In this document: positions 1-64,000 of the stretch, piece after piece
Layout of the letters: each line of letters begins with the position of its first letter
How positions within the stretch are numbered: the first letter of the stretch is position 1
Assembly (NCBI GenBank): GCA_947561395.2
Contig: OX387190.1
Location: 13,510,858 to 13,574,857, forward strand
Direction: 5' to 3'
DNA from: Buxus sempervirens
Lineage: Eukaryota > Streptophyta > Magnoliopsida > Buxales > Buxaceae
Length of the DNA: 64,000 nt
The notes under the pieces: model-generated
The model's database searches: none
The model's input: only the letters and a program-made list of their open reading frames with translations
Told to the model about the DNA's origin: nothing
Position numbers and translations under genes: made by a program

Positions 1-43
1 GGGCGGGCACGGTGGCTTGAGCTTGGTTCTCTTCCGTATTCAT
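1..43 (-). CDS. Tat element A: gag N-terminus (partial, runs off left edge)
   Basis: Reading right to left from the ATG at 43-41, the 14 visible codons begin MNTEENQAQA, matching the gag starts of elements C (8888) and D (34413). The rest lies left of the window. Gag forms the retroelement particle. The start is chosen by alignment with the other two copies. In this copy a TGA lies just upstream in the same frame, in the stretch that reads APVTRSKARAM in C and D, so translation here must begin at this ATG or lower. Confidence 0.75.
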   Translation of the reverse strand, partial: MNTEENQAQATVPA

Positions 44-93
44 GGCTCAGGCTTTGGATCTGGTCACGGGAGCAATGATGGCAAATATGTGTA

Positions 94-112
94 CCTGGAT
101 AAAGAAAAGCAA
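94..112 (-). promoter_or_regulatory. Candidate 3' splice acceptor before gag of element A
   Basis: On the minus strand a pyrimidine-rich run ends in CAG followed by GTAC, 51 bases before the gag ATG. The same acceptor-like signal sits at the same place in C (8836) and D (34471), although the pyrimidine tracts differ. A matching donor lies in the LTR (5455). Splicing is an inference. Confidence 0.45.
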
Positions 113-243
113 AGAAACATGTCAGCTTTCATTTAATCCTGAGTCACACCCTTATAGATGTAGACAAGTAGGTCAGGTGAACACTAGTCCAGATTTTTTG
201 TTTCCTTTTTTTTTTTTTTTTTTTTGGTTTTTTTTTTCACTTG

Positions 244-1670
244 AGCTAAAAGAATTGTTGGAATATTTTAGGGCTTCCAACATGTCCCACAAGGTATGAA
301 AATGAGTGGTACGAAAAAGACCAACCAAAGGGTTGTTGGAATATTTTAGGGCTTCCAAAGGTCCCAAAGAGTGAGAAATGTCTAAAATTCAGAGGCTTTT
401 AGACGGCCCAAAGGATACGTGTCTATAATTCAAAGGCTTATAAACAGCCCAAAAAAGTTGTGTCTAAAATTCAGAGGCTTTAAGACGGCCCAAAGAGATT
501 GATGTTTGAAATTTAGAGGCTTTCAAATGGCCCAAAAAGATTGTGTCTAAAATTCAGAGGCTTTTAGACGGCCCAAAAACGTTGATGTTTGAAATTCAGA
601 GGCTTTCAAATGGCCCAAAAAGGTTGTGTCTAAAATTCAGAGGCTTTTAGATGGCCCAAAGGATATGTGTCTAAAATTCAGAGGCTTTTAGACGGCCCAA
701 AAAGTTGATGTTTGAAATTCAGAGGCTTTCAAATGGCCTAAAAGGTTGTGTCTAAAATTCAGAGGCTTTTAGACGGCGCAAAGGATATATGTCTATAATT
801 CAGAGGCTTATAGATGGCCCAAAGAAATAATTTGCCTAAAATTCAGAGGCTTTTAGACGGCCCAAAAAGGTTGTGTCTAAAATTCAAAGGGTTTTAGATG
901 GCCCAAAGGATATGTGTCTATAATTCAGAGGCTTATAGACGTCCCAAAAAAAGTTGATGTTTGAAATTCAGAGGCTTTCAAATGGCCCAAAAAGGTTGTG
1001 TCTAAAATTCAGAGGCTTTTAGATGGCCCAAAAAGGTTGTGTCTAAAATTCAGAGGCTTTTAGATGGCCCAAAGGATATGTGTCTATAATTCAGAGGCTT
1101 ATAGACGGCCCAAAAAAAGTTGATGTTTGAAATTCAGAGGCTTTCAAATGGCCCAAAAAGGTTGTGTCTAAAATTCAGAGGCTTTTAGATGGCCCAAAAA
1201 GGTTGTGTCTAAAATTCAGAGGCTTTTAGATGGCCCAAAGGATATGTGTCTATAATTCAGAGGCTTATAGACGACCAAAAAAGTTGATGTTTGAAATTCA
1301 GAGGCTTTCAAATGGCCCAAAAAGATTGTGTCTAAAATTCAGAGGCTTTTAGACGGCCCAAAAACGTTGATGTTTGAAATTCAGAGGCTTTCAAATGGCC
1401 CAAAAAGGTTGTGTCTAAAATTCAGAGGCTTTTAGATGGCCCAGAGATATGTATCTAAAATTCATAGGCTTTTAGACGGCCCAAAAAGTTCAATTGATTG
1501 GTATGAAAAAAACCAACCAAAAGTTTTATGGAATATTCTAGGGCTTCCAAAGGTCCCACAAATTTTTGAGTTGATTGGTTCTCGTGACCAAAAAAAGATC
1601 TTGTTTTTTTTTTGGAATATTCTGGGGCTTCCAAGTGTCCCACAATTTTTGGATTTGATTGATAAAAATA
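244..1670 (-). repeat. Leader hairpin array of element A (about 28 units, period near 38 bp)
   Basis: Units of 37-41 bp each hold a short inverted repeat around a near-constant loop (TTCAGAGGC on the + strand) followed by a GGCCCAAA spacer. Three stem classes alternate: TCTAAAA/TTTTAGA, TCTATAA/TTATAGA and TTTGAAA/TTTCAAA. The edge units (about 255-360 and 1530-1650) carry a fourth class, TTGGAA/TTCCAA, which is the one used in the leaders of C and D. The pairing is kept while the bases change. The array lies in the 5' leader between PBS and gag. Short open frames inside it are repeat artefacts. Confidence 0.85.
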
Positions 1671-1973
1671 ATCAACCAAGGTTTTTTTCTTTTCTTTTCA
1701 AATTTGCTGAATTTTCTCAGTTTTCAAGTTAAAAAGTTGATTGATAAATGTCTGAATTGAATTGATATAAAAAAATATGACACCTTAGCTTGTTCTTTGA
1801 GTTTCAACATTATGTTTAATCTTAAAGGAATATATTTATTTTTATTTTTTTCCTTTTTATTTATTTTTAGACATTTTTATATTTTCTTTGGGGTGCCTAA
1901 GGATTATCCATAGTGTTTAGGCATTTTATTCTGAAAATTCGGGCTGAAAAAACCCATTTAGGCATTTTCTCCA

Positions 1974-2117
1974 TGTATCCGGTATTAAGTGCCGGATAAG
2001 GCTATGTCTTATTGTATCCGGCAACAATGACCGGATACACGGATATACCTTTGTAACCGGCAATACATACCGGATATGAATGGAATGGTTTTTAACCGGC
2101 CTGAGTTGCCGGTTAAT
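1974..2117. repeat. TATCCGG dyad cluster in leader of A (4 dyads)
   Basis: Four imperfect 25-bp palindromes of the form GTATCCGG-n7-9-CCGGATAC follow each other every 38-40 bp. The last is changed on both arms to AACCGG/CCGGTT, so symmetry is kept. Equivalent clusters occur in the C leader (7691-7835) and D leader (35543-35686), in the LTRs and upstream of the PMD genes. Confidence 0.85.
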
Positions 2118-2179
2118 GCCGAAATGGCCCTTTTTGACTCATTTTTTCACCAGATTGGGTTATTTTCATTCCCACTTGA

Positions 2180-2740
2180 TGTTCACCTTAACTTGGCCTC
2201 TAAAACTTGCCCCAAATTGGGCTTGGACATCATTCTTGCAAAATTCACAAATTCATGAAAAGAACATGGCTTTACCTTGCCACCTTGTATTACCTTCAAT
2301 ATGGTATTCATAGTATACCTTGGCCTGTAAAACATGCAAAAGGCCTTCCCACATTTACACCCAATTCCCCAAATGCAATTGTGTGCTTTTAGCTGAAAAC
2401 GTGTTTCTCCACCTCCAAGCGTATGGTTTTTGGGTTTTAGCTTAATTGGCAACTTATAACTCAAGTCTAGTGATGCCCGGAATCGAATCACAGATCCCAT
2501 TGTCATCACATCATTGACCCAAATTCTAAGGTAAATGTTTTCACTTTCGCTTTCCAAAGTCACGACCTCGGTGCGCCAAGCTACACACATTCATGGTTCA
2601 ACTTCCTATAGGTAATGGGTAGGCTGTGCAAATAGTTTAAAATGCTCCAGGGCATTTGAAATTGAGGTAACATTCACAACGTCCCAGCCCCTTGCCACTC
2701 TTTTTCGTAGCCATGCATTCAATTTCAAGCTAAGGCACAT
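2180..2740 (-). other. Strongly conserved leader block of A with a 135-codon open frame
   Basis: This part of the leader is nearly identical in C (about 6885-7370) and D (about 35750-36310), whereas the flanking leader has many indels. On the minus strand 2590-2183 is an open frame of 135 codons; D keeps roughly the first two thirds before the frame changes, and C has an early stop. It could be an upstream ORF or a structured RNA signal such as packaging or dimerisation. I recognise no protein family. Confidence 0.5.
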
Positions 2741-3618
2741 ATGACAATATAATGAAGCTAAATACAAGCAAGCAAGAGCCAAAGCAACCAAATATGCACA
2801 AAAATATTACATGCCCAAAAAGTAGTATACAAACATGTTATTTGTGCAAACAACAATTAAACCATGGAAGTATGCTTGAAACCCAAAAAGTAATACCCCA
2901 AATTTCCAGATTTTCATGCTTTTTCTCATGCTCAAAGTGTACCATTTCTACCCAAATTGAAGCCTAAAAATTTACCACTACTTGACATGATACAAGAAAG
3001 TGTTTCAATTAGGTAAAACATGCTTGAAATCTCCAAAAATATGCACTAAAATTTTCAGATTTCTCATGCTCAAAAGTGCATCCCGTATTCCTCAAATTAA
3101 TGCCCAAAAATTTGCCAACTACTTGACATGGTATAAGGAGAGTTTTGATGGTAAATACATGCTTGAAAACCATCCTAATGGCTACTGAATTTCAGATTTT
3201 TGCTCATTGTTTTCATGCTCGAATCAAGTGCCTATGCCCCAAAATTCAAAGCATGGCATAAAACAAGCATTAAGCACAAAAAAAAAAAAAAAGCTTTATT
3301 CATGGGAAACATGCTTGAATACCCAAGAGAAACACAAAATTTCCAGATTTCAAATATTGTATATTTGTTTTTAGCTCATGGCATTGAAACCCCAAAATAA
3401 CATATGCTAATCACATAATATAGCAAAGTCATATAACAATATGGGTTTTTCCTTTAAACAAAAATCAAGCAACATGCCCATGCCTTTATCCATGTGAATT
3501 TTCTAATCATACAAATTAGATTTGAGATTCAACATACACAAGCAAAATAAACAAAATAGCAAGCATTCAAAAGTAAAGAAAAAGCATGAATATACACAAA
3601 ATGGCTTAAATCCACAAG
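2741..3618 (-). other. Element A leader, PBS-proximal part
   Basis: AT-rich non-coding leader between the PBS and the conserved block. It holds loosely repeated stretches with CATGCTTGAA, CCCCAAA and ATTTCCAGATTT motifs. Homologous to 6439-6885 of C and 36310-37180 of D. No open frame that I can support. Confidence 0.6.
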
Positions 3619-3636
3619 TCCCCAGCAGAGTCGCCA
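3619..3636 (-). other. Primer binding site of element A
   Basis: The minus strand reads TGGCGACTCTGCTGGGGA two bases inside the LTR end, the usual spacing. It is identical to the PBS of element D (37181-37198). From memory, Ogre/Tat elements use a tRNA-Arg primer and this sequence fits that type; the exact tRNA was not checked. Confidence 0.85.
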
Positions 3637-5454
3637 GTTGTGAGACACGGGAAAAATCACCAAGATGATCATCCCTCCATCGACACACGGGCTCATCATA
3701 AAAATGGGAGAGTCGCCACCATCCAGAATTTTGGAGTGTGAATGGACACCAAAAGAAATAAAAAAACAAGCAAAAAGAGATAAAAAGCGCTAAAAGGCAA
3801 ATTCTAGAGTAAAAATAACCCTACTTGAAAATCAAATTCAGAGATGGGTAAGGGGATTAGATTATGAATGGGGGAAGGTGTTAGGCACCCCCATTCACCC
3901 ACACAAGGTGGTTGCCAAGTGTTATTCATGCCAAAAGAAAATAGAAAGCTTGCTAAAAAATCATGAAAACCTTGAAAAAGGACAAATATATGATATCTTC
4001 ACATGAAATTCCAAATGAATTCCAGATCTTCTTTTATGTTAATATCACTTCTGGAATATCACAAAAAGATGGAAATCACAGCAAAAGTTGCACAAAACCA
4101 ATTTGAAGAGAATCCGGGAAACTTGGTAAAAAGTAAGGCCATTTCTCTTGAAATTAATCAAATCCAATTTTAAATTAAATCAAACCAAATCCATTTGAAA
4201 GATTGGGGTATACAATAGTCTCATACAAAATGTCAATTAATTCCGGTTGAAATCCTAAGAGTTATGGCTATTTTAAAGTTGCTGCCAGAGAACATCAAAA
4301 GTAGCAAGTAGGCAACTTTGGAAAATCACCTAGCAAAATCTACTACATAGATATCCGTGAAATTTGGTGTCAATGAAGATTGTATGGTCATCTTTCAAAA
4401 GAAACTAGCCTCATACAAAAACTCATTCGGATGTGACTTCGGTGACTTCCCGAACAGGCCCCGAGGATCACAGATTGACCCAGAAAAGTACTGTTGAGCA
4501 GTTCTGAGTAAATCTGCTCTCCACGACACAATTTAAATTAAAAAATTATGAAATCAATTGGATTTAAAAATACACTTGTAAAGGAGTGCCCAGAAATAAA
4601 ACTCACTCGAATCGGAATTAAAACGAACACATGGCGCTCCGTCGAAGTGACAAGTTCCGTATTTAAACGTGAACTGACCAATCAACTTCGACAGAGAGGT
4701 GTCAAAAATCCGCTTGATAGAAATTAATTAAATTTGGTGGACATAAACTAGACAGCCTCACCATTCCCATGGTTCTGGAATCACTCCAAAATTCACCCGA
4801 ACGATGAAGTTATGAGTGTCCGAAGTTGGGGTACAGTTGCTGTCAAGTAAAGCCCTTTTTGGAGATAAACAATTCAAAACTGTGACAAAGTATGTGCAAT
4901 TCGTGCAAGATGAATACAAAACCTTTAAAAATCATTTAAAAACATTCCAGAATTGATTGAGGTCATTTATTTCAGATTTATCACAATAAATGCAATAAAC
5001 CCAACATATGAGCCTATCCCGCCAAAATCATGTGCTATGCATGTGTAAGTGTGAAAACCATTCCAATAGCATATCAAAGATATCAAGCATGTATATCAAA
5101 AAAAATGGGGTTCTAAAAACAACCTAGGGTTCCGTTCCATTATCGTTTTTCTTTGTTCTCTCTCCCCGTTAAACACGGTTCTTCAAGATAATCATGGGGT
5201 ACTTTGAATATGAAACGGTTTTCAAACATTCAAAAGGCTTTATGCTACATAGGTTCTAGCACTAGGGTCAATCCCCAGTCTCGTTTCTCCTAGATCCCGC
5301 CTTCATGTTTTACGGCTAGGGAGAGTCTTGAGATACTTTGAGCTAGGGAAGGGTTTTCACACACAGATCAAGGCCTTATTCTACAGAAAGGTAGGAGAAG
5401 AGATCTAGATCTAGAAATGTAAAGACAAAAGTTAAAAAGAGGTTTCAGGCTTAC

Positions 5455-5570
5455 CTGGGATCTGGAAGCACTTCTGCAGCGGTTTCCCTCTTCTCTTGGA
5501 GCTCTTCTTGGCGAGAATTCAAGGCAAGAGTTAATGGCCATTTGCTTGAGGAGGAGCCTCCTATTTATAG
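5455..5570 (-). promoter_or_regulatory. LTR core promoter (TATA 5570-5561) and first-exon splice donor (5455) of A
   Basis: On the minus strand CTATAAATAG is preceded by the dyad cluster. About 110 bases downstream comes CCCAG followed by GTAAGCC, a textbook 5' splice site. The D LTRs keep both (TATA 39090-39079 and 18804-18793; donor after 38974). A frame from an ATG at 5541 stays open to the donor. That ATG lies so close to the expected transcription start that it may not be transcribed. Confidence 0.6.
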
Positions 5571-5724
5571 GCAAAGGCTAGGGTTGATGGTAGACACAAC
5601 TTAATGTCTAGAGCCCACCAACCTTAACCCTAGGGCTGTTTCTGAGATTTCCCCTCATTTAATGAAGGATATGATGGTAAAAAGTGATTTCTCTCGGAAC
5701 ACCCTAATTTTTGAGCAAAACTTA

Positions 5725-5870
5725 TGTATCCGGCATATCAGGCCGGATACACAAGGGCCTTAATGTATCCGGCATATAATGCCGGATACACTAAAGCTTT
5801 CTTGTATCCGGCATTTTCCATCGGATACAAAGAAAGGTACTTGTATCCGTCCTGAGTTGCCGGATACAAG
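5725..5870. repeat. TATCCGG dyad cluster in LTR of A (4 dyads)
   Basis: Four 25-bp dyads with arms GTATCCGG and CCGGATAC, spaced about 38-39 bp. In element orientation they lie upstream of the LTR TATA box at 5570. One arm is decayed in the third dyad (TCGGATAC) and one in the fourth (GTATCCGT). Confidence 0.85.
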
Positions 5871-6438
5871 GAAAAAACCTTTTTTTCCAAATTTTAACAC
5901 AGGCAATACTTATTTACATGTAATATCATTTAAGTAAATGTCCTCGTATTTTTTAATCTCCATTTACTTAAGATATTACATGTAAATAAGCAAACACCCC
6001 CCCATTTGAATCCATTAAAAATAGTTCCAGACCCAAATTCCAATTAAATAAAAAGTCAACTTTCCAGTTCTAGGCAAAATTTCGATTTTTCAGGTCTGGA
6101 AAAAAGATTCAACGTGTTAAAACCAAGGTATTCGTCAAGATTTAAAATCTCAAAAAATTCTTTTATGCAATAACATGGCTAAAAACCTGATTACCGGGAA
6201 AAATTATCTTGAAATCTGGCTTTAAAAAATATTTCATTTTCTGGGGTCAAAAGTCAACAAAATTCAACCGGAAAAAGTTTGACTTTGCACAAAAGATTGA
6301 ATTTGGGTCTTTTCCTTTACGGTTTTGGATTCAAATGGGTTAAGTATCTCAAACCCAATGCAAAGAATTGAAAATTTCAATAAAATATTTCTCTCCTTCA
6401 AGATTTATCAAAAATCGTGCAATTTTGGGGTGTCTACA

Positions 6439-7690
6439 GCATGTTTCCCTAGCTAAAAGGCTTTTTGTACCATGTTGTTAGGTGCTGATTTTTAGGCTTG
6501 GATTTGGGCATAAAACAATGTCACTTGAGCATAAAAATGAAGAACATGAAATCTGGAAATTTAGTGTACATTTCGAGGGTTTTCAAACATGTTTCAACCA
6601 TCAAAACCTCTCTTATATCATGTCAAGTAGTGCTGAATTTTTAGGCCTCAATTTGGGTAGAAATGGCACACTTTGAGCATGAGAAAAAGCATGAAAATCT
6701 GGAAATTTGGGGTAATACTTTTGGAGTTTCAAGCATGCCTTCCATGTTTTAATTGGTTTGTACAATAACATGTTTTGGGTGTCACTTTTGGTCATGAGCA
6801 TGTTTGGGTGTTTACCATCTTGATTGGCTTGTATTTTGCTTTCAATATGATAATTGTATATCCCTTGGCTTGGAATTATATGCATGGCTACGAAAAAGAG
6901 TGGCAAGGGGCTAGGACGTTGTGAATTTACCTCAATTTTAAATGCACTTGAGCACAATAAACACTTTTCACAACCTACCCTTTTACCTATAGGAAGATGA
7001 ACCATAAATGTGGGTAGCTTGGCGCACCGAGGTCGTGACTTCGGAAAGCGAAAGTGAAAACATTCACCTTAGAATCTGAGTCAATGATGTGATGACAATG
7101 GGATCTGTGATTCGATTCCGGGCATCACTAGACTTGAGTTCTAAGTTGCCAATTAAGCCAAAACCCAAAAAACCATACGCTTGAAGGTGGAGAAACACGT
7201 TTTCAGCTAAAAGTACACAATTGCATTTGGGGAATTGGGTGTAAATGTAGGAAGGCCGTTTGCATGTTTTACAAGCCAAGGTATAATGAATATCATATTG
7301 AAGGTAATACAAGGTGGCAAGGTAAAGCCATGTTCTTTTCCATCATCTTCATGTAAGTTAAAAGCCACGGTGTCCATATGCTTGGGATGAAATTTTTCCC
7401 AAAAATGTTTATAACCTAAGGTTGGTGTAACCCATAGGATGAGTTTCCAACTCAATTTAATGGTCATCCTACCCAAAGTCCAAGCAAGAGGCAACCAAGT
7501 GTATCAAGTCCAACAATGGGTACATAACTTTGGAGGGTACAAGCACCCTCATGGATGTATGAATTGTAGCAAGAATGATGTCAAAGCCCAATTTGGGGTA
7601 AGTTTTAAAGTCGAAGTTAAGGTGAACATCAAGTGGGAATGAAAAACAACCTAACCTGGTGAAAAAATGAGTCAAAAAAGGCCATTTCGG
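6439..7690 (+). other. Leader of element C, proximal part with conserved block (6885-7370)
   Basis: Non-coding leader whose left end is truncated by the insertion of A. The block 6885-7370 matches 2180-2740 of A and 35750-36310 of D almost base for base. It includes runs such as GGGATCTGTGATTCGATTCC. No reading frame stays open across it in this copy. The remainder is AT-rich. Confidence 0.6.
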
Positions 7691-7835
7691 CATTAACCGG
7701 CAACTCAGGCCGGTTAAGAACAACTTTATTCATATCCGGTATAAATTACCGGTTACAAAGGTATATGCATGTATCCGGTCATTATTGCCGGATACAATAA
7801 GACATATCCTTATCCGGCACTTAATGCTGGATACA
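7691..7835. repeat. TATCCGG dyad cluster in leader of C (4 dyads)
   Basis: Reverse-complement equivalent of the clusters in the A and D leaders. One dyad has AACCGG/CCGGTT arms and three have TATCCGG-type arms. One arm of the fourth is decayed (TGCTGGATAC). Confidence 0.85.
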
Positions 7836-8109
7836 TGCAGAAAATGTATAAATGGGTTTTTCAACCAAAATTTTCAAAATAAAATGCCTAAACACTGTGG
7901 ATAATCCTTAGGCACCCCAAAGAAAATATAAAAATGTTTCAAAAAAAATAAAAAAATAAAAAAATAAAAAAATATATTCTTTTAGGATTAAACCTAAATT
8001 TTAAACTCAAAGAGCAAGCTAAGGTGTCATTTTTTTTTATACCAATTCAATTCAAACATGTTTCAATCAAGCTTTTGAACTTGAAAACTGAGAAAATTCA
8101 GAAAAGGAA

Positions 8110-8715
8110 AAAACCTTTGGTTGGTTATTTTTATCAATCAACTCAAACATTTGTGGGACACTTGGAAGCCCTAGAATATTCCAAGAAACCTTTGGTTGGT
8201 TATTTTTATCAATCAAAGTCAAAAATTTTTAAGACATTTGGAAGCCTCAGAATATTCCAAAAACCTTTGTTTGGTCACGAGAACCACTCAAAGTCAAAAA
8301 TTTTTAGGACATTTGGAAGCCTCAGAATATTCCAAAAACCTTTGTTTGGTCACGAGAACCACTCAAAGTCAAACATTTTTAGGACATTTGGAAGCCTCAG
8401 AATATTCCAAAAACCTTTGTTTGGTCACGAGAACCACTCAAAGTCAAAAATTTTTAGGACATTTGGAAGCCTCAGAATATTCCAAAAACCTTTGTTTAGT
8501 CACGAGAACCACTCAAAGTCAAAAAATTTTAGGACATTTGGAAGCCTCAGAATATTCCAAAAACCTTTGTTTGGTCACGAGAACCACTCAAAGTCAAAAA
8601 ATTTTAGGACATTTGGAAACCTCAGAATATTCCAAAAACCTTTGCTTGGTCACGAGAACCACTCAAAGTCAAAAAAAATTTAGGACATTTGGAAGCTTCA
8701 GAGTATTCCAAGCAA
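8110..8715 (+). repeat. Leader hairpin array of element C (8 units of about 75 bp)
   Basis: A tandem array in which each unit carries TTGGAA-n11-TTCCAA around the loop GCCTCAGAATA, plus a spacer containing GGTCACGAGAACCACTC. The loop is the same as in A and D when read in element orientation. Units start at about 8166, 8241, 8316, 8391, 8466, 8541, 8616 and 8691. The period of 75 is a multiple of 3, so long but meaningless open frames appear here. Confidence 0.9.
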
Positions 8716-8814
8716 AAAATAAAAGATAAAAAAAAAAATCAGACTTGTGTTCACCTAACCCACTTGTCTACATTTATAGGGGTGTGTCTCAAATTAAATG
8801 GAAGCTGACAAGTT

Positions 8815-8836
8815 TCTTTGCTTTTTCCTACCCCAG
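8815..8836 (+). promoter_or_regulatory. Candidate 3' splice acceptor before gag of C
   Basis: A pyrimidine tract ends in CCCCAG followed by GTACAC, 51 bases before the gag ATG. Its position is the same in A and D. With the LTR donor it would remove the whole leader. Confidence 0.5.
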
Positions 8837-8887
8837 GTACACTTATTTGCAATCATTGCTCCCGTGACCAGATCCAAAGCCAGAGCC

Positions 8888-11822
8888 ATGAACACTGAAG
8901 AGAACCAAGCTCAAGCCGCTGTACCCGCTCAAGACTTTGCTCAGCTGCAAGAGCAAGTGGCCGGTCTAGCAAAAATGCTAGGGGACTTACTGGCAGCTCA
9001 GGCCCAACAGGCCCAGGCCCAAAACCAAGCATCAACCTCCCATCAAGCACCACCACCTCAGGCCTATATTCCGCCTCCGGCTCAACCCATGCCTGAGCCC
9101 ATTTCTGAACCGGTCCCTGAACCTATGCTGATCAGGGAGAATACAGTAGAATCTCAGAAAGAAATTGAAAAGGAAAAAGCCAGGGAAGAGATGGAAAGAA
9201 AATGCTACTCAGGATAGAGAGAATTCAGGAAGAATTGAAGGAGGTGAAGGTGGAAACAGCTATGGAGGCACCACTTTCAAGGACCTATGTATGTACCCAG
9301 ATGTATGTCTACCGGCCAAATTCAAGTGCCCGGACTTTGACAAATTTGACGGCACTGGCTGCCCTATGAGCCAATTGAAACTATACTACGGGGCCCTATG
9401 CCAATTTGGCCGGGATGACGGCATACTAATCCAACTCTTCCAGAGGAGTTTGACCGGGGCAACTCTCAGGTGGTTCGCCACAGTGGACCACTGCAGAATT
9501 ATGTGGTGGAAGGACTTGGCCGACGCCTTCTTAGATCAATACAAGTTCAACGCTGAGATCGTACCAGACCGGTACGACATGATGAGGATGAGTAAGGGGA
9601 AGGATGAGTCTGTACGGCAGTATGCCAAGAGGTTGAGAGAGGCCGCCTCCCAAGTCAGGCCGCCCATGCTGGAACAAGAAATGATATCAACGTTTATGGG
9701 CACACTGGGGCAGCCTTTCTACAACCACTTGGTGAGGCAGATTACCACCAATTTTGCAGCCCTGGTTCAGGTGGCAGACCAGATCGAGGAAGGGATCAGG
9801 TCAGGAAGACTTATTGACTACTCTACTCTGACTGGGCAGTCTGATTCCTCCGCTTCCTTGGCACAGAAGAAGGGGGCTGGATGCAAAAAGAACGGAGCTA
9901 GAAAAGAGGGGGAAGTAAACTTGGTACAAGCTCCTCTTGCCAAGAAGCCACTCCATGTCAACATATCCATACCTCAACAAGCCTAGCAAACCTAGCAGGC
10001 CCAGCCAGCCCAGCAGTTGTATCAGACCCCGCACAATGTCAATTTCTCTCCTTCCGTACCTGCAAACCCAAGGAGGACCTTTACTAAGGAGGAGCAGAAG
10101 ACTTGGATGGCAGCAAGGAGGAATAGAGTCTTTACTCCTCTCCCGATATCGTTGTCCCAACTGCTGCCAACCCTGCTGAAGGAGGAATATTTGACTCTGA
10201 AAGAGCCCAACCCAAATGCCCCAAAGGGAAGTAATTTTGATCCAGCAATCACTTGGGACTATCACATGGGTGCACCGTGGCACTCTACTGACATTTGCTG
10301 GATGCTGAAGCATGCGGTCCAGGACTTGTTGGACCAGAAGGCCTTGGTGTTCAACACTGCTGCACCCTCCTTGTCGGGGAATGATATTGGGCAGAACCCT
10401 CTGCCTTACCACAATGGGGCAGGCCCATCCAACTCTATCACAGCCATATCCACTACCAGAAGGGCCTTTGACCCCTCTCAGCTCATAGCTCCAGTAGGGT
10501 CCACGGTCCAGGTCCGATTTTTCCAAGAAAAGGAAGAAGAGGAGATCAACATTGTCTCCCAGAAAAATAATCCTGCTGCTGAGGACATAAGCTCCTCTTT
10601 AAACCGGGTCTCCTCTCTTATGGCCCAGATGAATACTGCAAGGCCTCCATTGGTCTTCAATTGCAGTCCACCCACTTATTCACCATCCAAGCCATCCAAG
10701 GCTCCACTAGTCATCAACCTTGACCCCACCACTGCTTCCATCACTTCTTCTGTCCCCACAAAATCCAAGCTCCAGCCCTTGGTTGTAAATGTTCAGCCAG
10801 CCCACACTATCCCTAAACCGGTCCATACATCCCGGTCTAAACTCCAGCCATTAGTGGTTAACATTTCCAAACTAGCCTATTCTGAGGCCGCTGTACCATG
10901 GAATTACAGCGAGGGAATTACGGCTACGGTTCCAGTGGTTAGGAACCAGAACCAGGAGGAGGTGAACCTCATGACGAGGTTAGGGAGATGTTCAGGGGGT
11001 GAAGAGAAAGAGAAGGAGACAGAAGTAGAAAAAGGGAAAAAAGAAAATGAAGAAAAAATAAAACAAAAAGGAAAGACCAAAATAGGAGAAGACACCCCCC
11101 AGGGTGCAGAAAATGAGGCAACAGACCTCATTAAAGTAATTAAGAAAAGTGAATTCAATCTTGTGGATCAGCTGAACAAGGTCCAGGCCCAGATTTCAAT
11201 ACTGGGCCTTTTGCTGAATTCTGAAAAGCACAGGGAAGCATTGTTAAGGGTGCTACAGAGTGCACATGTATCCCAGACCATTGACCCAGACCAGCTAGGC
11301 AAAATGGTTGGTCAAATCTTGTCACATAATGTGATAAGTTTCTCTGAGGGTGAGATCAGCCCAGGTAGGTGCTATCACATTGACCATTTGCACATCACAG
11401 TGCTTTGTAAGGGCAGCATGATTGCACGGGTTTTGATTGACAACGGGTCGGCATTAAATGTCTGCCCGTTAATCACTTTTGTCAAGCTGGGTCTGGACCA
11501 GTCGAAAATTAAACAGAATAGGTGGATAGTGAGGGCTTTTGATAGCTCCAAGACCCACTCCCTAGGGGAGATTGAACTGCCGGTCACAATTGGGCCGAAT
11601 ATCTTCAACATCACATTTGAGGTGATGGATATACCCGCAGCTTTCAATCTGCTCCTAGGGAGGCCGTGGATACATTCGGATAGGGCAATACCATCCACGC
11701 TCCACCAAAGGGTAAAATACATAAGAGGGCAAAGGGTGATAACAGTCCTAGCCAAAAACTTGGTGCTTCCCATCATGTCACCTGATGTACCCTTAATAAA
11801 TGTAGACTTGACTGTTGATTAG
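8888..11822 (+). pseudogene. Element C gag-protease (decayed)
   Basis: Gag makes the particle and the aspartic protease processes it. The start ATG at 8888 begins MNTEENQAQA. The gag core (FDKFDGTGC to about RSGRLIDYSTL) lies at about 9330-9830. The zinc-knuckle region at 10250-10310 has lost its first cysteine (Trp instead of Cys in D). The protease active site LIDNGSALNV is at about 11430-11460, with DNGS in place of DTGS as in other Tat proteases, and LLGRPWIHS follows at about 11650. Breaks relative to D are single-base losses near 9195 and 9255, TAG at 9984 and 9993 (CAG in D), and TAG at 11820 (Lys in D). It is not functional. Confidence 0.85.
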
Positions 11823-12608
11823 ATTGCATTTCACTCGTTTCAATTCGAAACGGTCAATTTCATACCTGGGGGGTGTGAGAAAAAAGAAAATAAGGGGAAT
11901 ACTGCTGAAAAAATGGTGAAGAAAGTGATGGAAAAATACCACTTTCACCCGGGGAAAGGCCTGGGAATCAATTTGCAGGGATTGGTGGAGCCAATCACGG
12001 CCAAGAAACTGATCCCTAAAGTAGGGTTGGGCTTCAAGCCCAGAGGTTGGAGAAGGATAAAGCATGAAGAAGGAGAGAAAAGAAGTAAAGGAAAACTCCC
12101 TCATTTAAGGGAAAGTTTCCCTAAACCCTCCTATACAATCCAAATATCTCCTTCTATGGACCAGTCCAAGCCTCCCTACCACAACATCAACCCATTTCAA
12201 AAGCCTTTTGTTTCGGCCTTGCAACCATACAACCCATCTCCTATACTGGGAGCAGCAGACGGGCCTGGGCCACAACCAGAGCAGCGGACAGACTTCTCTG
12301 AAGATGTTGGGGCTTTCGTCACCATGACTGAAGGCGAAAATACAGAAGCAGACCTGGACCTGCCTTTTATTGACTGGGCCGCAGTAAAGATTTCGGAGGA
12401 GGCCTTATCTGGACTGGGCCCCGTAGCAGAAAAGGGCAGTACCCACCCGGTGATGATGGCATCGGATTCTGGGCTTGAGGAGCAGGATTTCCCTATTTTC
12501 CCTGCTCCCAAAAATTTTGTACTAAACAATTGGGAGGAAACTCCCCTTACCTTTGAAGTAGCGTTTGTTTGGCAAACTGACGCGGCTTCCAAAAAAAAAC
12601 TCCAATAG
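11823..12608 (+). pseudogene. Element C: G-patch-containing region between protease and pol
   Basis: It continues in the protease frame after the stop at 11820 and stays open to TAG 12606. The segment GKGLGINLQG ... VGLGFKPRG (about 11950-12050) is a G-patch-like glycine motif, often found after the protease in Tat elements and probably RNA-binding. The rest is acidic, proline-rich linker ending in Ala-Ser-Lys-Lys-Lys at a run of nine A residues, where the reading frame passes to pol. Homologous to 30690-31440 of D. Confidence 0.7.
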
Positions 12609-14206
12609 TGGAATGCCATTTCCCTGAAGGTTTTAATGGGCCTTCGTCTTCAGGGGGATTATGTTTAGAGGGCCCACAAAAAACACAAAAAGATTTTTCT
12701 ATTTTTTCTAGGAAATTTAATTTTTTCAAAAGGTCCAAACCACTAATGAACCATATAATCAAACCGAATTGGACCAGGTTGAATATGACTTCGACCTTGA
12801 GCTCGACTTTGACCTCATGGGGATCGAAGAAGAGACCGAGGTCGAAGAAGAAGACATTCCAAAAGAAATTGAATACCAATTGGAACGTCATGAAAAGGGG
12901 GTCCAACCTAATATTGAGGAGACCATATCCATAAATCTTGGGACCGAAGAGGACCCGAAAATTGTGAAAATCGGGTCATGCTTGTCTAATGTGCAGCAAA
13001 ATGAAATATCACGGTTCTTGGCAGATTGCAAGGATGTGTTTGCTTGGTCGTATCGGGACATGCCGGGGTTGGACACGGACATGGTGGTGCATAATTGCCG
13101 ATTTTGCCAAGGGTTAAGCCAATTAAAAAGAAGCTGAGAAGATTGAAGCCGGAATGGACCTTGAAGGTCAACGACGAAGTGGTCAAACAATTTCAAGCCG
13201 GATTTTTGGCAGTCTCTACGTACCCTGAGTGGCTCGCAAACATAGTGCCGGTACCAAAGAAGGACGGGAAAGTCAGAATGTGCATGGACTATAGAGATCT
13301 GAATAAGGCAAGCCCAAAGGATGATTTTCCGCTTCCACACATAGACATCTTGGTGGACAATACTGCGGTACATAGTCTATTCTCCTTCATGGATGGTTTC
13401 TCGGGGTACAATCAGATCAAGATGGCTAAGGAAGATCAAGAGAAAACAGCATTTATCATACCTTGGGGCACATTCCACTATACAGTCATGCCATTTGGGC
13501 TCAAGAACGCTGGGGCAACATACCAGCGGGCCATGACAGCACTATTCCATGACATGATCCATAAGGAAATGGAGGTCTATGTGGACGATATGATTGCCAA
13601 ATCATGCAAAGAGGAGGACCACTTGATCAACCTGAAGAAAGTGTTTGATCGTCTCAGGAAGTATAGTCTACGGCTTAACCCGGCTAAGTGCGTCTTTGGG
13701 GCTACATCAGGGAAGTTGCTTGGATTTATAGTAAGCAAAAGAGGAATTGAAATTGACCCGGCTAAAGCCAAGGCCATTATCGAAATGCCATCACCCAGAA
13801 CCGAGAAGGAGGTTCGTGGTTTTCTTGAAAGAATTCAATACATAAACCGGTTCATAGCATAGTTCACTGCTATCTGTGAACCAATTTTCAAGCTTCTGAG
13901 AAAGGATAACCCGACGGTCTGAAATGAGGATTGCCAGCAGGCCTTTGATACAATTAAGAGGTATTTGCTGAACCCACCTGTGCTAGTGCCACCAACTCCA
14001 GGAAGACCACTTATCCTGTACTTGTCAGTGTTGGAAACATCGATGGGATGTGTCTTGGGGCAGTATGATGAGACTGGTAGAAAAGAAAGGGCCATTTACT
14101 ATCTGAGTAAAAAATTCACGGAATATGAAGCCAAGTACTCACCATTGGAGAAGATGTGTTGTGCTCTAGTGTGGGCCACTCAGAGGCTAAGGCATTACTT
14201 CCTTAG
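12598..14206 (+). pseudogene. Element C pol, part 1: reverse transcriptase and RNase H (decayed, cut by D)
   Basis: RT copies element RNA into DNA. Visible motifs are VPVPKKDGKVRMCMDYRDLN, MPFGLKNAGATYQRAM and the catalytic YVDDM at about 13578, then an RNase H start LYLSVLETSMGCVLGQ near 14016. Compared with D there are single-base losses near 12735 and 13093, a TAG at 13860 (CAG in D) and a TGA at 13920 (Trp in D). The frame ends at 14206 in RLRHYFLS, where element D is inserted. It resumes at 39482. Confidence 0.9.
14202..14206. repeat. Target site duplication CTTAG, left copy (element D)
   Basis: CTTAG here and at 39477-39481 flank element D exactly. Removing D and one copy restores the pol reading of C across the junction. 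Confidence 0.95.
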
Positions 14207-14785
14207 TGTGAGTGTAACGCCCCGGATCCGAGTCACATGAAAAACCCGTAACTCGTCTCCAGAGGTTATTATAAAACTCAGGATCGCAATATCAGAGTGA
14301 AGGAAAAACACGAATACAACAATAACTATATAACAGAGTGCGCTAAAATATTCCCCAAACTAAAATAAAACTCACATGACCAAGTAACTACCCGCAAGTA
14401 TCGTCCTCTCCAGGAGCATCTGAAAACAAAACAAAACAATACGGAATGAGATACGAATATCCCAGTGAGCAGCACATGCATGCACAAATACATTTATTTC
14501 AGTTCTAAAACATGCCACGATTATAACCATGTACAATGACGATAATACGCATATTCCGAATAAGCCGACTAAACTTCAATAATCCAATTCATATCAGTGC
14601 GGGAAAACCATCAGGTAAGTCAAACAATAACAATCCGTTTCCAATCCCGAAGAATGCGATAAAATAAAGATTAACTAACAACAACATAGCGAATAACCAT
14701 AATTTCGTATCTCAAGATGTAATTCCAGATACACCAATGTCATATAACACAAAGTCTTCTCATAACCATGCCCACGCCTCCAAAT

Positions 14786-15222
14786 GTATATCCGGCCTAC
14801 TCAGGGTTTCGGATATTGAAATGACTGCGTCATCCAATGCAGGCCTACTCCCCGGGTTTCTGCATTGACAACCAGACCAACTCAGGGTTCCTGGCTGCTC
14901 TACACCGGCGGGAGGTACAATACCCAATAATCGGTAAACAATATTCCATGAACCATAAATACCAACAAACCAGGGAATAAAACATATCACGTCAAAACAA
15001 ATCAAGTACCAACATTGGTCAATGTCATGACTATCGTTTAGTTGATAAATTAAACATGCCAAGTAGACACTCCACACCTCCATGTACACAGTTCCGGCCT
15101 ACTCAGGGTTTCGGATACTCTGAAATGACGGCCTACTTAGGGTTTCGTCATCCAATGCAGGCCTACTCCCCGGGTTTCTGCATTGACAACCAGGCCTACT
15201 CAGGGTTTCTGGCTGCTCTACA
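14786..15222 (-). repeat. Two hairpin arrays with constant loop in solo LTR
   Basis: The units read CCTACTCAGGGTTTC (or its CCCCGGG variant), flanked by differing complementary arms such as TCCGG/CGGA, CAATGCAG/CTGCATTG and CCAGG/CTGG. The set at 14786-14905 is degraded; the second at 15092-15222 is better preserved. Corresponds to 44265-44385 of the E LTR in reverse. Confidence 0.75.
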
Positions 15223-15824
15223 CCGGTCGTGGCAACACACAAGGCCATGCAATTCCAACAACCAACAATAACATCACATTACTAAGCTTAGACTCTGGAT
15301 CCAGGACAAGCTAGACCAAAACAGTAAACATCGTATAATCTCGATTTCAATATCAAAACAAACCATTCATTTCCACATCATGTAATTACTCATCACAATT
15401 CATCACCTGTCCCTCTGGACCAAGCAGTACCTCAAGTACATTCAGTAATTTCTCATTTCCGTAACACAAGTCATATGAAAGTAAAACTCAATCCATTCAT
15501 ACCAAAGAAAACCTTTCAATACGTATAAAGTTTCCAATAAGTGAAACCAGAAATACAAGAACTTCTCAATCAAAACAGTGTATAGAACAAGGAAAAGTAA
15601 CTGGTAACTCTTACTAGTTTGGTGTCCGGCCCAATACTCAAAAGTAACCTAAACCCAACTTAAAAACTCTTAAGAGGTTCACAAATTTTTCCTCTATTAA
15701 TTTCATAGGCAAAATGGTTTCCCAGGTTCCTAACCAAGTGAATAGTGAAGTGGTTTAACCCCTAAGAAGTGCAAATACTCTTGTTCAAATCAGAAATTCC
15801 ATTTCGGGAAGCAAAATAGGTCTG

Positions 15825-16080
15825 CCGCTCACCTATCGAGGTGGGCGCGAGGTGAGCGCCGGTAGGCGGTGAAGAAAAAGGGCAAAATCGACCTGCCGCT
15901 CACCCGACGCTAGGTGAGCGCGAGATGGGCGTGAGGTGGGCGCGAGATTCGCGCGAGATGGGAGCCTTGTTTTCTACTTCACGCGAGATGAGCGCGAGGT
16001 GGGCGCGGGATCGGCGGTAGGTCATTTTTAACGGGGCGCCTACCTCCGAGGTGAACGCCGGTGAGCGCGAGGTGAGCGGA
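15825..16080. repeat. GC-rich degenerate repeat (GTGAGCGCGAGGTGGGCG type)
   Basis: Many imperfect copies of GGTGAGCGCGAGGTGGGCG and the reverse motif GCTCACC. Similar blocks lie in the E LTRs at about 43385-43650 and 52510-52790. No coding frame that I trust. Confidence 0.6.
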
Positions 16081-18958
16081 TACCCCCTGTGGTTTTCATT
16101 TCTCTGTTATTTTGAGATCTACATGACTGGCCGGTTTGTGAAGGTCTGTAACTACTCCAGTACACTCCTAATACTCCCAGAAGACTTCCCAACCATATTT
16201 GAAATTAATCTAAACACTTTCATTTTCAATTATAATTTCAATCCGGAGACTCTGTTCATGTAACTTTCCGAAAAAAACCAGAAAAACCAGAAAACATCAT
16301 ACTATCACTTAATATACAAACCATGCATCAGAATAAGCTCGAGAAACATAAAACACAAAACCCAGTTGTAAAACAGTGCTACTCACAAGTATACGCTTAA
16401 TCCGAGAAACAAAAGCTTATTCCACAGCCGGCCGAGCATGACTTCCGGCTGCGCGCGTGGATGCGAAGGTCGCCGAACTGATCCCCTGCTCGCGAGAGGA
16501 AAAACCCACTGAAATCCGACTCCAATAAACTCCTAGCAACTCTTGCGGTTCTCATCTCTTCCCAGCAAAACCCTAATCGCCACAGTAGCCGCCCTAATTT
16601 CAGAGCAACAACATTCCCCCAAAACCCCGAAAATTTATATCAGTTACCTATTTATACACCGCGAGGGTTTAACCTAATTCACCATTTACCCTGGGAATCC
16701 TCTTTCTACCCCTCCTTAGTGTAGGGTTTTCCCGGATTTTAACCATTGACCCATTTTTTATTTATTTCCGGTCCGAATATGACCTACGTATAAATATTTC
16801 CACCTTATTTTCTTTAACCCTAATGACCACAAATTTCTAGCAATAATAAAGTTGATTTAACCTGTACATACATCCATATGTGCATATACTTTTATTTTAT
16901 CTACTGTTATTATTTGTTTATTTTTATTCTATTATTATTATTTCATTTTATTATTTTATTATTTATTATTTTTTTTTCTACTCAAAATTGGGGTCTTACA
17001 GTGAGACATGAGAAAAAATCACCGGAGTGATCATCCCTCCGTCAACACACGGGCTCAACGCAAAAATTGGGAGAGTCGCCACCATTCATGGTTTTGGGGT
17101 GAGAATGGACACCAAAGAGTTCAAAAATAGGCAAAATGGCCAAAAGAAACATTCTAGGGTAAAAATAACCCTACTTGAAAATAAAATCCAGAAATGGGTA
17201 AGGGGATTAGATTATGAACGGGGGAAGGTGTTAGGCACCCCCATTAATCCACACGAAGTGGTTGCCAAGTGTACGTTCATGCTAAAAAGAAAATAAGAAG
17301 CTTGCTAAAAATCATGAAAAAGCCTTGAAAAAGGAACAATGTATGATATTTTCACATGAAGATCTAAATGGATTTTAGATCATCTCTTATGTCAATATCA
17401 CTTCTGGAATATCTCAAAAGATGGAAATCAAAGCAAAAGTGGCAAAAACCAAGTTGAGGCAAATCCGGGAATTTTGGTAAAAAGTAAGATCCTTTGTCTT
17501 GAAATCATTCAAATCCAATTTCAAATTGATTCAAACCAACTCTATTTGAAAGATTAAGGTAAATAAGAGTTTCATGCAAAATTTCACTTCATTCCGATAA
17601 AAATCCTAGGAGTTATGCTCCTTTGAAGTTGCTGCTGGGGATTTTTAAAAGTGGTAAGTGGGCAACTTTGGAAAATTGTCTAGAAAAATCCACTACACAA
17701 AAGTCCACGAAATTTGGTGTGATTGAAGTTTGTATGGCCATCTTTCCATAGAAACTAGCCTCATACAAAAATCCCTTCGGATGTGCCTTGGGTGGTCTCC
17801 CGAACAGGCCCCGAAGATCACAGATTTACCCAGAAAAGTACAAATGAACAGTTCTGAGTAAATCAGCTACCAATAATTCAAATGGAATCCAAAAATTATG
17901 AAACCAACTGGATTTAAAAATAGACTCATAAAGGAGTACTCAGAAACAAAACCCACTCGAATCGGACTTAAAACGAACACATGGCGGTCCGTCGAAGTGA
18001 CAAGTTCTGTACTTGGACCTGAACTGTCCACTTAACTTCGACAGAGAAGTGTCAAAAATCGGCTAGACAGAAATTCATGAAATTTGGTGGACATAAACTA
18101 GACAGCCTCACCTTTCCCATGATTCTGGAATCGCCCCAAAATCCATCCGGATGATGAATTTACGGACGTCCGAAGTAAGGGTACAGGTGCTGTCAAGCTA
18201 AGCCATTTTTGAGTAAAACCAAATCCGAAAATTGATAAAAAAATGAAATTCGTGCAAGATAAACCCCAAATATGAGCCTATCCCGCCAAAATAGTGATAT
18301 GTATGTGCAAGTGTAAAAAACCAAACAAGATCAATACAACATGCATATAGATTCAACAAAATAGGTTCTAGCATAGCCTAGGGTTCCATTCCATTATCGT
18401 TTCCCTCTGTTCTCTTTAAGATAATCAAGGGTACTTTGAATATGGAACGGTTTACAATCAATCAAAAAGGCCTTATGCTACATAGGTTCTAGCACTAGGG
18501 TCAATCCCCAGTCTCGTTTCTCCTAGATCCGCCTTCACGTTTTACGGCTAGGGGAGTCTTGAGATTCTTTGAGCCGGGGAAGGATTTTCACACATACAAA
18601 CAAGGCTTTACACTACAGAAAGGTAGAAGAAGAGATCTAGATCTAGGAACGTAAAGACAGAAAATAAAAAGAAAAGTTGAGGCTTACCTGAGTTCTGGAG
18701 ACGATTCCACAACGGTTTTCTTCTTCTCTTGGAGTTCTTCTTTACGAGAATTCAAAACAAGAGTTGTGTGCCATTTGCTCAAGGAGGAGGCTCCTATTTA
18801 TAAGCAAGGGCTAAGGTCATTGGTAGACACAAATTAATGTCTAGAACCCCTCCAACCTAAACCCTAAGGTTATTTCCGCGATTTCCCCTCATTTAATGAG
18901 GGACATGATGGTAAAAGTGAAAAGCTCTCGGAAAACCCTAATTTTGAGCAAACTTAAG

Positions 18959-19100
18959 GTATCCGGTATGTCAGACCGGATAACAAAGGGCTTTAAGGTA
19001 TCCGGTACATGGTACCGGATACCCTAAGGCTCACATGTATCCGGTATGAGTATCCGGATACGGGAAGGAGTACTTGTATCCGGATTGAGTATCCGGATAC
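18959..19100. repeat. TATCCGG dyad cluster in 3' LTR of D (4 dyads)
   Basis: Dyads start at 18959, 18998, 19037 and 19076, an exact 39-bp phase. Arms are GTATCCGG and CCGGATAC. In element orientation they lie about 155 bp upstream of the LTR TATA box. Confidence 0.9.
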
Positions 19101-19190
19101 AGATAAAAGTCTATTTTCTTCAAATTCTGTGCTGGCTTTCCAGGAGATAATGATTTTTGATGATTGTTTGTGCAATTTGGGGTGTCTACA

Positions 19191-19206
19191 ACTGCCCCTC
19201 TTTGTG
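19191..19206 (-). other. Polypurine tract region of element D
   Basis: Reading minus, AAAGAGGGGCAGT runs directly into the LTR start TGTAGACACC. This is the expected plus-strand primer of a retroelement whose 3' LTR is on the left. Confidence 0.75.
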
Positions 19207-19800
19207 GGAGCTGCGAAGCAGTGAGCTGCAAAGAGTAGACAAGCCCAAATTGCATTCCCTTGAGCATGATTTGCTCGGTTCAATTCAATTTCTGTAGAAA
19301 ACCATTTTTGAGTGGAGATTTGCCAAAAAGCCCTCACTTTAAGGGGGCATCTCTCCAAGAGTTCTTACATTCCACTGAGCCCTTTGTGGCTGTGAAGGGG
19401 ATTTTAAGCCCAAAAATAGGATTTTTTTTTTGAAAAACTGATTTTTTATCAAACCAAGTTGAAAATTGAGTGGATATCATCCTTTTGACCAGGCACATTT
19501 CCCAAAGTTGTCCCGAATTCCACAGAGCTCTCGTGGCTGTGAGGTGGATTTCAAGACAAAAATAGGATTTTGAGAAAATAGAAATTGTAGCACAATTTTG
19601 CTCTTTCCTTTTCCTTCTCTTTTTTTTTTCTTTTCTTCTTTTTTTTTTCTCTCTTTTTTTCTTTTCTCTTTTTTTTCCTTTTTTTTTCTTTTTTTTTCTT
19701 TTCATTTCCTTTTCTTCTTTTTTTTTTTTTTCATTTCCTTTTTTTCTATTCTTTTCTGTTTTTTTCTCTATTTTTTCTGTTTTTTTTTCTTTTTTCTTTG
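19207..19800. other. 3' internal region of D: spacer and polypyrimidine tract
   Basis: Bases 19207-19600 are non-coding, with two diverged copies of a segment around GTGGCTGTGA followed by ATAGGATTTT. Bases 19600-19800 are almost pure TTTTC/T repeats on the + strand, a low-complexity tract. Its apparent phenylalanine-rich frame is not a gene. Confidence 0.7.
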
Positions 19801-19862
19801 GTATCCGGTATGTGTATCCGGATAATCCAGGGTCTGCGGGTATCCGGCCTGAGTATCCGGAT
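19801..19862. repeat. TATCCGG dyads upstream of PMD2 promoter in D (2 dyads)
   Basis: Two 25-bp dyads with arms GTATCCGG and CCGGATAA or CCGGATCC, about 40 bp apart. The second ends about 10 bp before the TATA-like box at 19871. This is the only cluster with two rather than four dyads. Confidence 0.8.
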
Positions 19863-19870
19863 CCCCCAGG

Positions 19871-21147
19871 TTTTATAAGTCGCGCGCGACCGCGACTTTT
19901 CCTCTTCTTTTCTTCTTGCTCCGATTACTCAGACCGGCCATCTCCTTCTTCTTCTTCACCCGACGGCTCTTCCTTATTTTCCGGCGGCCTCCGACGACTC
20001 CGGTGCTTCATTTTGCTGCCGGCGACAACCTGTAGCTCCGGCGAATTCCCGATTGCTCTTTGACAGCCGCAGTCGAGCCCTAGCTCGATTTTTCCCATTC
20101 TCTTGTGATTTCTCAGCCTGACATTGGAGGTGTTGCTCCGGCTACTTGTCCCTTGATTCCCACTTGCAATCAGGCACTTGCTTCTCCACTGCTCGCCCAG
20201 GTTAGTGAGATTGGAATTTTTCTGGGTAATCCATTCATGCTTATTTGGACGAATTTCAATGCCATGTGCTATTTTTCCTTTGTAATGTGCTTTACTGCCA
20301 CATCCAAGCAATGTTGCCATGTTATTTGTTTTGTCCTTGTCAATTATTCAGAACTGGATGCAATGTTGATTGACTGTTAAAGGTGATGCATCTTGATTGG
20401 ATTTTGATTCTTATGCTTGATTGCCTAGTTCTTCATTGTTCTTCATATGATCATATTTGGCATTTTTTGTTGAATTTCTGCATGCTGACCGAATTTGCTC
20501 ATAAACTCTTGGTATGCTTGATGCTGCCATATTTACTTTATGATTCCTAATGGCCTGTTGGTGGTATTCATTGAATTTGTATGCTGAATTGGTTTGGACC
20601 TCGTAAACTTGCTCTGACTTTCTTATAGTTGACCAACTGGTGGTCTTTTCCCATGATTTTCTTTGCTTTTCAGATGGCATACTGCTGGTGCCATGTTGTA
20701 CTTTTTCTGATTGAATTCTGATTCTCATACCTCGCTGCTACTTCTTTTGTCTTGATATGCTGGGATTTATTCTTCTCAATCCACCTAGTGTTAATGTGGT
20801 GCTCTAACTGCCAGGACTATTCTGTGGTTGATTCTGGGATTCTTCAGTTTATTCCGATCCTTGATTTAGCTCAGACCATTTGCTTTTGCGCCACTGTAGC
20901 CATCCTGCAGTAAATTATCAGATATTAGGCCTTGTAAAAAATTTTTAGAGTAATATAGAAATATTTTTTAAAAGACTTTGAACCGAACCACAATCCCTGA
21001 AACATTTAATAAGATTCCAGATGAACTAGAGTTGGAACCTAAAGCAAGGTGAAATTTCTGATAAATTTGAACTAAATCCAGATTAAAAACAAAGTAGGAT
21101 TTTAGATAAATTTGTACTGAAATTCATAGGATACTTCCCTGTTGTAG
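19871..21147 (+). promoter_or_regulatory. PMD2 promoter, 5' UTR exon and 5' UTR intron in D
   Basis: TTTTATAAGT (19871) is a TATA-like box. The following 320 bp are GC-richer and end at CTCGCCCAG followed by GTTAGTGAG (donor at about 20201). An intron rich in T then runs to CCTGTTGTAG at 21147, immediately before the ATG. Element C has the same arrangement in reverse (donor at 59841, acceptor at 58817). Exon bounds are inferred from splice motifs and from comparison of C with D. Confidence 0.55.
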
Positions 21148-23945
21148 ATGGCTAGGAGTCGTTCTCGGGTTAGAGAGGAGGTTGACCCAGCTGATCAGCC
21201 CTCCAGTTCGCGGGCTCGGACAGAGGCGAGCTCCAGCGCCACTTTGTCTGAGCCATTAGGTGACTCCAGAGAGAGTTCTGCCGAGGTAGGTTTTCAAAAA
21301 ATTTTCTTTCTCTCTGCATTCTCCCTTGTACACAAATCTTCACGCTGTTCCTTTGCAATTCAGCCCGTGGTTGCACCCGCTCGTGGTCGAGGCCGAGGCA
21401 GAGGCCGGGTTCAGGATCAGGCCCCTGAGGGCGAGAGAGGCCGTGGTAGAGGCCGAGGCAGAGCCAGAGATACGGCTCCGGAGGGGGTTGCTGTAGCCCT
21501 GGCAGGGGTCCCTGAGGAGTTGAGGGCCTCTGTGCAGGATACAGAGCTCCTCCGTGGCTTGGATAGCCACCCTTCCATGTGCATCAGGGCGGATGTGCCG
21601 CTTCCTTATCATTCCTCTCATCTGCGAGGCAGCTGGGGGAGATTCAGTGAGTTAGCTCGATCGCTTTCCCCGGCACTCAGGCGGGAGTTTGGGAGGTGCC
21701 ACCTGGATCACTTCCTCAGTATTCCATCATTCAGAGCCGACCGTCCGCTTATTTTTGCCATGATGGAGAGATATTTCCCGGAGACGCAGTCGTTTCATTT
21801 GCCGGACGTGGAGCTAGGGATCCGCCCTTCCGATTTTGTGATGATCACCGGTATTCCATTGACGGGGCAGACCATCATCTTGGAGCGGCCTTCTGCGGAG
21901 GATATTGGCCTCCTTCTGGGGTATCAGGCCCTGCCACCTACTGCTTGGGATGGGAGGAGTGGCCGGCTCTCCATTAGCTGGCTGCGGGAGAGTCTGGCTC
22001 GTCATTTTGAGAGGAGGCACGAGACCGTCTCTGTGGAGGATGCAGCCTTTGCGCCGATCTTCCGACATGTATTCCTGCTGATGTTGGGGAGCTGCTTCTT
22101 CCCGGAGGATACTACCGGTGTCAGTCCGCTCTTTTTGGACGCTTTGAGAGATTTCTATCAGACCCGCCAGCTAGCATGGGGTCGGCTCATCTATGGGACC
22201 ATCTTGGCCGGGCTGTGCCGAGCGGTTCGGGGCTTAGCATCTCCGAGAGGTGATGGAGTTAGCAGCCGGTTTTTCTGGCAGATTCTACAGGTATTGCATT
22301 CATCTGTCTGGTTTAAGTCCTTAGGCTTTATCTTTTCTTAACTGATTTTTCTTTTGTTAGGTGTTCATGTACACCTATATGACCTTCTTCCGCCCCTCCC
22401 CGGTTCCTGAGGTTGCGGATTTCCCTGTGGCCCTGCGATGGTCGGCCCAGGTCCGAGATGCCGATAGGAGCCAGCCTCGTACTGCCCGAGTGCACTTAGA
22501 CCGTGCCCGCCGATCTGATGTAAGTCCTCTATCTTTTTTCTTTTATTTCCTTTCCTGTATCTTGACTGTATCTGACCACTTTGCTTCTTTGCAGCTCATT
22601 CTATCCCGTCCAGATGACGTGGATGTCGGAGTTGCCCGTGAGATGGCAGTACAGGATGCTTTTGAGAGAGATCTCCGACGTCAGCCTTACCAGTGCTTCC
22701 TTGGGAGGCTTGGTAGGGTGATGTACTTGGGAGAGCGCCTGTACTTCTAGCACACTGGCGCACTTCGCATCCCCATCCCTCCTCCTGCTGTGGGTCCCGA
22801 TACTCTCCTTCCTGGCTTCGATGTGGATCAGTTCGATCATTTTCTGGATGCCGAGGGGCTCACAGTAGCCGGAGATTATGACGAGTGGTTCCAGGGAGTA
22901 TCTATCGGATGCTTGATGGATCGACCTACTCGTGCCGAGGTGACAGAGATCGGCGGGATCCGTATCCGGATCCACGAGGACACGGTAAGCCTTGTACTCT
23001 TCCCATTTTTATCTTCTTTTCCTTCCTTATGCATTTCTGACCACGCTTCCGTTCTTGTTGGCAGGTACACGAGCTGAACTCCATTCGGGACCGGTTCGAG
23101 AGCCAGCGGGCTGCGATCGATGATATGATCGCGGAGCATGATGCGGTCGTGGCCCAGCGAGATGCCCGGATCAGGGAGCTAGAGGCCTTAGTTGCTGAGC
23201 TCCAGGCTAGACAGGTATCTGGCCTTCTCATATTTTCATTTCTTCCATTTTTCTATTTCTGCTATTCTGATGTGCTTGTTTGCCTTGTGCAGGGCTCGGT
23301 CCCAGATCAGGGTGCCTTCTTTGAGCATGATTTCCTTATTCCTGACCCATCTCCTGCTCGGGCCTCTGATCCTGTGGACGTCCCAGCTGCTGATCTTGGT
23401 GATGCTCCAGTGATGGTTCCTGAGCCAGAGGAGGTCCCTGCTGCCGACCCAGTGGCTCCTGCAGATGCCCCGGCTGTTCCAGTGATGGTTCATGAGCCGG
23501 AGGAGGTCCCTGCTGCTGACCCAGTGGATCCGGATCCTCCAGTGCCTGCTGTAGATATCCCTGGTATGCTTCCTTTAATTTTTCCTTTTTGGTTTATTCT
23601 GATGCTTTCATTTCTGATTTTTTTCCTGTTGATCCAGATGTTTCTGCTCCTTGCCATTCTTCTGCTGCCGGGTCTTCTGGAGCTGCGGGAGCAGAGCCTG
23701 CTATGGCTGAGGGTCCAGTCGGGCCGGTTGCTGTTGAGCCAGAGGCCTCCTCCCCAGATTCCACTCCTGCTCTACCCCCAGACATTGAGGAGTATTGCCT
23801 AGAGTATCAGCTCCAGCAGGTGGTGGGTCGGCATCCTCGCCATGCAGCCGAGCGTATTCTTGCCTATTCTAGGCGTAGAATGATTCGAGGGAGAGGCCGT
23901 AGAGGTGGACGTGGCCGAGGACGCGTGGATGATCCTGCACATTAG
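21148..23945 (+). pseudogene. PMD2: plant mobile domain gene of element D (7 coding exons, one premature stop)
   Basis: Exons 21148-21285, 21364-22290, 22361-22519, 22595-22984, 23065-23214, 23293-23563 and 23638-23945 join in phase at GT-AG borders to about 780 codons. Residues 50-80 are Arg-Gly repeats. A PMD-type domain follows (VELGIRPSDFVMITGIPLTG at about 195-214, then an Arg/Trp-rich helical part to about 350). Exon 5 is a predicted coiled coil; exons 6-7 are Pro/Asp/Val-rich repeats, ending in an RGRGRRGGRGRGR tail. PMD proteins such as MAIN/MAIL1 act in the nucleus in plants; the role here is unknown. TAG at 22748-22750 (CAG in C) cuts it at codon 460. It is antisense to gag-pol. Confidence 0.8.
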
Positions 23946-24157
23946 CAGTAGATTAGGATTTCTTCTTTTTATGTATTGATCTCATCATTCCTTGTACAAA
24001 AAACTTGCATATATATGAAAGAAAACTTTTTATTCATTCTATCTGGTCTTGAACATCTTTTGCTCTCAATTTTATGCCATTATGACTTGTACACAGGTAA
24101 AACAGGTAAAAAATTCGGATTTTTCATCCTTAGCTCATTTTTCTGCTGTTTTTCTTT

Positions 24158-24299
24158 GTATCCGGTCTGACATACCGGATACATTGATTGGTCTTTGTAT
24201 CCGGTATGTTATACCGGATATTCATAGAATCCTTTGTATCCGGTATATTTATCCGGATATTAATGAAGCTTTTGTATCCGGTCTGAGTTACCGGATACG
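24158..24299. repeat. TATCCGG dyad cluster upstream of PMD1 in D (4 dyads)
   Basis: Dyads start at 24158, 24197, 24236 and 24274. The arms GTATCCGGT and ACCGGATAC are nearly perfect in the first and last. The cluster ends 12 bp before the TATA box at 24311. Confidence 0.92.
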
Positions 24300-24310
24300 T
24301 TAAAAGATGC

Positions 24311-24318
24311 TATAAATG
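24311..24318 (+). promoter_or_regulatory. TATA box of PMD1 (element D)
   Basis: TATAAATG within GCTATAAATGCAACC lies 117 bp upstream of the ATG at 24428. It is identical in element C (55742-55735, minus). Directly preceded by the dyad cluster. Confidence 0.65.
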
Positions 24319-24427
24319 CAACCAGCCTCGGGATTTGAGCATTTTTTACGAGTTTTTGAGTTTAGAAACCCCCTTTTTCGCCTTTTTCCTCCTCCTCTTG
24401 AGTTCTAGCTTGCTCCCGTCACATCCA

Positions 24428-26155
24428 ATGGAATCCGGATCATCTTCTGCCCCATTATTGTCTGTCCACACTGCCTCCCCTGCAAAACAGCCTTTTAGAT
24501 CAAAACCCCCAAATCTCACTAGGTACAATCCTGTGGATTCCTTTTACACAAGGTGGGTTAACTCTATGACCCTAGATGAGGAGAGGAGATGGGGTACTAT
24601 CAACCTAGGCCATACCCTGCTCATTCCCAAGGTTCCCTTCAGGTGGGAGATTATAGAGGCCATGATTGGTCATTGGGTTCCTGACCTCAACTTGTTTCGT
24701 TTCGGGAACCATGAGATGACCCCAACCATTGAGGAGGTGGAAACCATCTTGGGCTTGAGGTTTGATGAGAAGGTGGTGAATCCACCTCTAAGGCCCAGTT
24801 ACAAAAAGGAAGCTTCTACTTTTTTGGGCATAGGGAAGAAGGACTTGGGGGATTCTGACACCCTTTTGACCCTATCTAAGGCCTTTTTGACTGAGAAGCT
24901 TTTGAGGGGAGAAGATAAGGAGGCCCGATTCAATGCGTTGACCCTGATAGTGGTCAACCAGTTGCTTTTCCCACGAGAGGACGACGAGGTGGACTTGGCC
25001 TTGATCTCAGTGATATGCCAGGTTAGGGAGAGGGAGAGGTTGGCCCCTATGATTTTAGCTGGGATGTATCAGGCCTTGACTGACTGCTACAACAGGAAGT
25101 CAAAACGCTTCCTAGCATGTGCCCAAGTCCTGCAGGTAAAAAAAAAGTTTTTTTTTTAATTTCTTTTTTCCTTGCTTTTTTTGTTTTTGCTTTCTTTTTG
25201 CCTCTTTTTTTTTTTTTTGCTTCTTTTTTTTTTTTTTTTTAATACAATGTGCTGACACATCTCTCTTCCTTTGCAGCTTTGGCTACTTGATCATTTGAGC
25301 CAGATTGAAGAGATCAATCGACACTTCTTCCCGAGTCTGAAAGTCCCTCTCTTGATGAGCAACAGGGGGTGCCCCGATATTCCAGGGGGCAAACAGGGCT
25401 GGTTTACTTTCTTGGGCTCACTTCAGGAGGACCAGGTGAGATGGCCTGGCACTTATCAGCCCAATGCGGAGACAGTGATTAGCTTCCGAGACCGCAACTT
25501 TCTGATTCTGGCTGGCCTGAGGCATGCAGTGCTTTATCTTCCTCTGCGGGTCCTTCGTCAGTTCCGTGCGACCCAGGGGATTATCATCCCATGTGGATAT
25601 GAGGATCGTCTTGGGCCCCTTTCTATGAAGCTGAATGCCTGGTTGATGAAGGAGTGGTCTTATGTCTGCTTTATGCATGGTCCAGTCTTCTCAGAAGCCC
25701 ATGTGAAGGATTATCTCTTCTGGATCAAGGAGCAGATACAGACTCAGGCCCCAATACCCGAAGATCCTCCAGTAGTTTTGGCTCCCACCTATGAGGACAT
25801 TCTAGAGTCTGAGCGGGCTTCTCATAAGCGGCTTCAGCAGATATGGGTACAGGAGGCCCAGGAGCTCAGGATACAGGGCACTTATCTGGAGAGGCAGCTT
25901 GAGGAGCAGATCTCACGCCGTATTGCCTTGGAAGAGAAGCTGGAGGAGCAGAGGCAGGCTCGTTGCTTTGAGGTCCGTACGATCCGGCAGAAGTACCAGG
26001 ATACTTTGGCCAGCCTTAGGAGTATGCGGATCAGGCAGGCCCTTTCAGATGAAGTCATTTCCTTCTTGAGTGATCCCGCTGCAGAGGGGGCTTCAGGAGT
26101 CATTGCAGCTCAGGCAACTCGGATTCGGGAGCTTGAGGAGCGGCTAGGAGATTAG
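24428..26155 (+). CDS. PMD1: PMD/DUF7745-like protein of element D (2 exons, intact)
   Basis: Exon 1 is 24428-25135 and exon 2 is 25277-26155, joined at CTGCAG/GTAAAA and TTTGCAG/CTTTGG, giving 528 residues with no stop. The N-terminal globular part has WEIIEAMIGHWVPDLNLFRF and PTIEEVETILGL (residues 73-110), typical of PMD or DUF7745-like proteins near plant retroelements; exon 2 continues it (LILAGLRHAVLYLPLRVLRQ). The last 130 residues form a long Gln/Glu/Arg-rich coiled coil. No transposase, RT or nuclease motif is seen. ATG 24428 is chosen because the frame upstream lacks another ATG and C starts there too. It is antisense to pol, with its stop 966 bp from the pol stop. Function unknown; family assignment is by pattern recognition. 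Confidence 0.8.
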
Positions 26156-27120
26156 AGATTAGCTTTATTTCCTGCACATTTTTCATACCTTTGTACAAAA
26201 TTGAACTCCAATAGTGGAAATACAAAGGATTTAATTAAAAATAAAGTTTTTATATTATTGGCCTCAGAACGCTCAGATGCTTGTAAAAACAAAGGTTTTA
26301 TGAAAAGTATTTGATTTATCATCACTGGCCAAAGTATAATTTTTTCCTTTTTATATTTTTTTTTGTATTTTTTTGAAATTTGGTCCATGCACTTAATCAC
26401 CTATAATTAAAGGAATTAGAACCAGGTTAAATAATGAAAAGGGTAGTCCACAAAATACTGAGGGATCAGAACCGTCCATCTTAGGACCTTTAGAGTCATC
26501 CCCAAATGCCTTTTCTTCCAGAATTGACTGTATTACCCAATCTGCTCATGCCAACTTTGCTTAAGGCTCAGATCCCCATGATCAACTCAACCTCTGATTT
26601 TCTTTCATTTTTCTTATTTTTTCTTTTTGCCTTTTTGCCAATATTGCCCCTAGCGCCAGTTACGGTTTTCACTAGGGCCGGCTTCTGAATTCCGTCATCA
26701 CCCATCTTACTCTGATATTTGAATGAACAAGCTAAGATCACCGAGGGCTTAAAAATAGGACGAAATAAAGGCTAGGCTCAGTTTATGAAAGAAAGGGTAT
26801 TAAAGGCCCAAAATTTTCCAAGTGCGGAGATAGGTCAACCGGATTTACAGTCATGATAAATTTACCCATTTTTCCCCAAATTGCATTTTTTTGCATCTTT
26901 TTTCACACTTGGCTTTCATTTGCCATTTCCATTGCTTTTCCTCTCTTTTTCTTTTTCTTTCCTTTCTTTGCCCCAATTTGTTTTGCCCCAATTTAAGACT
27001 GTAAATCCAGTTTGGGTTTATCAAAGAAACGAACCGGCTCAACTTGGCTAGACTAGGGAAAATTTTTTTTTGAAGGAAATAAAGAAAAATGGCCTCGGAT
27101 CATTTCCCAGAAATATTCAC
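26156..27120. other. Spacer between convergent PMD1 and pol in D
   Basis: Non-coding and homologous to 41468-42402 of C in reverse. AT-rich, with a CTTTC-type pyrimidine stretch near 26930-26970. It probably holds the 3' ends of the two converging transcripts. No clear terminator motif identified. Confidence 0.65.
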
Positions 27121-29169
27121 TCAAAGGAAATACCTTTTTACCGCATCAGAGTTAATGGGCTCAGGAAAATCTGCCCCATCCATTTCTGCTAAGATGAGTG
27201 CTCCCCCTGATAGGACTTTCTTGACTACATATGGGCCTTCCCAATTGGGCTTGAACTTACCCCGAGGGTCTTCCAAAAATGGTAGAATTTTCTTTAGCAC
27301 TAAGTTTCCTTCTTGGAAAGTTCTGGGCCTCACTTTCTCATTGTAAGCCCGGGCCATTCTCTTCTGGTACAACTGTCCATGGCAAAGTGCTTTCAACCGC
27401 TTTTCTTCTATCAAGTTAAGTTGATCATGTCTCAACTGGACCCATTCGGCTTCTTCTAGTTCTGCTTCCATGAGCACTCGGAGTGATGGGATCTCCACTT
27501 CCACAGGCAAGACTGCTTCCATCCCATAGACTAGGGAGTACGGGGTTGCCCCAGTTGAGGTCCGGATCGAGGTTCTGTAGGCATGTAGAGCAAGTGGCAG
27601 CATTTCATGCCAATCCTTGTAGCTCACTACCATCATTTGAATGATTTTCTTTATGTTCTTGTTTGCTGCTTCCACTGCCCCATTCATCTTTGGCCTGTAC
27701 GGAGCTGACTTATGGTGGGTGATCTGAAACTGCTCACACATTTTCTTCATGTCCTTGTTCTTAATATTTGAAGCATTGTCTGATACTATGGCACTTGGCA
27801 GTCCATAGCGACAAATGATATTGTGCTTCAAAAATTTAATGACATGGTTGCTTGTGATGTTCGCATATGAAGCTGCTTCTACCCACTTAGTGAAATAGTC
27901 AATCGCCACCAGGATGAATCTGTGTCCGTTCGATGCCTTAGGTGAGATCATGCCAATAACATCTATGCCCCACATAGAGAAGGGCCAGGGTGATGTCATG
28001 TTGTGCAGCTCGCCTGGGGGTGCATGCTTGTTATCTGTATATATCTGGCATTGATGGCACCTCCTGACATGTATACAGCAATCATGCTCCATGGTCGTCC
28101 AGTAGTATCCCAGCCTCAGGATCTTCTTAGCCAACATGTGTCCACTCATATGGGGCCCACAGACTCCTCCATGTACCGTCTCGATTAACCTTTCCGATTC
28201 AGCCTTGGCTATGCATCTTAGCAGAATGTCATTATGTGACCTCTTGTACACATGTCCACCACTTAGCAGAAATTGACCAGCCAATCTCTGTATTGTCCTC
28301 TTCTCAGTAGCAATGGCATTTTCTGGCAAACTCCGATTGTTCAAGAAATTTTTGATATCTTGAAACCATGGTGTTTCTTCTTCTGGTGCTCCCTCTAGAG
28401 CGAGACAGTAAGCCGGTTCATCTCGGACCTCAATTTCCAGTGGTCTGATGTCTACTCCTTCTGATATGCTGACCATTGAAGCCAAGGTTGCTAGAGCATC
28501 TGCAAACTGATTCTTGGCCCTTGGCATATAGTTGAAGGAAATTCGAGTGAAATTTGTGCTTATTTCTTCCAAATACTGGTGATAGGGGATCAATTTGTGA
28601 TCCTTGGTTTTCCACTCACCAGTTTTTTGGAAGATGATAAGACTCGAATCCCCGTATACGTCAAGTTCCTCTACTCCATGATCCATAGCTGCTTGCAATC
28701 CAATTATGCATGCCTCATATTCTGCTATGTTATTGGTGCACTGGAATCTCAGCTTTACTGCAATTGGGATATGTGAACCATCTGGTTTGACCAAGACTGC
28801 CCCTATTCCGTTTCCATTCATGTTGGCGGCCCCATCGAAGAACATCTGCCAAGAACTCTCACTGTCCTCCTCTTCAGTGTACAGAATTGCCTCATCTGGG
28901 AAGTTGGTCTTCAAGGGTTGATATTCTGGCAGAGGATGTGCAGCCAGGTGATCAGCTATGGCTTGACCCTTGATCGCCTTCTGGGTGATGTATGTGAGGT
29001 CAAACTCGGATAGTAGCAGTTGCCATTTTGCCGTCCTGCCAGTCAGTGCCGGTTTCTCAAATAAATATTTCAGCGGGTCCATTCGGGATATCAATAGTGT
29101 GGAGTGACTAAGGAAGTAATGCCTTAGCCTCTGAGTGGCCCATACTAGAGCACAGCAAGTCTTTTCCAA
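27121..29169 (-). CDS. Element D pol: end of RNase H, archaeal-type RNase H, integrase
   Basis: A 682-codon open frame. It begins inside the first RNase H (RLRHYFLS, then a connection segment). Residues about 155-280 are the second, archaeal-type RNase H that defines the Tat lineage, with catalytic positions in FFDGAANMNGNGIGAVL, NNIAEYEACI, DVYGDSSLII and NQFADALATL. Integrase follows with a zinc finger (VHGGVCGPHM ... CHQCQ), core Asp in WGIDVIGM, Asp in IVSDNAS and Glu in MNGAVEAANK. The C-terminus has GPYVVKKV, with no chromodomain. The whole part is open. It is separated from the upstream RT frame by one extra A in a seven-A run at 29205, so it cannot be made as one protein without a frameshift. 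Confidence 0.9.
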   Translation of the reverse strand: MEKTCCALVWATQRLRHYFLSHSTLLISRMDPLKYLFEKPALTGRTAKWQLLLSEFDLTYITQKAIKGQAIADHLAAHPLPEYQPLKTNFPDEAILYTEEEDSESSWQMFFDGAANMNGNGIGAVLVKPDGSHIPIAVKLRFQCTNNIAEYEACIIGLQAAMDHGVEELDVYGDSSLIIFQKTGEWKTKDHKLIPYHQYLEEISTNFTRISFNYMPRAKNQFADALATLASMVSISEGVDIRPLEIEVRDEPAYCLALEGAPEEETPWFQDIKNFLNNRSLPENAIATEKRTIQRLAGQFLLSGGHVYKRSHNDILLRCIAKAESERLIETVHGGVCGPHMSGHMLAKKILRLGYYWTTMEHDCCIHVRRCHQCQIYTDNKHAPPGELHNMTSPWPFSMWGIDVIGMISPKASNGHRFILVAIDYFTKWVEAASYANITSNHVIKFLKHNIICRYGLPSAIVSDNASNIKNKDMKKMCEQFQITHHKSAPYRPKMNGAVEAANKNIKKIIQMMVVSYKDWHEMLPLALHAYRTSIRTSTGATPYSLVYGMEAVLPVEVEIPSLRVLMEAELEEAEWVQLRHDQLNLIEEKRLKALCHGQLYQKRMARAYNEKVRPRTFQEGNLVLKKILPFLEDPRGKFKPNWEGPYVVKKVLSGGALILAEMDGADFPEPINSDAVKRYFL

Positions 29170-29185
29170 TGGTGAGTATTCGGCT

Positions 29186-30763
29186 TCATATTCTGTGAAT
29201 TTTTTTACTCAGATAGTAAATTGCCCTTTCTTTTCTACCAGTCTCATCATGCTGCCCCAAGACACATCCCATCGACGTTTCCAACACTGACAAGTACAGG
29301 ATCAGCGGTCTTCCTGGAGTTGGTGGCACTAGCACAGGTGGGTTCAGCAAATACCTCTTTATTGTGTCAAATGCCTGCTGGCAGTCCTCATTCCAGATCG
29401 TAGGGTTATCTTTCCTCAAAAGTTTGAAAATTGGTTCACAGATAGCAGTGAGCTGTGCTATGAACCGGCTTATGTATTGAATCCTTCCAAGAAAGCCCCT
29501 GACCTCCTTCTCGGTTCTGGGTGCTGGCATTTCAATTATGGCCTTGGCTTTTGCCGGGTCAATTTCAATTCCTCTTCGGCTCACTATAAACCCCAGTAAC
29601 TTCCCTGATGTAGCCCCAAAGACGCACTTAGCCGGGTTAAGCCGTAAACTGTACTTCCTGAGACGATTAAACACTTTCTTCAGATTGATCAAGTGGTCCT
29701 CCTCTTTGCATGATTTGGCAATCATATCATCCACGTAGACCTCCATCTCCTTATGGATCATGTCATGAAATAGTGCAATCATGGCCCGCTGGTATGTTGC
29801 CCCAGCGTTTTTAAGCCCAAATGGCATGACTGTGTAGTGGAATGTGCCCCAAGGTGTGATAAATGCTGTTTTCTCTTGATCCTCCTTAGCCATCTTGATC
29901 TGATTATATCCTGAGAAACCATCCATGAAAGAAAACAGGCTATGTACCGCAGTATTATCGACCAGAATGTCGATGTGTGGAAGCGGAAAATCGTCATTTG
30001 GGCTTGCCCTGTTCAAGTCTCTATAGTCCACGCACATTCGGACCTTCCCGTCCTTCTTTGGTACCGGCACTATGTTTGCGAGCCACTCCGGGTACGTAGA
30101 GACTGCCAAAAATCCAGCTTGGAACTGTTTGACCACTTCATCCTTGACCTTCAGAGTCCACTCAGGTTTCAATCTTCTCAGCTTCTGCTTAATCGGCTTA
30201 ACCCCTGGTAAAATTGGCAACTTATGCACCACCATGTCCGTGTCCAACCCCGGCATGTCTCGATATGACCAAGCGAACACATCTTTGTAGTCTGCCAAGA
30301 ATTGTGACATTTCATTTCTCTGCACATCAGACAAGCATGACCCGATTTTTACAATTTTTGGGTCATCTTTGGTCCCAAGGTTTATGGATATGGTCTCCTC
30401 AATATTAGGTTGGACCCCGTTTTCATGACGTTCCAATTGGTATTCAATTTCTTTTGGAATGTCTTCTTCTTTGACCTCGGTCTCTTCTTCGACCCCCATG
30501 AGATCAAAGTCGAGCTCAAGGTCGAAGTCATATTCAACCTGGTCCAATTCGGTCTGATTATATGGCTCATAAGTGGTTTTGACCTTTTTGAAAAAATTAA
30601 ATTTCCTAGAAAAAATAGAAAAATCTTTTTGGGTTTTTTGTGGGCCTTCTAAACATAATTCCCCTGAAGACGAAGGCCCATTAGAACCTTCAGGGAAATG
30701 GCAATCCACTATTGGAATTTTTTTTGGAAGCCGCGTCAGTTTGCCACACAGACGCTGCTTCAA
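29186..30763 (-). CDS. Element D pol: reverse transcriptase and start of RNase H
   Basis: A 525-codon open frame. An acidic linker (DFDLELDFDL) precedes RT, which shows VPVPKKDGKVRMCVDYRDLN, FSFMDGFSGYNQIKMA, FGLKNAGATYQRAM and the catalytic YVDDM, then the RNase H start (LYLSVLETSMGCVLGQ). It ends early in KKIHRI because of a homopolymer insertion; C reads through at the same site. It overlaps the G-patch frame at 30690-30763 in another phase, at an eight-A run. All RT catalytic residues are present. Confidence 0.9.
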   Translation of the reverse strand: MKQRLCGKLTRLPKKIPIVDCHFPEGSNGPSSSGELCLEGPQKTQKDFSIFSRKFNFFKKVKTTYEPYNQTELDQVEYDFDLELDFDLMGVEEETEVKEEDIPKEIEYQLERHENGVQPNIEETISINLGTKDDPKIVKIGSCLSDVQRNEMSQFLADYKDVFAWSYRDMPGLDTDMVVHKLPILPGVKPIKQKLRRLKPEWTLKVKDEVVKQFQAGFLAVSTYPEWLANIVPVPKKDGKVRMCVDYRDLNRASPNDDFPLPHIDILVDNTAVHSLFSFMDGFSGYNQIKMAKEDQEKTAFITPWGTFHYTVMPFGLKNAGATYQRAMIALFHDMIHKEMEVYVDDMIAKSCKEEDHLINLKKVFNRLRKYSLRLNPAKCVFGATSGKLLGFIVSRRGIEIDPAKAKAIIEMPAPRTEKEVRGFLGRIQYISRFIAQLTAICEPIFKLLRKDNPTIWNEDCQQAFDTIKRYLLNPPVLVPPTPGRPLILYLSVLETSMGCVLGQHDETGRKERAIYYLSKKIHRI

Positions 30764-31493
30764 AGGTAAGAGGAGTTTCCTCCCAATTGTTCAGTACAAA
30801 ATTTTGGGGAGCAGGGGAAATAGGGAAAGCCTGCTCTTCAAACCCAGCATCCGATACCATCATCACCAGGTGGGTACTGCCCTTTTCTGCTACGGGGCCC
30901 AGTCCAGAAATGACCTTGTCTGAAACCTTTACTGCGGCCCAATCAATGAATGGCAGTTCCATGTCTGCCCCTGTCTTTTCGCCCTCAGTCATGGCGAAGA
31001 ATGCACCAACATCTTCAGAAAAGTCCAACTGCTGCTCGGGCTGTGGCCCAGGCCCATCTGCTGCTCCCAGTATTGGAGAAGGGTTATAGGGTTGTAGGGC
31101 CGAAACAAAAGGCTTTTGAAATGGGTTAATGTTTCGGTATGGGGGTTTGGACTGGTCCATGGGAGGAGTTATTTGGATTATATAGGAGGGTTTTGGAAAG
31201 TTCACCCTCAGATGCGGGAGTTTTCCTTTGCTTCTGCTCTCCCCTTCTTCATGTTCCATTATTCTCCAGCCTCTGGGCTTGAAGCCCAACCCTACCTTGG
31301 GGATCAGTTTCTTAGCCGTGATTGGCTCCACCATCCCTTGCAGATTGATCCCCAGGCCTTTCCTTGGGTGAAAGTGGTATTTCTCCATCACTTTCTTGAC
31401 CATTTTTTCTGCAGTGGTCCCCTTTTCTTTTCTTTTTATCACACCCCCCAGGTATGTAATTGACCGCCTCAAATTGAAATGAGTGGAATGCAA
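30690..31493 (-). CDS. Element D: G-patch-containing segment between protease and RT
   Basis: In D this segment is shifted from the protease frame by one extra A in the A-rich run near 31440. Its true content starts about AEKMVKKVMEKYHF. The glycine motif GKGLGINLQG ... VGLGFKPRG is G-patch-like. A Pro/Asp/Glu-rich linker follows and ends at Ala-Ser-Lys-Lys. It continues gag-protease in C, so it belongs to the same polyprotein. The residues before the G-patch in this frame are probably not natural. Confidence 0.7.
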   Translation of the reverse strand: MHSTHFNLRRSITYLGGVIKRKEKGTTAEKMVKKVMEKYHFHPRKGLGINLQGMVEPITAKKLIPKVGLGFKPRGWRIMEHEEGESRSKGKLPHLRVNFPKPSYIIQITPPMDQSKPPYRNINPFQKPFVSALQPYNPSPILGAADGPGPQPEQQLDFSEDVGAFFAMTEGEKTGADMELPFIDWAAVKVSDKVISGLGPVAEKGSTHLVMMVSDAGFEEQAFPISPAPQNFVLNNWEETPLTFEAASVWQTDAASKKNSNSGLPFP

Positions 31494-34155
31494 TCTTGTC
31501 GACAGTTAGGTCCACATTGATCAAGGGTACATCAGGTGACACGATGGGCGGCACCAAGTTTTCAACTAGGACTGTTATCACCCTTTGCCCTCTTATGTAC
31601 TTCACTCTTTGGTGGAGCGTGGATGGTATTGCCCTAGCCGAATGTATCCACGGCCTTCCTAGGAGCAGATTGAAGGCTGCGGGTATATCCATCACCTCAA
31701 ATGTGATGTTAAAGATATTCGGCCCAATTGTGACCGGCAGTTCAATCTCCCCTAGGGAGTGGGTCTTGGAGCTATCAAAAGCCCTCACTATCCGCCCATT
31801 CCGTTGGATCCTTGACTGGTCTAGGCCCAGCTTGGTAAAAGTGATTAACGGGCAAACATTTAATGCCGACCCGTTGTCAATTAAAACAAGTGCAACCATG
31901 CAGCCCTTACAAAGCACAGTGATGTGCAAAGGGTCCACATGATAACACCCACCGGGGCTGATCTCACCCTCTAAGAAACTTATCACATTATGTGACAAGA
32001 TTTGACCAACCATTTTACCAAGCTGGTCCGGATCAATTGTCTGGGATACGTGTGCACTCTGTAGCACCCTTAACAATGCATCCCTGTGCTTTTCAGAATT
32101 CAGCAAAAGGCCCAGTATTGAAATCTGGGCCGGGACCTTGTTCAGCTGATCCACAAGATTAAATTCACTCTTTTTTATTATTTTTATGAGGTCGGCTGCC
32201 TCATTTTCTGCACCCTGGGGGGTGTCTTCTCCCACTTTATTTTTTCCTTTCTGTGTTCTTTTTTCTTCATTTTCTTTTTTTTCTTTTTCTACTTCTGTCT
32301 CTTTCTCTTTCTCTTCACCCCCTGCACATCTCCCTGACCTCGTCATGAGGTTCACCTCCTCCTGGTTCTGGTCTCTGACCATTGGAACCGTAGCCGTGAT
32401 TCCCTCGCTGTAGTTCCATGGTACAGCGGCCTCTGAATAGGCTAATTTAGGGATGTCAACCACTAGTGGCTGGAGTTTGGACAGGGATGTATGGGCCGGT
32501 TTAGGGATAGTATGGGCTGGCTGCACATTTACAACCAAGGGTTGAAGTTTGGAATTTGTGGGGACAGAAGAAGTGATGGAAGCAGTGGTGGGGTCAAGAT
32601 TGATGACCAGTGGAGCCTTAGACGGCTTGGATGGAGAACAAGTGGGTGGACTGCAATTGAAGACCAATGGGGGTCTTGCAGTATTCATCTGGGCCATGAG
32701 TGAAGAGACCCGGTTTAAGGAGGAGCTTATGTCCTCAGCAGCAAGATTATTTTTTTGGGAGACCATGTTGATCTCCTCCTTTTCCTCTTCTTGGAAGAAA
32801 CGGACCTGGACAGTGGTCCCTACTGGTGCTATAAGCTGTGATGGGTCAAAGGCCCTTCTGGTGGTGGATATGGCAGAGATGGAGTTGGATGGGCCTGCCC
32901 CATTGTGGTAAGGCAGAGGGTTCTGCCCAATATCATTTCCCGACGGGGCGGGTGCAGCAGTGTTAAAGACCAAGGCCTTCTGGTCCAACAGGTCCTGGAC
33001 CGCATGCTTCAATACCCAGCAGTTATCAGTAGAATGCCCTGGTGCACCCATGTGGAAATCACAGGTGACCGATGTGTCAAAATTTCTCCCCTTTGGGGCA
33101 TTTGGGTTAGGCTCCTTCAGAGTCAAGTATTCCCCTTTTAGCAGGGTTGGCAATAGTTGGGACAGAGATATCGGGAGAGGAGTGAGGACTCGGTTCTTCC
33201 TTGCTGCGAACCAGGCATCCCGCTCCTCCTTAGAAAAAGTCCTCCTTGTGTTAACTGGCACAGAGGGAGGGAAGTTGACATTCAGCGGGGTCTGGTACGA
33301 CTGCTGGGCCTGCTGGGCCTGTTGGGGTGCCGAGATGTTGACGTGCAGTGGCTTCTTGGCTGGAGGAGCCTGGACTAGGTTCACCTCCCCTTCCTTTCGG
33401 GCCCCTGTCTTTTTAAATCCGGCCCCTTTCTTCTGGGCCATGGAGGCCGAGGGATCAGACTGCCCAGTCAAAGTAGAGTAGTCTATCAGCCGTCCTGACC
33501 TGACCCCTTCCTCGATCCGGTCCGCCACTTGTACTAGGGTAGCAAAGTTGGTGGTTATCTGACCCACCAGATGGTTGTAGAAGGGCTGGCCCAGTGTGCC
33601 CATAAACGTGGAGATCATCTCCGGCTCTTGCATAGGTGGCCTGACCTGGGAGGCGGCCTCTCTCCATCTCTTGGCGTACTGCCGTACCGGTTCATCTTTC
33701 CCCTTGGTCATCCTCATCATGTCGTACCGATCTGGCACAATCTCCGAGTTGAACCTGTACTGGTCCAAGAAAGCATCAGCCAAGTCCTTCCACCTCCTGA
33801 TCCTTCCATGGTCTACTGTAGCGAACCACCGAAGGGCTGACCCGGTCAGACTCCTCTGGAAGAGCTGGATCAGTATGCCATCATCCCGGCCAAACTGGCA
33901 CAGGGCCCCGCAGTATAATTTGAGATGGCTCAATGGGCAGCCTGTGCCATCAAATTTATCGAAGTCTGGGCACCTGAACTTAGCCGGTAGACAGACGTCC
34001 GGGTACATGCACAGGTCCTCGAAGGTGGTGCCTGCATGGCTGCCTCCCCCCTTCACTTCCTTCAGCTCTGCCTGGATCCTCTCTATCCTCAGCAGCATTT
34101 TCTTTTCCATCTCATCTCGGGCCTTTTCTTTTTTCAGCTCTTTCTCAGACTCCAC
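31312..34155 (-). CDS. Element D gag-protease, main open part
   Basis: A 947-codon open frame that lacks the gag N-terminus. The gag core is at about residues 60-220 (FDKFDGTGCPLSHLKLYCGA ... GQPFYNHLVGQITTNF). A zinc knuckle of the form C-x2-H-x5-H-x4-C follows near residue 360 (CDFHMGAPGHSTDNC). Long Pro/Ser-rich and Lys/Glu-rich linkers come next. The aspartic protease has LIDNGSALNV near 31880 and LLGRPWIHS near 31640. The final residues after GGCDKKK are out of frame because of the A insertion at about 31440. Confidence 0.88.
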   Translation of the reverse strand: MESEKELKKEKARDEMEKKMLLRIERIQAELKEVKGGGSHAGTTFEDLCMYPDVCLPAKFRCPDFDKFDGTGCPLSHLKLYCGALCQFGRDDGILIQLFQRSLTGSALRWFATVDHGRIRRWKDLADAFLDQYRFNSEIVPDRYDMMRMTKGKDEPVRQYAKRWREAASQVRPPMQEPEMISTFMGTLGQPFYNHLVGQITTNFATLVQVADRIEEGVRSGRLIDYSTLTGQSDPSASMAQKKGAGFKKTGARKEGEVNLVQAPPAKKPLHVNISAPQQAQQAQQSYQTPLNVNFPPSVPVNTRRTFSKEERDAWFAARKNRVLTPLPISLSQLLPTLLKGEYLTLKEPNPNAPKGRNFDTSVTCDFHMGAPGHSTDNCWVLKHAVQDLLDQKALVFNTAAPAPSGNDIGQNPLPYHNGAGPSNSISAISTTRRAFDPSQLIAPVGTTVQVRFFQEEEKEEINMVSQKNNLAAEDISSSLNRVSSLMAQMNTARPPLVFNCSPPTCSPSKPSKAPLVINLDPTTASITSSVPTNSKLQPLVVNVQPAHTIPKPAHTSLSKLQPLVVDIPKLAYSEAAVPWNYSEGITATVPMVRDQNQEEVNLMTRSGRCAGGEEKEKETEVEKEKKENEEKRTQKGKNKVGEDTPQGAENEAADLIKIIKKSEFNLVDQLNKVPAQISILGLLLNSEKHRDALLRVLQSAHVSQTIDPDQLGKMVGQILSHNVISFLEGEISPGGCYHVDPLHITVLCKGCMVALVLIDNGSALNVCPLITFTKLGLDQSRIQRNGRIVRAFDSSKTHSLGEIELPVTIGPNIFNITFEVMDIPAAFNLLLGRPWIHSARAIPSTLHQRVKYIRGQRVITVLVENLVPPIVSPDVPLINVDLTVDKIAFHSFQFEAVNYIPGGCDKKKRKGDHCRKNGQESDGEIPLSPKERPGDQSARDGGANHG

Positions 34156-34413
34156 TGTATTTTCCCTGATCAGAATGGGCTCAGGGACTGGTTCAGAAAT
34201 TGGGCTCAGGCATGGGCTGAGCCGGAGGCGGAATATAGGCCTGAGGTGGCGGTGCCGGATGAGAAGTCGACGCCTAATTTTGGGCTTGAGCCTGCTGGGC
34301 CTGAGCCGTCAGTAAGTCTCCCAGCATTTTGGCCAGACCGGCCACTTGCTCCTACAGCTGAGTAAAGCCTGAGCGGGGACAGTAGCTTGGGCTTGGTTCT
34401 CTTCAGTATTCAT
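34156..34413 (-). pseudogene. Element D gag N-terminal part (frameshift and stops)
   Basis: ATG at 34413-34411 starts MNTEENQAQATVPAQ. Compared with C, one base is missing near 34370, a TAG follows (CAA in C), and another TAG lies near 34283. Gln/Ala- and Pro/Glu-rich coding continues but is broken. This is the most damaged section of the D polyprotein, so D could not make full-length Gag from this ATG. Confidence 0.75.
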
Positions 34414-34469
34414 AGCTCTGGCTTTGGATCTGGTCACGGGAGCAATGATTGCAAATAAGTGTAAATGTA

Positions 34470-34492
34470 CCTGAAGAAAAAATGAATAGAAC
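34470..34492 (-). promoter_or_regulatory. Candidate 3' splice acceptor before gag of D
   Basis: Minus strand: CATTTTTTCTTCAG followed by GTACATTT, 57 bases before the gag ATG. Homologous in position to 8836 (C) and 95 (A). Confidence 0.5.
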
Positions 34493-34619
34493 ATGTTAGC
34501 TTCCATTTAACTTGAGTCACACCCTTATCCATGTAAACCAGTAGGTTAGGTGAACACCAATCCAGATTTATTTTTTTTTTTTTTGTTTTTTTTTTGTTGG
34601 AATATTTTTTTTGCTGTTT

Positions 34620-35245
34620 TGATTTTGTGTTGGAATATTCTAGGGCTTCCAAGGGTCCCAAAAATTTTTTTTTGATTTGATTGATAAAAATAACCAACCA
34701 AGGTTTTCATGGAATATTCTAGGGCTTCCAAAGGTCCCAATTTTTTTTGATTTGATTGATAAAAATAACCAACCAAGGTTTTCATGGAATATTCTAGGGC
34801 TTCCAAGGGTCCCAATTTTTTTTTGATTTGATTGATAAAAATAACCAACCAAGGTGTCTTGGAATATTCTAGGGCTTCCAAGTATCCCACAAATGTTTTG
34901 ATTTGATTGATAAAAATAACCAACCAAAGGTGTCTTGGAATATTCTAGGTCTTCCAAGTATCCCACAAATGTTTTGATTTGATTGATAAAAATAACCAAC
35001 CAAAGATGTCTTGGAATATTCTAGGGCTTCCAAGTATCCCACAAATGTTTTGATTTGATTGATAAAAATAACCAACCAAAGGTGTCTTGGAATATTCTAG
35101 GGCTTCCAAGTATCCCACAAATGTTTTGATTTGATTGATAAAAATAACCAACCAAAGGTGTCTTGGAATATTCTAGGTCTTCCAAGTATCCCACAAATGT
35201 TTTGATTTGATTGATAAAAATAACCAACCAAAGGTGTCTTTTTTT
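34620..35245 (-). repeat. Leader hairpin array of element D (8 units of about 76 bp)
   Basis: Units carry CTTGGAA-n10-11-TTCCAAG with loop TATTCTAGGGC and a spacer with TTGATAAAAATAACCAACCA. They start at about 34630, 34707, 34783, 34859, 34936, 35012, 35088 and 35164. Same loop as in C and A. Overlapping small open frames are artefacts of the period. Confidence 0.9.
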
Positions 35246-35542
35246 TTTTTTTTTTTCCTGAATTGTCTCAGTTTTCAAGTTCAAAAGTTTGACTGACACA
35301 TGTTTGAGTTGAGTTGGTGTCAAAAAAATATGACACCTTGGTTTCCTCTTAGGTTAAATCCTGAAAGAATATTTTATTTTATTCTTTTTTTTGTTTTTCT
35401 TTTTTTTTGTATTTTTTTTTGATTTTGTATTTTTGGGAACATTTCTTATGTTCTTTTCGGGGTGCCTAAGGATTATCTACAGTGTTTTAGGCATTTTATT
35501 TTGAAAATTTGGGCTGAAAAGCCAATTTGTGCATTTTTTGAA

Positions 35543-35686
35543 TGTATCCGGTATACTATACCGGATAAGAATATGCCTTATTGTATCCGGTCAACCTAAC
35601 CGGATATACGCATATGCCTTTGTATCCGGAAATATATACCGGATATGAACAGAGTTGTTATTAACCGGCCTGAGTTGCCGGTTATT
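35543..35686. repeat. TATCCGG dyad cluster in leader of D (4 dyads)
   Basis: Three TATCCGG/CCGGATA dyads and one AACCGG/CCGGTT dyad at about 39-bp spacing. Same order as in the A leader (1974-2117). Confidence 0.88.
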
Positions 35687-35749
35687 GCCGAAATGGCCCT
35701 TTTTGACTCATTTTTTTCACCAGATTAGTTTTTTTTCATTCCCAATTGA

Positions 35750-36310
35750 TGTTCACCTTAATTTGACCTTCAAAACTTGCCCCAAATTGGGCTTGGACAT
35801 CATACTTGCAAAATTCCCTAAATTTAGGAAAAGAACATGGCTTTACCTTGCCACCTTGTATTACCTTCATTCAATATGGTATTCACATTATACCTTGGCC
35901 TGTAAAACATGCAAACGGCCTTCCCACATTTACACCCAATTCCCCAAACGCAATTGTGTGCTTTTAGCTGAAAACGTGTTTCTCCACCTTCAAGCGTATG
36001 GTTTTTTTTGGGTTTTGGCTTAATTGGCAACTTAGAACTCAAGTCTAGTGATGCCCGGAATCGAATCACAGATCCCATTGTCATCACATCATTGACCCAA
36101 ATTCTAAGGTAAATGTTTTCACTTTCGCTTTCCGAAGTCACGACCTCGGTGCGCTAAGCTACACACATTCATGGTTCAACTTCCTAATAGGAAAAGGGTA
36201 GGCTGTGCAGACTGTTTCAAGTGCTCAAGTGCAATTTTAAATTGTGGTAACATTCACAACGTCCCAGCCCCTTGCCACTCTTTTTCGTAGCCACGCATTC
36301 AATTTCAAGC
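35750..36310 (-). other. Strongly conserved leader block of D
   Basis: Matches 2180-2740 (A) and 6885-7370 (C). A minus-strand frame 36141-35824 (105 codons) shares the residues ENIYLRIWVNDVMTMGSVIR with the A frame before diverging through a frameshift. It could be an upstream ORF or an RNA signal. Confidence 0.5.
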
Positions 36311-37180
36311 CAAGGTACATATGACAAAAATAATGAAGCTAAATACAAGCAAGCAAGCACCAAATATGTACAAAAAATATTACATGCCCAAAAGTGGTAT
36401 ACAAAACATGTCATTTGTACAAACAACAATTAAACCATGGAAGCATGCTTGAAACCCAAAAGCATTCCCTAAAGTCCCAGATTTTCATGTTCTTTTTCAT
36501 GCTCAAAGTGTACCATTTACCCCAAATTGAGGTCTAAAATTTTAGCACTTACTTGGCATGGTTCAAAAGTGTTTCAATGAGGTAAAATATGTTTTAAAAT
36601 CTCCAGAAATATGCACTAAAATTTTCAGATTTCTCATGCCCAAAAGTGCATCCTTCATACCCCAAATTAATGCCTAAAAGTTTAGCAACTACTTGACATG
36701 GTATATTGGTGAACATACTAAAAAAAATCAACAATGTGTACTAAAATTCCAGATTTCATGCTCTTGGTTTTTATGCTCAAATTGAATCCCTCTATACCCC
36801 AAAACAAAGGCATGGCATAACAAAAAAAATTTTTAAGCACAAAAAGTATGCTTCATAGGAATCATGTTTGAATACCCAAAAAATTCTGAACTCCTTGATT
36901 TCATGCTACTAATTCTCATATTCAAACCATGGTATTCAAAATTCAAATTAGAGCATGTTATCACCAAATACAACCAAATCATGCTTCAAGATAGGCTTTT
37001 CCTAAATCAACCTTTAGGCAACACCAAGCAAAACATACATGACTTGATTCATATAAAATTCAAAAGCATCCCAATCTGATTTAGAATACACCAATATACA
37101 CCAATAAAGTAAACAAAATAGCAAGCATTCCAAAGTAAAGAAAAAGCATGAATATACACAAATAGGCTTAAATCCACAAG
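36311..37180 (-). other. Element D leader, PBS-proximal part
   Basis: AT-rich non-coding DNA, alignable in patches to 2741-3618 of A. Repeated ATTTCATGCT, CCCCAAAT and GCATGTT motifs. Nothing else seen. Confidence 0.6.
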
Positions 37181-37198
37181 TCCCCAGCAGAGTCGCCA
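37181..37198 (-). other. Primer binding site of element D
   Basis: Minus strand TGGCGACTCTGCTGGGGA, two bases from the LTR end at 37201. Identical to the A site. Probably a tRNA-Arg type (from memory of Ogre/Tat elements). Confidence 0.88.
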
Positions 37199-37200
37199 GT

Positions 37201-39476
37201 TGTGAGACATGAGAAAAAATCACCGGAGTGATCATCCCTCCGTCAACACACGGGCTTAACGCAAAAATTGGGAGAGTCGCCACCATTCATGGTTTTGGGG
37301 TGAGAATGGACACCAAAGAGTTCAAAAATAGGCAAAATGGCCAAAAGAAACATTCTAGGGTAAAAATAACCCTACTTGAAAATAAAATCCAGAGATGGGT
37401 AAGGGGATTAGATTATGAACGGGGGAAGGTGTTAGGCACCCCCATTCATCGACACGAAGTGGTTGCCAAGTGTACGTTCATGCTAAAAAGAAAATAAGAA
37501 GCTTGCTAAAAATCATGAAAAAGCCTTGAAAAAGGAACAATGTATGATATTTTCACATGAAGATCTAAATGGATTTTAGATCATCTCTTATGTCAATATC
37601 ACTTCTGGAATATCTCAAAAGATGGAAATCAAAGCAAAAGTGGCAAAAACCAAGTTGAGGCAAATCCGGGAATTTTGGTAAAAAGTAAGATCCTTTGTCT
37701 TGAAATCATTCAAATCCAATTTCAAATTGATTCAAACCAACTCTATTTGAAAGATTAAGGTAAATAAGATTTTCATGCAAAATTTCACTTCATTCCGATA
37801 AAAATCCTAGGAGTTATGCTCCTTTGAAGTTGCTGCTGGGGATTTTTAAAAGTGGTAAGTGGGCAACTTTGGAAAATTGTCTAGAAAACTCCACTACACA
37901 AAAGTCCACGAAATTTGGTGTGATTGAAGTTTGTATGGCCATCTTTCCATAGAAACTAACCTCATACAAAAATCCCTTCGGATGTGCCTTGGGTGGTCTC
38001 CCGAACAGGCCCCGAAGATCACAGATTTACCCAGAAAAGTACAAATGAATAGTTCTGAGTAAATCAGCTACCAATAATTCAAATGGAATCCAAAAATTAT
38101 GAAACCAACTGGATTTAAAAATAGACTCATAAAGGAGTACTCAGAAACAAAACCCACTCGAATCGGACTTAAAACGAACACATGGCGGTCCGTCGAAGTG
38201 ACAAGTTCTGTACTTGGACCTGAACTGTCCACTTAACTTCGACAGAGAAGTGTCAAAAATCGGCTAGACAGAAATTCATGAAATTTGGTGGACATAAACT
38301 AGACAGCCTCAACTTTCCCATGATTCTGGAATCGCCCCAAAATTCATCCGGATGATGAAGTTACGGACGTCCGAAGTAAGGGTACAGGTGCTGTCAAGCT
38401 AAGCCATTTTTGAGTAAAACCAAATCCGAAAATTGATAAAAAAATGAAATTCGTGCAAGATGAACACAAATACTTTAAAATCATCCGAAAGGCATTTCAG
38501 AATTGATTGAGGCCATTTCTTTGAGATTTATCACAATAAATGCAATAAACCCCAAATATGAGCCTATCCCGCCAAAATAGTGATATGTATGTGCAAGTGT
38601 AAAAAACCAAACAAGATCAATACAACATGCATATAGATTCAACAAAATAGGTTCTAGCATAGCCTAGAGTTCCGTTCCATTATCGTTTCCCTCTGTTCTC
38701 TTTAAGATAATCAAGGGTACTTTGAATATGGAACGGTTTACAATCAATCAAAAAGGCCTTATGCTACATAGGTTCTAGCACTAGGGTCAATCCCCAGTCT
38801 CGTTTCTCCTAGATCCGCCTTCACGTTTTACGGCTAGGGGAGTCTTGAGATTCTTTGAGTCGGGGAAGGATTTTCACACATACAAACAAGGCTTTACACT
38901 ACAGAAAGGTAGAAGAAGAGATCTAGATCTAGGAATGTAAAGACAGAAAATAAAAAGAAAAGTTGAGGCTTACCTGAGTTCTGGAGACGATTCCACAGCG
39001 GTTTTCTTCTTCTCTTGGAGTTCTTCTTTACGAGAATTCAAAACAAGAGTTGTGTGCCATTTGCTCAAGGAGGAGGCTCCTATTTATAGGCAAGGGCTAA
39101 GGTCATTGGTAGACACAAATTAATGTCTAGAACCCCTCCAACCTAAACCCTAAGGTTATTTCCGCGATTTCCCCTCATTTAATGAGGGACATGATGGTAA
39201 AAGTGAAAAGCTCTCGGAAAACCCTAATTTTGAGCAAACTTAAGGTATCCGGTATGTCAGACCGGATAACAAAGGGCTTTAAGGTATCCGGTACATGGTA
39301 CCGGATACCCTAAGGCTCACATGTATCCGGTATGAGTATCCGGATACGGGAAGGAGTACTTGTATCCGGATTGAGAATCCGGATACAGGTAAAAGTCTAT
39401 TTTCTTCAAATTCTGTGCTGGCTTTCCAGGAAATAATGATTTTTGATGATTGTTTGTGCAATTTGGGGTGTCTACA
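37201..39476 (-). mobile_element. 5' LTR of element D
   Basis: A 2,276-bp LTR running TGTGAGACAT ... GGTGTCTACA on the + strand. It carries the dyad cluster 39245-39388, TATA 39090-39079 and a splice donor after 38974 (ACTCAG followed by GTAAGCC on minus). It has the 85 bp missing from the other LTR. It adjoins the PBS, so in minus orientation it is the 5' LTR and the source of the genomic transcript. Confidence 0.95.
39245..39388. repeat. TATCCGG dyad cluster in 5' LTR of D (4 dyads)
   Basis: Same four dyads as in the other LTR (18959-19100), at 39-bp phase. The fourth has one changed base (AATCCGG). Confidence 0.9.
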
Positions 39477-39481
39477 CTTAG
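39477..39481. repeat. Target site duplication CTTAG, right copy (element D)
   Basis: Pairs with 14202-14206. The pol reading of C continues directly from here. Confidence 0.95.
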
Positions 39482-41467
39482 TCACTCCACACTATTGATA
39501 TCCCGGATGGACCCGCTGAAGTATTTTTTTAAGAAACCGGCACTGACTGGCAGGACGGCAAAGTGGCAACTGCTACTGTCCGAGTTTGACCTCACATACA
39601 TCACCCAGAAGGCGATCAAGGGTCAAGCCATAGCTGATCACCTGGCTACACATCCTCTGCCAGAATATCAACCCTTGAAGACCAACTTTCCCGATGAGGC
39701 AATACTGTACACTGAAGAGGAGGAAAGTGAGAGTTCTTGGCAGATGTTCTTCGATGGGGCCTCCAACATGAACGAAAATGGAATAGGGGCAGTTTTGGTC
39801 AAGCCAGATGGGTCCCACATCCCAATCGCAGTAAAGCTGAGATTCCAGTGCACCAATAATATTGCAGAAAATGAGGCATGCATAATTGGGTTGCAAGCCG
39901 CCATGGATCATGAAGTAGAGGAACTTGATGTATACGGGGATTCGAGTCTTATCATCTTCCAAACAACTGGTGAATGTAAAACCAAGGATCACAAATTGAT
40001 CCCCTATCACCAGTATTTGGAAGAAATAAGCACAAATGTCACTCAAATTTCCTTCAACTATATGCCAAGGGCCAAGAATCAATTTGCGAATGCTCTAGCA
40101 ACATTAGCTTCAATGGTCAGCATACCAGAAGGGGTAGACATCAGACCACTAGAAATTGAGGTCGGAGATGAACCGGCTTACTGTCTCGTTCTAGAGGGAG
40201 CACCAGAAGAAGAAACACCATGGTTTCAAGATATCAAAAATTTCTTGAACAATCAGAGTCTGCCAGAAAATGCCACTGCTACTGAGAAGAGGACAATACA
40301 GAGGTTGGCGGGTCAGTTTCTGCTAAGTGGTGGACATTTGTACAAGAGGTCACATAACGATATTCTGCTCAGATGTGTAGCCAAGACTGAATCGGAAAGA
40401 CTGATTGAAACTGTACATGGAGGAGTTTGTGGGCCCCACATGAGCTGGCACATGCTAGCAAAGAAGATCTTGAGGCTGGGCTACTACTGGTCGACCATGG
40501 AACATGATTGCTGTATACATGTCAGGAGGTGCCATCATGTCAAATTTATGCAAATAATAAGCATGCACCCCCAAGTGAGTTGCACAACATGACGTCCCCA
40601 TGGCCCTTCTCTATGTGGGGCATAGACGTCATTGGCATGATTTCCCCTAAGGCATCGAACAGGCACAGATTCATCCTAGTGGCAATTGATTATTTTACTA
40701 AGTGGTTAGAAGCAGCCTCATATGCAAACATCACGAGCAACCATGTTAATAAGTTTTTGAAGCACAATATCATTTGTCGCTATAGACTGCCAAGTGCCAT
40801 AGTATCAGACAACGCTTAAAATATTAAGAACAAGGACATGAAGAAAATGTGTGAGCAGTTTCAGATCACCCACCACAAGTCAGCTCCATACAAGCCAAAG
40901 ATAAATGGGGCAGTAGAAGCAACAAACAAAAACATAAAGAAAATCATACAGAAAATGGTAGTGAGTTACAAGGATTGGCACGAAATGCTGCCGCTTGCTC
41001 TGCATGCCTACAGAACCTCAATCCGAACTTTGACTAGGGCAACCCCGTATTCCCTAGTCTATGGAATGGAAGCAGTCTTGCTAGTGGAAGTAGAAATCCC
41101 ATCACTCAGAGTGCTCATGGAGGCTGAATTGGAAGAAGCTGAATGGGTACAGTCAAGACATGATCAACTTAACCTGATCGAAGAAAAGCGGTTGAAAGCG
41201 CTTTGTCATGGACATTTGTACCAGAAGAGAATGGCCCGGGCCTACAATAAGAAAGTGAGGCCCAGAACTTTCCAAGAAGGAAACTTGGTGCTAAAGAAAA
41301 TCTTACCATTTTTGGAAGACCCTCGTGGTAAGTTCAAGCCTAATTGGGAAGGGCCTTATGTCGTCAAGAAGGTCCTATCAGGGGGTGCACTCATCTTAGC
41401 AGAAATGGATGGGTCAGATTTTCCTGAGCCAATTAACTCCGATGCAGTAAAAAGGTATTTTCCTTGA
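39482..41467 (+). pseudogene. Element C pol, part 2: RNase H end, archaeal-type RNase H, integrase (decayed)
   Basis: It continues the frame cut at 14206 (HSTLLISRMDPLKY). In the archaeal RNase H the Tyr of the AEYEAC motif is Asn, and the last catalytic Asp (NQFADALA in D) is Asn (NQFANALA), so the enzyme would be inactive even if translated. A frameshift at about 40540 falls in the integrase zinc finger and TAA at 40817 lies just after the second core Asp (IVSDNA). The integrase core and C-terminal part then run open to TGA 41465. About 90% identical to D by eye. Confidence 0.9.
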
Positions 41468-42402
41468 GTGAACATTACTAGGAAATGATCCAAGGCCGTT
41501 TTTCTTTATTCCCTTCAAAATTTTAATCCCTAGTCTAGCCAAGTTGAGCCGATTCGTTTCTTTGATAAACCTAAACCGGATTTACAGTCTTATGTTGGGG
41601 CAAAACAAATTGGGGCAAAGCCAATTGGGGCAAAGTAAGGAAAAAAGAAAAGCAAAGAAAAATGCAAATGAAAGCCAAGTGTGAAAAGAGATGCAAAGAA
41701 TGCAATTTGGGGAAAAAGGGTTAAATTCATCATGACTGTAAGTCCAGTTGACCTATTTCCACACTTGAAAATTTTTGGGCCTTTAATACCCTTTCTTTCA
41801 TAAACCGAGCCTAGCCTTTATTTCGTCCTATTTTTAAGCCCTCGGTGATCTTAGTTTGTTCATCCAAATATCAGGGTAAGATTGGTGATGACGGAATGCA
41901 GAAGCCGGCCCTAGTGAAAACCATAACTGGCGCTAGGGGCAATATTGGCAAGAAGAAAAAGAAAAAAGAAAAATCAGAGGTTGAGTTGATCATGGAAATC
42001 TGAGATTGAAGCAAAATCGGCATGAGCAGAATGGGGTCAGTTTTGGCATTTGGGGATGACTCTAAAGGTCCTAAGATGGACGATTCTGATCCCTCATTAT
42101 TTTTTGGACTACCCTTTTCATTATTTAACCTGGTTCTAATTCCTTTAATTATAGGTGATTAAGGGCATGGACCAAATTTCAAAAAAAAATATAAAAAAAA
42201 TATAAAAAGGAAAAACTATAGTTTGGCGAGTGATGATAAATCAAATACTTTTCATAAAACCTTTGTTTTTACAAGCATCTGAGCATTCTGAGGCCAATAA
42301 TATAAAATTTTATTTTGAATTAAATCCTTTGTCTTTCCACTATTGGAGTTTGCTTTTGTACAAAGGTAGGAAAAAAGAAAAAAATATGTGCAGGAAATAA
42401 GG
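41468..42402. other. Spacer between pol and antisense PMD1 in C
   Basis: Non-coding. Reverse-complement homologue of 26156-27120. Contains a repeated TTGGGGCAAA motif near 41597-41636. Nothing else seen. Confidence 0.65.
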
Positions 42403-42598
42403 CTAATCTCTGTTTCCTAGCCGCTCCTCAAGCTCCCGAATCCGAGCTGCCTGAGCTGCAATAACTCCAGAAGCCCCCTCTACAGCGGGATCACTTAGGA
42501 AGGAGATGACCTCATCTGAAAGGGCCTGCCTAATCCGCATGCTCCTAAGGTCGGCTAAAGCATCCTGGTGCTTCTGCCTCAGTGCTCGGATTTCAAGA
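42403..42598 (-). pseudogene. PMD1 of element C, 3' end (separated by insertion of E)
   Basis: The last 65 codons of the coiled-coil tail (LRSMRIRQALSDEVISFLSD, then ARIRELEERLGN) end at TAG 42405-42403. The upstream part is at 54121-55625. Removing E and one CAGCG copy restores a continuous frame, so this copy was intact until E landed. Confidence 0.88.
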
Positions 42599-42603
42599 CA
42601 GCG
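42599..42603. repeat. Target site duplication CAGCG, left copy (element E)
   Basis: CAGCG here and at 54121-54125 flank element E exactly. Confidence 0.95.
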
Positions 42604-44989
42604 TGTAAGACCCTGATTTTTGGTAAGGTCTTTTTTTATTTATTTTATTTATTATTATTAAAATATAGTTGTTTGCTTGTTAACCTAAGTGGATGCGGGA
42701 ACATGTAGGGTTTCCAGTGGGCGAGCATGCATAGGATCAAGGACTTTAAAGAGTTTGTCGAGCGGCAATACGTATGGGCGCGTACAAGGTAAATATACAA
42801 AAAGGGAAAGTTAGGTTTTGGTTTATAGAATACTCGTATGAATACTTTTCGCAATACTTTTGTTTGCTGAAGAAGTTGGGTGACTTGGCGATTCGCGGCT
42901 CTGGTGTGGCAATTAGGGTTTCGCTGAGAAGAACGAGAGGTGCAAATAGCTGCGATCGGATAGTTCGAGTCGGAGATAGAGATTCAGTCGGTTAACTACT
43001 CTCGCGAGCAAGGGATATATCAGCTACAGTCGCATCCTCGTGCGCAGCCGGAAATCGTGATCGGCCGGTTGTGGAATAAGCTTTTATTCTGGGATAAGCG
43101 TATACGGGTGAGTAGCATTGATTTACAACTGAGGTTTTGTGTTTATTCGTGAGTTTATTCTGATGCATGAGTGATTTCTGAGCTTTCTGGGTTTTCTGGA
43201 ATACCATGAGTCCGAACATGAGATTGAAATTCAACTTGAAATTAAATGTGTTTAGATTAAATCCAAAACTGGTGGGGAAGTATTCTGGGAACATTGGGAG
43301 TGTATTGGAACAATCACAGACCGAAACAAATCGGCCAGACATAGAGATCTCGAAATAACAGAGACTCAAAAATCGTAGAGGGTATCCGCCGAGTTGGCGC
43401 CCACTCGCGCTCACTTAGGAGGTAGGCGCCCTATTGAAACACTACTATCCACCAAGCTGGCGCCCACTTGGCTCTCAGCTCGCGCACACTTAAAAACCAT
43501 GCGCGAGTCTCACACGAAGCCGACGCCCCATCTCGCGCCCTTTTCCCGCTCAGCTCACGCCCACTTAGCGTCGAGTGAGCGCGTAGTCAAATTTTGTCTA
43601 TTTCCTATCCGCCGACTGGCGCTCACCTTGCGCTCACTTCAGGAAGTGAGCGCATACCCAATTTAACCTGCCGAAATTGATTCTTGACTGAACCAAGGGG
43701 GATTTTGATGTCTTGAGGTTTATACTACTTAACCAATCAATTGTTTGGTAACCTTGGAACCTGCATTACCTATTAAATTCCTAGAGGAAATTCTAGTGGC
43801 AAATTCTTAAAGGCTTCTCAGGATGAGTTTAGGTTATTTGTATATGTTGTGCTGGATACCAAAACACGAGGAGTTCCTAGTTTGTTTTCTCCTTGAATTT
43901 ATACACTGTTTTGATTGAGAAATTATTGACTTCTGGTTTCACTTGTTTGGAAAATTCTGAATGTATTGTCTTGGTATAAATAACTGTGTTTTGTATTCGA
44001 ATGGCATGGGTTGTGGAAATGGGAAAATACTGAAAGTATTTGAGATACTGCTTGGTCCAAAGGGACAGGTGATGAACTGTGATGAGCTATACATGATGTG
44101 GAATGAATGGTTTTACTTTGATGTTGGAATTGAGATTATACGATGTTTTACTGTTTTGGTTTAGCTTGTCCTGGATCCAGATGCTTAAGCTTAGTAATGT
44201 AATGTTATTGTTGGTTGTTGAAATTGCATGGCCTTGTGTGTTGCCACGACCGGGGGTAGAGCAGCCAGAAACCCTGAGTAGGCCTGGTTGTCAATGCAGA
44301 AACCCGGGGAGTAGGCCTGCATTGGACGACGAAACCCTGAGTAGGCCGTCATTTCAGAGTTTCCGAAACCCTGAGTAGGCCGGAACTGTGTACATGGAGG
44401 TGTGGAGTGTCTACTTGGAATGTTTAATTTATCAACTAAACGATAGTCATGACATTGACCAATCGATGTGTTGCCGTGCTTAACTGAGATGTGATTTGAC
44501 TGATTGAAACGGGTTTTGGTTTGAACTTGAAATTGAAGTTAGTTGTCTAATCGTACGGAATGTTTATCGATGCATAGTTTTGAACTGTCGTTAACTATTT
44601 CTGCATGCATGTACTACTCGCTAAGATATTCGTATCTCACTCTGTTGTTTTGTTTTGTTTTCAGATACTCGTGGTGAGGCGACTACTGGGGTAGATCCAC
44701 CTGAGGCTTATAGGGAGGAAGACTACTATTACCTTCCTTAGACTTGTAGGTTGTCTTGTTCTGAACTTGAGTAAATGGCATATTTGAGGTGTATTAAAGT
44801 CTATTTGGGGTTGAACTATATGATTCTAGTTAAGTTCTAAATGTTACATTCATGGATAAATCAATTTGTGCACTCTGACAGGTTATGGTTAGATGATTAT
44901 CCAGCGATCATAAATGATTAACGATCCTTGCCTAACCTCCGTGAGACGTGTTATATCTTTATTGAACAACACGGATCCGGGGCATTACA
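42604..44989 (+). mobile_element. 5' LTR of element E
   Basis: A 2,386-bp LTR running TGTAAGACCCTG ... GGGGCATTACA. It matches 51737-54120 with a few dozen differences by eye. It includes a GC-rich degenerate repeat (43385-43650) and the hairpin array at 44265-44385. The small open frames inside are not supported as genes. Confidence 0.95.
44265..44385 (+). repeat. Four hairpins with constant loop in 5' LTR of E
   Basis: Four copies of AAACCCTGAGTAGGC (one is AAACCCGGGGAGTAGGC) are enclosed by different complementary arms: CCAG/CTGG, CAATGCAG/CTGCATTG, GACG/CGTC and TTCCG/CGGAA. The loop is constant and the stems vary. The 3' LTR copy is at 53395-53515. Confidence 0.8.
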
Positions 44990-44993
44990 GAGA

Positions 44994-45005
44994 TGGTATC
45001 AGAGC
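44994..45005 (+). other. Primer binding site of element E (initiator Met tRNA)
   Basis: TGGTATCAGAGC, four bases after the LTR end. It is the classical complement of the plant initiator-Met tRNA 3' end. Confidence 0.95.
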
Positions 45006-45144
45006 CTCAAGTTGGAAAATTTGAGTTTCCTAGGTAGTATGACCATAGAAAACCCTGGGAAAATATTGTGCCTACGTTAGATAGAACCATGAGGATTAGA
45101 AGAGAGTTCCTAACTAACGTGGTATTTTGTACTTACAGGTATAC

Positions 45145-46314
45145 ATGGCCGGTAGAGGTAGACGTGCGAGGGCTGTGGATTGTCCAGAGGAGGATATGCC
45201 ACAGGAGCAGCCACCTGCACCACCACGGGGAGCCCCACCACCAGTGGAGGACATTTGGGCTGCGGTTGGCTCACTTGCCCACCGCCTTGCGATGGAGAGG
45301 GAGGAAAGGATGAGTCAAACTGGGAATGGAAATGGCCAGCGAAATGGTCATGGAGCTGCAGTGGACCAGCAGCGGGTGAGAGAGGAGTTGTCCTTGAGGG
45401 ACATCGATCAGTTCAGGAAGCTGACTGCCCCGCCGTTTTATGGAGTTCCAGATCCGTTGGAGGCGGAGAGCTGGGTGGCCAGAGTGGAGCGCATGTTTGA
45501 CACTATGGACTGTCCAGAGGACCGTAGGGTGAGACTGGCTACCTTCACCTTAGAGGGCGAGGCTCAGCATTGGTGGCAGTCATTGCGGAGACAAGCGGTA
45601 GATGGGATACAGATGACTTGGGACCAGTTCAGGCAGGTCTTCTATGAGCAGTATTTCTCGGCAGAGGTGAGGTTGCAGAAGGAGAGAAAGTTCATGGATA
45701 TCTCTCAGGGATCCTTGACCGTAGCACAGTATGAGGCTCGGTTCGCGGTTCTTTCTCGATTCGCTCACCATATAGTGCATGATGAGCAGAGGCGCACCCA
45801 GCATTTCGAGAGAGAACTGAGGGTAGACATCCGGTGCATGGTCTCGGTGCTGATGTGCACCAAATACTCTGATTTGGTGGGGAGAGCTTTGCGGGTAGAG
45901 AGAGAGATTAGAGATTCAGGGACCGAGCAGAGCAGAGTTAGGGCACAGTCGAGCGGCACAGAGACACGGATGGTCCCGGATAGGGACAAGAGACCGAGGA
46001 TCGATTATGGACAGAGAGATAGGAGAGGCTTGGGAGGTTGCTTCAGTTGCGGCCGATTTCACATCCCAGGTCCATGCGTGTCACCGCCAGGCGCGTGTTT
46101 CAGATGTGGCCAGCATGGGCATCGGGTTGCTGACTGTCCACACCCGAATACTTACCAGTTACTCAGGCCAGCCCTTACTGCACCCACGGATACCCGGTCG
46201 GCCGAGGCTTCGAGATTTCAGTATTCTAGACCCATGCCAGCACTACCAGCACCGCCGAGATTTCAGGGTCAGAGCAGTGGGGGATATCAGAGGCAGCGGG
46301 CACCACAGAGGTAG
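45145..46314 (+). CDS. Element E gag
   Basis: 389 residues from the ATG at 45145, which follows TTACAGGTATAC. A Gln/Pro-rich start precedes the gag core at about residues 80-230 (FRKLTAPPFYGVPDPLEAES ... GEAQHWWQSL). A Cys-rich region at residues 299-311 (CFSCGRFHIPGPC) and a CCHC zinc knuckle CFRCGQHGHRVADC (about 317-330) bind RNA. It ends at TAG 46312, where Gln codons surround the site. In related elements gag reads on into protease, so this stop probably reflects decay. Confidence 0.88.
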   Translation: MAGRGRRARAVDCPEEDMPQEQPPAPPRGAPPPVEDIWAAVGSLAHRLAMEREERMSQTGNGNGQRNGHGAAVDQQRVREELSLRDIDQFRKLTAPPFYGVPDPLEAESWVARVERMFDTMDCPEDRRVRLATFTLEGEAQHWWQSLRRQAVDGIQMTWDQFRQVFYEQYFSAEVRLQKERKFMDISQGSLTVAQYEARFAVLSRFAHHIVHDEQRRTQHFERELRVDIRCMVSVLMCTKYSDLVGRALRVEREIRDSGTEQSRVRAQSSGTETRMVPDRDKRPRIDYGQRDRRGLGGCFSCGRFHIPGPCVSPPGACFRCGQHGHRVADCPHPNTYQLLRPALTAPTDTRSAEASRFQYSRPMPALPAPPRFQGQSSGGYQRQRAPQR

Positions 46315-46524
46315 CAGGCACCTCAGAGGCAGCAGGCCCCACTCCCACGCCCTTAGTAGACTAGAGTGTATGCAATAGCAGCTCAGGAGGATGAGCCTGA
46401 GGGAGGGCATGTTGAGGAGGCTCGTGAGGAGGAGCCGGAGGCGCCACAGCTGGTTGGAGGTATTCTTTTCATTCATGGTAGATCAGCCATATGCTTATTT
46501 GATTCGGGTGCTTCTAGGTCTTTC
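46315..46524 (+). pseudogene. Element E protease, N-terminal fragment
   Basis: Continues the gag frame after stops at 46312 and near 46353. An acidic linker leads to the protease active site FDSGASRSF at about 46499-46524, where the solo LTR interrupts it. The remainder is at 48408 onward. Confidence 0.75.
46520..46524. repeat. Target site duplication CTTTC, left copy (solo LTR in E)
   Basis: Pairs with 48408-48412. The same duplication is seen as GAAAG at 62008-62012 in E2. Confidence 0.92.
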
Positions 46525-48407
46525 TGTAACGCCCCGAACCCGGGTCAGTGCAAACCGGCACCCGACCCGAACCCGGTTCGCTACAGTTAATATAAGCAAA
46601 GTAACATTTCATGCACGATAAAGCAACATCGATAAATCAGGCTCGCATAATCATTTATACCATTCATGAACACAAAACAGTTTGATAAACAGTTCTAGAA
46701 ATGATTTTCAGCAAGTTTTAATATAAGAACTCAATAGCCAAATTTGTAGCATAATCCATACATTGCCAGGATGTACTAAGCAGTCAAATCCAACCAATAT
46801 CCCAATCACATGCATCCCGCACGTGCACAATAATAATAATAATCATATCAAGTGTTATGTTTTCCGTGTCATTGTAGGACTCACAAAGTTAGATAAACCT
46901 TTTGAGATGATTCTCAACCAATTGCTATACCACCGTGCGACTTAGGTAATGATACTCAAGCCCCATGCAGCGCAGCTTAGACAAGAGCCGTAGTCACCGA
47001 CTTATTGCACACGTACCCATCAGAGTTGGCATGTACCACCAGCATGCAGCACCAGAATCAATACATGGAGGTGGTTGCTTATCCACATGTACAGGGAATC
47101 ACAAGCGGCTCACCGGGGTGTCCCTCCAGACATAGGACCTTCCCAGACAAACTAACTTGCAAAGGAAGCGCATCGCATATAGGAGTAACTCAACCCAAAT
47201 GACATATCCCTCAGCTATCTAGCTACGACTATGGATCCATAACCAGCTATGCCCACTAGACTCCAAAATTCCCTAAAGTATCATATTTCTATAAGGGTTG
47301 GTGCCTAGCGGCATATAATGGTTATATCTGTACATTCACTTCATTATTCAGTCATTCGGATTCTGAATTCTCTTTATAATGTCTTATGATTTATAATGCC
47401 ATTTAGAAGTGTTTAGATAATCAAATGGTAGTTAGGCTTTTCCAAAATCACATTTCTCATTTTCCTTCAAAACTTGGCAACTAATGTCCTAAATATCTCC
47501 CTAATTTGTTTTTCTGTAAAACAGGGATTTAGGTAGTTTATTTTGGTCTTAAAGTACCTTAATTAATCATTAAAATTGTCTAAAAATAGTTTAGAATTGA
47601 ATTAGGTTCGAAATTATGAAAAATTGGAAATTCTGCTGAGAGCGCCTGGGATCGCTCAGGATCGCTCCGGGCGGTCATCAGTCAGCGGTAGTGCAAATTC
47701 GAGCTCCCACGGTCCGTCGTCCCGCGGTCCACGGCGTCCTCAAATCTTTAACCAGCGCCTAAGATCGCCGATGAGCGCCTCGCACAGTCGAGGTCGGCGG
47801 TCTCACCAAATCGAGCAGAAACAGTTCTAAATCGTGATTTTTCTCGTCTAAACTCATTCTAATGTATTTCTAACATGCTTAGCTAACTAAATACAACATT
47901 ACATATCATAGAAACATGCATTGCGATTAAACAGAGGTAAATCCGAAATTTAAAACCAAAACGGTGTCACCTACCTCTATACGCTGATTCCTCCTTCTCT
48001 ATTCTGCACAATGGCGAAACTCCTGCACAGAGAAATCCTCTGGACGATGAACGCACGCCCAGCCCTTCCTTCTTCTTCTCCTTCTTCTTCCCTTGGTCGC
48101 TCGAACAGTCGTCGCTTGCAGCTCTTCAATACGCGCGACAATACATGTATAAGAATTAGGTTAATTCTTTATACATATTTATACCCCCTGATCCTATGCA
48201 TCTCCCATGCAACTCTTCTATACACCTTGCCCAATCAGAATACATACCTCGATATCTCACGATCGGACGGTCAGATCTGCGTCTAATTCTGGATCTCCGC
48301 TAAGTTGATCACCCCCTACAATATTAAAATGTTTCTATCAATCATAACTCTGGGTAATATTATTTACTAATTTAATTTATTATTTAAGGAAAATTCGGGG
48401 TTTTACA
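46525..48407 (-). mobile_element. Solo LTR inside the protease of element E
   Basis: The 1,883-bp unit runs TGTAACGCCCCGAACCC ... CGGGGTTTTACA on + with 5-bp duplications CTTTC. The termini are chromovirus-like in reverse (TGTAAAACCCC ... GGGGCGTTACA), so it is antiparallel to E. It has a GC-rich part near 47640-47810 (GATCGCTC and GCGGTCC motifs) but no gag, pol or PBS. The E2 copy carries the same LTR at the same site. Confidence 0.92.
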
Positions 48408-49744
48408 CTTTCATTTCTCCTTTTTGTGCATGCCGTATTGGTTTGGTTCCTTCCACACTCGAGTCTGAGTTACTTGTACACACACCGTTGGGGGAAGCCA
48501 CTAGAGTATAGACCGTATTTAGGGATTGCATGATCAGGTTGGGTTCCTTGGAGTTGCCAGGGGACTTGGTAGAACTGAAATTCGGGGAGTTTGATGTGAT
48601 TTTAGGCATTGATTGGCTTTTTCGACACCATGTGAGCATAGATTGCTATAGGGGTACCATTATGGTGTGTCAGCCAGTGCACTGTTTCCGCTATGAAGGG
48701 TTGAGAACGCAGATCAGTTTGGTAGCATCCACCGAGGTTGAGGAGACAGAGTCTGTGGCACTTAGTCTTTCTAGTGTGCCTGTAGGATCAGAGTTTGATG
48801 ACATATTCCCAGACGATTTACCGGGATTACCGCCACCTAGAGAGGTTGAGTTCAGTATACGACTCTTTCCTGGTACGGCACCTGTATCCAAACCTCCATA
48901 CAGAATGTCACAACCTGAAAATCACGAGATGAAGAAACAGTTGGATGAACTGGAAGCGAAGGGTTTTATTAGACCCAGTGTGTCACCATGGGGTGCACCG
49001 GTCCTGTTTGTCCAGAAGAAGGACGGGTCGATGCGGATGTGTATAGATTACCGCCAGTTGAATCAAGTCACTATCAAGAATAAGTATCCATTACCTCGGA
49101 TTGATGACTTGTTCGACCAGTTGAGGGGAGCTTCTTGGTTTTCTAAGATCGACCTGAGATCTGGATACCACCAGTTGAGAGTAGCCCCAGAGGATATAGA
49201 GAAGACGGCTTTCCGTACTCGATATGGGCACTACGAGTTTCTGGTTATGACTTTTGGGCTGACTAATGCCCCAGCTGTTTTCATGAACCTGATGAATCGG
49301 GTATTTCACACACACTTGGACAGCTTTGTGGTTGTGTTCATTGACGATATTCTAGTGTATTCTCGAAGTAGAGAGGATCATGTACGGTGCCTCCGAACTG
49401 TATTGCAGACATTGAGAGAGCACAAATTGTATGCCAAGTTCAGCAAGTGCCAATTTTGGTTAAGAGAAGTGAGTTTCTTGGGACATGTGATTTCGGGAAA
49501 TGGGATAGCAGTGGATCCAGCTAAGGTTCAGGCTGTGGCAGATTGGCCTAAACCTTCGTCGGTAACTGAGGTAGGGAGTTTCTTGGGAATGGCGGGTTAT
49601 TATAGAAGGTTCATCAAGAACTTTTCCCGAGTGGCGGCACCTTTATCTAACCTCACTAAGAAGGCTGTGAAGTTTGAGTGGGACGACAAGTGTGAGGCTA
49701 GCTTCCAAGAATTGAAGGGCAAACTGTCTCAGCTCCAGTCCTGA
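48408..49744 (+). pseudogene. Element E: protease remainder and reverse transcriptase
   Basis: After the solo LTR the frame has TAG at 48509, then is open from about 48530. The protease end [14 protein letters not shown] is followed by RT with [44 protein letters not shown] and catalytic FIDDIL near 49345. A one-base loss in the run before 49741 (CTGTCTCAGCTCC) shifts the frame and gives a TGA. E2 has the same frameshift and the same TAG, so both lesions predate the split of the two copies. Confidence 0.9.
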
Positions 49745-50880
49745 TTGTACCATCAGTGAGTGAGGGGTTTTCGATCTATTGTGATGCTTCTCGAGTAGGG
49801 TTGGGCTGTGTTTTGATGCAGCAGAGGCGTGTGGTAGCCTATGCTTCAAGGTTGCTACGCACTCATGAGAAGAATTATCCTACGCACGATCTAGAGTTGG
49901 CAGCGATTGTATTTGCACTTAAGTTGTGGAGGCACTATTTGATGGGAGCCCAATTCGAGATATTCTCATATCACAAGAGCCTGAGATATATATTTACCCA
50001 GAGAGAGCTGAATATGAGGCAAAGGAGATGGATGGATCTTCTAAAGGATTATGATTTCATGCTTCATTACCATCCGGGCAAGGCTAATGTAGTGGCAGAT
50101 GCACTGAGTCGTAGGTTTGCTTCCCAAGATGAGGTGGCCACACTAGCTAATTTCATGGCTAGTCAGTGCACTCTTGTTGATACGGTTGTAGATTGGCCTG
50201 GGGAGTTCAGCACTCATGGGCATGGATTGATCATGGCACGAGTTCAAGCAGAGCCAGAGTTGATTCAGCGTATTCGGGAGGGTCAGTTGGCAGATTCTGT
50301 TTTGTTACACATCAAGGGGTTAGTAGAGAAGGGTGATGAGGCCACGAAAGATTTTGATGTTCGGGATGGATTGGTGAGATTTCGAGGGCGGACTTGTGTT
50401 CCAAATAATGCTGAAGTCAAGGGATTGATCCTAGATGAGAGTCACAGATCCAAATATGCAATTCACCCCGGTAGTACCAAGATGTACAAGAATCTAAAGG
50501 CAGTATATTGGTGGTCAGGCATGAAGAAGGACACTGCGGAATATGTAGCAAAATGCCTTACTTGTCAACAAGTGAAGGTAGAGCATAGGAGACCTCCAGG
50601 TTTGATGCGACCTTTGCCGGTTCCTGAGTGGAAATGGGAACATATATCGATGGATTTTGTGAGTGGGCTACCGTCTACAGCTAAGAACCACAACGGCGTA
50701 TGGGTGATTGTGGATAGACTGACCAAATCAGCTCACTTTTTGCCTTACCAGACCACTCAGACCTTAGCATCTTTGGTTGAGCTGTATACTCGAGAGATAG
50801 TCCGGTTGCATGGGGTTCCAGTGTCCATAGTATCGGATAGGGATTCTCGGTTCACCTCGCATTTTTGGCAGTGTTTCTAG
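49745..50880 (+). pseudogene. Element E: RNase H and N-terminal integrase
   Basis: RNase H with [24 protein letters not shown] and [10 protein letters not shown]. The third catalytic Asp is Tyr here (FSYHKSL; FSDHKNL in E2), so activity is expected to be lost. The integrase zinc finger has H-x3-H and C-x2-C (CLTCQQ), with core Asp in SMDFVSGLP and Asp in [12 protein letters not shown] at 50878 probably replaced a Gln codon before the conserved EAMGTKL. Confidence 0.88.
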
Positions 50881-51696
50881 GAGGCCATGGGAACTAAGTT
50901 GAGCTTTAGTACTAGTTTCCACCCTCAGACCGATGGTCAGTCAGAGAGAACTATTCAGACTTTGGAGGACATGTTGAGATGTTGTGTCCTGGATTGGGGT
51001 GGCAATTGGAGTAAGTATTTACACTTAGCCGAATTCGCTTACAACAATAGCTATCAGGCTAGTATACAAATGGCACCCTATGAGGCACTTTATGGCAGGA
51101 TTTGTAGATCTCCCGTGTGTTGGGTGGAGGTAGGTGAGAAACAGTACTTTGGGCCTGAGATTATACGAGACAGCATGGAAAAGGTGAAGTTGATTAGACA
51201 CCGGTTGTTGACTGCACAGAGTCGCCAGAAATGTTATTCAGATACCCGACGGCGTGAGCTGAAATTTGAAGTGGGAGACCAAGTATTCTTGAAGATATCG
51301 CCTTCCAAAGGTATCTTGAGATTTGGGAAGAAAGGGAAGCTGTCTCCACGCTTTATTGGGCCATTTCAGATTGTGAAGGAGATCAACCCTATAGCTTATA
51401 AATTAGCCTTGCCAGGTCATTTGGTAGGAGTCCATGACGTGTTTCATATATCCATGCTGCAGCAGTACATAGCGGATCCTAGTCACGTGATAAATCCTGA
51501 ACCTTTAGTTATCCGAGAAGATTTGACATACGAAGAGAGGCCAGTTCAGATCTTAGACCGTCGAGAGCAGATTCTCCGCGCTAAAGTTGTTCCCTTAATG
51601 AACGTGTTATGGCAGAATCATACTATGGAAGAATGCACTTGGGAAGGTGAGGAAGAGATGAAGAAGAAGTATCCGGAATTATTTGTTCCTTCTTGA
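50881..51696 (+). pseudogene. Element E: integrase C-terminus and chromodomain
   Basis: The core Glu is in [17 protein letters not shown]. The [16 protein letters not shown] segment and a C-terminal chromodomain-like stretch ([20 protein letters not shown] ... CTWEGEEEM) follow. Chromodomains steer chromovirus integration toward heterochromatin. The stop at 51694 is followed by the clade-typical GAGGTAAATTTCGAGGACGA. Confidence 0.88.
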
Positions 51697-51724
51697 GGTA
51701 AATTTCGAGGACGAAATTTTTCGT

Positions 51725-51736
51725 AGGAGGGGAGAA
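51725..51736 (+). other. Polypurine tract of element E
   Basis: AGGAGGGGAGAA immediately before the 3' LTR start TGTAAGACCC. Confidence 0.9.
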
Positions 51737-54120
51737 TGTAAGACCCTGATTTTTGGTAAGGTCTTTTTTTTATTTATTTTATTTATTATTATTAAAATAT
51801 AGTTGTTTGCTTGTTAACCTAAGTGGATGCGGGAACATGTAGGGTTTCCAGTGGGCGAGCATGCATAGGACCAAGGACTTTAAAGAGTTTGTCGAGCGGC
51901 AATACATATGGGCGCGTACAAGGTAAATATACAAAAAGGGAAAGTTAGGTTTTGGTTTATAGAATACTCGTATGAATACTTTTGGCAATACTTTTGTTTG
52001 CTGAAGAAGTTGGGCGACTTGGCGATTCGCGGCTCTGGTGTGGCGATTAGGGTTTTGCTAAGAAGAACGAGAGCTGCAAATAGCTGCGATCGGATAGTTC
52101 GAGTCGGAGATAGAGATTCAGTCGGTTAACTAATCTCGCGAGCAAGGGATATATCAGCTACAGTCGCATCCTCGCGAGCAGCCGGAAATCGTGATTGGCC
52201 GGTTGTGGAATAAGCTTTTATTCTGGGATAAGCGTATACGGGTGAGTAGCATTGATTTACAACTGAGGTTTTGTGTTTTTCGTGAGTTTATTCTGATGCA
52301 TGAGTGATTTCTGAGCTTTCTGGGTTTCCTGGAATACCATGAGTCCGAACATGAGATTGAAATTCAACTTGAAATTAAATGTGTTTAGATTAAATCCAAA
52401 ACTGGTGGGGAAGTATTCTGGGAACATTGGGAGTGTATTGGAACAATCACAGAACGAAACAAATCGGCCAAACATAGAGATCTCGAAATAACAGAGACTC
52501 AAAAATCGTAGTGGGTATCCGCCGAGTTGGCGCCCACTCGCGCACACTTAGGAGGTAGGCGCCCTATTGAAACACTACTATCTGCCGAGCTGGCGCCCAC
52601 TTGGCGCTCAGCTCGCGCACACTTAAAAACCATGCGCGAGTCTCGCGCGAAGCCGGCGCCCATCTAGCGCCCTTTTCCCGCTTAGCTCACGTCCACTTAG
52701 AGTCGAGTGAGCGCGTAGTCAAATTTTGTCTGTTTCCTATCCGCCGACTGGTGCTCACCTTGCGCTCACTTTAGGAAGTGAGCGCATACCCAATTTAACC
52801 TGCCGAAAATGATTCTTGATTGAACCAAAGGGGATTTTGATGTCTTGAGGTTTATACTACTTAACCAATCAATTGTTTGGGAACCTTGGAACCTGCATTA
52901 CCTATTAAATTCCTAGAGGAAATTCTAGTGGCAAATTCTTAAAGGCTTCTCAGGATGAGTTTAGGTTATTTGTATATGTTGTGCTGGATACCAAAACACG
53001 AGGAGTTCCTAGTTTGTTTTCTCCTCGAATTTATACACTGTTTTGATTGAGAAATTATTGACTTCTGGTTTCACTTGTTTGGAAAATTCTGAATGTATTG
53101 TCTTGGTATAAATAACTGTGTTTTGTATTCGAATGGCATGGGTTGCGGAAATGAGAAAATACTGAAAGTATTTGAGATACTCCTTGGTCCAGAGGGACAG
53201 GTGATGAACTGTGATGAGTTATACATGATGTGGAATGAATGGTTTTACTTTGATGTTGGAATTGAGATTATACGATGTTTTACTATTTTGGTTTAGCTTG
53301 TCCTGGATCCAGATGCTTAAGCTTAGTAATGTAATGTTATTGTTGGTTGTTGAAATTGCATGGCCTTGTGTGTTGCCACGACCGGTGTAGAGCAGCCAGA
53401 AACCATGAGTAGGCCTGGTTGTCAATGCAGAAACCCGGGGAGTAGGCCTGCATTGGATGACGAAACCCTGAGTAGGCCGTCATTTCAGAGTTTCCGAAAC
53501 CCTGAGTAGGCCAGAACTGTGTACATGGAGGTGTGGAGTGTCTACTTGGCATGTTTAATTTATCAACTAAACGATAGTCATGACATTGACCAATCGATGT
53601 GTTGCTGTGCTTAACTGAGATGTGATTTGACTGATTGAAACGAGTTTTGGTTTGAACTTGAAATTGAAGTTAGTTGTTTAATCGTACGGAATGTTTATCG
53701 ATGCATAGTTTTGAACTGTGGTTAACTATTTCTGCATGCATGTGCTACTCGCTGAGATATTCGTATCTCACTCTATTGTTTTGTTTTGTTTTCAGATACT
53801 CGTTGTGAGGCAACTACTGGGGTAGATCCACCTGAGGCTTATAGGGAGGAAGACTACTATTACCTTCCTTAGACTTGTAGGTTGTCTTGTTCCGAACTTG
53901 AGTAAATGGCATATTTGAGGTGTATTAAAGTCTATTTGGGGTTGAACCATATGATTCTAGTTAAGTTCTAAATGTTACATTCATGGATAAATCAATTTGT
54001 GCACTCTGACAGGTTATAGTTAGATGATTATCCAGCAATCATAAATGATTAACGATCCTTGCCTAACCTCCGTGAGACGTGTTATATCTTTATTGAACAA
54101 CACGGATCCGGGGCATTACA
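51737..54120 (+). mobile_element. 3' LTR of element E
   Basis: A 2,384-bp LTR, same termini as the 5' LTR. Contains the hairpin array at 53395-53515, in which the last stem is weakened (CAGAA for CGGAA), and the GC-rich repeat at about 52510-52790. Followed directly by CAGCG. Confidence 0.95.
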
Positions 54121-54125
54121 CAGCG
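54121..54125. repeat. Target site duplication CAGCG, right copy (element E)
   Basis: Pairs with 42599-42603. Confidence 0.95.
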
Positions 54126-55625
54126 GGCCTGCCTATGTTCCTCAAGTTGCTTCTCCATAGCCAGACGGCGAGATACCTGCTCTGCAAGTTGCCTTTCCTT
54201 GTCAAGGCCCCGCATCCTAAGCTCCTGGGCCTCTCGTACCCATATCTGCTGAAGTCGCTTGTGGGAAGCTCTCTCAGACTCTAAAATATCCTCATAAGTA
54301 GGAGCCAAGACTGCAGGAGGATCTTCAGGTACTGGAGCCTGACTCTGTATCTGCTCCCTGATCCGGAAGAGATAGTCCTTCACATGGGCTTCTAAGAAGA
54401 TGGGGCTACGCATGAAGCGAACATATGACCACTCCCTCATCAACCAGGCATTCAGCTTCATGGTAGCTGGAGAAAAGGGCCCAAGATGATCCTCATACCC
54501 ACTTGGGATTATAATCCCCTGGGTCGCTCTGAACTGGCGAAGGACCCGCAAAGGAAGATAAAGCACTGCATGTCTCAGGCCAGCTAGAATCAGAAAGTTG
54601 CGGTCTCGGAAGCTAATCACAGTCTCTGCATTGGGTTGATAAGTACCAGGCCATCTCACCTGATCATCCTGGAGTGAACCCAAGAAGGTGAACCAGCCCT
54701 GTTTACTCCCTGGAATATCAGGACACCCCCGGTTGCTCATCAAGATAGGAACCTTCAAGCTGGGGAAGAAGTGTCGATTGATCTCCTCAATCTGACTCAA
54801 ATGATCAAGTAGCCAAAGCTGCAAAGAAAGAGAGATATATCAGCATTGTAAAAAAATTAAAAAAAAGCAAAAGGAAAGCAAAAAAGCAAAAAAAAAAAAA
54901 AAAGAAAAAAATTTTACCTGCAGGAGCGGCCCACATGCTAAGAAGCGTTTCGACTTCCTATTGTAGCAGTCAGTCAGTGCCTGATACATCTCTGCCAAAA
55001 TCATAGGGGCCAACCTCTCCCGCTCCCTAACCTGGCATATCACTGAGATTAGAGCCAAGTCTACTTCATCATCATCCCTTGGGAAGAGTAGCTGGTTGAC
55101 CACCATCAGGGTCAAAGCATTAAACCTGACTTCTTTATTCTCTCCCCTCAAGAGTTTCTCAGTCAAAAAAGACTTAGACAAGGTCAAAAGGGTGTCAGAG
55201 TCCCCTAAGTCCTTCTTCCCTATGCCCAAGAAAGTAGAAGCCTCCTTCTTGTAGCTGGACCTAAGGGGTGGATTCACTACCTTCTCATCAAACCTCAAGC
55301 CCAAGATGGTTTCCACCTCCTCAATGGTTGAGGTCATCTCATGGGTCCCAAAACGGAAAAGGTTGAGGTCGGGTACCCAATGGCCAATCATGGCTTCAAT
55401 AATCTCCCACTTGAAGGGAACCTTCGCGATAAGCAGAATGTGGCCTAGATGGTTGGAATCCCATCTCCTCTCCTCATCCAGGGTCATAGAATTAACCCAC
55501 CTGTTATAAAAAGAGTCCATGGGATTGTACCTAGTAAGATTAGGTGGTTTTGATCTAAAAGGCTGTTTTGCAGGGGAGGCTGTGTGGACAGACAATGGCA
55601 AGGCAGAAGATGATCCGGATTCCAT
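54121..55625 (-). pseudogene. PMD1 of element C, main part (2 exons, disrupted by E)
   Basis: Exon 1 is 55625-54918 (708 bp, the same length as in D). An intron of 99 bp with GT-AG ends follows (GTAAAATT ... TTTGCAG). Exon 2 is 54818-54121, then 42598-42403. Without E the gene encodes about 533 residues and no stop is seen. It shares PTIEEVETILGL-type and WEIIEAMIGHWVPDLNLFRF motifs with D; here Ser replaces Pro at the first position after the Thr. Exon 2 has three extra codons (FSPAT region) and the last exon two. E now cuts it within the coiled coil at RQARC. It lies antisense to the element. Confidence 0.87.
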
Positions 55626-55734
55626 TAGATATGATGGGAGCAAGCTAGAACTCAAGGGGAGGAAGAAAAAGGCGAAAAAGGGGGTTTCTAAACTCAAAAA
55701 CTCGTAAAAAATACGCAAATCCCGAGGCTGGTTG

Positions 55735-55742
55735 CATTTATA
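55735..55742 (-). promoter_or_regulatory. TATA box of PMD1 (element C)
   Basis: TATAAATG on the minus strand, about 110 bp before the ATG at 55625. Same sequence and position as in D (24311). Confidence 0.6.
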
Positions 55743-55754
55743 GCATCTTTTAAT

Positions 55755-55899
55755 GTATCCGGTAACTTAGACCGGATATAAAAGGTTCTATTCATATCCG
55801 GTTAAGTATGCCGGATACAAATGGGACCATGTGTATTCGGCATGTTATACCGGATACAAAAAACAATCAATGTATCCGGTCTGATATGCCGGATACAAG
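55755..55899. repeat. TATCCGG dyad cluster upstream of PMD1 in C (4 dyads)
   Basis: Four 25-bp dyads with GTATCCGG and CCGGATAC arms, one arm changed to GTATTCGG. Equivalent to 24158-24299 of D, although spacer bases differ between the copies. Confidence 0.9.
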
Positions 55900-56094
55900 G
55901 AAAAAGTGCAAAAAAAAGAGTAAAGGCAGGAAAATCCGAATTTTTTACCTGTGTACAAGTCATAATTGCATGAAATGGAAAAGAAAAGAAGTACAAGACA
56001 AGAGAGAATGAATAAAAAGTTTCTTTCATATATAAATGCAAGTTTCTTTGTACAGAGGATGATGGAAAATACATAAAAGAATCCTAATATCCTA

Positions 56095-58816
56095 CTACTG
56101 TGCAAGATCATCCCCGCGTCCTCGGCCGCGTCCTCCTCTATGGCCTCCTCTCCCTTGAAGTGATCGGCCCCTAGAGTATGCCAGAATACGCTTGGCAGCG
56201 TGACGAGGAAGCCGACCCACCACTTGCTAGATCTGATACTCCAAGCAATACTCCTCGAGGTCTGGGGGCGGAGCAGGAGTAGAATCTGGAGAGGATGCCT
56301 CGGGCTCAGCACGAGCAGGCTCAACTGGACCGGTAGATCCAGAAGGCCCAGCAGCATCAGAGGAAGGGCCAGGAGCAGAAATATCTGTGCCAAATGGAGA
56401 TAAAGTCAGAAATAAAAACGTCAAAATGAACCAAAAAGGGAAAATTAAAGAAAACATACCAGGGATATCTACAGCAGGGACTGGGGGATCCGGCTCCACT
56501 GGGGCAGCAGCAGGGATGTCCTTCGGTTCAGAAACCGTCACTGGAGATGAAGGAGCAGCTGGGGCATCCGCAGCAGCAGCTGGGACGTCCACAGGATCAG
56601 TAGCCCGAGTGGGAGACGGGTCAGGAATGAGGAAATCCTGCTCAAAGGCAGCATCCTGATCTAGGACTGGACCCTGCAAAAGTCAAAACAGGCATATCAG
56701 AATAGCAAAAACATAGAAATAAAGGAGATGAAAATTACAAGGTACCTGTCTAGCCTGGAGCTCAGCAACCAGAGCCTCCAGCTCTCTGATCCTAGCATCC
56801 CTCTGGGCCACGACCGCATCATGCTCGGCGATCATATCATCGATCGCGACCCGCTGGCTCTCGAACCGGTCCCGGATAATATTCAGTTCGTGTACCTGCC
56901 AACAAGAACAGAATTGGGGTCAGAAATACAGAAGGGAAGAAAAGAGGATATGAAGATTACAAGACTCACCGTGTCCTCATGGATCAGGATACAGATCCCG
57001 CCGATCTCGGTCACCCCGGCACGAGTGGGTCGATCCATCAAGCACCCAATAGATACTCTCTGGATCCACTCGTCGTAATCCCCAGCTACAGTGAGCCCCT
57101 CCGCATTTAGGAAATGATCAAACTGATCCACATCAAAGCCCGGTAGGAGTGTGTCGGGACCCACAGGAGGAGGAGGAATGGGGATACGAAGTGTGCCTGT
57201 GTGCTGGAAGTACAGGCACTCTCCCAAGTACATCACCCTACCAAGCCTCCCAAGGAAGCACTGGTAGGGTTGACGTCGCCGATCTCTATCAAAGGCGTCC
57301 TGTACTGTCATCTCACGGGCCACTCCGACATCCACGTCATCAAAGCGGGCCAGGATAAGCTGCAAAGAAGAGAAATGGTCAGATACAGTCAAGATGCACG
57401 AAAAGAAATAAAAGGAAAAAGGAGAGGGGGTTTACATCAGATCGGCAGGCACGGTCCAAGTGCACCCGAGTAGTGCGAGGCTGACTCCTATCAGCATCTC
57501 GGACCTGGGCCGACCAGCGTAAAGCAATAGGGAAATCCGCGACCTCAGGTACCGGGGATGGCGGAAGAAAGTCATATAGGTGTACATAAACACTTGGCAA
57601 AAGAAAATTCAGTTAGTGATAAAGAGGATAAAGCCTAAGGAATTAAACTAGACAGATGAATTCAATACCTGTAGAATCTGCCAGAAGAACCGGCTGCTGA
57701 CTCCATCACCTCTCGGGGATGCCAAGCCTCGAACCGCTCGGCACAACCTGGCTAGGATGGTCCCATAGATGAGTCGACTCCATGCTAGCTGGCGGGTCTG
57801 ATGAAAATCTCTCAAGGCGTCCAAAAAGAGCGAGCTGACACTGGTAGTATCCTCCGGGAAGAAGCAACTCCCGAGCATCAACAGGAATACGTGTCGAAAG
57901 ATAGGAACAAAAGCCGCATCCTCCACAGAGATGGTCTCGTGCCTCCCCTCATAATGTAGAGCCAGGCTCTCCCGCAACCAACTAATAGAGAGGCGACCAC
58001 TCCGCCCATCCCAAGCAGCATGAGGCAGGTCCTGATATCCTAGAAGGAGGCCGATGTCCTCCGCAGAAGGCCGATCCAAGACGATGGTCCGCCCCGTCAA
58101 GGGAATACCGGTAATCATCACAAAATCAGAGGGTCGGATCCCCAGCTCCACGTCCGGTAGATGGAATGACTGCGTCTCCGGAAAATATCTTTCCATTATA
58201 GCGAAGATGAATGGACGATCGGCTCTGAACGATAGGATGCTAAGGAAATGATCCAAGTGGCACCTCCCAAACTCGCGTCTGAGTGCCGAAGAAAGGGATT
58301 GAGCCAACCCGCTGAATCTCCCCCAACTGCCTCGCAAATGGGAAGAATGGTAGGGAAGCGGCACATCGGCCCTCATGCACATATAAGGGTGGCTATCCAA
58401 GCCACTGAGAAGCTCTGTATCATGAACAGATGCTCTCAGCTCCGCAGAGACCCCTGACAAAGGTATAGCAGCACCATCCTAAGCTGCACCTTTGGCTCTG
58501 CCTTGGCCTCGGCCTCTGCCACGGCCTCCCTCACCCTCGAGAGCCTGATCATGAACTCTGCCTTGGCCTCTACCCCGACCTCGAGCAGGAGCAACCATGG
58601 GCTAAAATCCAAAAGGAAAATATAAAGGTTGTGTAGGAAGGAAATAGAATGAGGGAAGAGAAGAACTTGAAGGACTACCTCAGCAGAGCTCTCTCGGGAA
58701 TCAGCTAGCGGCTCCGAAAGGGTAGCGCTAGAACTCGCCTCTGTCTGAGCCCGCGAAGTGGAGGGCTGATCAGCAGGGTCAGCCTCCTCTCGCACACGAG
58801 AACGACTCCTAGCCAT
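56095..58816 (-). pseudogene. PMD2 of element C (7 coding exons, several lesions)
   Basis: Exons on minus: 58816-58679, 58601-57669, about 57593-57436, 57359-56970, 56895-56746, 56673-56460 and 56384-56095. Borders match the D gene. It has the same Arg-Gly-rich start, PMD core (VELGIRPSDFVMITGIPLTG) and Arg-rich tail region. Lesions: TAG at 58481-58479 in the Arg-Gly region; one base lost in exon 3 (CGCCATCCCCGG against CGCCCCTCCCCGG in D); the exon 3 acceptor is AA instead of AG; TAG at 56229-56227 (CAG in D). Where D has its stop, this copy keeps CAG. So the two copies were broken independently. Confidence 0.82.
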
Positions 58817-59937
58817 CTACACAGGGAAGTATCTTATGAGTTTCAGTACAGGTTTACAAGAAATTTTAAACTTGCTTTAGGATTCAGTTCATCAGCGATC
58901 TTGCATGATTTTTTCTGTGGGTCTTAAAGGAAGCTTACTTCAATTCTATTATCTGTCTTGGTTCAAAGTTTTTTAAGCAGTTGATATTTCTATTTTCATA
59001 AAATCCTGATTCCGAAGCTTTTTGTTCTAAAGATATTTACACAGCTTAATATTTGTTAATTTATTTCAGGATTGCTACATGAAGACAGAACAGTAAAAAG
59101 TCTTAAGTGATTTAAGATCAAAACAAGCTGTGGAGCCCAAGGGCCAGTTAAGGAAAGTCCTGGCAATTGAAGCACTATTGCGGTCAAAGGCATGCTAAAA
59201 TTAGATCAAGATCATAGCATGGTATGTGGAAAGTGTTCACCACCGGTGATTTAAAAGCAGTGGAAAATAAGCAATCCTATATCACCGACTGGCAATTCAA
59301 AATTCCTAGACGCTGTCAATTCAAGGGTCTCGCTGACCAAACAAACCACTGTTATCAGGTCTAAGGAATTTCAAACCAAGAATTAGTAAGGTAGATCAAG
59401 TTACAAAGCAAGGAAGAAGAAAAACAATATGGCATCATCTGCAGTATTGGGAAGGCAAAATCTGAAGAAATCATGCCTTTCAATAAGTCACAGCCGACAG
59501 AAAATCAAGGGTTCTTAAGACTCAGGAATCGTAGGCATGCTTCAAAATTTATCAAAATTGTTTCACTTACCATAGGGTGGTCATGCAAGCTGTGGGGTTA
59601 ATCATGGAACTTACGGTGGAGTCAAAGCATATTGCAAAAAAAAAAAAAAATAGAGAGAAAATCCTAGCATGATATCTAATCACCAAGAAATTCAATGTCC
59701 AGGAGCATTTTAGTTGGTCGAAAATTATCACCAACAATCGATCAGGTGCAATTAACTGAAATGCATTACCAAAGATTAACAAGTTTATTCTAAATCAAGA
59801 TGAAGCCTCATATATGCAATCAAGGAAAAATGTGCACTGACCTGGTTCGATTGACAAGAGGAGTGAAGAGTCGCTGGTGCTTGGGCGAAATCGTCAATCG
59901 ATTGGAAGCAAGCGAAAATTCCAAATGGGCGAAATCG
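58817..59937 (-). promoter_or_regulatory. PMD2 5' UTR intron (58817-59841) and part of 5' UTR exon in C
   Basis: The minus strand reads CGAACCAG followed by GTCAGTG at 59842/59841 and ends GTGTAG just before ATG 58816, like the D intron 20201-21147. The sequence between is AT-rich and only partly alignable with D. The UTR exon is cut at 59938 by the E2 fragment, so promoter and dyads are missing. No other gene seen in this 1.1 kb. Confidence 0.5.
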
Positions 59938-62012
59938 TCATCTTGGTACTACCGGGGTGAATTGCATATTTGGATCTGTGACTCTCATCTAGGATCAATC
60001 CCTTGACTTCAGCATTATTTGGAACACAAGTCCGCCCTCGAAATCTCACCAATCCATCCCGAACATCAAAATCTTTCGTGGCCTCATCACCCTTCTCTAC
60101 TAACCCCTTGATGCGTAACAAAACAAAATCTGCCAACTGACCCTCCCGAATACGCTGAATCAACTCTGGCTCTGCTTGATCGTGCCATGATCAATCCATG
60201 CCCATGAGTGCTGAACTCCCCAGGCCAATCTACAACCGTATCAACAAGAGTGCACTGACTAGCCATGAAATTAGCTAGTGTGGCCACCTCATCTTGGGAA
60301 GCAAACCTACGACTCAGTGCATCTGCCACTACATTAGCCTTGCCCGGATGGTAATGAAGCATGAAATCATAATCCTTTAGAAGATCCATCCATCTCCTTT
60401 GCCTCATATTCAGCTCTCTCTAGGTAAATATATATCTCAGGTTCTTGTGATCTGAGAATATCTCGAATTGGGCTCCCATCAAATAGTGCCTCCACAACTT
60501 AAGTGCAAATACAATCGCTGCCAACTCTAGATCGTGCGTAGGATAATTCTTCTCATGAGTGCGTAGCAACCTTGAAACATAGGCTACCACACGCCTCTGC
60601 TGCATCAAAACACAGCCCAACCCTACTCGAGAAGCATCACAATAGATCGAAAACCCCTCACTCACTGATGGTACAATCAGGACTGGAGCTGAGACAGTTT
60701 GCCCTTCAATTCTTGGAAGCTAGCCTCACACTTGTCGTCCCACTCAAACTTCACAGCCTTCTTAGTGAGGTTAGATAAAGGTGACGCCACTCGGGAAAAG
60801 TTCTTGATGAACCTTCTATAATAACCTGCCATTCCCAAGAAACTCCTTACCTCAGTTACCGACGAAGGTTTAGGCCAATCTCCCACAGCCTGAACCTTAG
60901 CTGGATCCACTGCTATCCCATCTCCCGAAATCACATGTCCCAAGAAACTCACTTCTCTTAACCAAAATTGGCACTTGCTGAACTTGGCATACAATCTGTG
61001 CTCTCTCAATGTCTGCAATACAGTTCGGAGGCACCGTACATGATCCTCTCTACTTCGAGAATACACTAGAATATCGTCAATGAACACAACCACAAAGCTG
61101 TCCAAGTGTGTGTGAAATACCCGATTCATCAGGTTCATGAAAACAGCTGGGGCATTAGTCAGCCCAAAAGTCATAACCAGAAACTCGTAGTGCCCATATC
61201 GAGTACGGAAAGCCGTCTTCTCTATATCCTCTGGGGCTACTCTCAACTGGTGGTATCCAGATCTCAGGTCGATCTTAGAAAACCAAGAAGCTCCCCTCAA
61301 CTGGTCGAACAAGTCATCAATCCGAGGTAATGGATACTTATTCTTGATAGTGACTTGATTCAACTGGCGGTAATCTATACACATCCGCATCGACTCGTCC
61401 TTCTTCTGGACAAACAGGACCGGTGCACCCCATGGTGACACACTGGGTCTAATAAAACCCTTCGCTTCCAGTTCATCCAACTGTTTCTTCATCTCGTGAT
61501 TTTCAGGTTGTGACATTCTGTATGGAGGTTTGGATACAGGTGCCATACCAGGTAAGAGTCGTATACTGAACTCAACCTCTCTAGGTGGCGGTAATCCCGG
61601 TAAATCGTCTGGGAATATGTCATCAAACTCTGATCCTACAGGCACACTAGAAAGACTAAGTGCCACAGACTCTGTCTCCTCAACCTCGGTGGATGCTACC
61701 AAACTGATCTGCGTTCTCAACCCTTCATAGCGGAAACAGTGCACTGGCTGACACACCGTAATGGTACCCCTATAGCAATCTATGCTCACATGGTGTCGAA
61801 AAGCCAATCAATGCCTAAAATCACATCAAACTCCCCGAATTTCAGTTCTACCAAGTCCCCTGGCAACTCCAAGGAACCCAACCTGATCATGCAATCCCTA
61901 AATACGGTCTATACTCTAGTGGCTTCCCCCAACGGTGTGTGTACAAGTAACTCAGACTCGAGTGTGGAAGGAACCAAACCAATACGGCATGCACAAAAAG
62001 GAGAAATGAAAG
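59938..62012 (-). pseudogene. E2: truncated chromovirus pol fragment (integrase N-part, RNase H, RT, protease end)
   Basis: Reverse complement of about 48408-50485 of E, roughly 98% identical by eye. Starts abruptly inside the integrase zinc finger. RT is open at 61807-60677 with FIDDIL. It shares with E the pre-RNase H frameshift, the early TAG and the CTTTC-flanked solo LTR. Private changes: TAG at 60422-60420 (CAG in E), a 2-base loss near 60180, and intact FSDHKNL in RNase H where E has Tyr. The missing 3' half and LTR show that it is a fragment, not a full insertion. Confidence 0.88.
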
Positions 62013-63571
62013 TGTAAAACCCCGAATTTTCCTTAAATAATAAATTAAATTAGTAAATAATATTACCCAGAGTTATGATTGATAGAAACATTTTAATATT
62101 GTAGGGGGTGATCAACTTAGCGGAGATCCAGAATTAGACGCAGATCTGACCGTCCGATCGTGAGATATCGAGGTATGTATTCTGATTGGGCAAGGTGTAT
62201 AGAAGAGTTGCATGGGAGATGCATAGGATCAGGTGGTATAAATATGTATAAAGAATTAACCTAATTCTTATACATGTATTGTCGCGCGTATTGAAGAGCC
62301 GCAAGTGACGACTGTTTGAGCGACCAAGGGAAGAAGAAGGAGAAGAAGAAGGAAGGGCTGGGCGTGCGTTCATCGTCCAGAGGATTTCTCTGTGCAGAAG
62401 TTTCGCCATTGTGCAGAATAGAGAAGGAGGAATCAGCGTATAGAGGTAGGTGACACCGTTTTGGTTTTAAATTTCGGATTTACCTCTGTTTAATCGCAAT
62501 GCATGTTTCTATAATATGTAATGTTGTATTTAGTTAGCTAAGCATGTTAGAAATACATTAGAATGAGTTTAGACGAGAAAAATCACGATTTAGAACTGTT
62601 TCTGCTCGATTTGGTGAGACCGCCGACCTCGACTGTGCGAGGCGCTCATCGGCGATCTTAGGCACTGGTTAAAGATTTGAGGACGCCGTGGACCGCGGGA
62701 CGACGGACCGTGGGCGCTCGAATTTTCACTACCGCCGACTGATGACCGCCCGGAGCGATCCTGAGCGATCCCAGGCGCTCTCAGCAGAATTTCCAATTTT
62801 TCATAATTTCGAACCTAATTCAATTCTAAACTATTTTTAGACAATTTTAATGATTAATTAAGGTACTTTAAGACCAAAATAAACTACCTAAATCCCTGTT
62901 TTACAGAAAAACAAATTAGGGAGATATTTAGGACATTAGTTGCCAAGTTTTGAAGGAAAATGAGAAATGTGATTTTGGAAAAGCCTAACTACCATTTGAT
63001 TATCTAAACACTTCTAAATGGCATTATAAATCATAAGACATTATAAAGAGAATTCAGAATCCGAATGACTGAATAATGAAGTGAATGTACAGATATAACC
63101 ATTATATGCCGCTAGGCACCAACCCTTATAGAAATATGATACTTTAGGGAATTTTGGAGTCTAGTGGGCATAGCTGGTTATGGATCCATAGTCGTAGCTA
63201 GATAGCTGAGGGATATGTCATTTGGGTTGAGTTACTCCTATATGCGACGCGCTTCCTTTGCAAGTTAGTTTGTCTGGGAAGGTCCTATGTCTGGAGGGAC
63301 ACCCCGGTGAGCCGCTGGTGATTCCCTGTACATGTGGATAAGCAACCACCTCCATGTATTGATTCTGGTGCTGCATGCTGGTGGTACATGCCAACTCTGA
63401 TGGGTACGTGTGCAATAAGTCGGTGACTACGGCTCTTGTCTAAGCTGCGCTGCATGGGGCTTGAGTATCATTAGTAGCATCGCTCCTAAGTCGCACGGTG
63501 GTATAGCAATTGGTTGAGAATCATCTCAAAATGTTTATCTAACTTTGTGAGTCCTACAATGACACGGAAAA
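62013..63571 (+). mobile_element. Solo LTR in E2, truncated by a later LTR
   Basis: Reverse complement of 46867-48407, starting TGTAAAACCCC. Flanked on the left by GAAAG (62008-62012), the complement of the CTTTC duplication. It has about 14 extra bases near 63472-63487 compared with E. Interrupted at 63572, so the rest should resume outside the window. Confidence 0.88.
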
Positions 63572-64000
63572 TGTAACGCCCCGGATCCGGGTTACGGGAA
63601 CTAACCCGTAACTCATCACCGAAAGGTTACAATTCCACCCAGAATCACAAAGCCAGAGCAAAGGAAACATGACAAAACAATTAAATATATATATACAGAG
63701 CCCACTAAAACCAACTCAAACTAAAAATATTAATCTCTAATCTAATCTCACCTGATCACCGCTTTTACCCTCCGATATCGGCTTTCCAAGGTCTGAAAAC
63801 AAAACAAAACAAACGGTCTGAGATACGAATATCCCAGTAAGTAGCCTATGCATGCTCATAAACATTTTAACATTTCTAAAATATGATTCGGATTAAAATA
63901 TGCATCAATCGACAATAAACGAATAAACAGAATAATTCCACAATAATATATCAATAAACACAAAGTAACCAGAACAAATCAACAAATCATAGCAGGACTC
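63572..64000 (-). mobile_element. LTR of another chromovirus-type element (partial, runs off right edge)
   Basis: Starts TGTAACGCCCCGGATCCGGG, like the solo LTR at 14213, in minus orientation. Inserted in the E2 solo LTR. The expected target duplication is GAAAA (63567-63571). Whether it is a solo LTR or the 3' LTR of a full element cannot be decided here. Confidence 0.85.

Follow-up and report, generated by a model that had tools for sequence, protein, structure and literature searches.

VANDAL elements are Mu-like DNA transposons, and foamy viruses are animal retroviruses in which the internal promoter lies on the same strand as gag-pol. Both offer a likeness to the element that we describe here. 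In passages of Hosaka et al. (2017, PMC5735166), the VANDAL elements of Arabidopsis repeat a short motif in the non-coding parts of one family, as our element does, with one-base variants (C-type and T-type) that are comparable to ours, and the cis and trans parts are encoded by the same element and evolve together. Binding by VANC was demonstrated in that work, whereas for the present element we infer it; its main text never uses the word 'palindrome', so the VANDAL motif is not described there as a dyad. In the foamy viruses, according to passages of PMC8670036 and PMC4929722, the retroelement's own regulator, Tas, acts on both the LTR and the internal promoter, and the likeness to our element would be one of function.

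Among plant retrotransposons, the antisense accessory genes of Retand and Grande have products that are nuclear or predicted to bind DNA, gene23 of Grande is driven by a promoter of its own, and a regulatory role has already been proposed for these genes (passages of Vicient 2025, PMC11963269, and Vicient and Casacuberta 2020, PMC7264820). Their domain is mostly Transposase_28, whereas that of our element is the plant mobile domain (PMD), which neither main text mentions and, unlike here, those passages contain no operator common to LTR and antisense promoters. Ogre and Retand, in passages of Neumann et al. (2019, PMC6317226), resemble our element in their second RNase H, their large size and, for Ogre, their PMD ORFs; they differ in that those passages describe no dyad arrays, and the word 'promoter' is absent from the main text. 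On the host side, passages of Nicolau et al. (2020, PMC7156037) tie the PMD proteins MAIN and MAIL1 to a 'DOWN' promoter motif, the direct recognition of which is one hypothesis in that paper. These are host genes, unlike the PMD1 and PMD2 of our element, and the likeness would be that of a PMD protein linked to a promoter motif. Searches of the open-access literature gave, among the matches listed, no operator common to LTR and antisense promoters and, for the half-site described below, no relevant title or start of an abstract.

A Tat-clade element and its antisense genes

The window, that is, the whole 64-kb stretch of DNA that was analysed, carries three copies (B, D and E) of one giant Tat-clade Ty3 retrotransposon, to which all the arrays described below belong (Table 1). 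In the young copy B, the two LTRs share about 99% identity over the parts that align, and the 3' LTR lacks about 72 bp that the 5' LTR has. The Tat clade is recognised, in the passages of Neumann et al. (PMC6317226), by a second RNase H between the RNase H and the integrase, and the pol of copy B has one: in the ORF at 27121-29208, Pfam finds RT_RNaseH (2-69), RVT_3 (124-242), H2C2 (336-390, a match slightly below the cut-off) and rve (409-506), and the RVT_3 would correspond, by its position, to the aRH of that paper. The LTRs begin with TG and end with CA, and the 5-bp target duplication falls within the 4-5 bp given for the clade. Within it, the PMD content leans towards Ogre, 57% of whose elements carry PMD extra ORFs according to the same passages, and the antisense ORFs between pol and the 3' LTR lean towards Retand.

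These antisense ORFs form two genes, PMD1 and PMD2. Pfam PF10536 scores 48.8 bits (copy B) and 52.8 bits (copy D) for PMD1, and 50.5 and 51.4 bits for PMD2, against a curated cut-off of 34.9; PMD and DUF7745 are the only families above cut-off in these ORFs, and the domain searches, Pfam among them, found no known DNA-binding domain. By eye, the C-terminus of PMD1 is coiled-coil-like. PMD2 is rich in Arg and Gly close to its N-terminus and at its C-terminus, and in copy B it has an in-frame stop within a downstream exon. In the stretches readable in frame, the comparison of copies B and D shows purifying selection on both proteins, with dN/dS values of 0.067 (24428-25126) and 0.123 (25256-25951) for PMD1 and of 0.109 over 21361-22290 for PMD2. 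A first search for relatives of solved structure gave no match at E up to 1, and a second gave two matches in the Arg-Gly-rich part (E 0.24 and 0.42), neither significant; the structures predicted from two-row alignments had mean pLDDT of 40 and 37 and were unusable. No relative was found at E 0.001 in a protein search with the PMD1 ORF of copy D, nor was any confirmed in scans of viral contigs with the pol and PMD1 ORFs.

Table 1. Coordinates of the element copies, their genes, dyad arrays and TATA boxes in the window.
Feature	Position	Strand	Remark
Copy B, young Tat-clade element	14207..39476	-	from LTR identity; ends and duplications read
Target duplication of copy B	14202-14206 and 39477-39481		5 bp, CTTAG
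Insertion nested in copy B	14213-17000		
Copy B 5' LTR	37201..39476	-	begins TGTAGACACC (- strand), ends CTCACA
Probable primer-binding site	directly after copy B 5' LTR		TGGCGACTC, by eye
Copy B 3' LTR	17001..19190	-	final six bases at 14207-14212, severed by nested insertion
gag ORF	31312..34308	-	
pol	27121..30790	-	RT, RNase H, second RNase H (RVT_3), integrase; Pfam
PMD1	24428..26155	+	antisense gene; plant mobile domain / DUF7745 (Pfam)
PMD1 exons	24428-25135, 25277-26155	+	likely intron 25136-25276; borders by eye
PMD2	21148..23945	+	antisense gene, apparently multi-exon (by eye); plant mobile domain
Array, copy B 5' LTR U3	39245..39386		four dyads
Array, copy B 3' LTR U3	18959..19100		four dyads
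Array, copy B leader	35544..35685		four dyads
Array 5' of copy B PMD1	24158..24298		four dyads, pitch 39, 39, 38
Array 5' of copy B PMD2	19801..19864		two dyads
Array, copy D leader	7693..7834		four dyads; copy D old, + strand
Array, copy D PMD1 promoter	55755..55896		four dyads
Array, copy E leader	1975..2116		four dyads; copy E old, - strand
Array, copy E LTR	5726..5867		four dyads
LTR TATAAAT (first base)	39088 (B 5' LTR), 18802 (B 3' LTR), 5569 (E)	-	
PMD1 TATA box, copy B	24311..24317	+	12 bp past array
PMD1 TATAAAT, copy D	55742 (first base)	-	12 bp from array
PMD2 TATAAG, copy B	19874..19879	+	9 bp past array; outside TATA scan pattern, read directly

Dyad arrays at the promoters of both strands

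The window holds 34 dyads of 25 bp, GTATCCGG-N9-CCGGATAC, in nine clusters; the spacer is 9 bp in all 34, and the pitch from start to start is 39 bp in 24 of the 25 steps and 38 bp in the other (24236 to 24274). Three solitary spacer-9 matches with 3-4 mismatches each (25066, 25980 and 54963) were left out of this count. The nine clusters that a sequence-only reading had listed were thus all located within 3 bp, with the numbers of dyads that it gave (four in eight clusters, two in the one at 19801) and with its phasing of 38-39 bp at every step. The exact 16-base motif occurs 13 times in the window and 0 times at most in 100 dinucleotide shuffles. Half-sites show no enrichment in the rest of the window (5 observed, 7.1 expected). 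A scan of viral contigs with the dyad pattern gave no match, and a pattern scan of bacterial genomes gave 3 records, of which L003 is a short palindromic tandem repeat.

None of the nine clusters falls in an identified coding stretch, so that the motif is repeated in non-coding parts of the element, at four positions: the U3 of the LTR, the leader, and the promoters of the antisense genes PMD1 and PMD2. As three copies of one element supply all nine clusters, these amount to four positions plus copies and not nine independent cases. At all four positions the last dyad has the spacer YCTGAGTTR or a near variant, and because of this common spacer the arrays resemble duplicates that have been kept at sense and antisense promoters alike. 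Only dyad 4 has a clear place across cluster types, and 32 of the 576 reorderings match the fit of the real order. The spacers of the first dyads of the LTR and PMD1 arrays of copy B are exact reverse complements, and those of its PMD2 array are similar to LTR dyads 3 and 4. For PMD1 dyads 1 and 2, inverting the spacers of copy B raises their match to those of copy D from 4 to 7 and from 5 to 8 of 9 bases; spacer inversion inside dyads is a lead only, because the spacers are AT-rich and partly self-complementary.

The distance from array to TATAAAT in the LTR is 156 bp in both B and E, and that from the PMD1 array to its TATA box is the same in B and D; the 12 bp claimed for PMD1 was confirmed, and the 'about 10' for PMD2 was measured as 9 bp. 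At the leader array, no TATA box is common to the three copies: TATAAAA lies 92-93 bp sense-downstream in D and E, where B has CATAAGA, and a TATAAAT at 12 bp is found in D only. We do not claim the leader array as a fourth promoter, the candidate boxes being absent from the young copy B. The statement that the dyads mark all three promoters of the element thus holds for LTR, PMD1 and PMD2, but it is incomplete, as it omits the leader cluster.

Conservation of the arms and shape of the half-site

Between copies, the arms are identical at 306 of 320 positions (96%) and the interleaved spacers and linkers at 274 of 389 (70%), a contrast whose p of 5e-20 assumes independent cells, which these are not fully. 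The clusters hold 1 indel where the flanks would predict about 8.6, in total over four copy pairs, two of which include leader B. CpGs are kept in 76 of 80 cases in the arms and in 68 of 124 outside them, in keeping with selection on the arms; on the methylation-sensitive binding that the sequence-only reading considered possible, these counts have no direct bearing. In a comb control, the arm identity was attained at 182 of 717 other flank placements for leader B-E, at 16 of 717 for leader B-D, at 4 of 717 for the LTR and at 49 of 716 for PMD1, so that the four pairs taken together are mixed. Thus, in the three copies of this window, which are the whole sample, the claim that arms are kept while spacers vary was borne out, with near-fixed spacing; the proposed comparison with flanks came out in part only, the arms beating the interleaved bases but giving this mixed control, weakest for leader B-E.

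The two arms of a dyad differ from each other in 18 of 30 dyads, yet 55 of the 60 half-sites match NTA[T/A]CCGG, and for this reason the arm changes look like changes of half-site and not of pairing. A symmetric change to TTAACCGG/CCGGTTAA, which the sequence-only reading had noted as AACCGG/CCGGTT, is found in two leader copies (2092 and 7693); in the third (35661), one arm departs from it at its outermost base.

Two further features, a pyrimidine outside the half-site and a one-way change beside the arm in the young copy, are new in this analysis, and both were found by looking, post hoc. The pyrimidine stands 5 bp outside the half-site in 59 of 60 cases (28 of 28 in copy B); lying roughly one turn of the helix away from the CCGG core, it extends the site past the palindrome. 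The bases at -5 pair across the dyad in 18 of 30 cases, a frequency close to the one that we estimate for dyads with a pyrimidine on either side. At the position next to the arm, all 13 matched transitions, spread over leader, LTR and PMD1, have T in copy B and C in its older counterpart, a 13:0 that includes leader B twice and becomes 10:0 without the B-D leader pair; at non-CpG flank sites the ratio is 141:181. The 32 matched sites also include 13 without a change and 6 where copy B has A (against C in 3 and against T in 3), which makes this C-to-T difference a tendency rather than a clear-cut switch. By cluster, the LTR gives p 0.0014, and leader and PMD1 are non-significant alone (p 0.2-0.31). 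Copying between clusters could be another source of the one-way change.

A proposed shared operator and its alternatives

That a protein binds the dyads is highly probable. We give a probability of about 55% to the reading in which the arrays are operators of a symmetric regulator common to the sense and antisense promoters. A single symmetric DNA-binding regulator would then have four operators in each array (two in one case); each of its monomers would read approximately Y-N4-N-TA[T/A]CCGG, with two monomers head to head over the 9-bp spacer. As the same arrays stand in the LTR U3, the PMD promoters and the leader, one regulator can control transcription of both strands, and would set that of gag-pol (sense) and of PMD (antisense) jointly. 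If PMD1 and/or PMD2 were the binder, a feedback loop would close on their own promoters, and we put the odds of this at even. The purifying selection on PMD, together with the one-way change beside the arm at LTR, leader and PMD1, makes an element-encoded binder plausible. The sequence-only reading had supposed a dimeric protein, possibly from the element, acting on sense and antisense promoters: a DNA element of two half-sites is indeed common to the LTR, PMD1 and PMD2 promoters, but the encoded binder is plausible only, no DNA-binding domain being recognised. Provided that the PMD reading holds, the regulator would probably activate or de-silence rather than repress. It is more tentatively that we suggest a closed circuit, in which an antisense-encoded PMD regulator and matching operator arrays at the LTR, the leader and its own promoters would allow transcription of both strands to evade silencing jointly, with operator and protein changing in step from lineage to lineage.

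The binder might instead be a transcription factor of the host, put to use by the element, so that the PMD genes and gag-pol would answer one host cue and the PMD proteins act otherwise. Arrays adjoining TATA boxes are ordinary promoter architecture, which suits such a factor as does the lack of a recognised DNA-binding domain in the PMD ORFs; half-sites are, however, unenriched in the rest of the window, which contains the other elements, and a change beside the arm in one copy is less expected if one factor serves all copies in one host, so that we hold this possible but somewhat doubtful.

We consider it very improbable that the dyads are hairpins of the genomic RNA, serving its export, packaging or translation control, with their promoter positions incidental. 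Each dyad could fold into a stem of at most 8 bp around a loop of 9 bases, sense RNA would include the leader, PMD and 3' U3 arrays, and leader dyad 4 keeps its pairing in 2 of 3 copies despite changes in both arms. The 240 arm pairs in sense RNA, however, comprise 219 Watson-Crick, 3 G-U and 18 mismatched pairs, so that deviations break pairing oftener than they wobble, mostly preserving a valid half-site; moreover, the -5 base lies outside the stem and antisense TATA boxes stand 9-12 bp from the arrays. The hairpins were set aside after pair counts in both RNA strands. There is an equally slight chance that the arrays are functionless duplicated repeats, similar through recent copying within the element: the last-dyad spacer gives the clusters a common ancestry, spacers of different clusters in one copy sometimes match (dyad 1 of B LTR and B PMD1), tandem-repeat arrays are common in such elements (passages of PMC6317226 and PMC11963269), and in leader B-E the best stretches of flank are as well kept as the arms. 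Recent copying would, however, preserve spacers and linkers too, against the contrast in identity between arms and interleaved bases.

Whether the extra ORFs of plant LTR retrotransposons function at all is a question raised in passages of PMC6317226. An operator common to the LTR and PMD promoters is a concrete target, and it thus makes the function of retrotransposon PMD proteins directly testable. If the element's own protein binds it, the system would parallel, in a retrotransposon, the VANC system known from DNA transposons, with a possible bearing on the role of host PMD proteins in transposon silencing.

Dyad arrays and the copies that carry them

We scanned the window for GTATCCGG-N-CCGGATAC, that is, two 8-bp arms around a spacer of 5-13 bp, allowing up to 4 mismatches in 16. 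The 9-bp spacer gave 37 matches, of which 34 lie within nine clusters and three are isolated, with 3-4 mismatches each, while all other spacers together gave 27, either overlapping hits to the same dyads or lone sites carrying 3-4 mismatches. Exact copies of the motif number 13 in the window and 0 in each of 100 shuffles. There are four dyads in eight clusters and two in one, following one another at a pitch of 39 bp (24 of the 25 steps) or 38 bp (one step). The sequence-only reading had described nine clusters with these dyad numbers and a phasing of 38-39 bp; its observation is confirmed and strengthened, the coordinates being right within 3 bp.

Judging by the elements in it, the window is plant DNA. 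According to self-comparison of the window and domain calls, one large Tat-clade Ty3 retrotransposon is present three times, as one young copy (B) and two old ones (D and E). The nine clusters thus reduce to four positions: the LTR U3 (twice in B, once in E), the leader (B, D and E) and the promoters of the antisense plant-mobile-domain genes, PMD1 (B and D) and PMD2 (B). The dyad scan of the window found none upstream of the copy D PMD2, where similarity to B stops at 58856 and the sequence of another element runs from ~59939. The insertion nested in copy B is perhaps a lone LTR, since part of it is ~77% like the LTRs at 42604-44992 and 51737-54123.

Copies of the element and neighbouring features (window positions)
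Feature	Position	Strand	Remarks
Copy B	14207-39476	-	self-comparison; target duplication CTTAG
Copy B LTRs	37201-39476 and 17001-19190 (3' LTR)	-	~99% identical where aligned; 3' LTR lacks ~72 bp by LTR-LTR comparison
Insertion nested in copy B	14213-17000		ends TGTAACG...TCTTACA; target duplication GTGAG on both sides; six bases from copy B 3' LTR end
Copy D, fragmented	~6548-14206 (leader, gag, pol); 39477-42578 (further pol); 54121-58856 (PMD genes)	+	
Copy E	~1494-5893	-	LTR and leader
Second Ty3-type element	42604-54123 (gag 45118-46314)		separates copy D pol from its PMD genes; LTRs 97% identical
Inverted 3.6-kb stretch	46854-50484 and 59939-63577		98.8% identity; pol-like by ORFs
~75-bp tandem repeats between leader array and gag	34626-35240 (B); 8108-8711 (D); related units near 1494-1679 (E)		no dyads inside

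Half-sites and their conservation

Among 60 half-sites (the copy B 5' LTR, a near-duplicate of its 3' LTR, was left out), A3 and C6 never vary and T2, C5, G7 and G8 hardly do; position 4 carries T or A, position 1 G, T or A. NTA[T/A]CCGG fits 55 of the 60. Position -5 outside the arm, the strongest of 14 outside columns and picked after inspecting all 14, is T or C in 59/60 half-sites (28/28 in copy B); its distance to the CCGG core is ~10 bp, or one helical turn. Half-sites are separated by 17 bp within a dyad and by 22 bp, close to two turns, between neighbouring dyads; at 10.5 bp per turn, the 39-bp pitch is a non-integer number of turns.

Conservation was measured by comparing homologous clusters in five pairs (three for the leader, one each for the LTR and PMD1). 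Arms are identical at 306/320 positions as against 116/180 for spacers, in agreement with the earlier claim that spacers drift while arms are kept; linkers reach 158/209 and the aligned 500-bp flanks 3604/4428. The difference between arms and interleaved bases has a p of 5e-20, for pairs that share sequences and are therefore non-independent. CpGs are retained at 76/80 in arms versus 68/124 elsewhere, and the clusters hold 0, 0, 0 and 1 indels versus 2.64, 2.29, 2.51 and 1.15 expected from the flanks. One control speaks against special conservation of the arms: when the comb of arm positions was slid through the flanks, the identity of the arms was reached at 4/717 placements for the LTR, 16/717 for leader B-D, 49/716 for PMD1 and 182/717 for leader B-E. 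The leader B-E arms are thus no better kept than the best flank parts; the contrast is clear for the LTR, and when arms are compared with the bases lying between them.

All three copies keep a block beside the last (fourth) leader dyad almost unaltered (35686-35735, around the sense-strand AAAAAATGAGTCAAAAAGGGCCATTTCGGCA). The spacers of PMD1 dyads 1 and 2 (24158-24221 versus 55833-55896) match at 7 and 8 of 9 bases when reverse-complemented versus 4 and 5 directly, and look as if they were flipping between the arms.

The dyads could also be read as RNA hairpins. Of 240 arm pairs, 219 would be Watson-Crick in either RNA, with 3 G-U and 18 mismatched in the sense RNA and 8 and 13, respectively, in the antisense one. 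Because of these counts, and because many arms switch to another half-site allele while the partner arm is unchanged, half-sites in DNA are favoured over hairpins.

Promoters and antisense genes

In the LTRs of B and E the distance between array and TATAAAT is 156 bp; at PMD1 it is 12 bp in both B and D, as previously claimed. At PMD2, TATAAG stands at 9 bp, where about 10 had been given. The placement of dyads upstream of promoters holds for these three TATA boxes, but the leader array has none common to the three copies: TATAAAA is found 92-93 bp sense-downstream in D and E, where B reads CATAAGA, and TATAAAT at 12 bp in copy D alone. A leader promoter is thus possible in the older copies but is not retained in the young one.

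Relative to the element, all arrays have the same orientation. The last dyad, whose spacer is YCTGAGTTR or near, is TATA-proximal at PMD1 and PMD2 and TATA-distal in the LTR, so the arrays, if they act, do so regardless of direction. Its spacer (e.g. 35661-35685) is kept across arrays while the others drift, with TGAGT in 7/9 arrays, and may be read by a second factor. With this spacer and the common orientation, the arrays seem to descend from a single ancestor.

Domain calls order pol as RT, RNase H, second RNase H (RVT_3) and integrase, the order given for Ogre and Retand in PMC6317226. The two PMD genes lie on the opposite strand, between pol and the 3' LTR. In both copies, B and D, each encodes a plant mobile domain (48.8-52.8 bits, cut-off 34.9), and PMD1 additionally matches DUF7745. 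By eye, splice-like borders give two exons in PMD1 and several in PMD2; such introns would be able to persist, the genomic RNA being transcribed from the opposite strand. Compared between B and D, PMD1 has a dN/dS of 0.067 (24428-25126) and 0.123 (25256-25951, beginning 21 bases ahead of the likely exon), PMD2 one of 0.109 (21361-22290). The 50 codons of 22362-22520 were left out, as their value of 1.37 comes from a wrong frame, with stops in both copies and another frame open. The compared parts of PMD1 contain no stop in either copy; in PMD2, a downstream exon of B is interrupted by an in-frame stop, and the compared part of D holds two stops.

The candidate regulator

PMD2 is Arg-Gly-rich, and coiled-coil-like stretches are seen by eye in both proteins, PMD2 matching a coiled-coil family, though below the family cut-off. 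Domain calls recognised no DNA-binding domain in either; one search for solved structural relatives gave none and another gave two, non-significant (E 0.24 and 0.42). The structure models had a mean pLDDT of 40 and 37. PMC11963269 and PMC7264820 already propose a regulatory role for antisense ORFs in such elements, and PMC7156037 ties host PMD proteins to a promoter motif, direct recognition being one stated hypothesis. Among the open-access matches listed, none reports one operator array common to LTR and antisense promoters. A short series of TATCCGGATA palindromes in a bacterial record (L003:380-500) probably has no relation to the dyads.

The base just inside the arm differs between copies (B: T 18, A 7, C 3; E: C 12, T 4; D: C 8, T 8). 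Among 32 matched half-sites, 13 read T in B against C in the other copy and 0 read C in B against T; 13 show no change, and B has A at the remaining 6. Without the B-D leader pair the asymmetry is 10:0, and the control, flank transitions at non-CpG sites, stands at 141:181. Taken by cluster, it is significant in the LTR alone (p 0.0014; leader 0.31 twice, PMD1 0.2). Decay after insertion would act the opposite way, since B is the young copy. Copying from one array to another within an element could also produce it. The asymmetry suits a binder differing by element lineage, and has a parallel in VANC21, a VANDAL anti-silencing protein whose motifs come in a C-type and a T-type.

The arrays are best read as a common operator that a symmetric DNA-binding regulator would recognise. 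Of the dimeric, possibly element-encoded binder proposed from the sequence, the half-sites in DNA are favoured, given the allele changes without partner; the odds that the regulator is a PMD protein of the element itself are about even.
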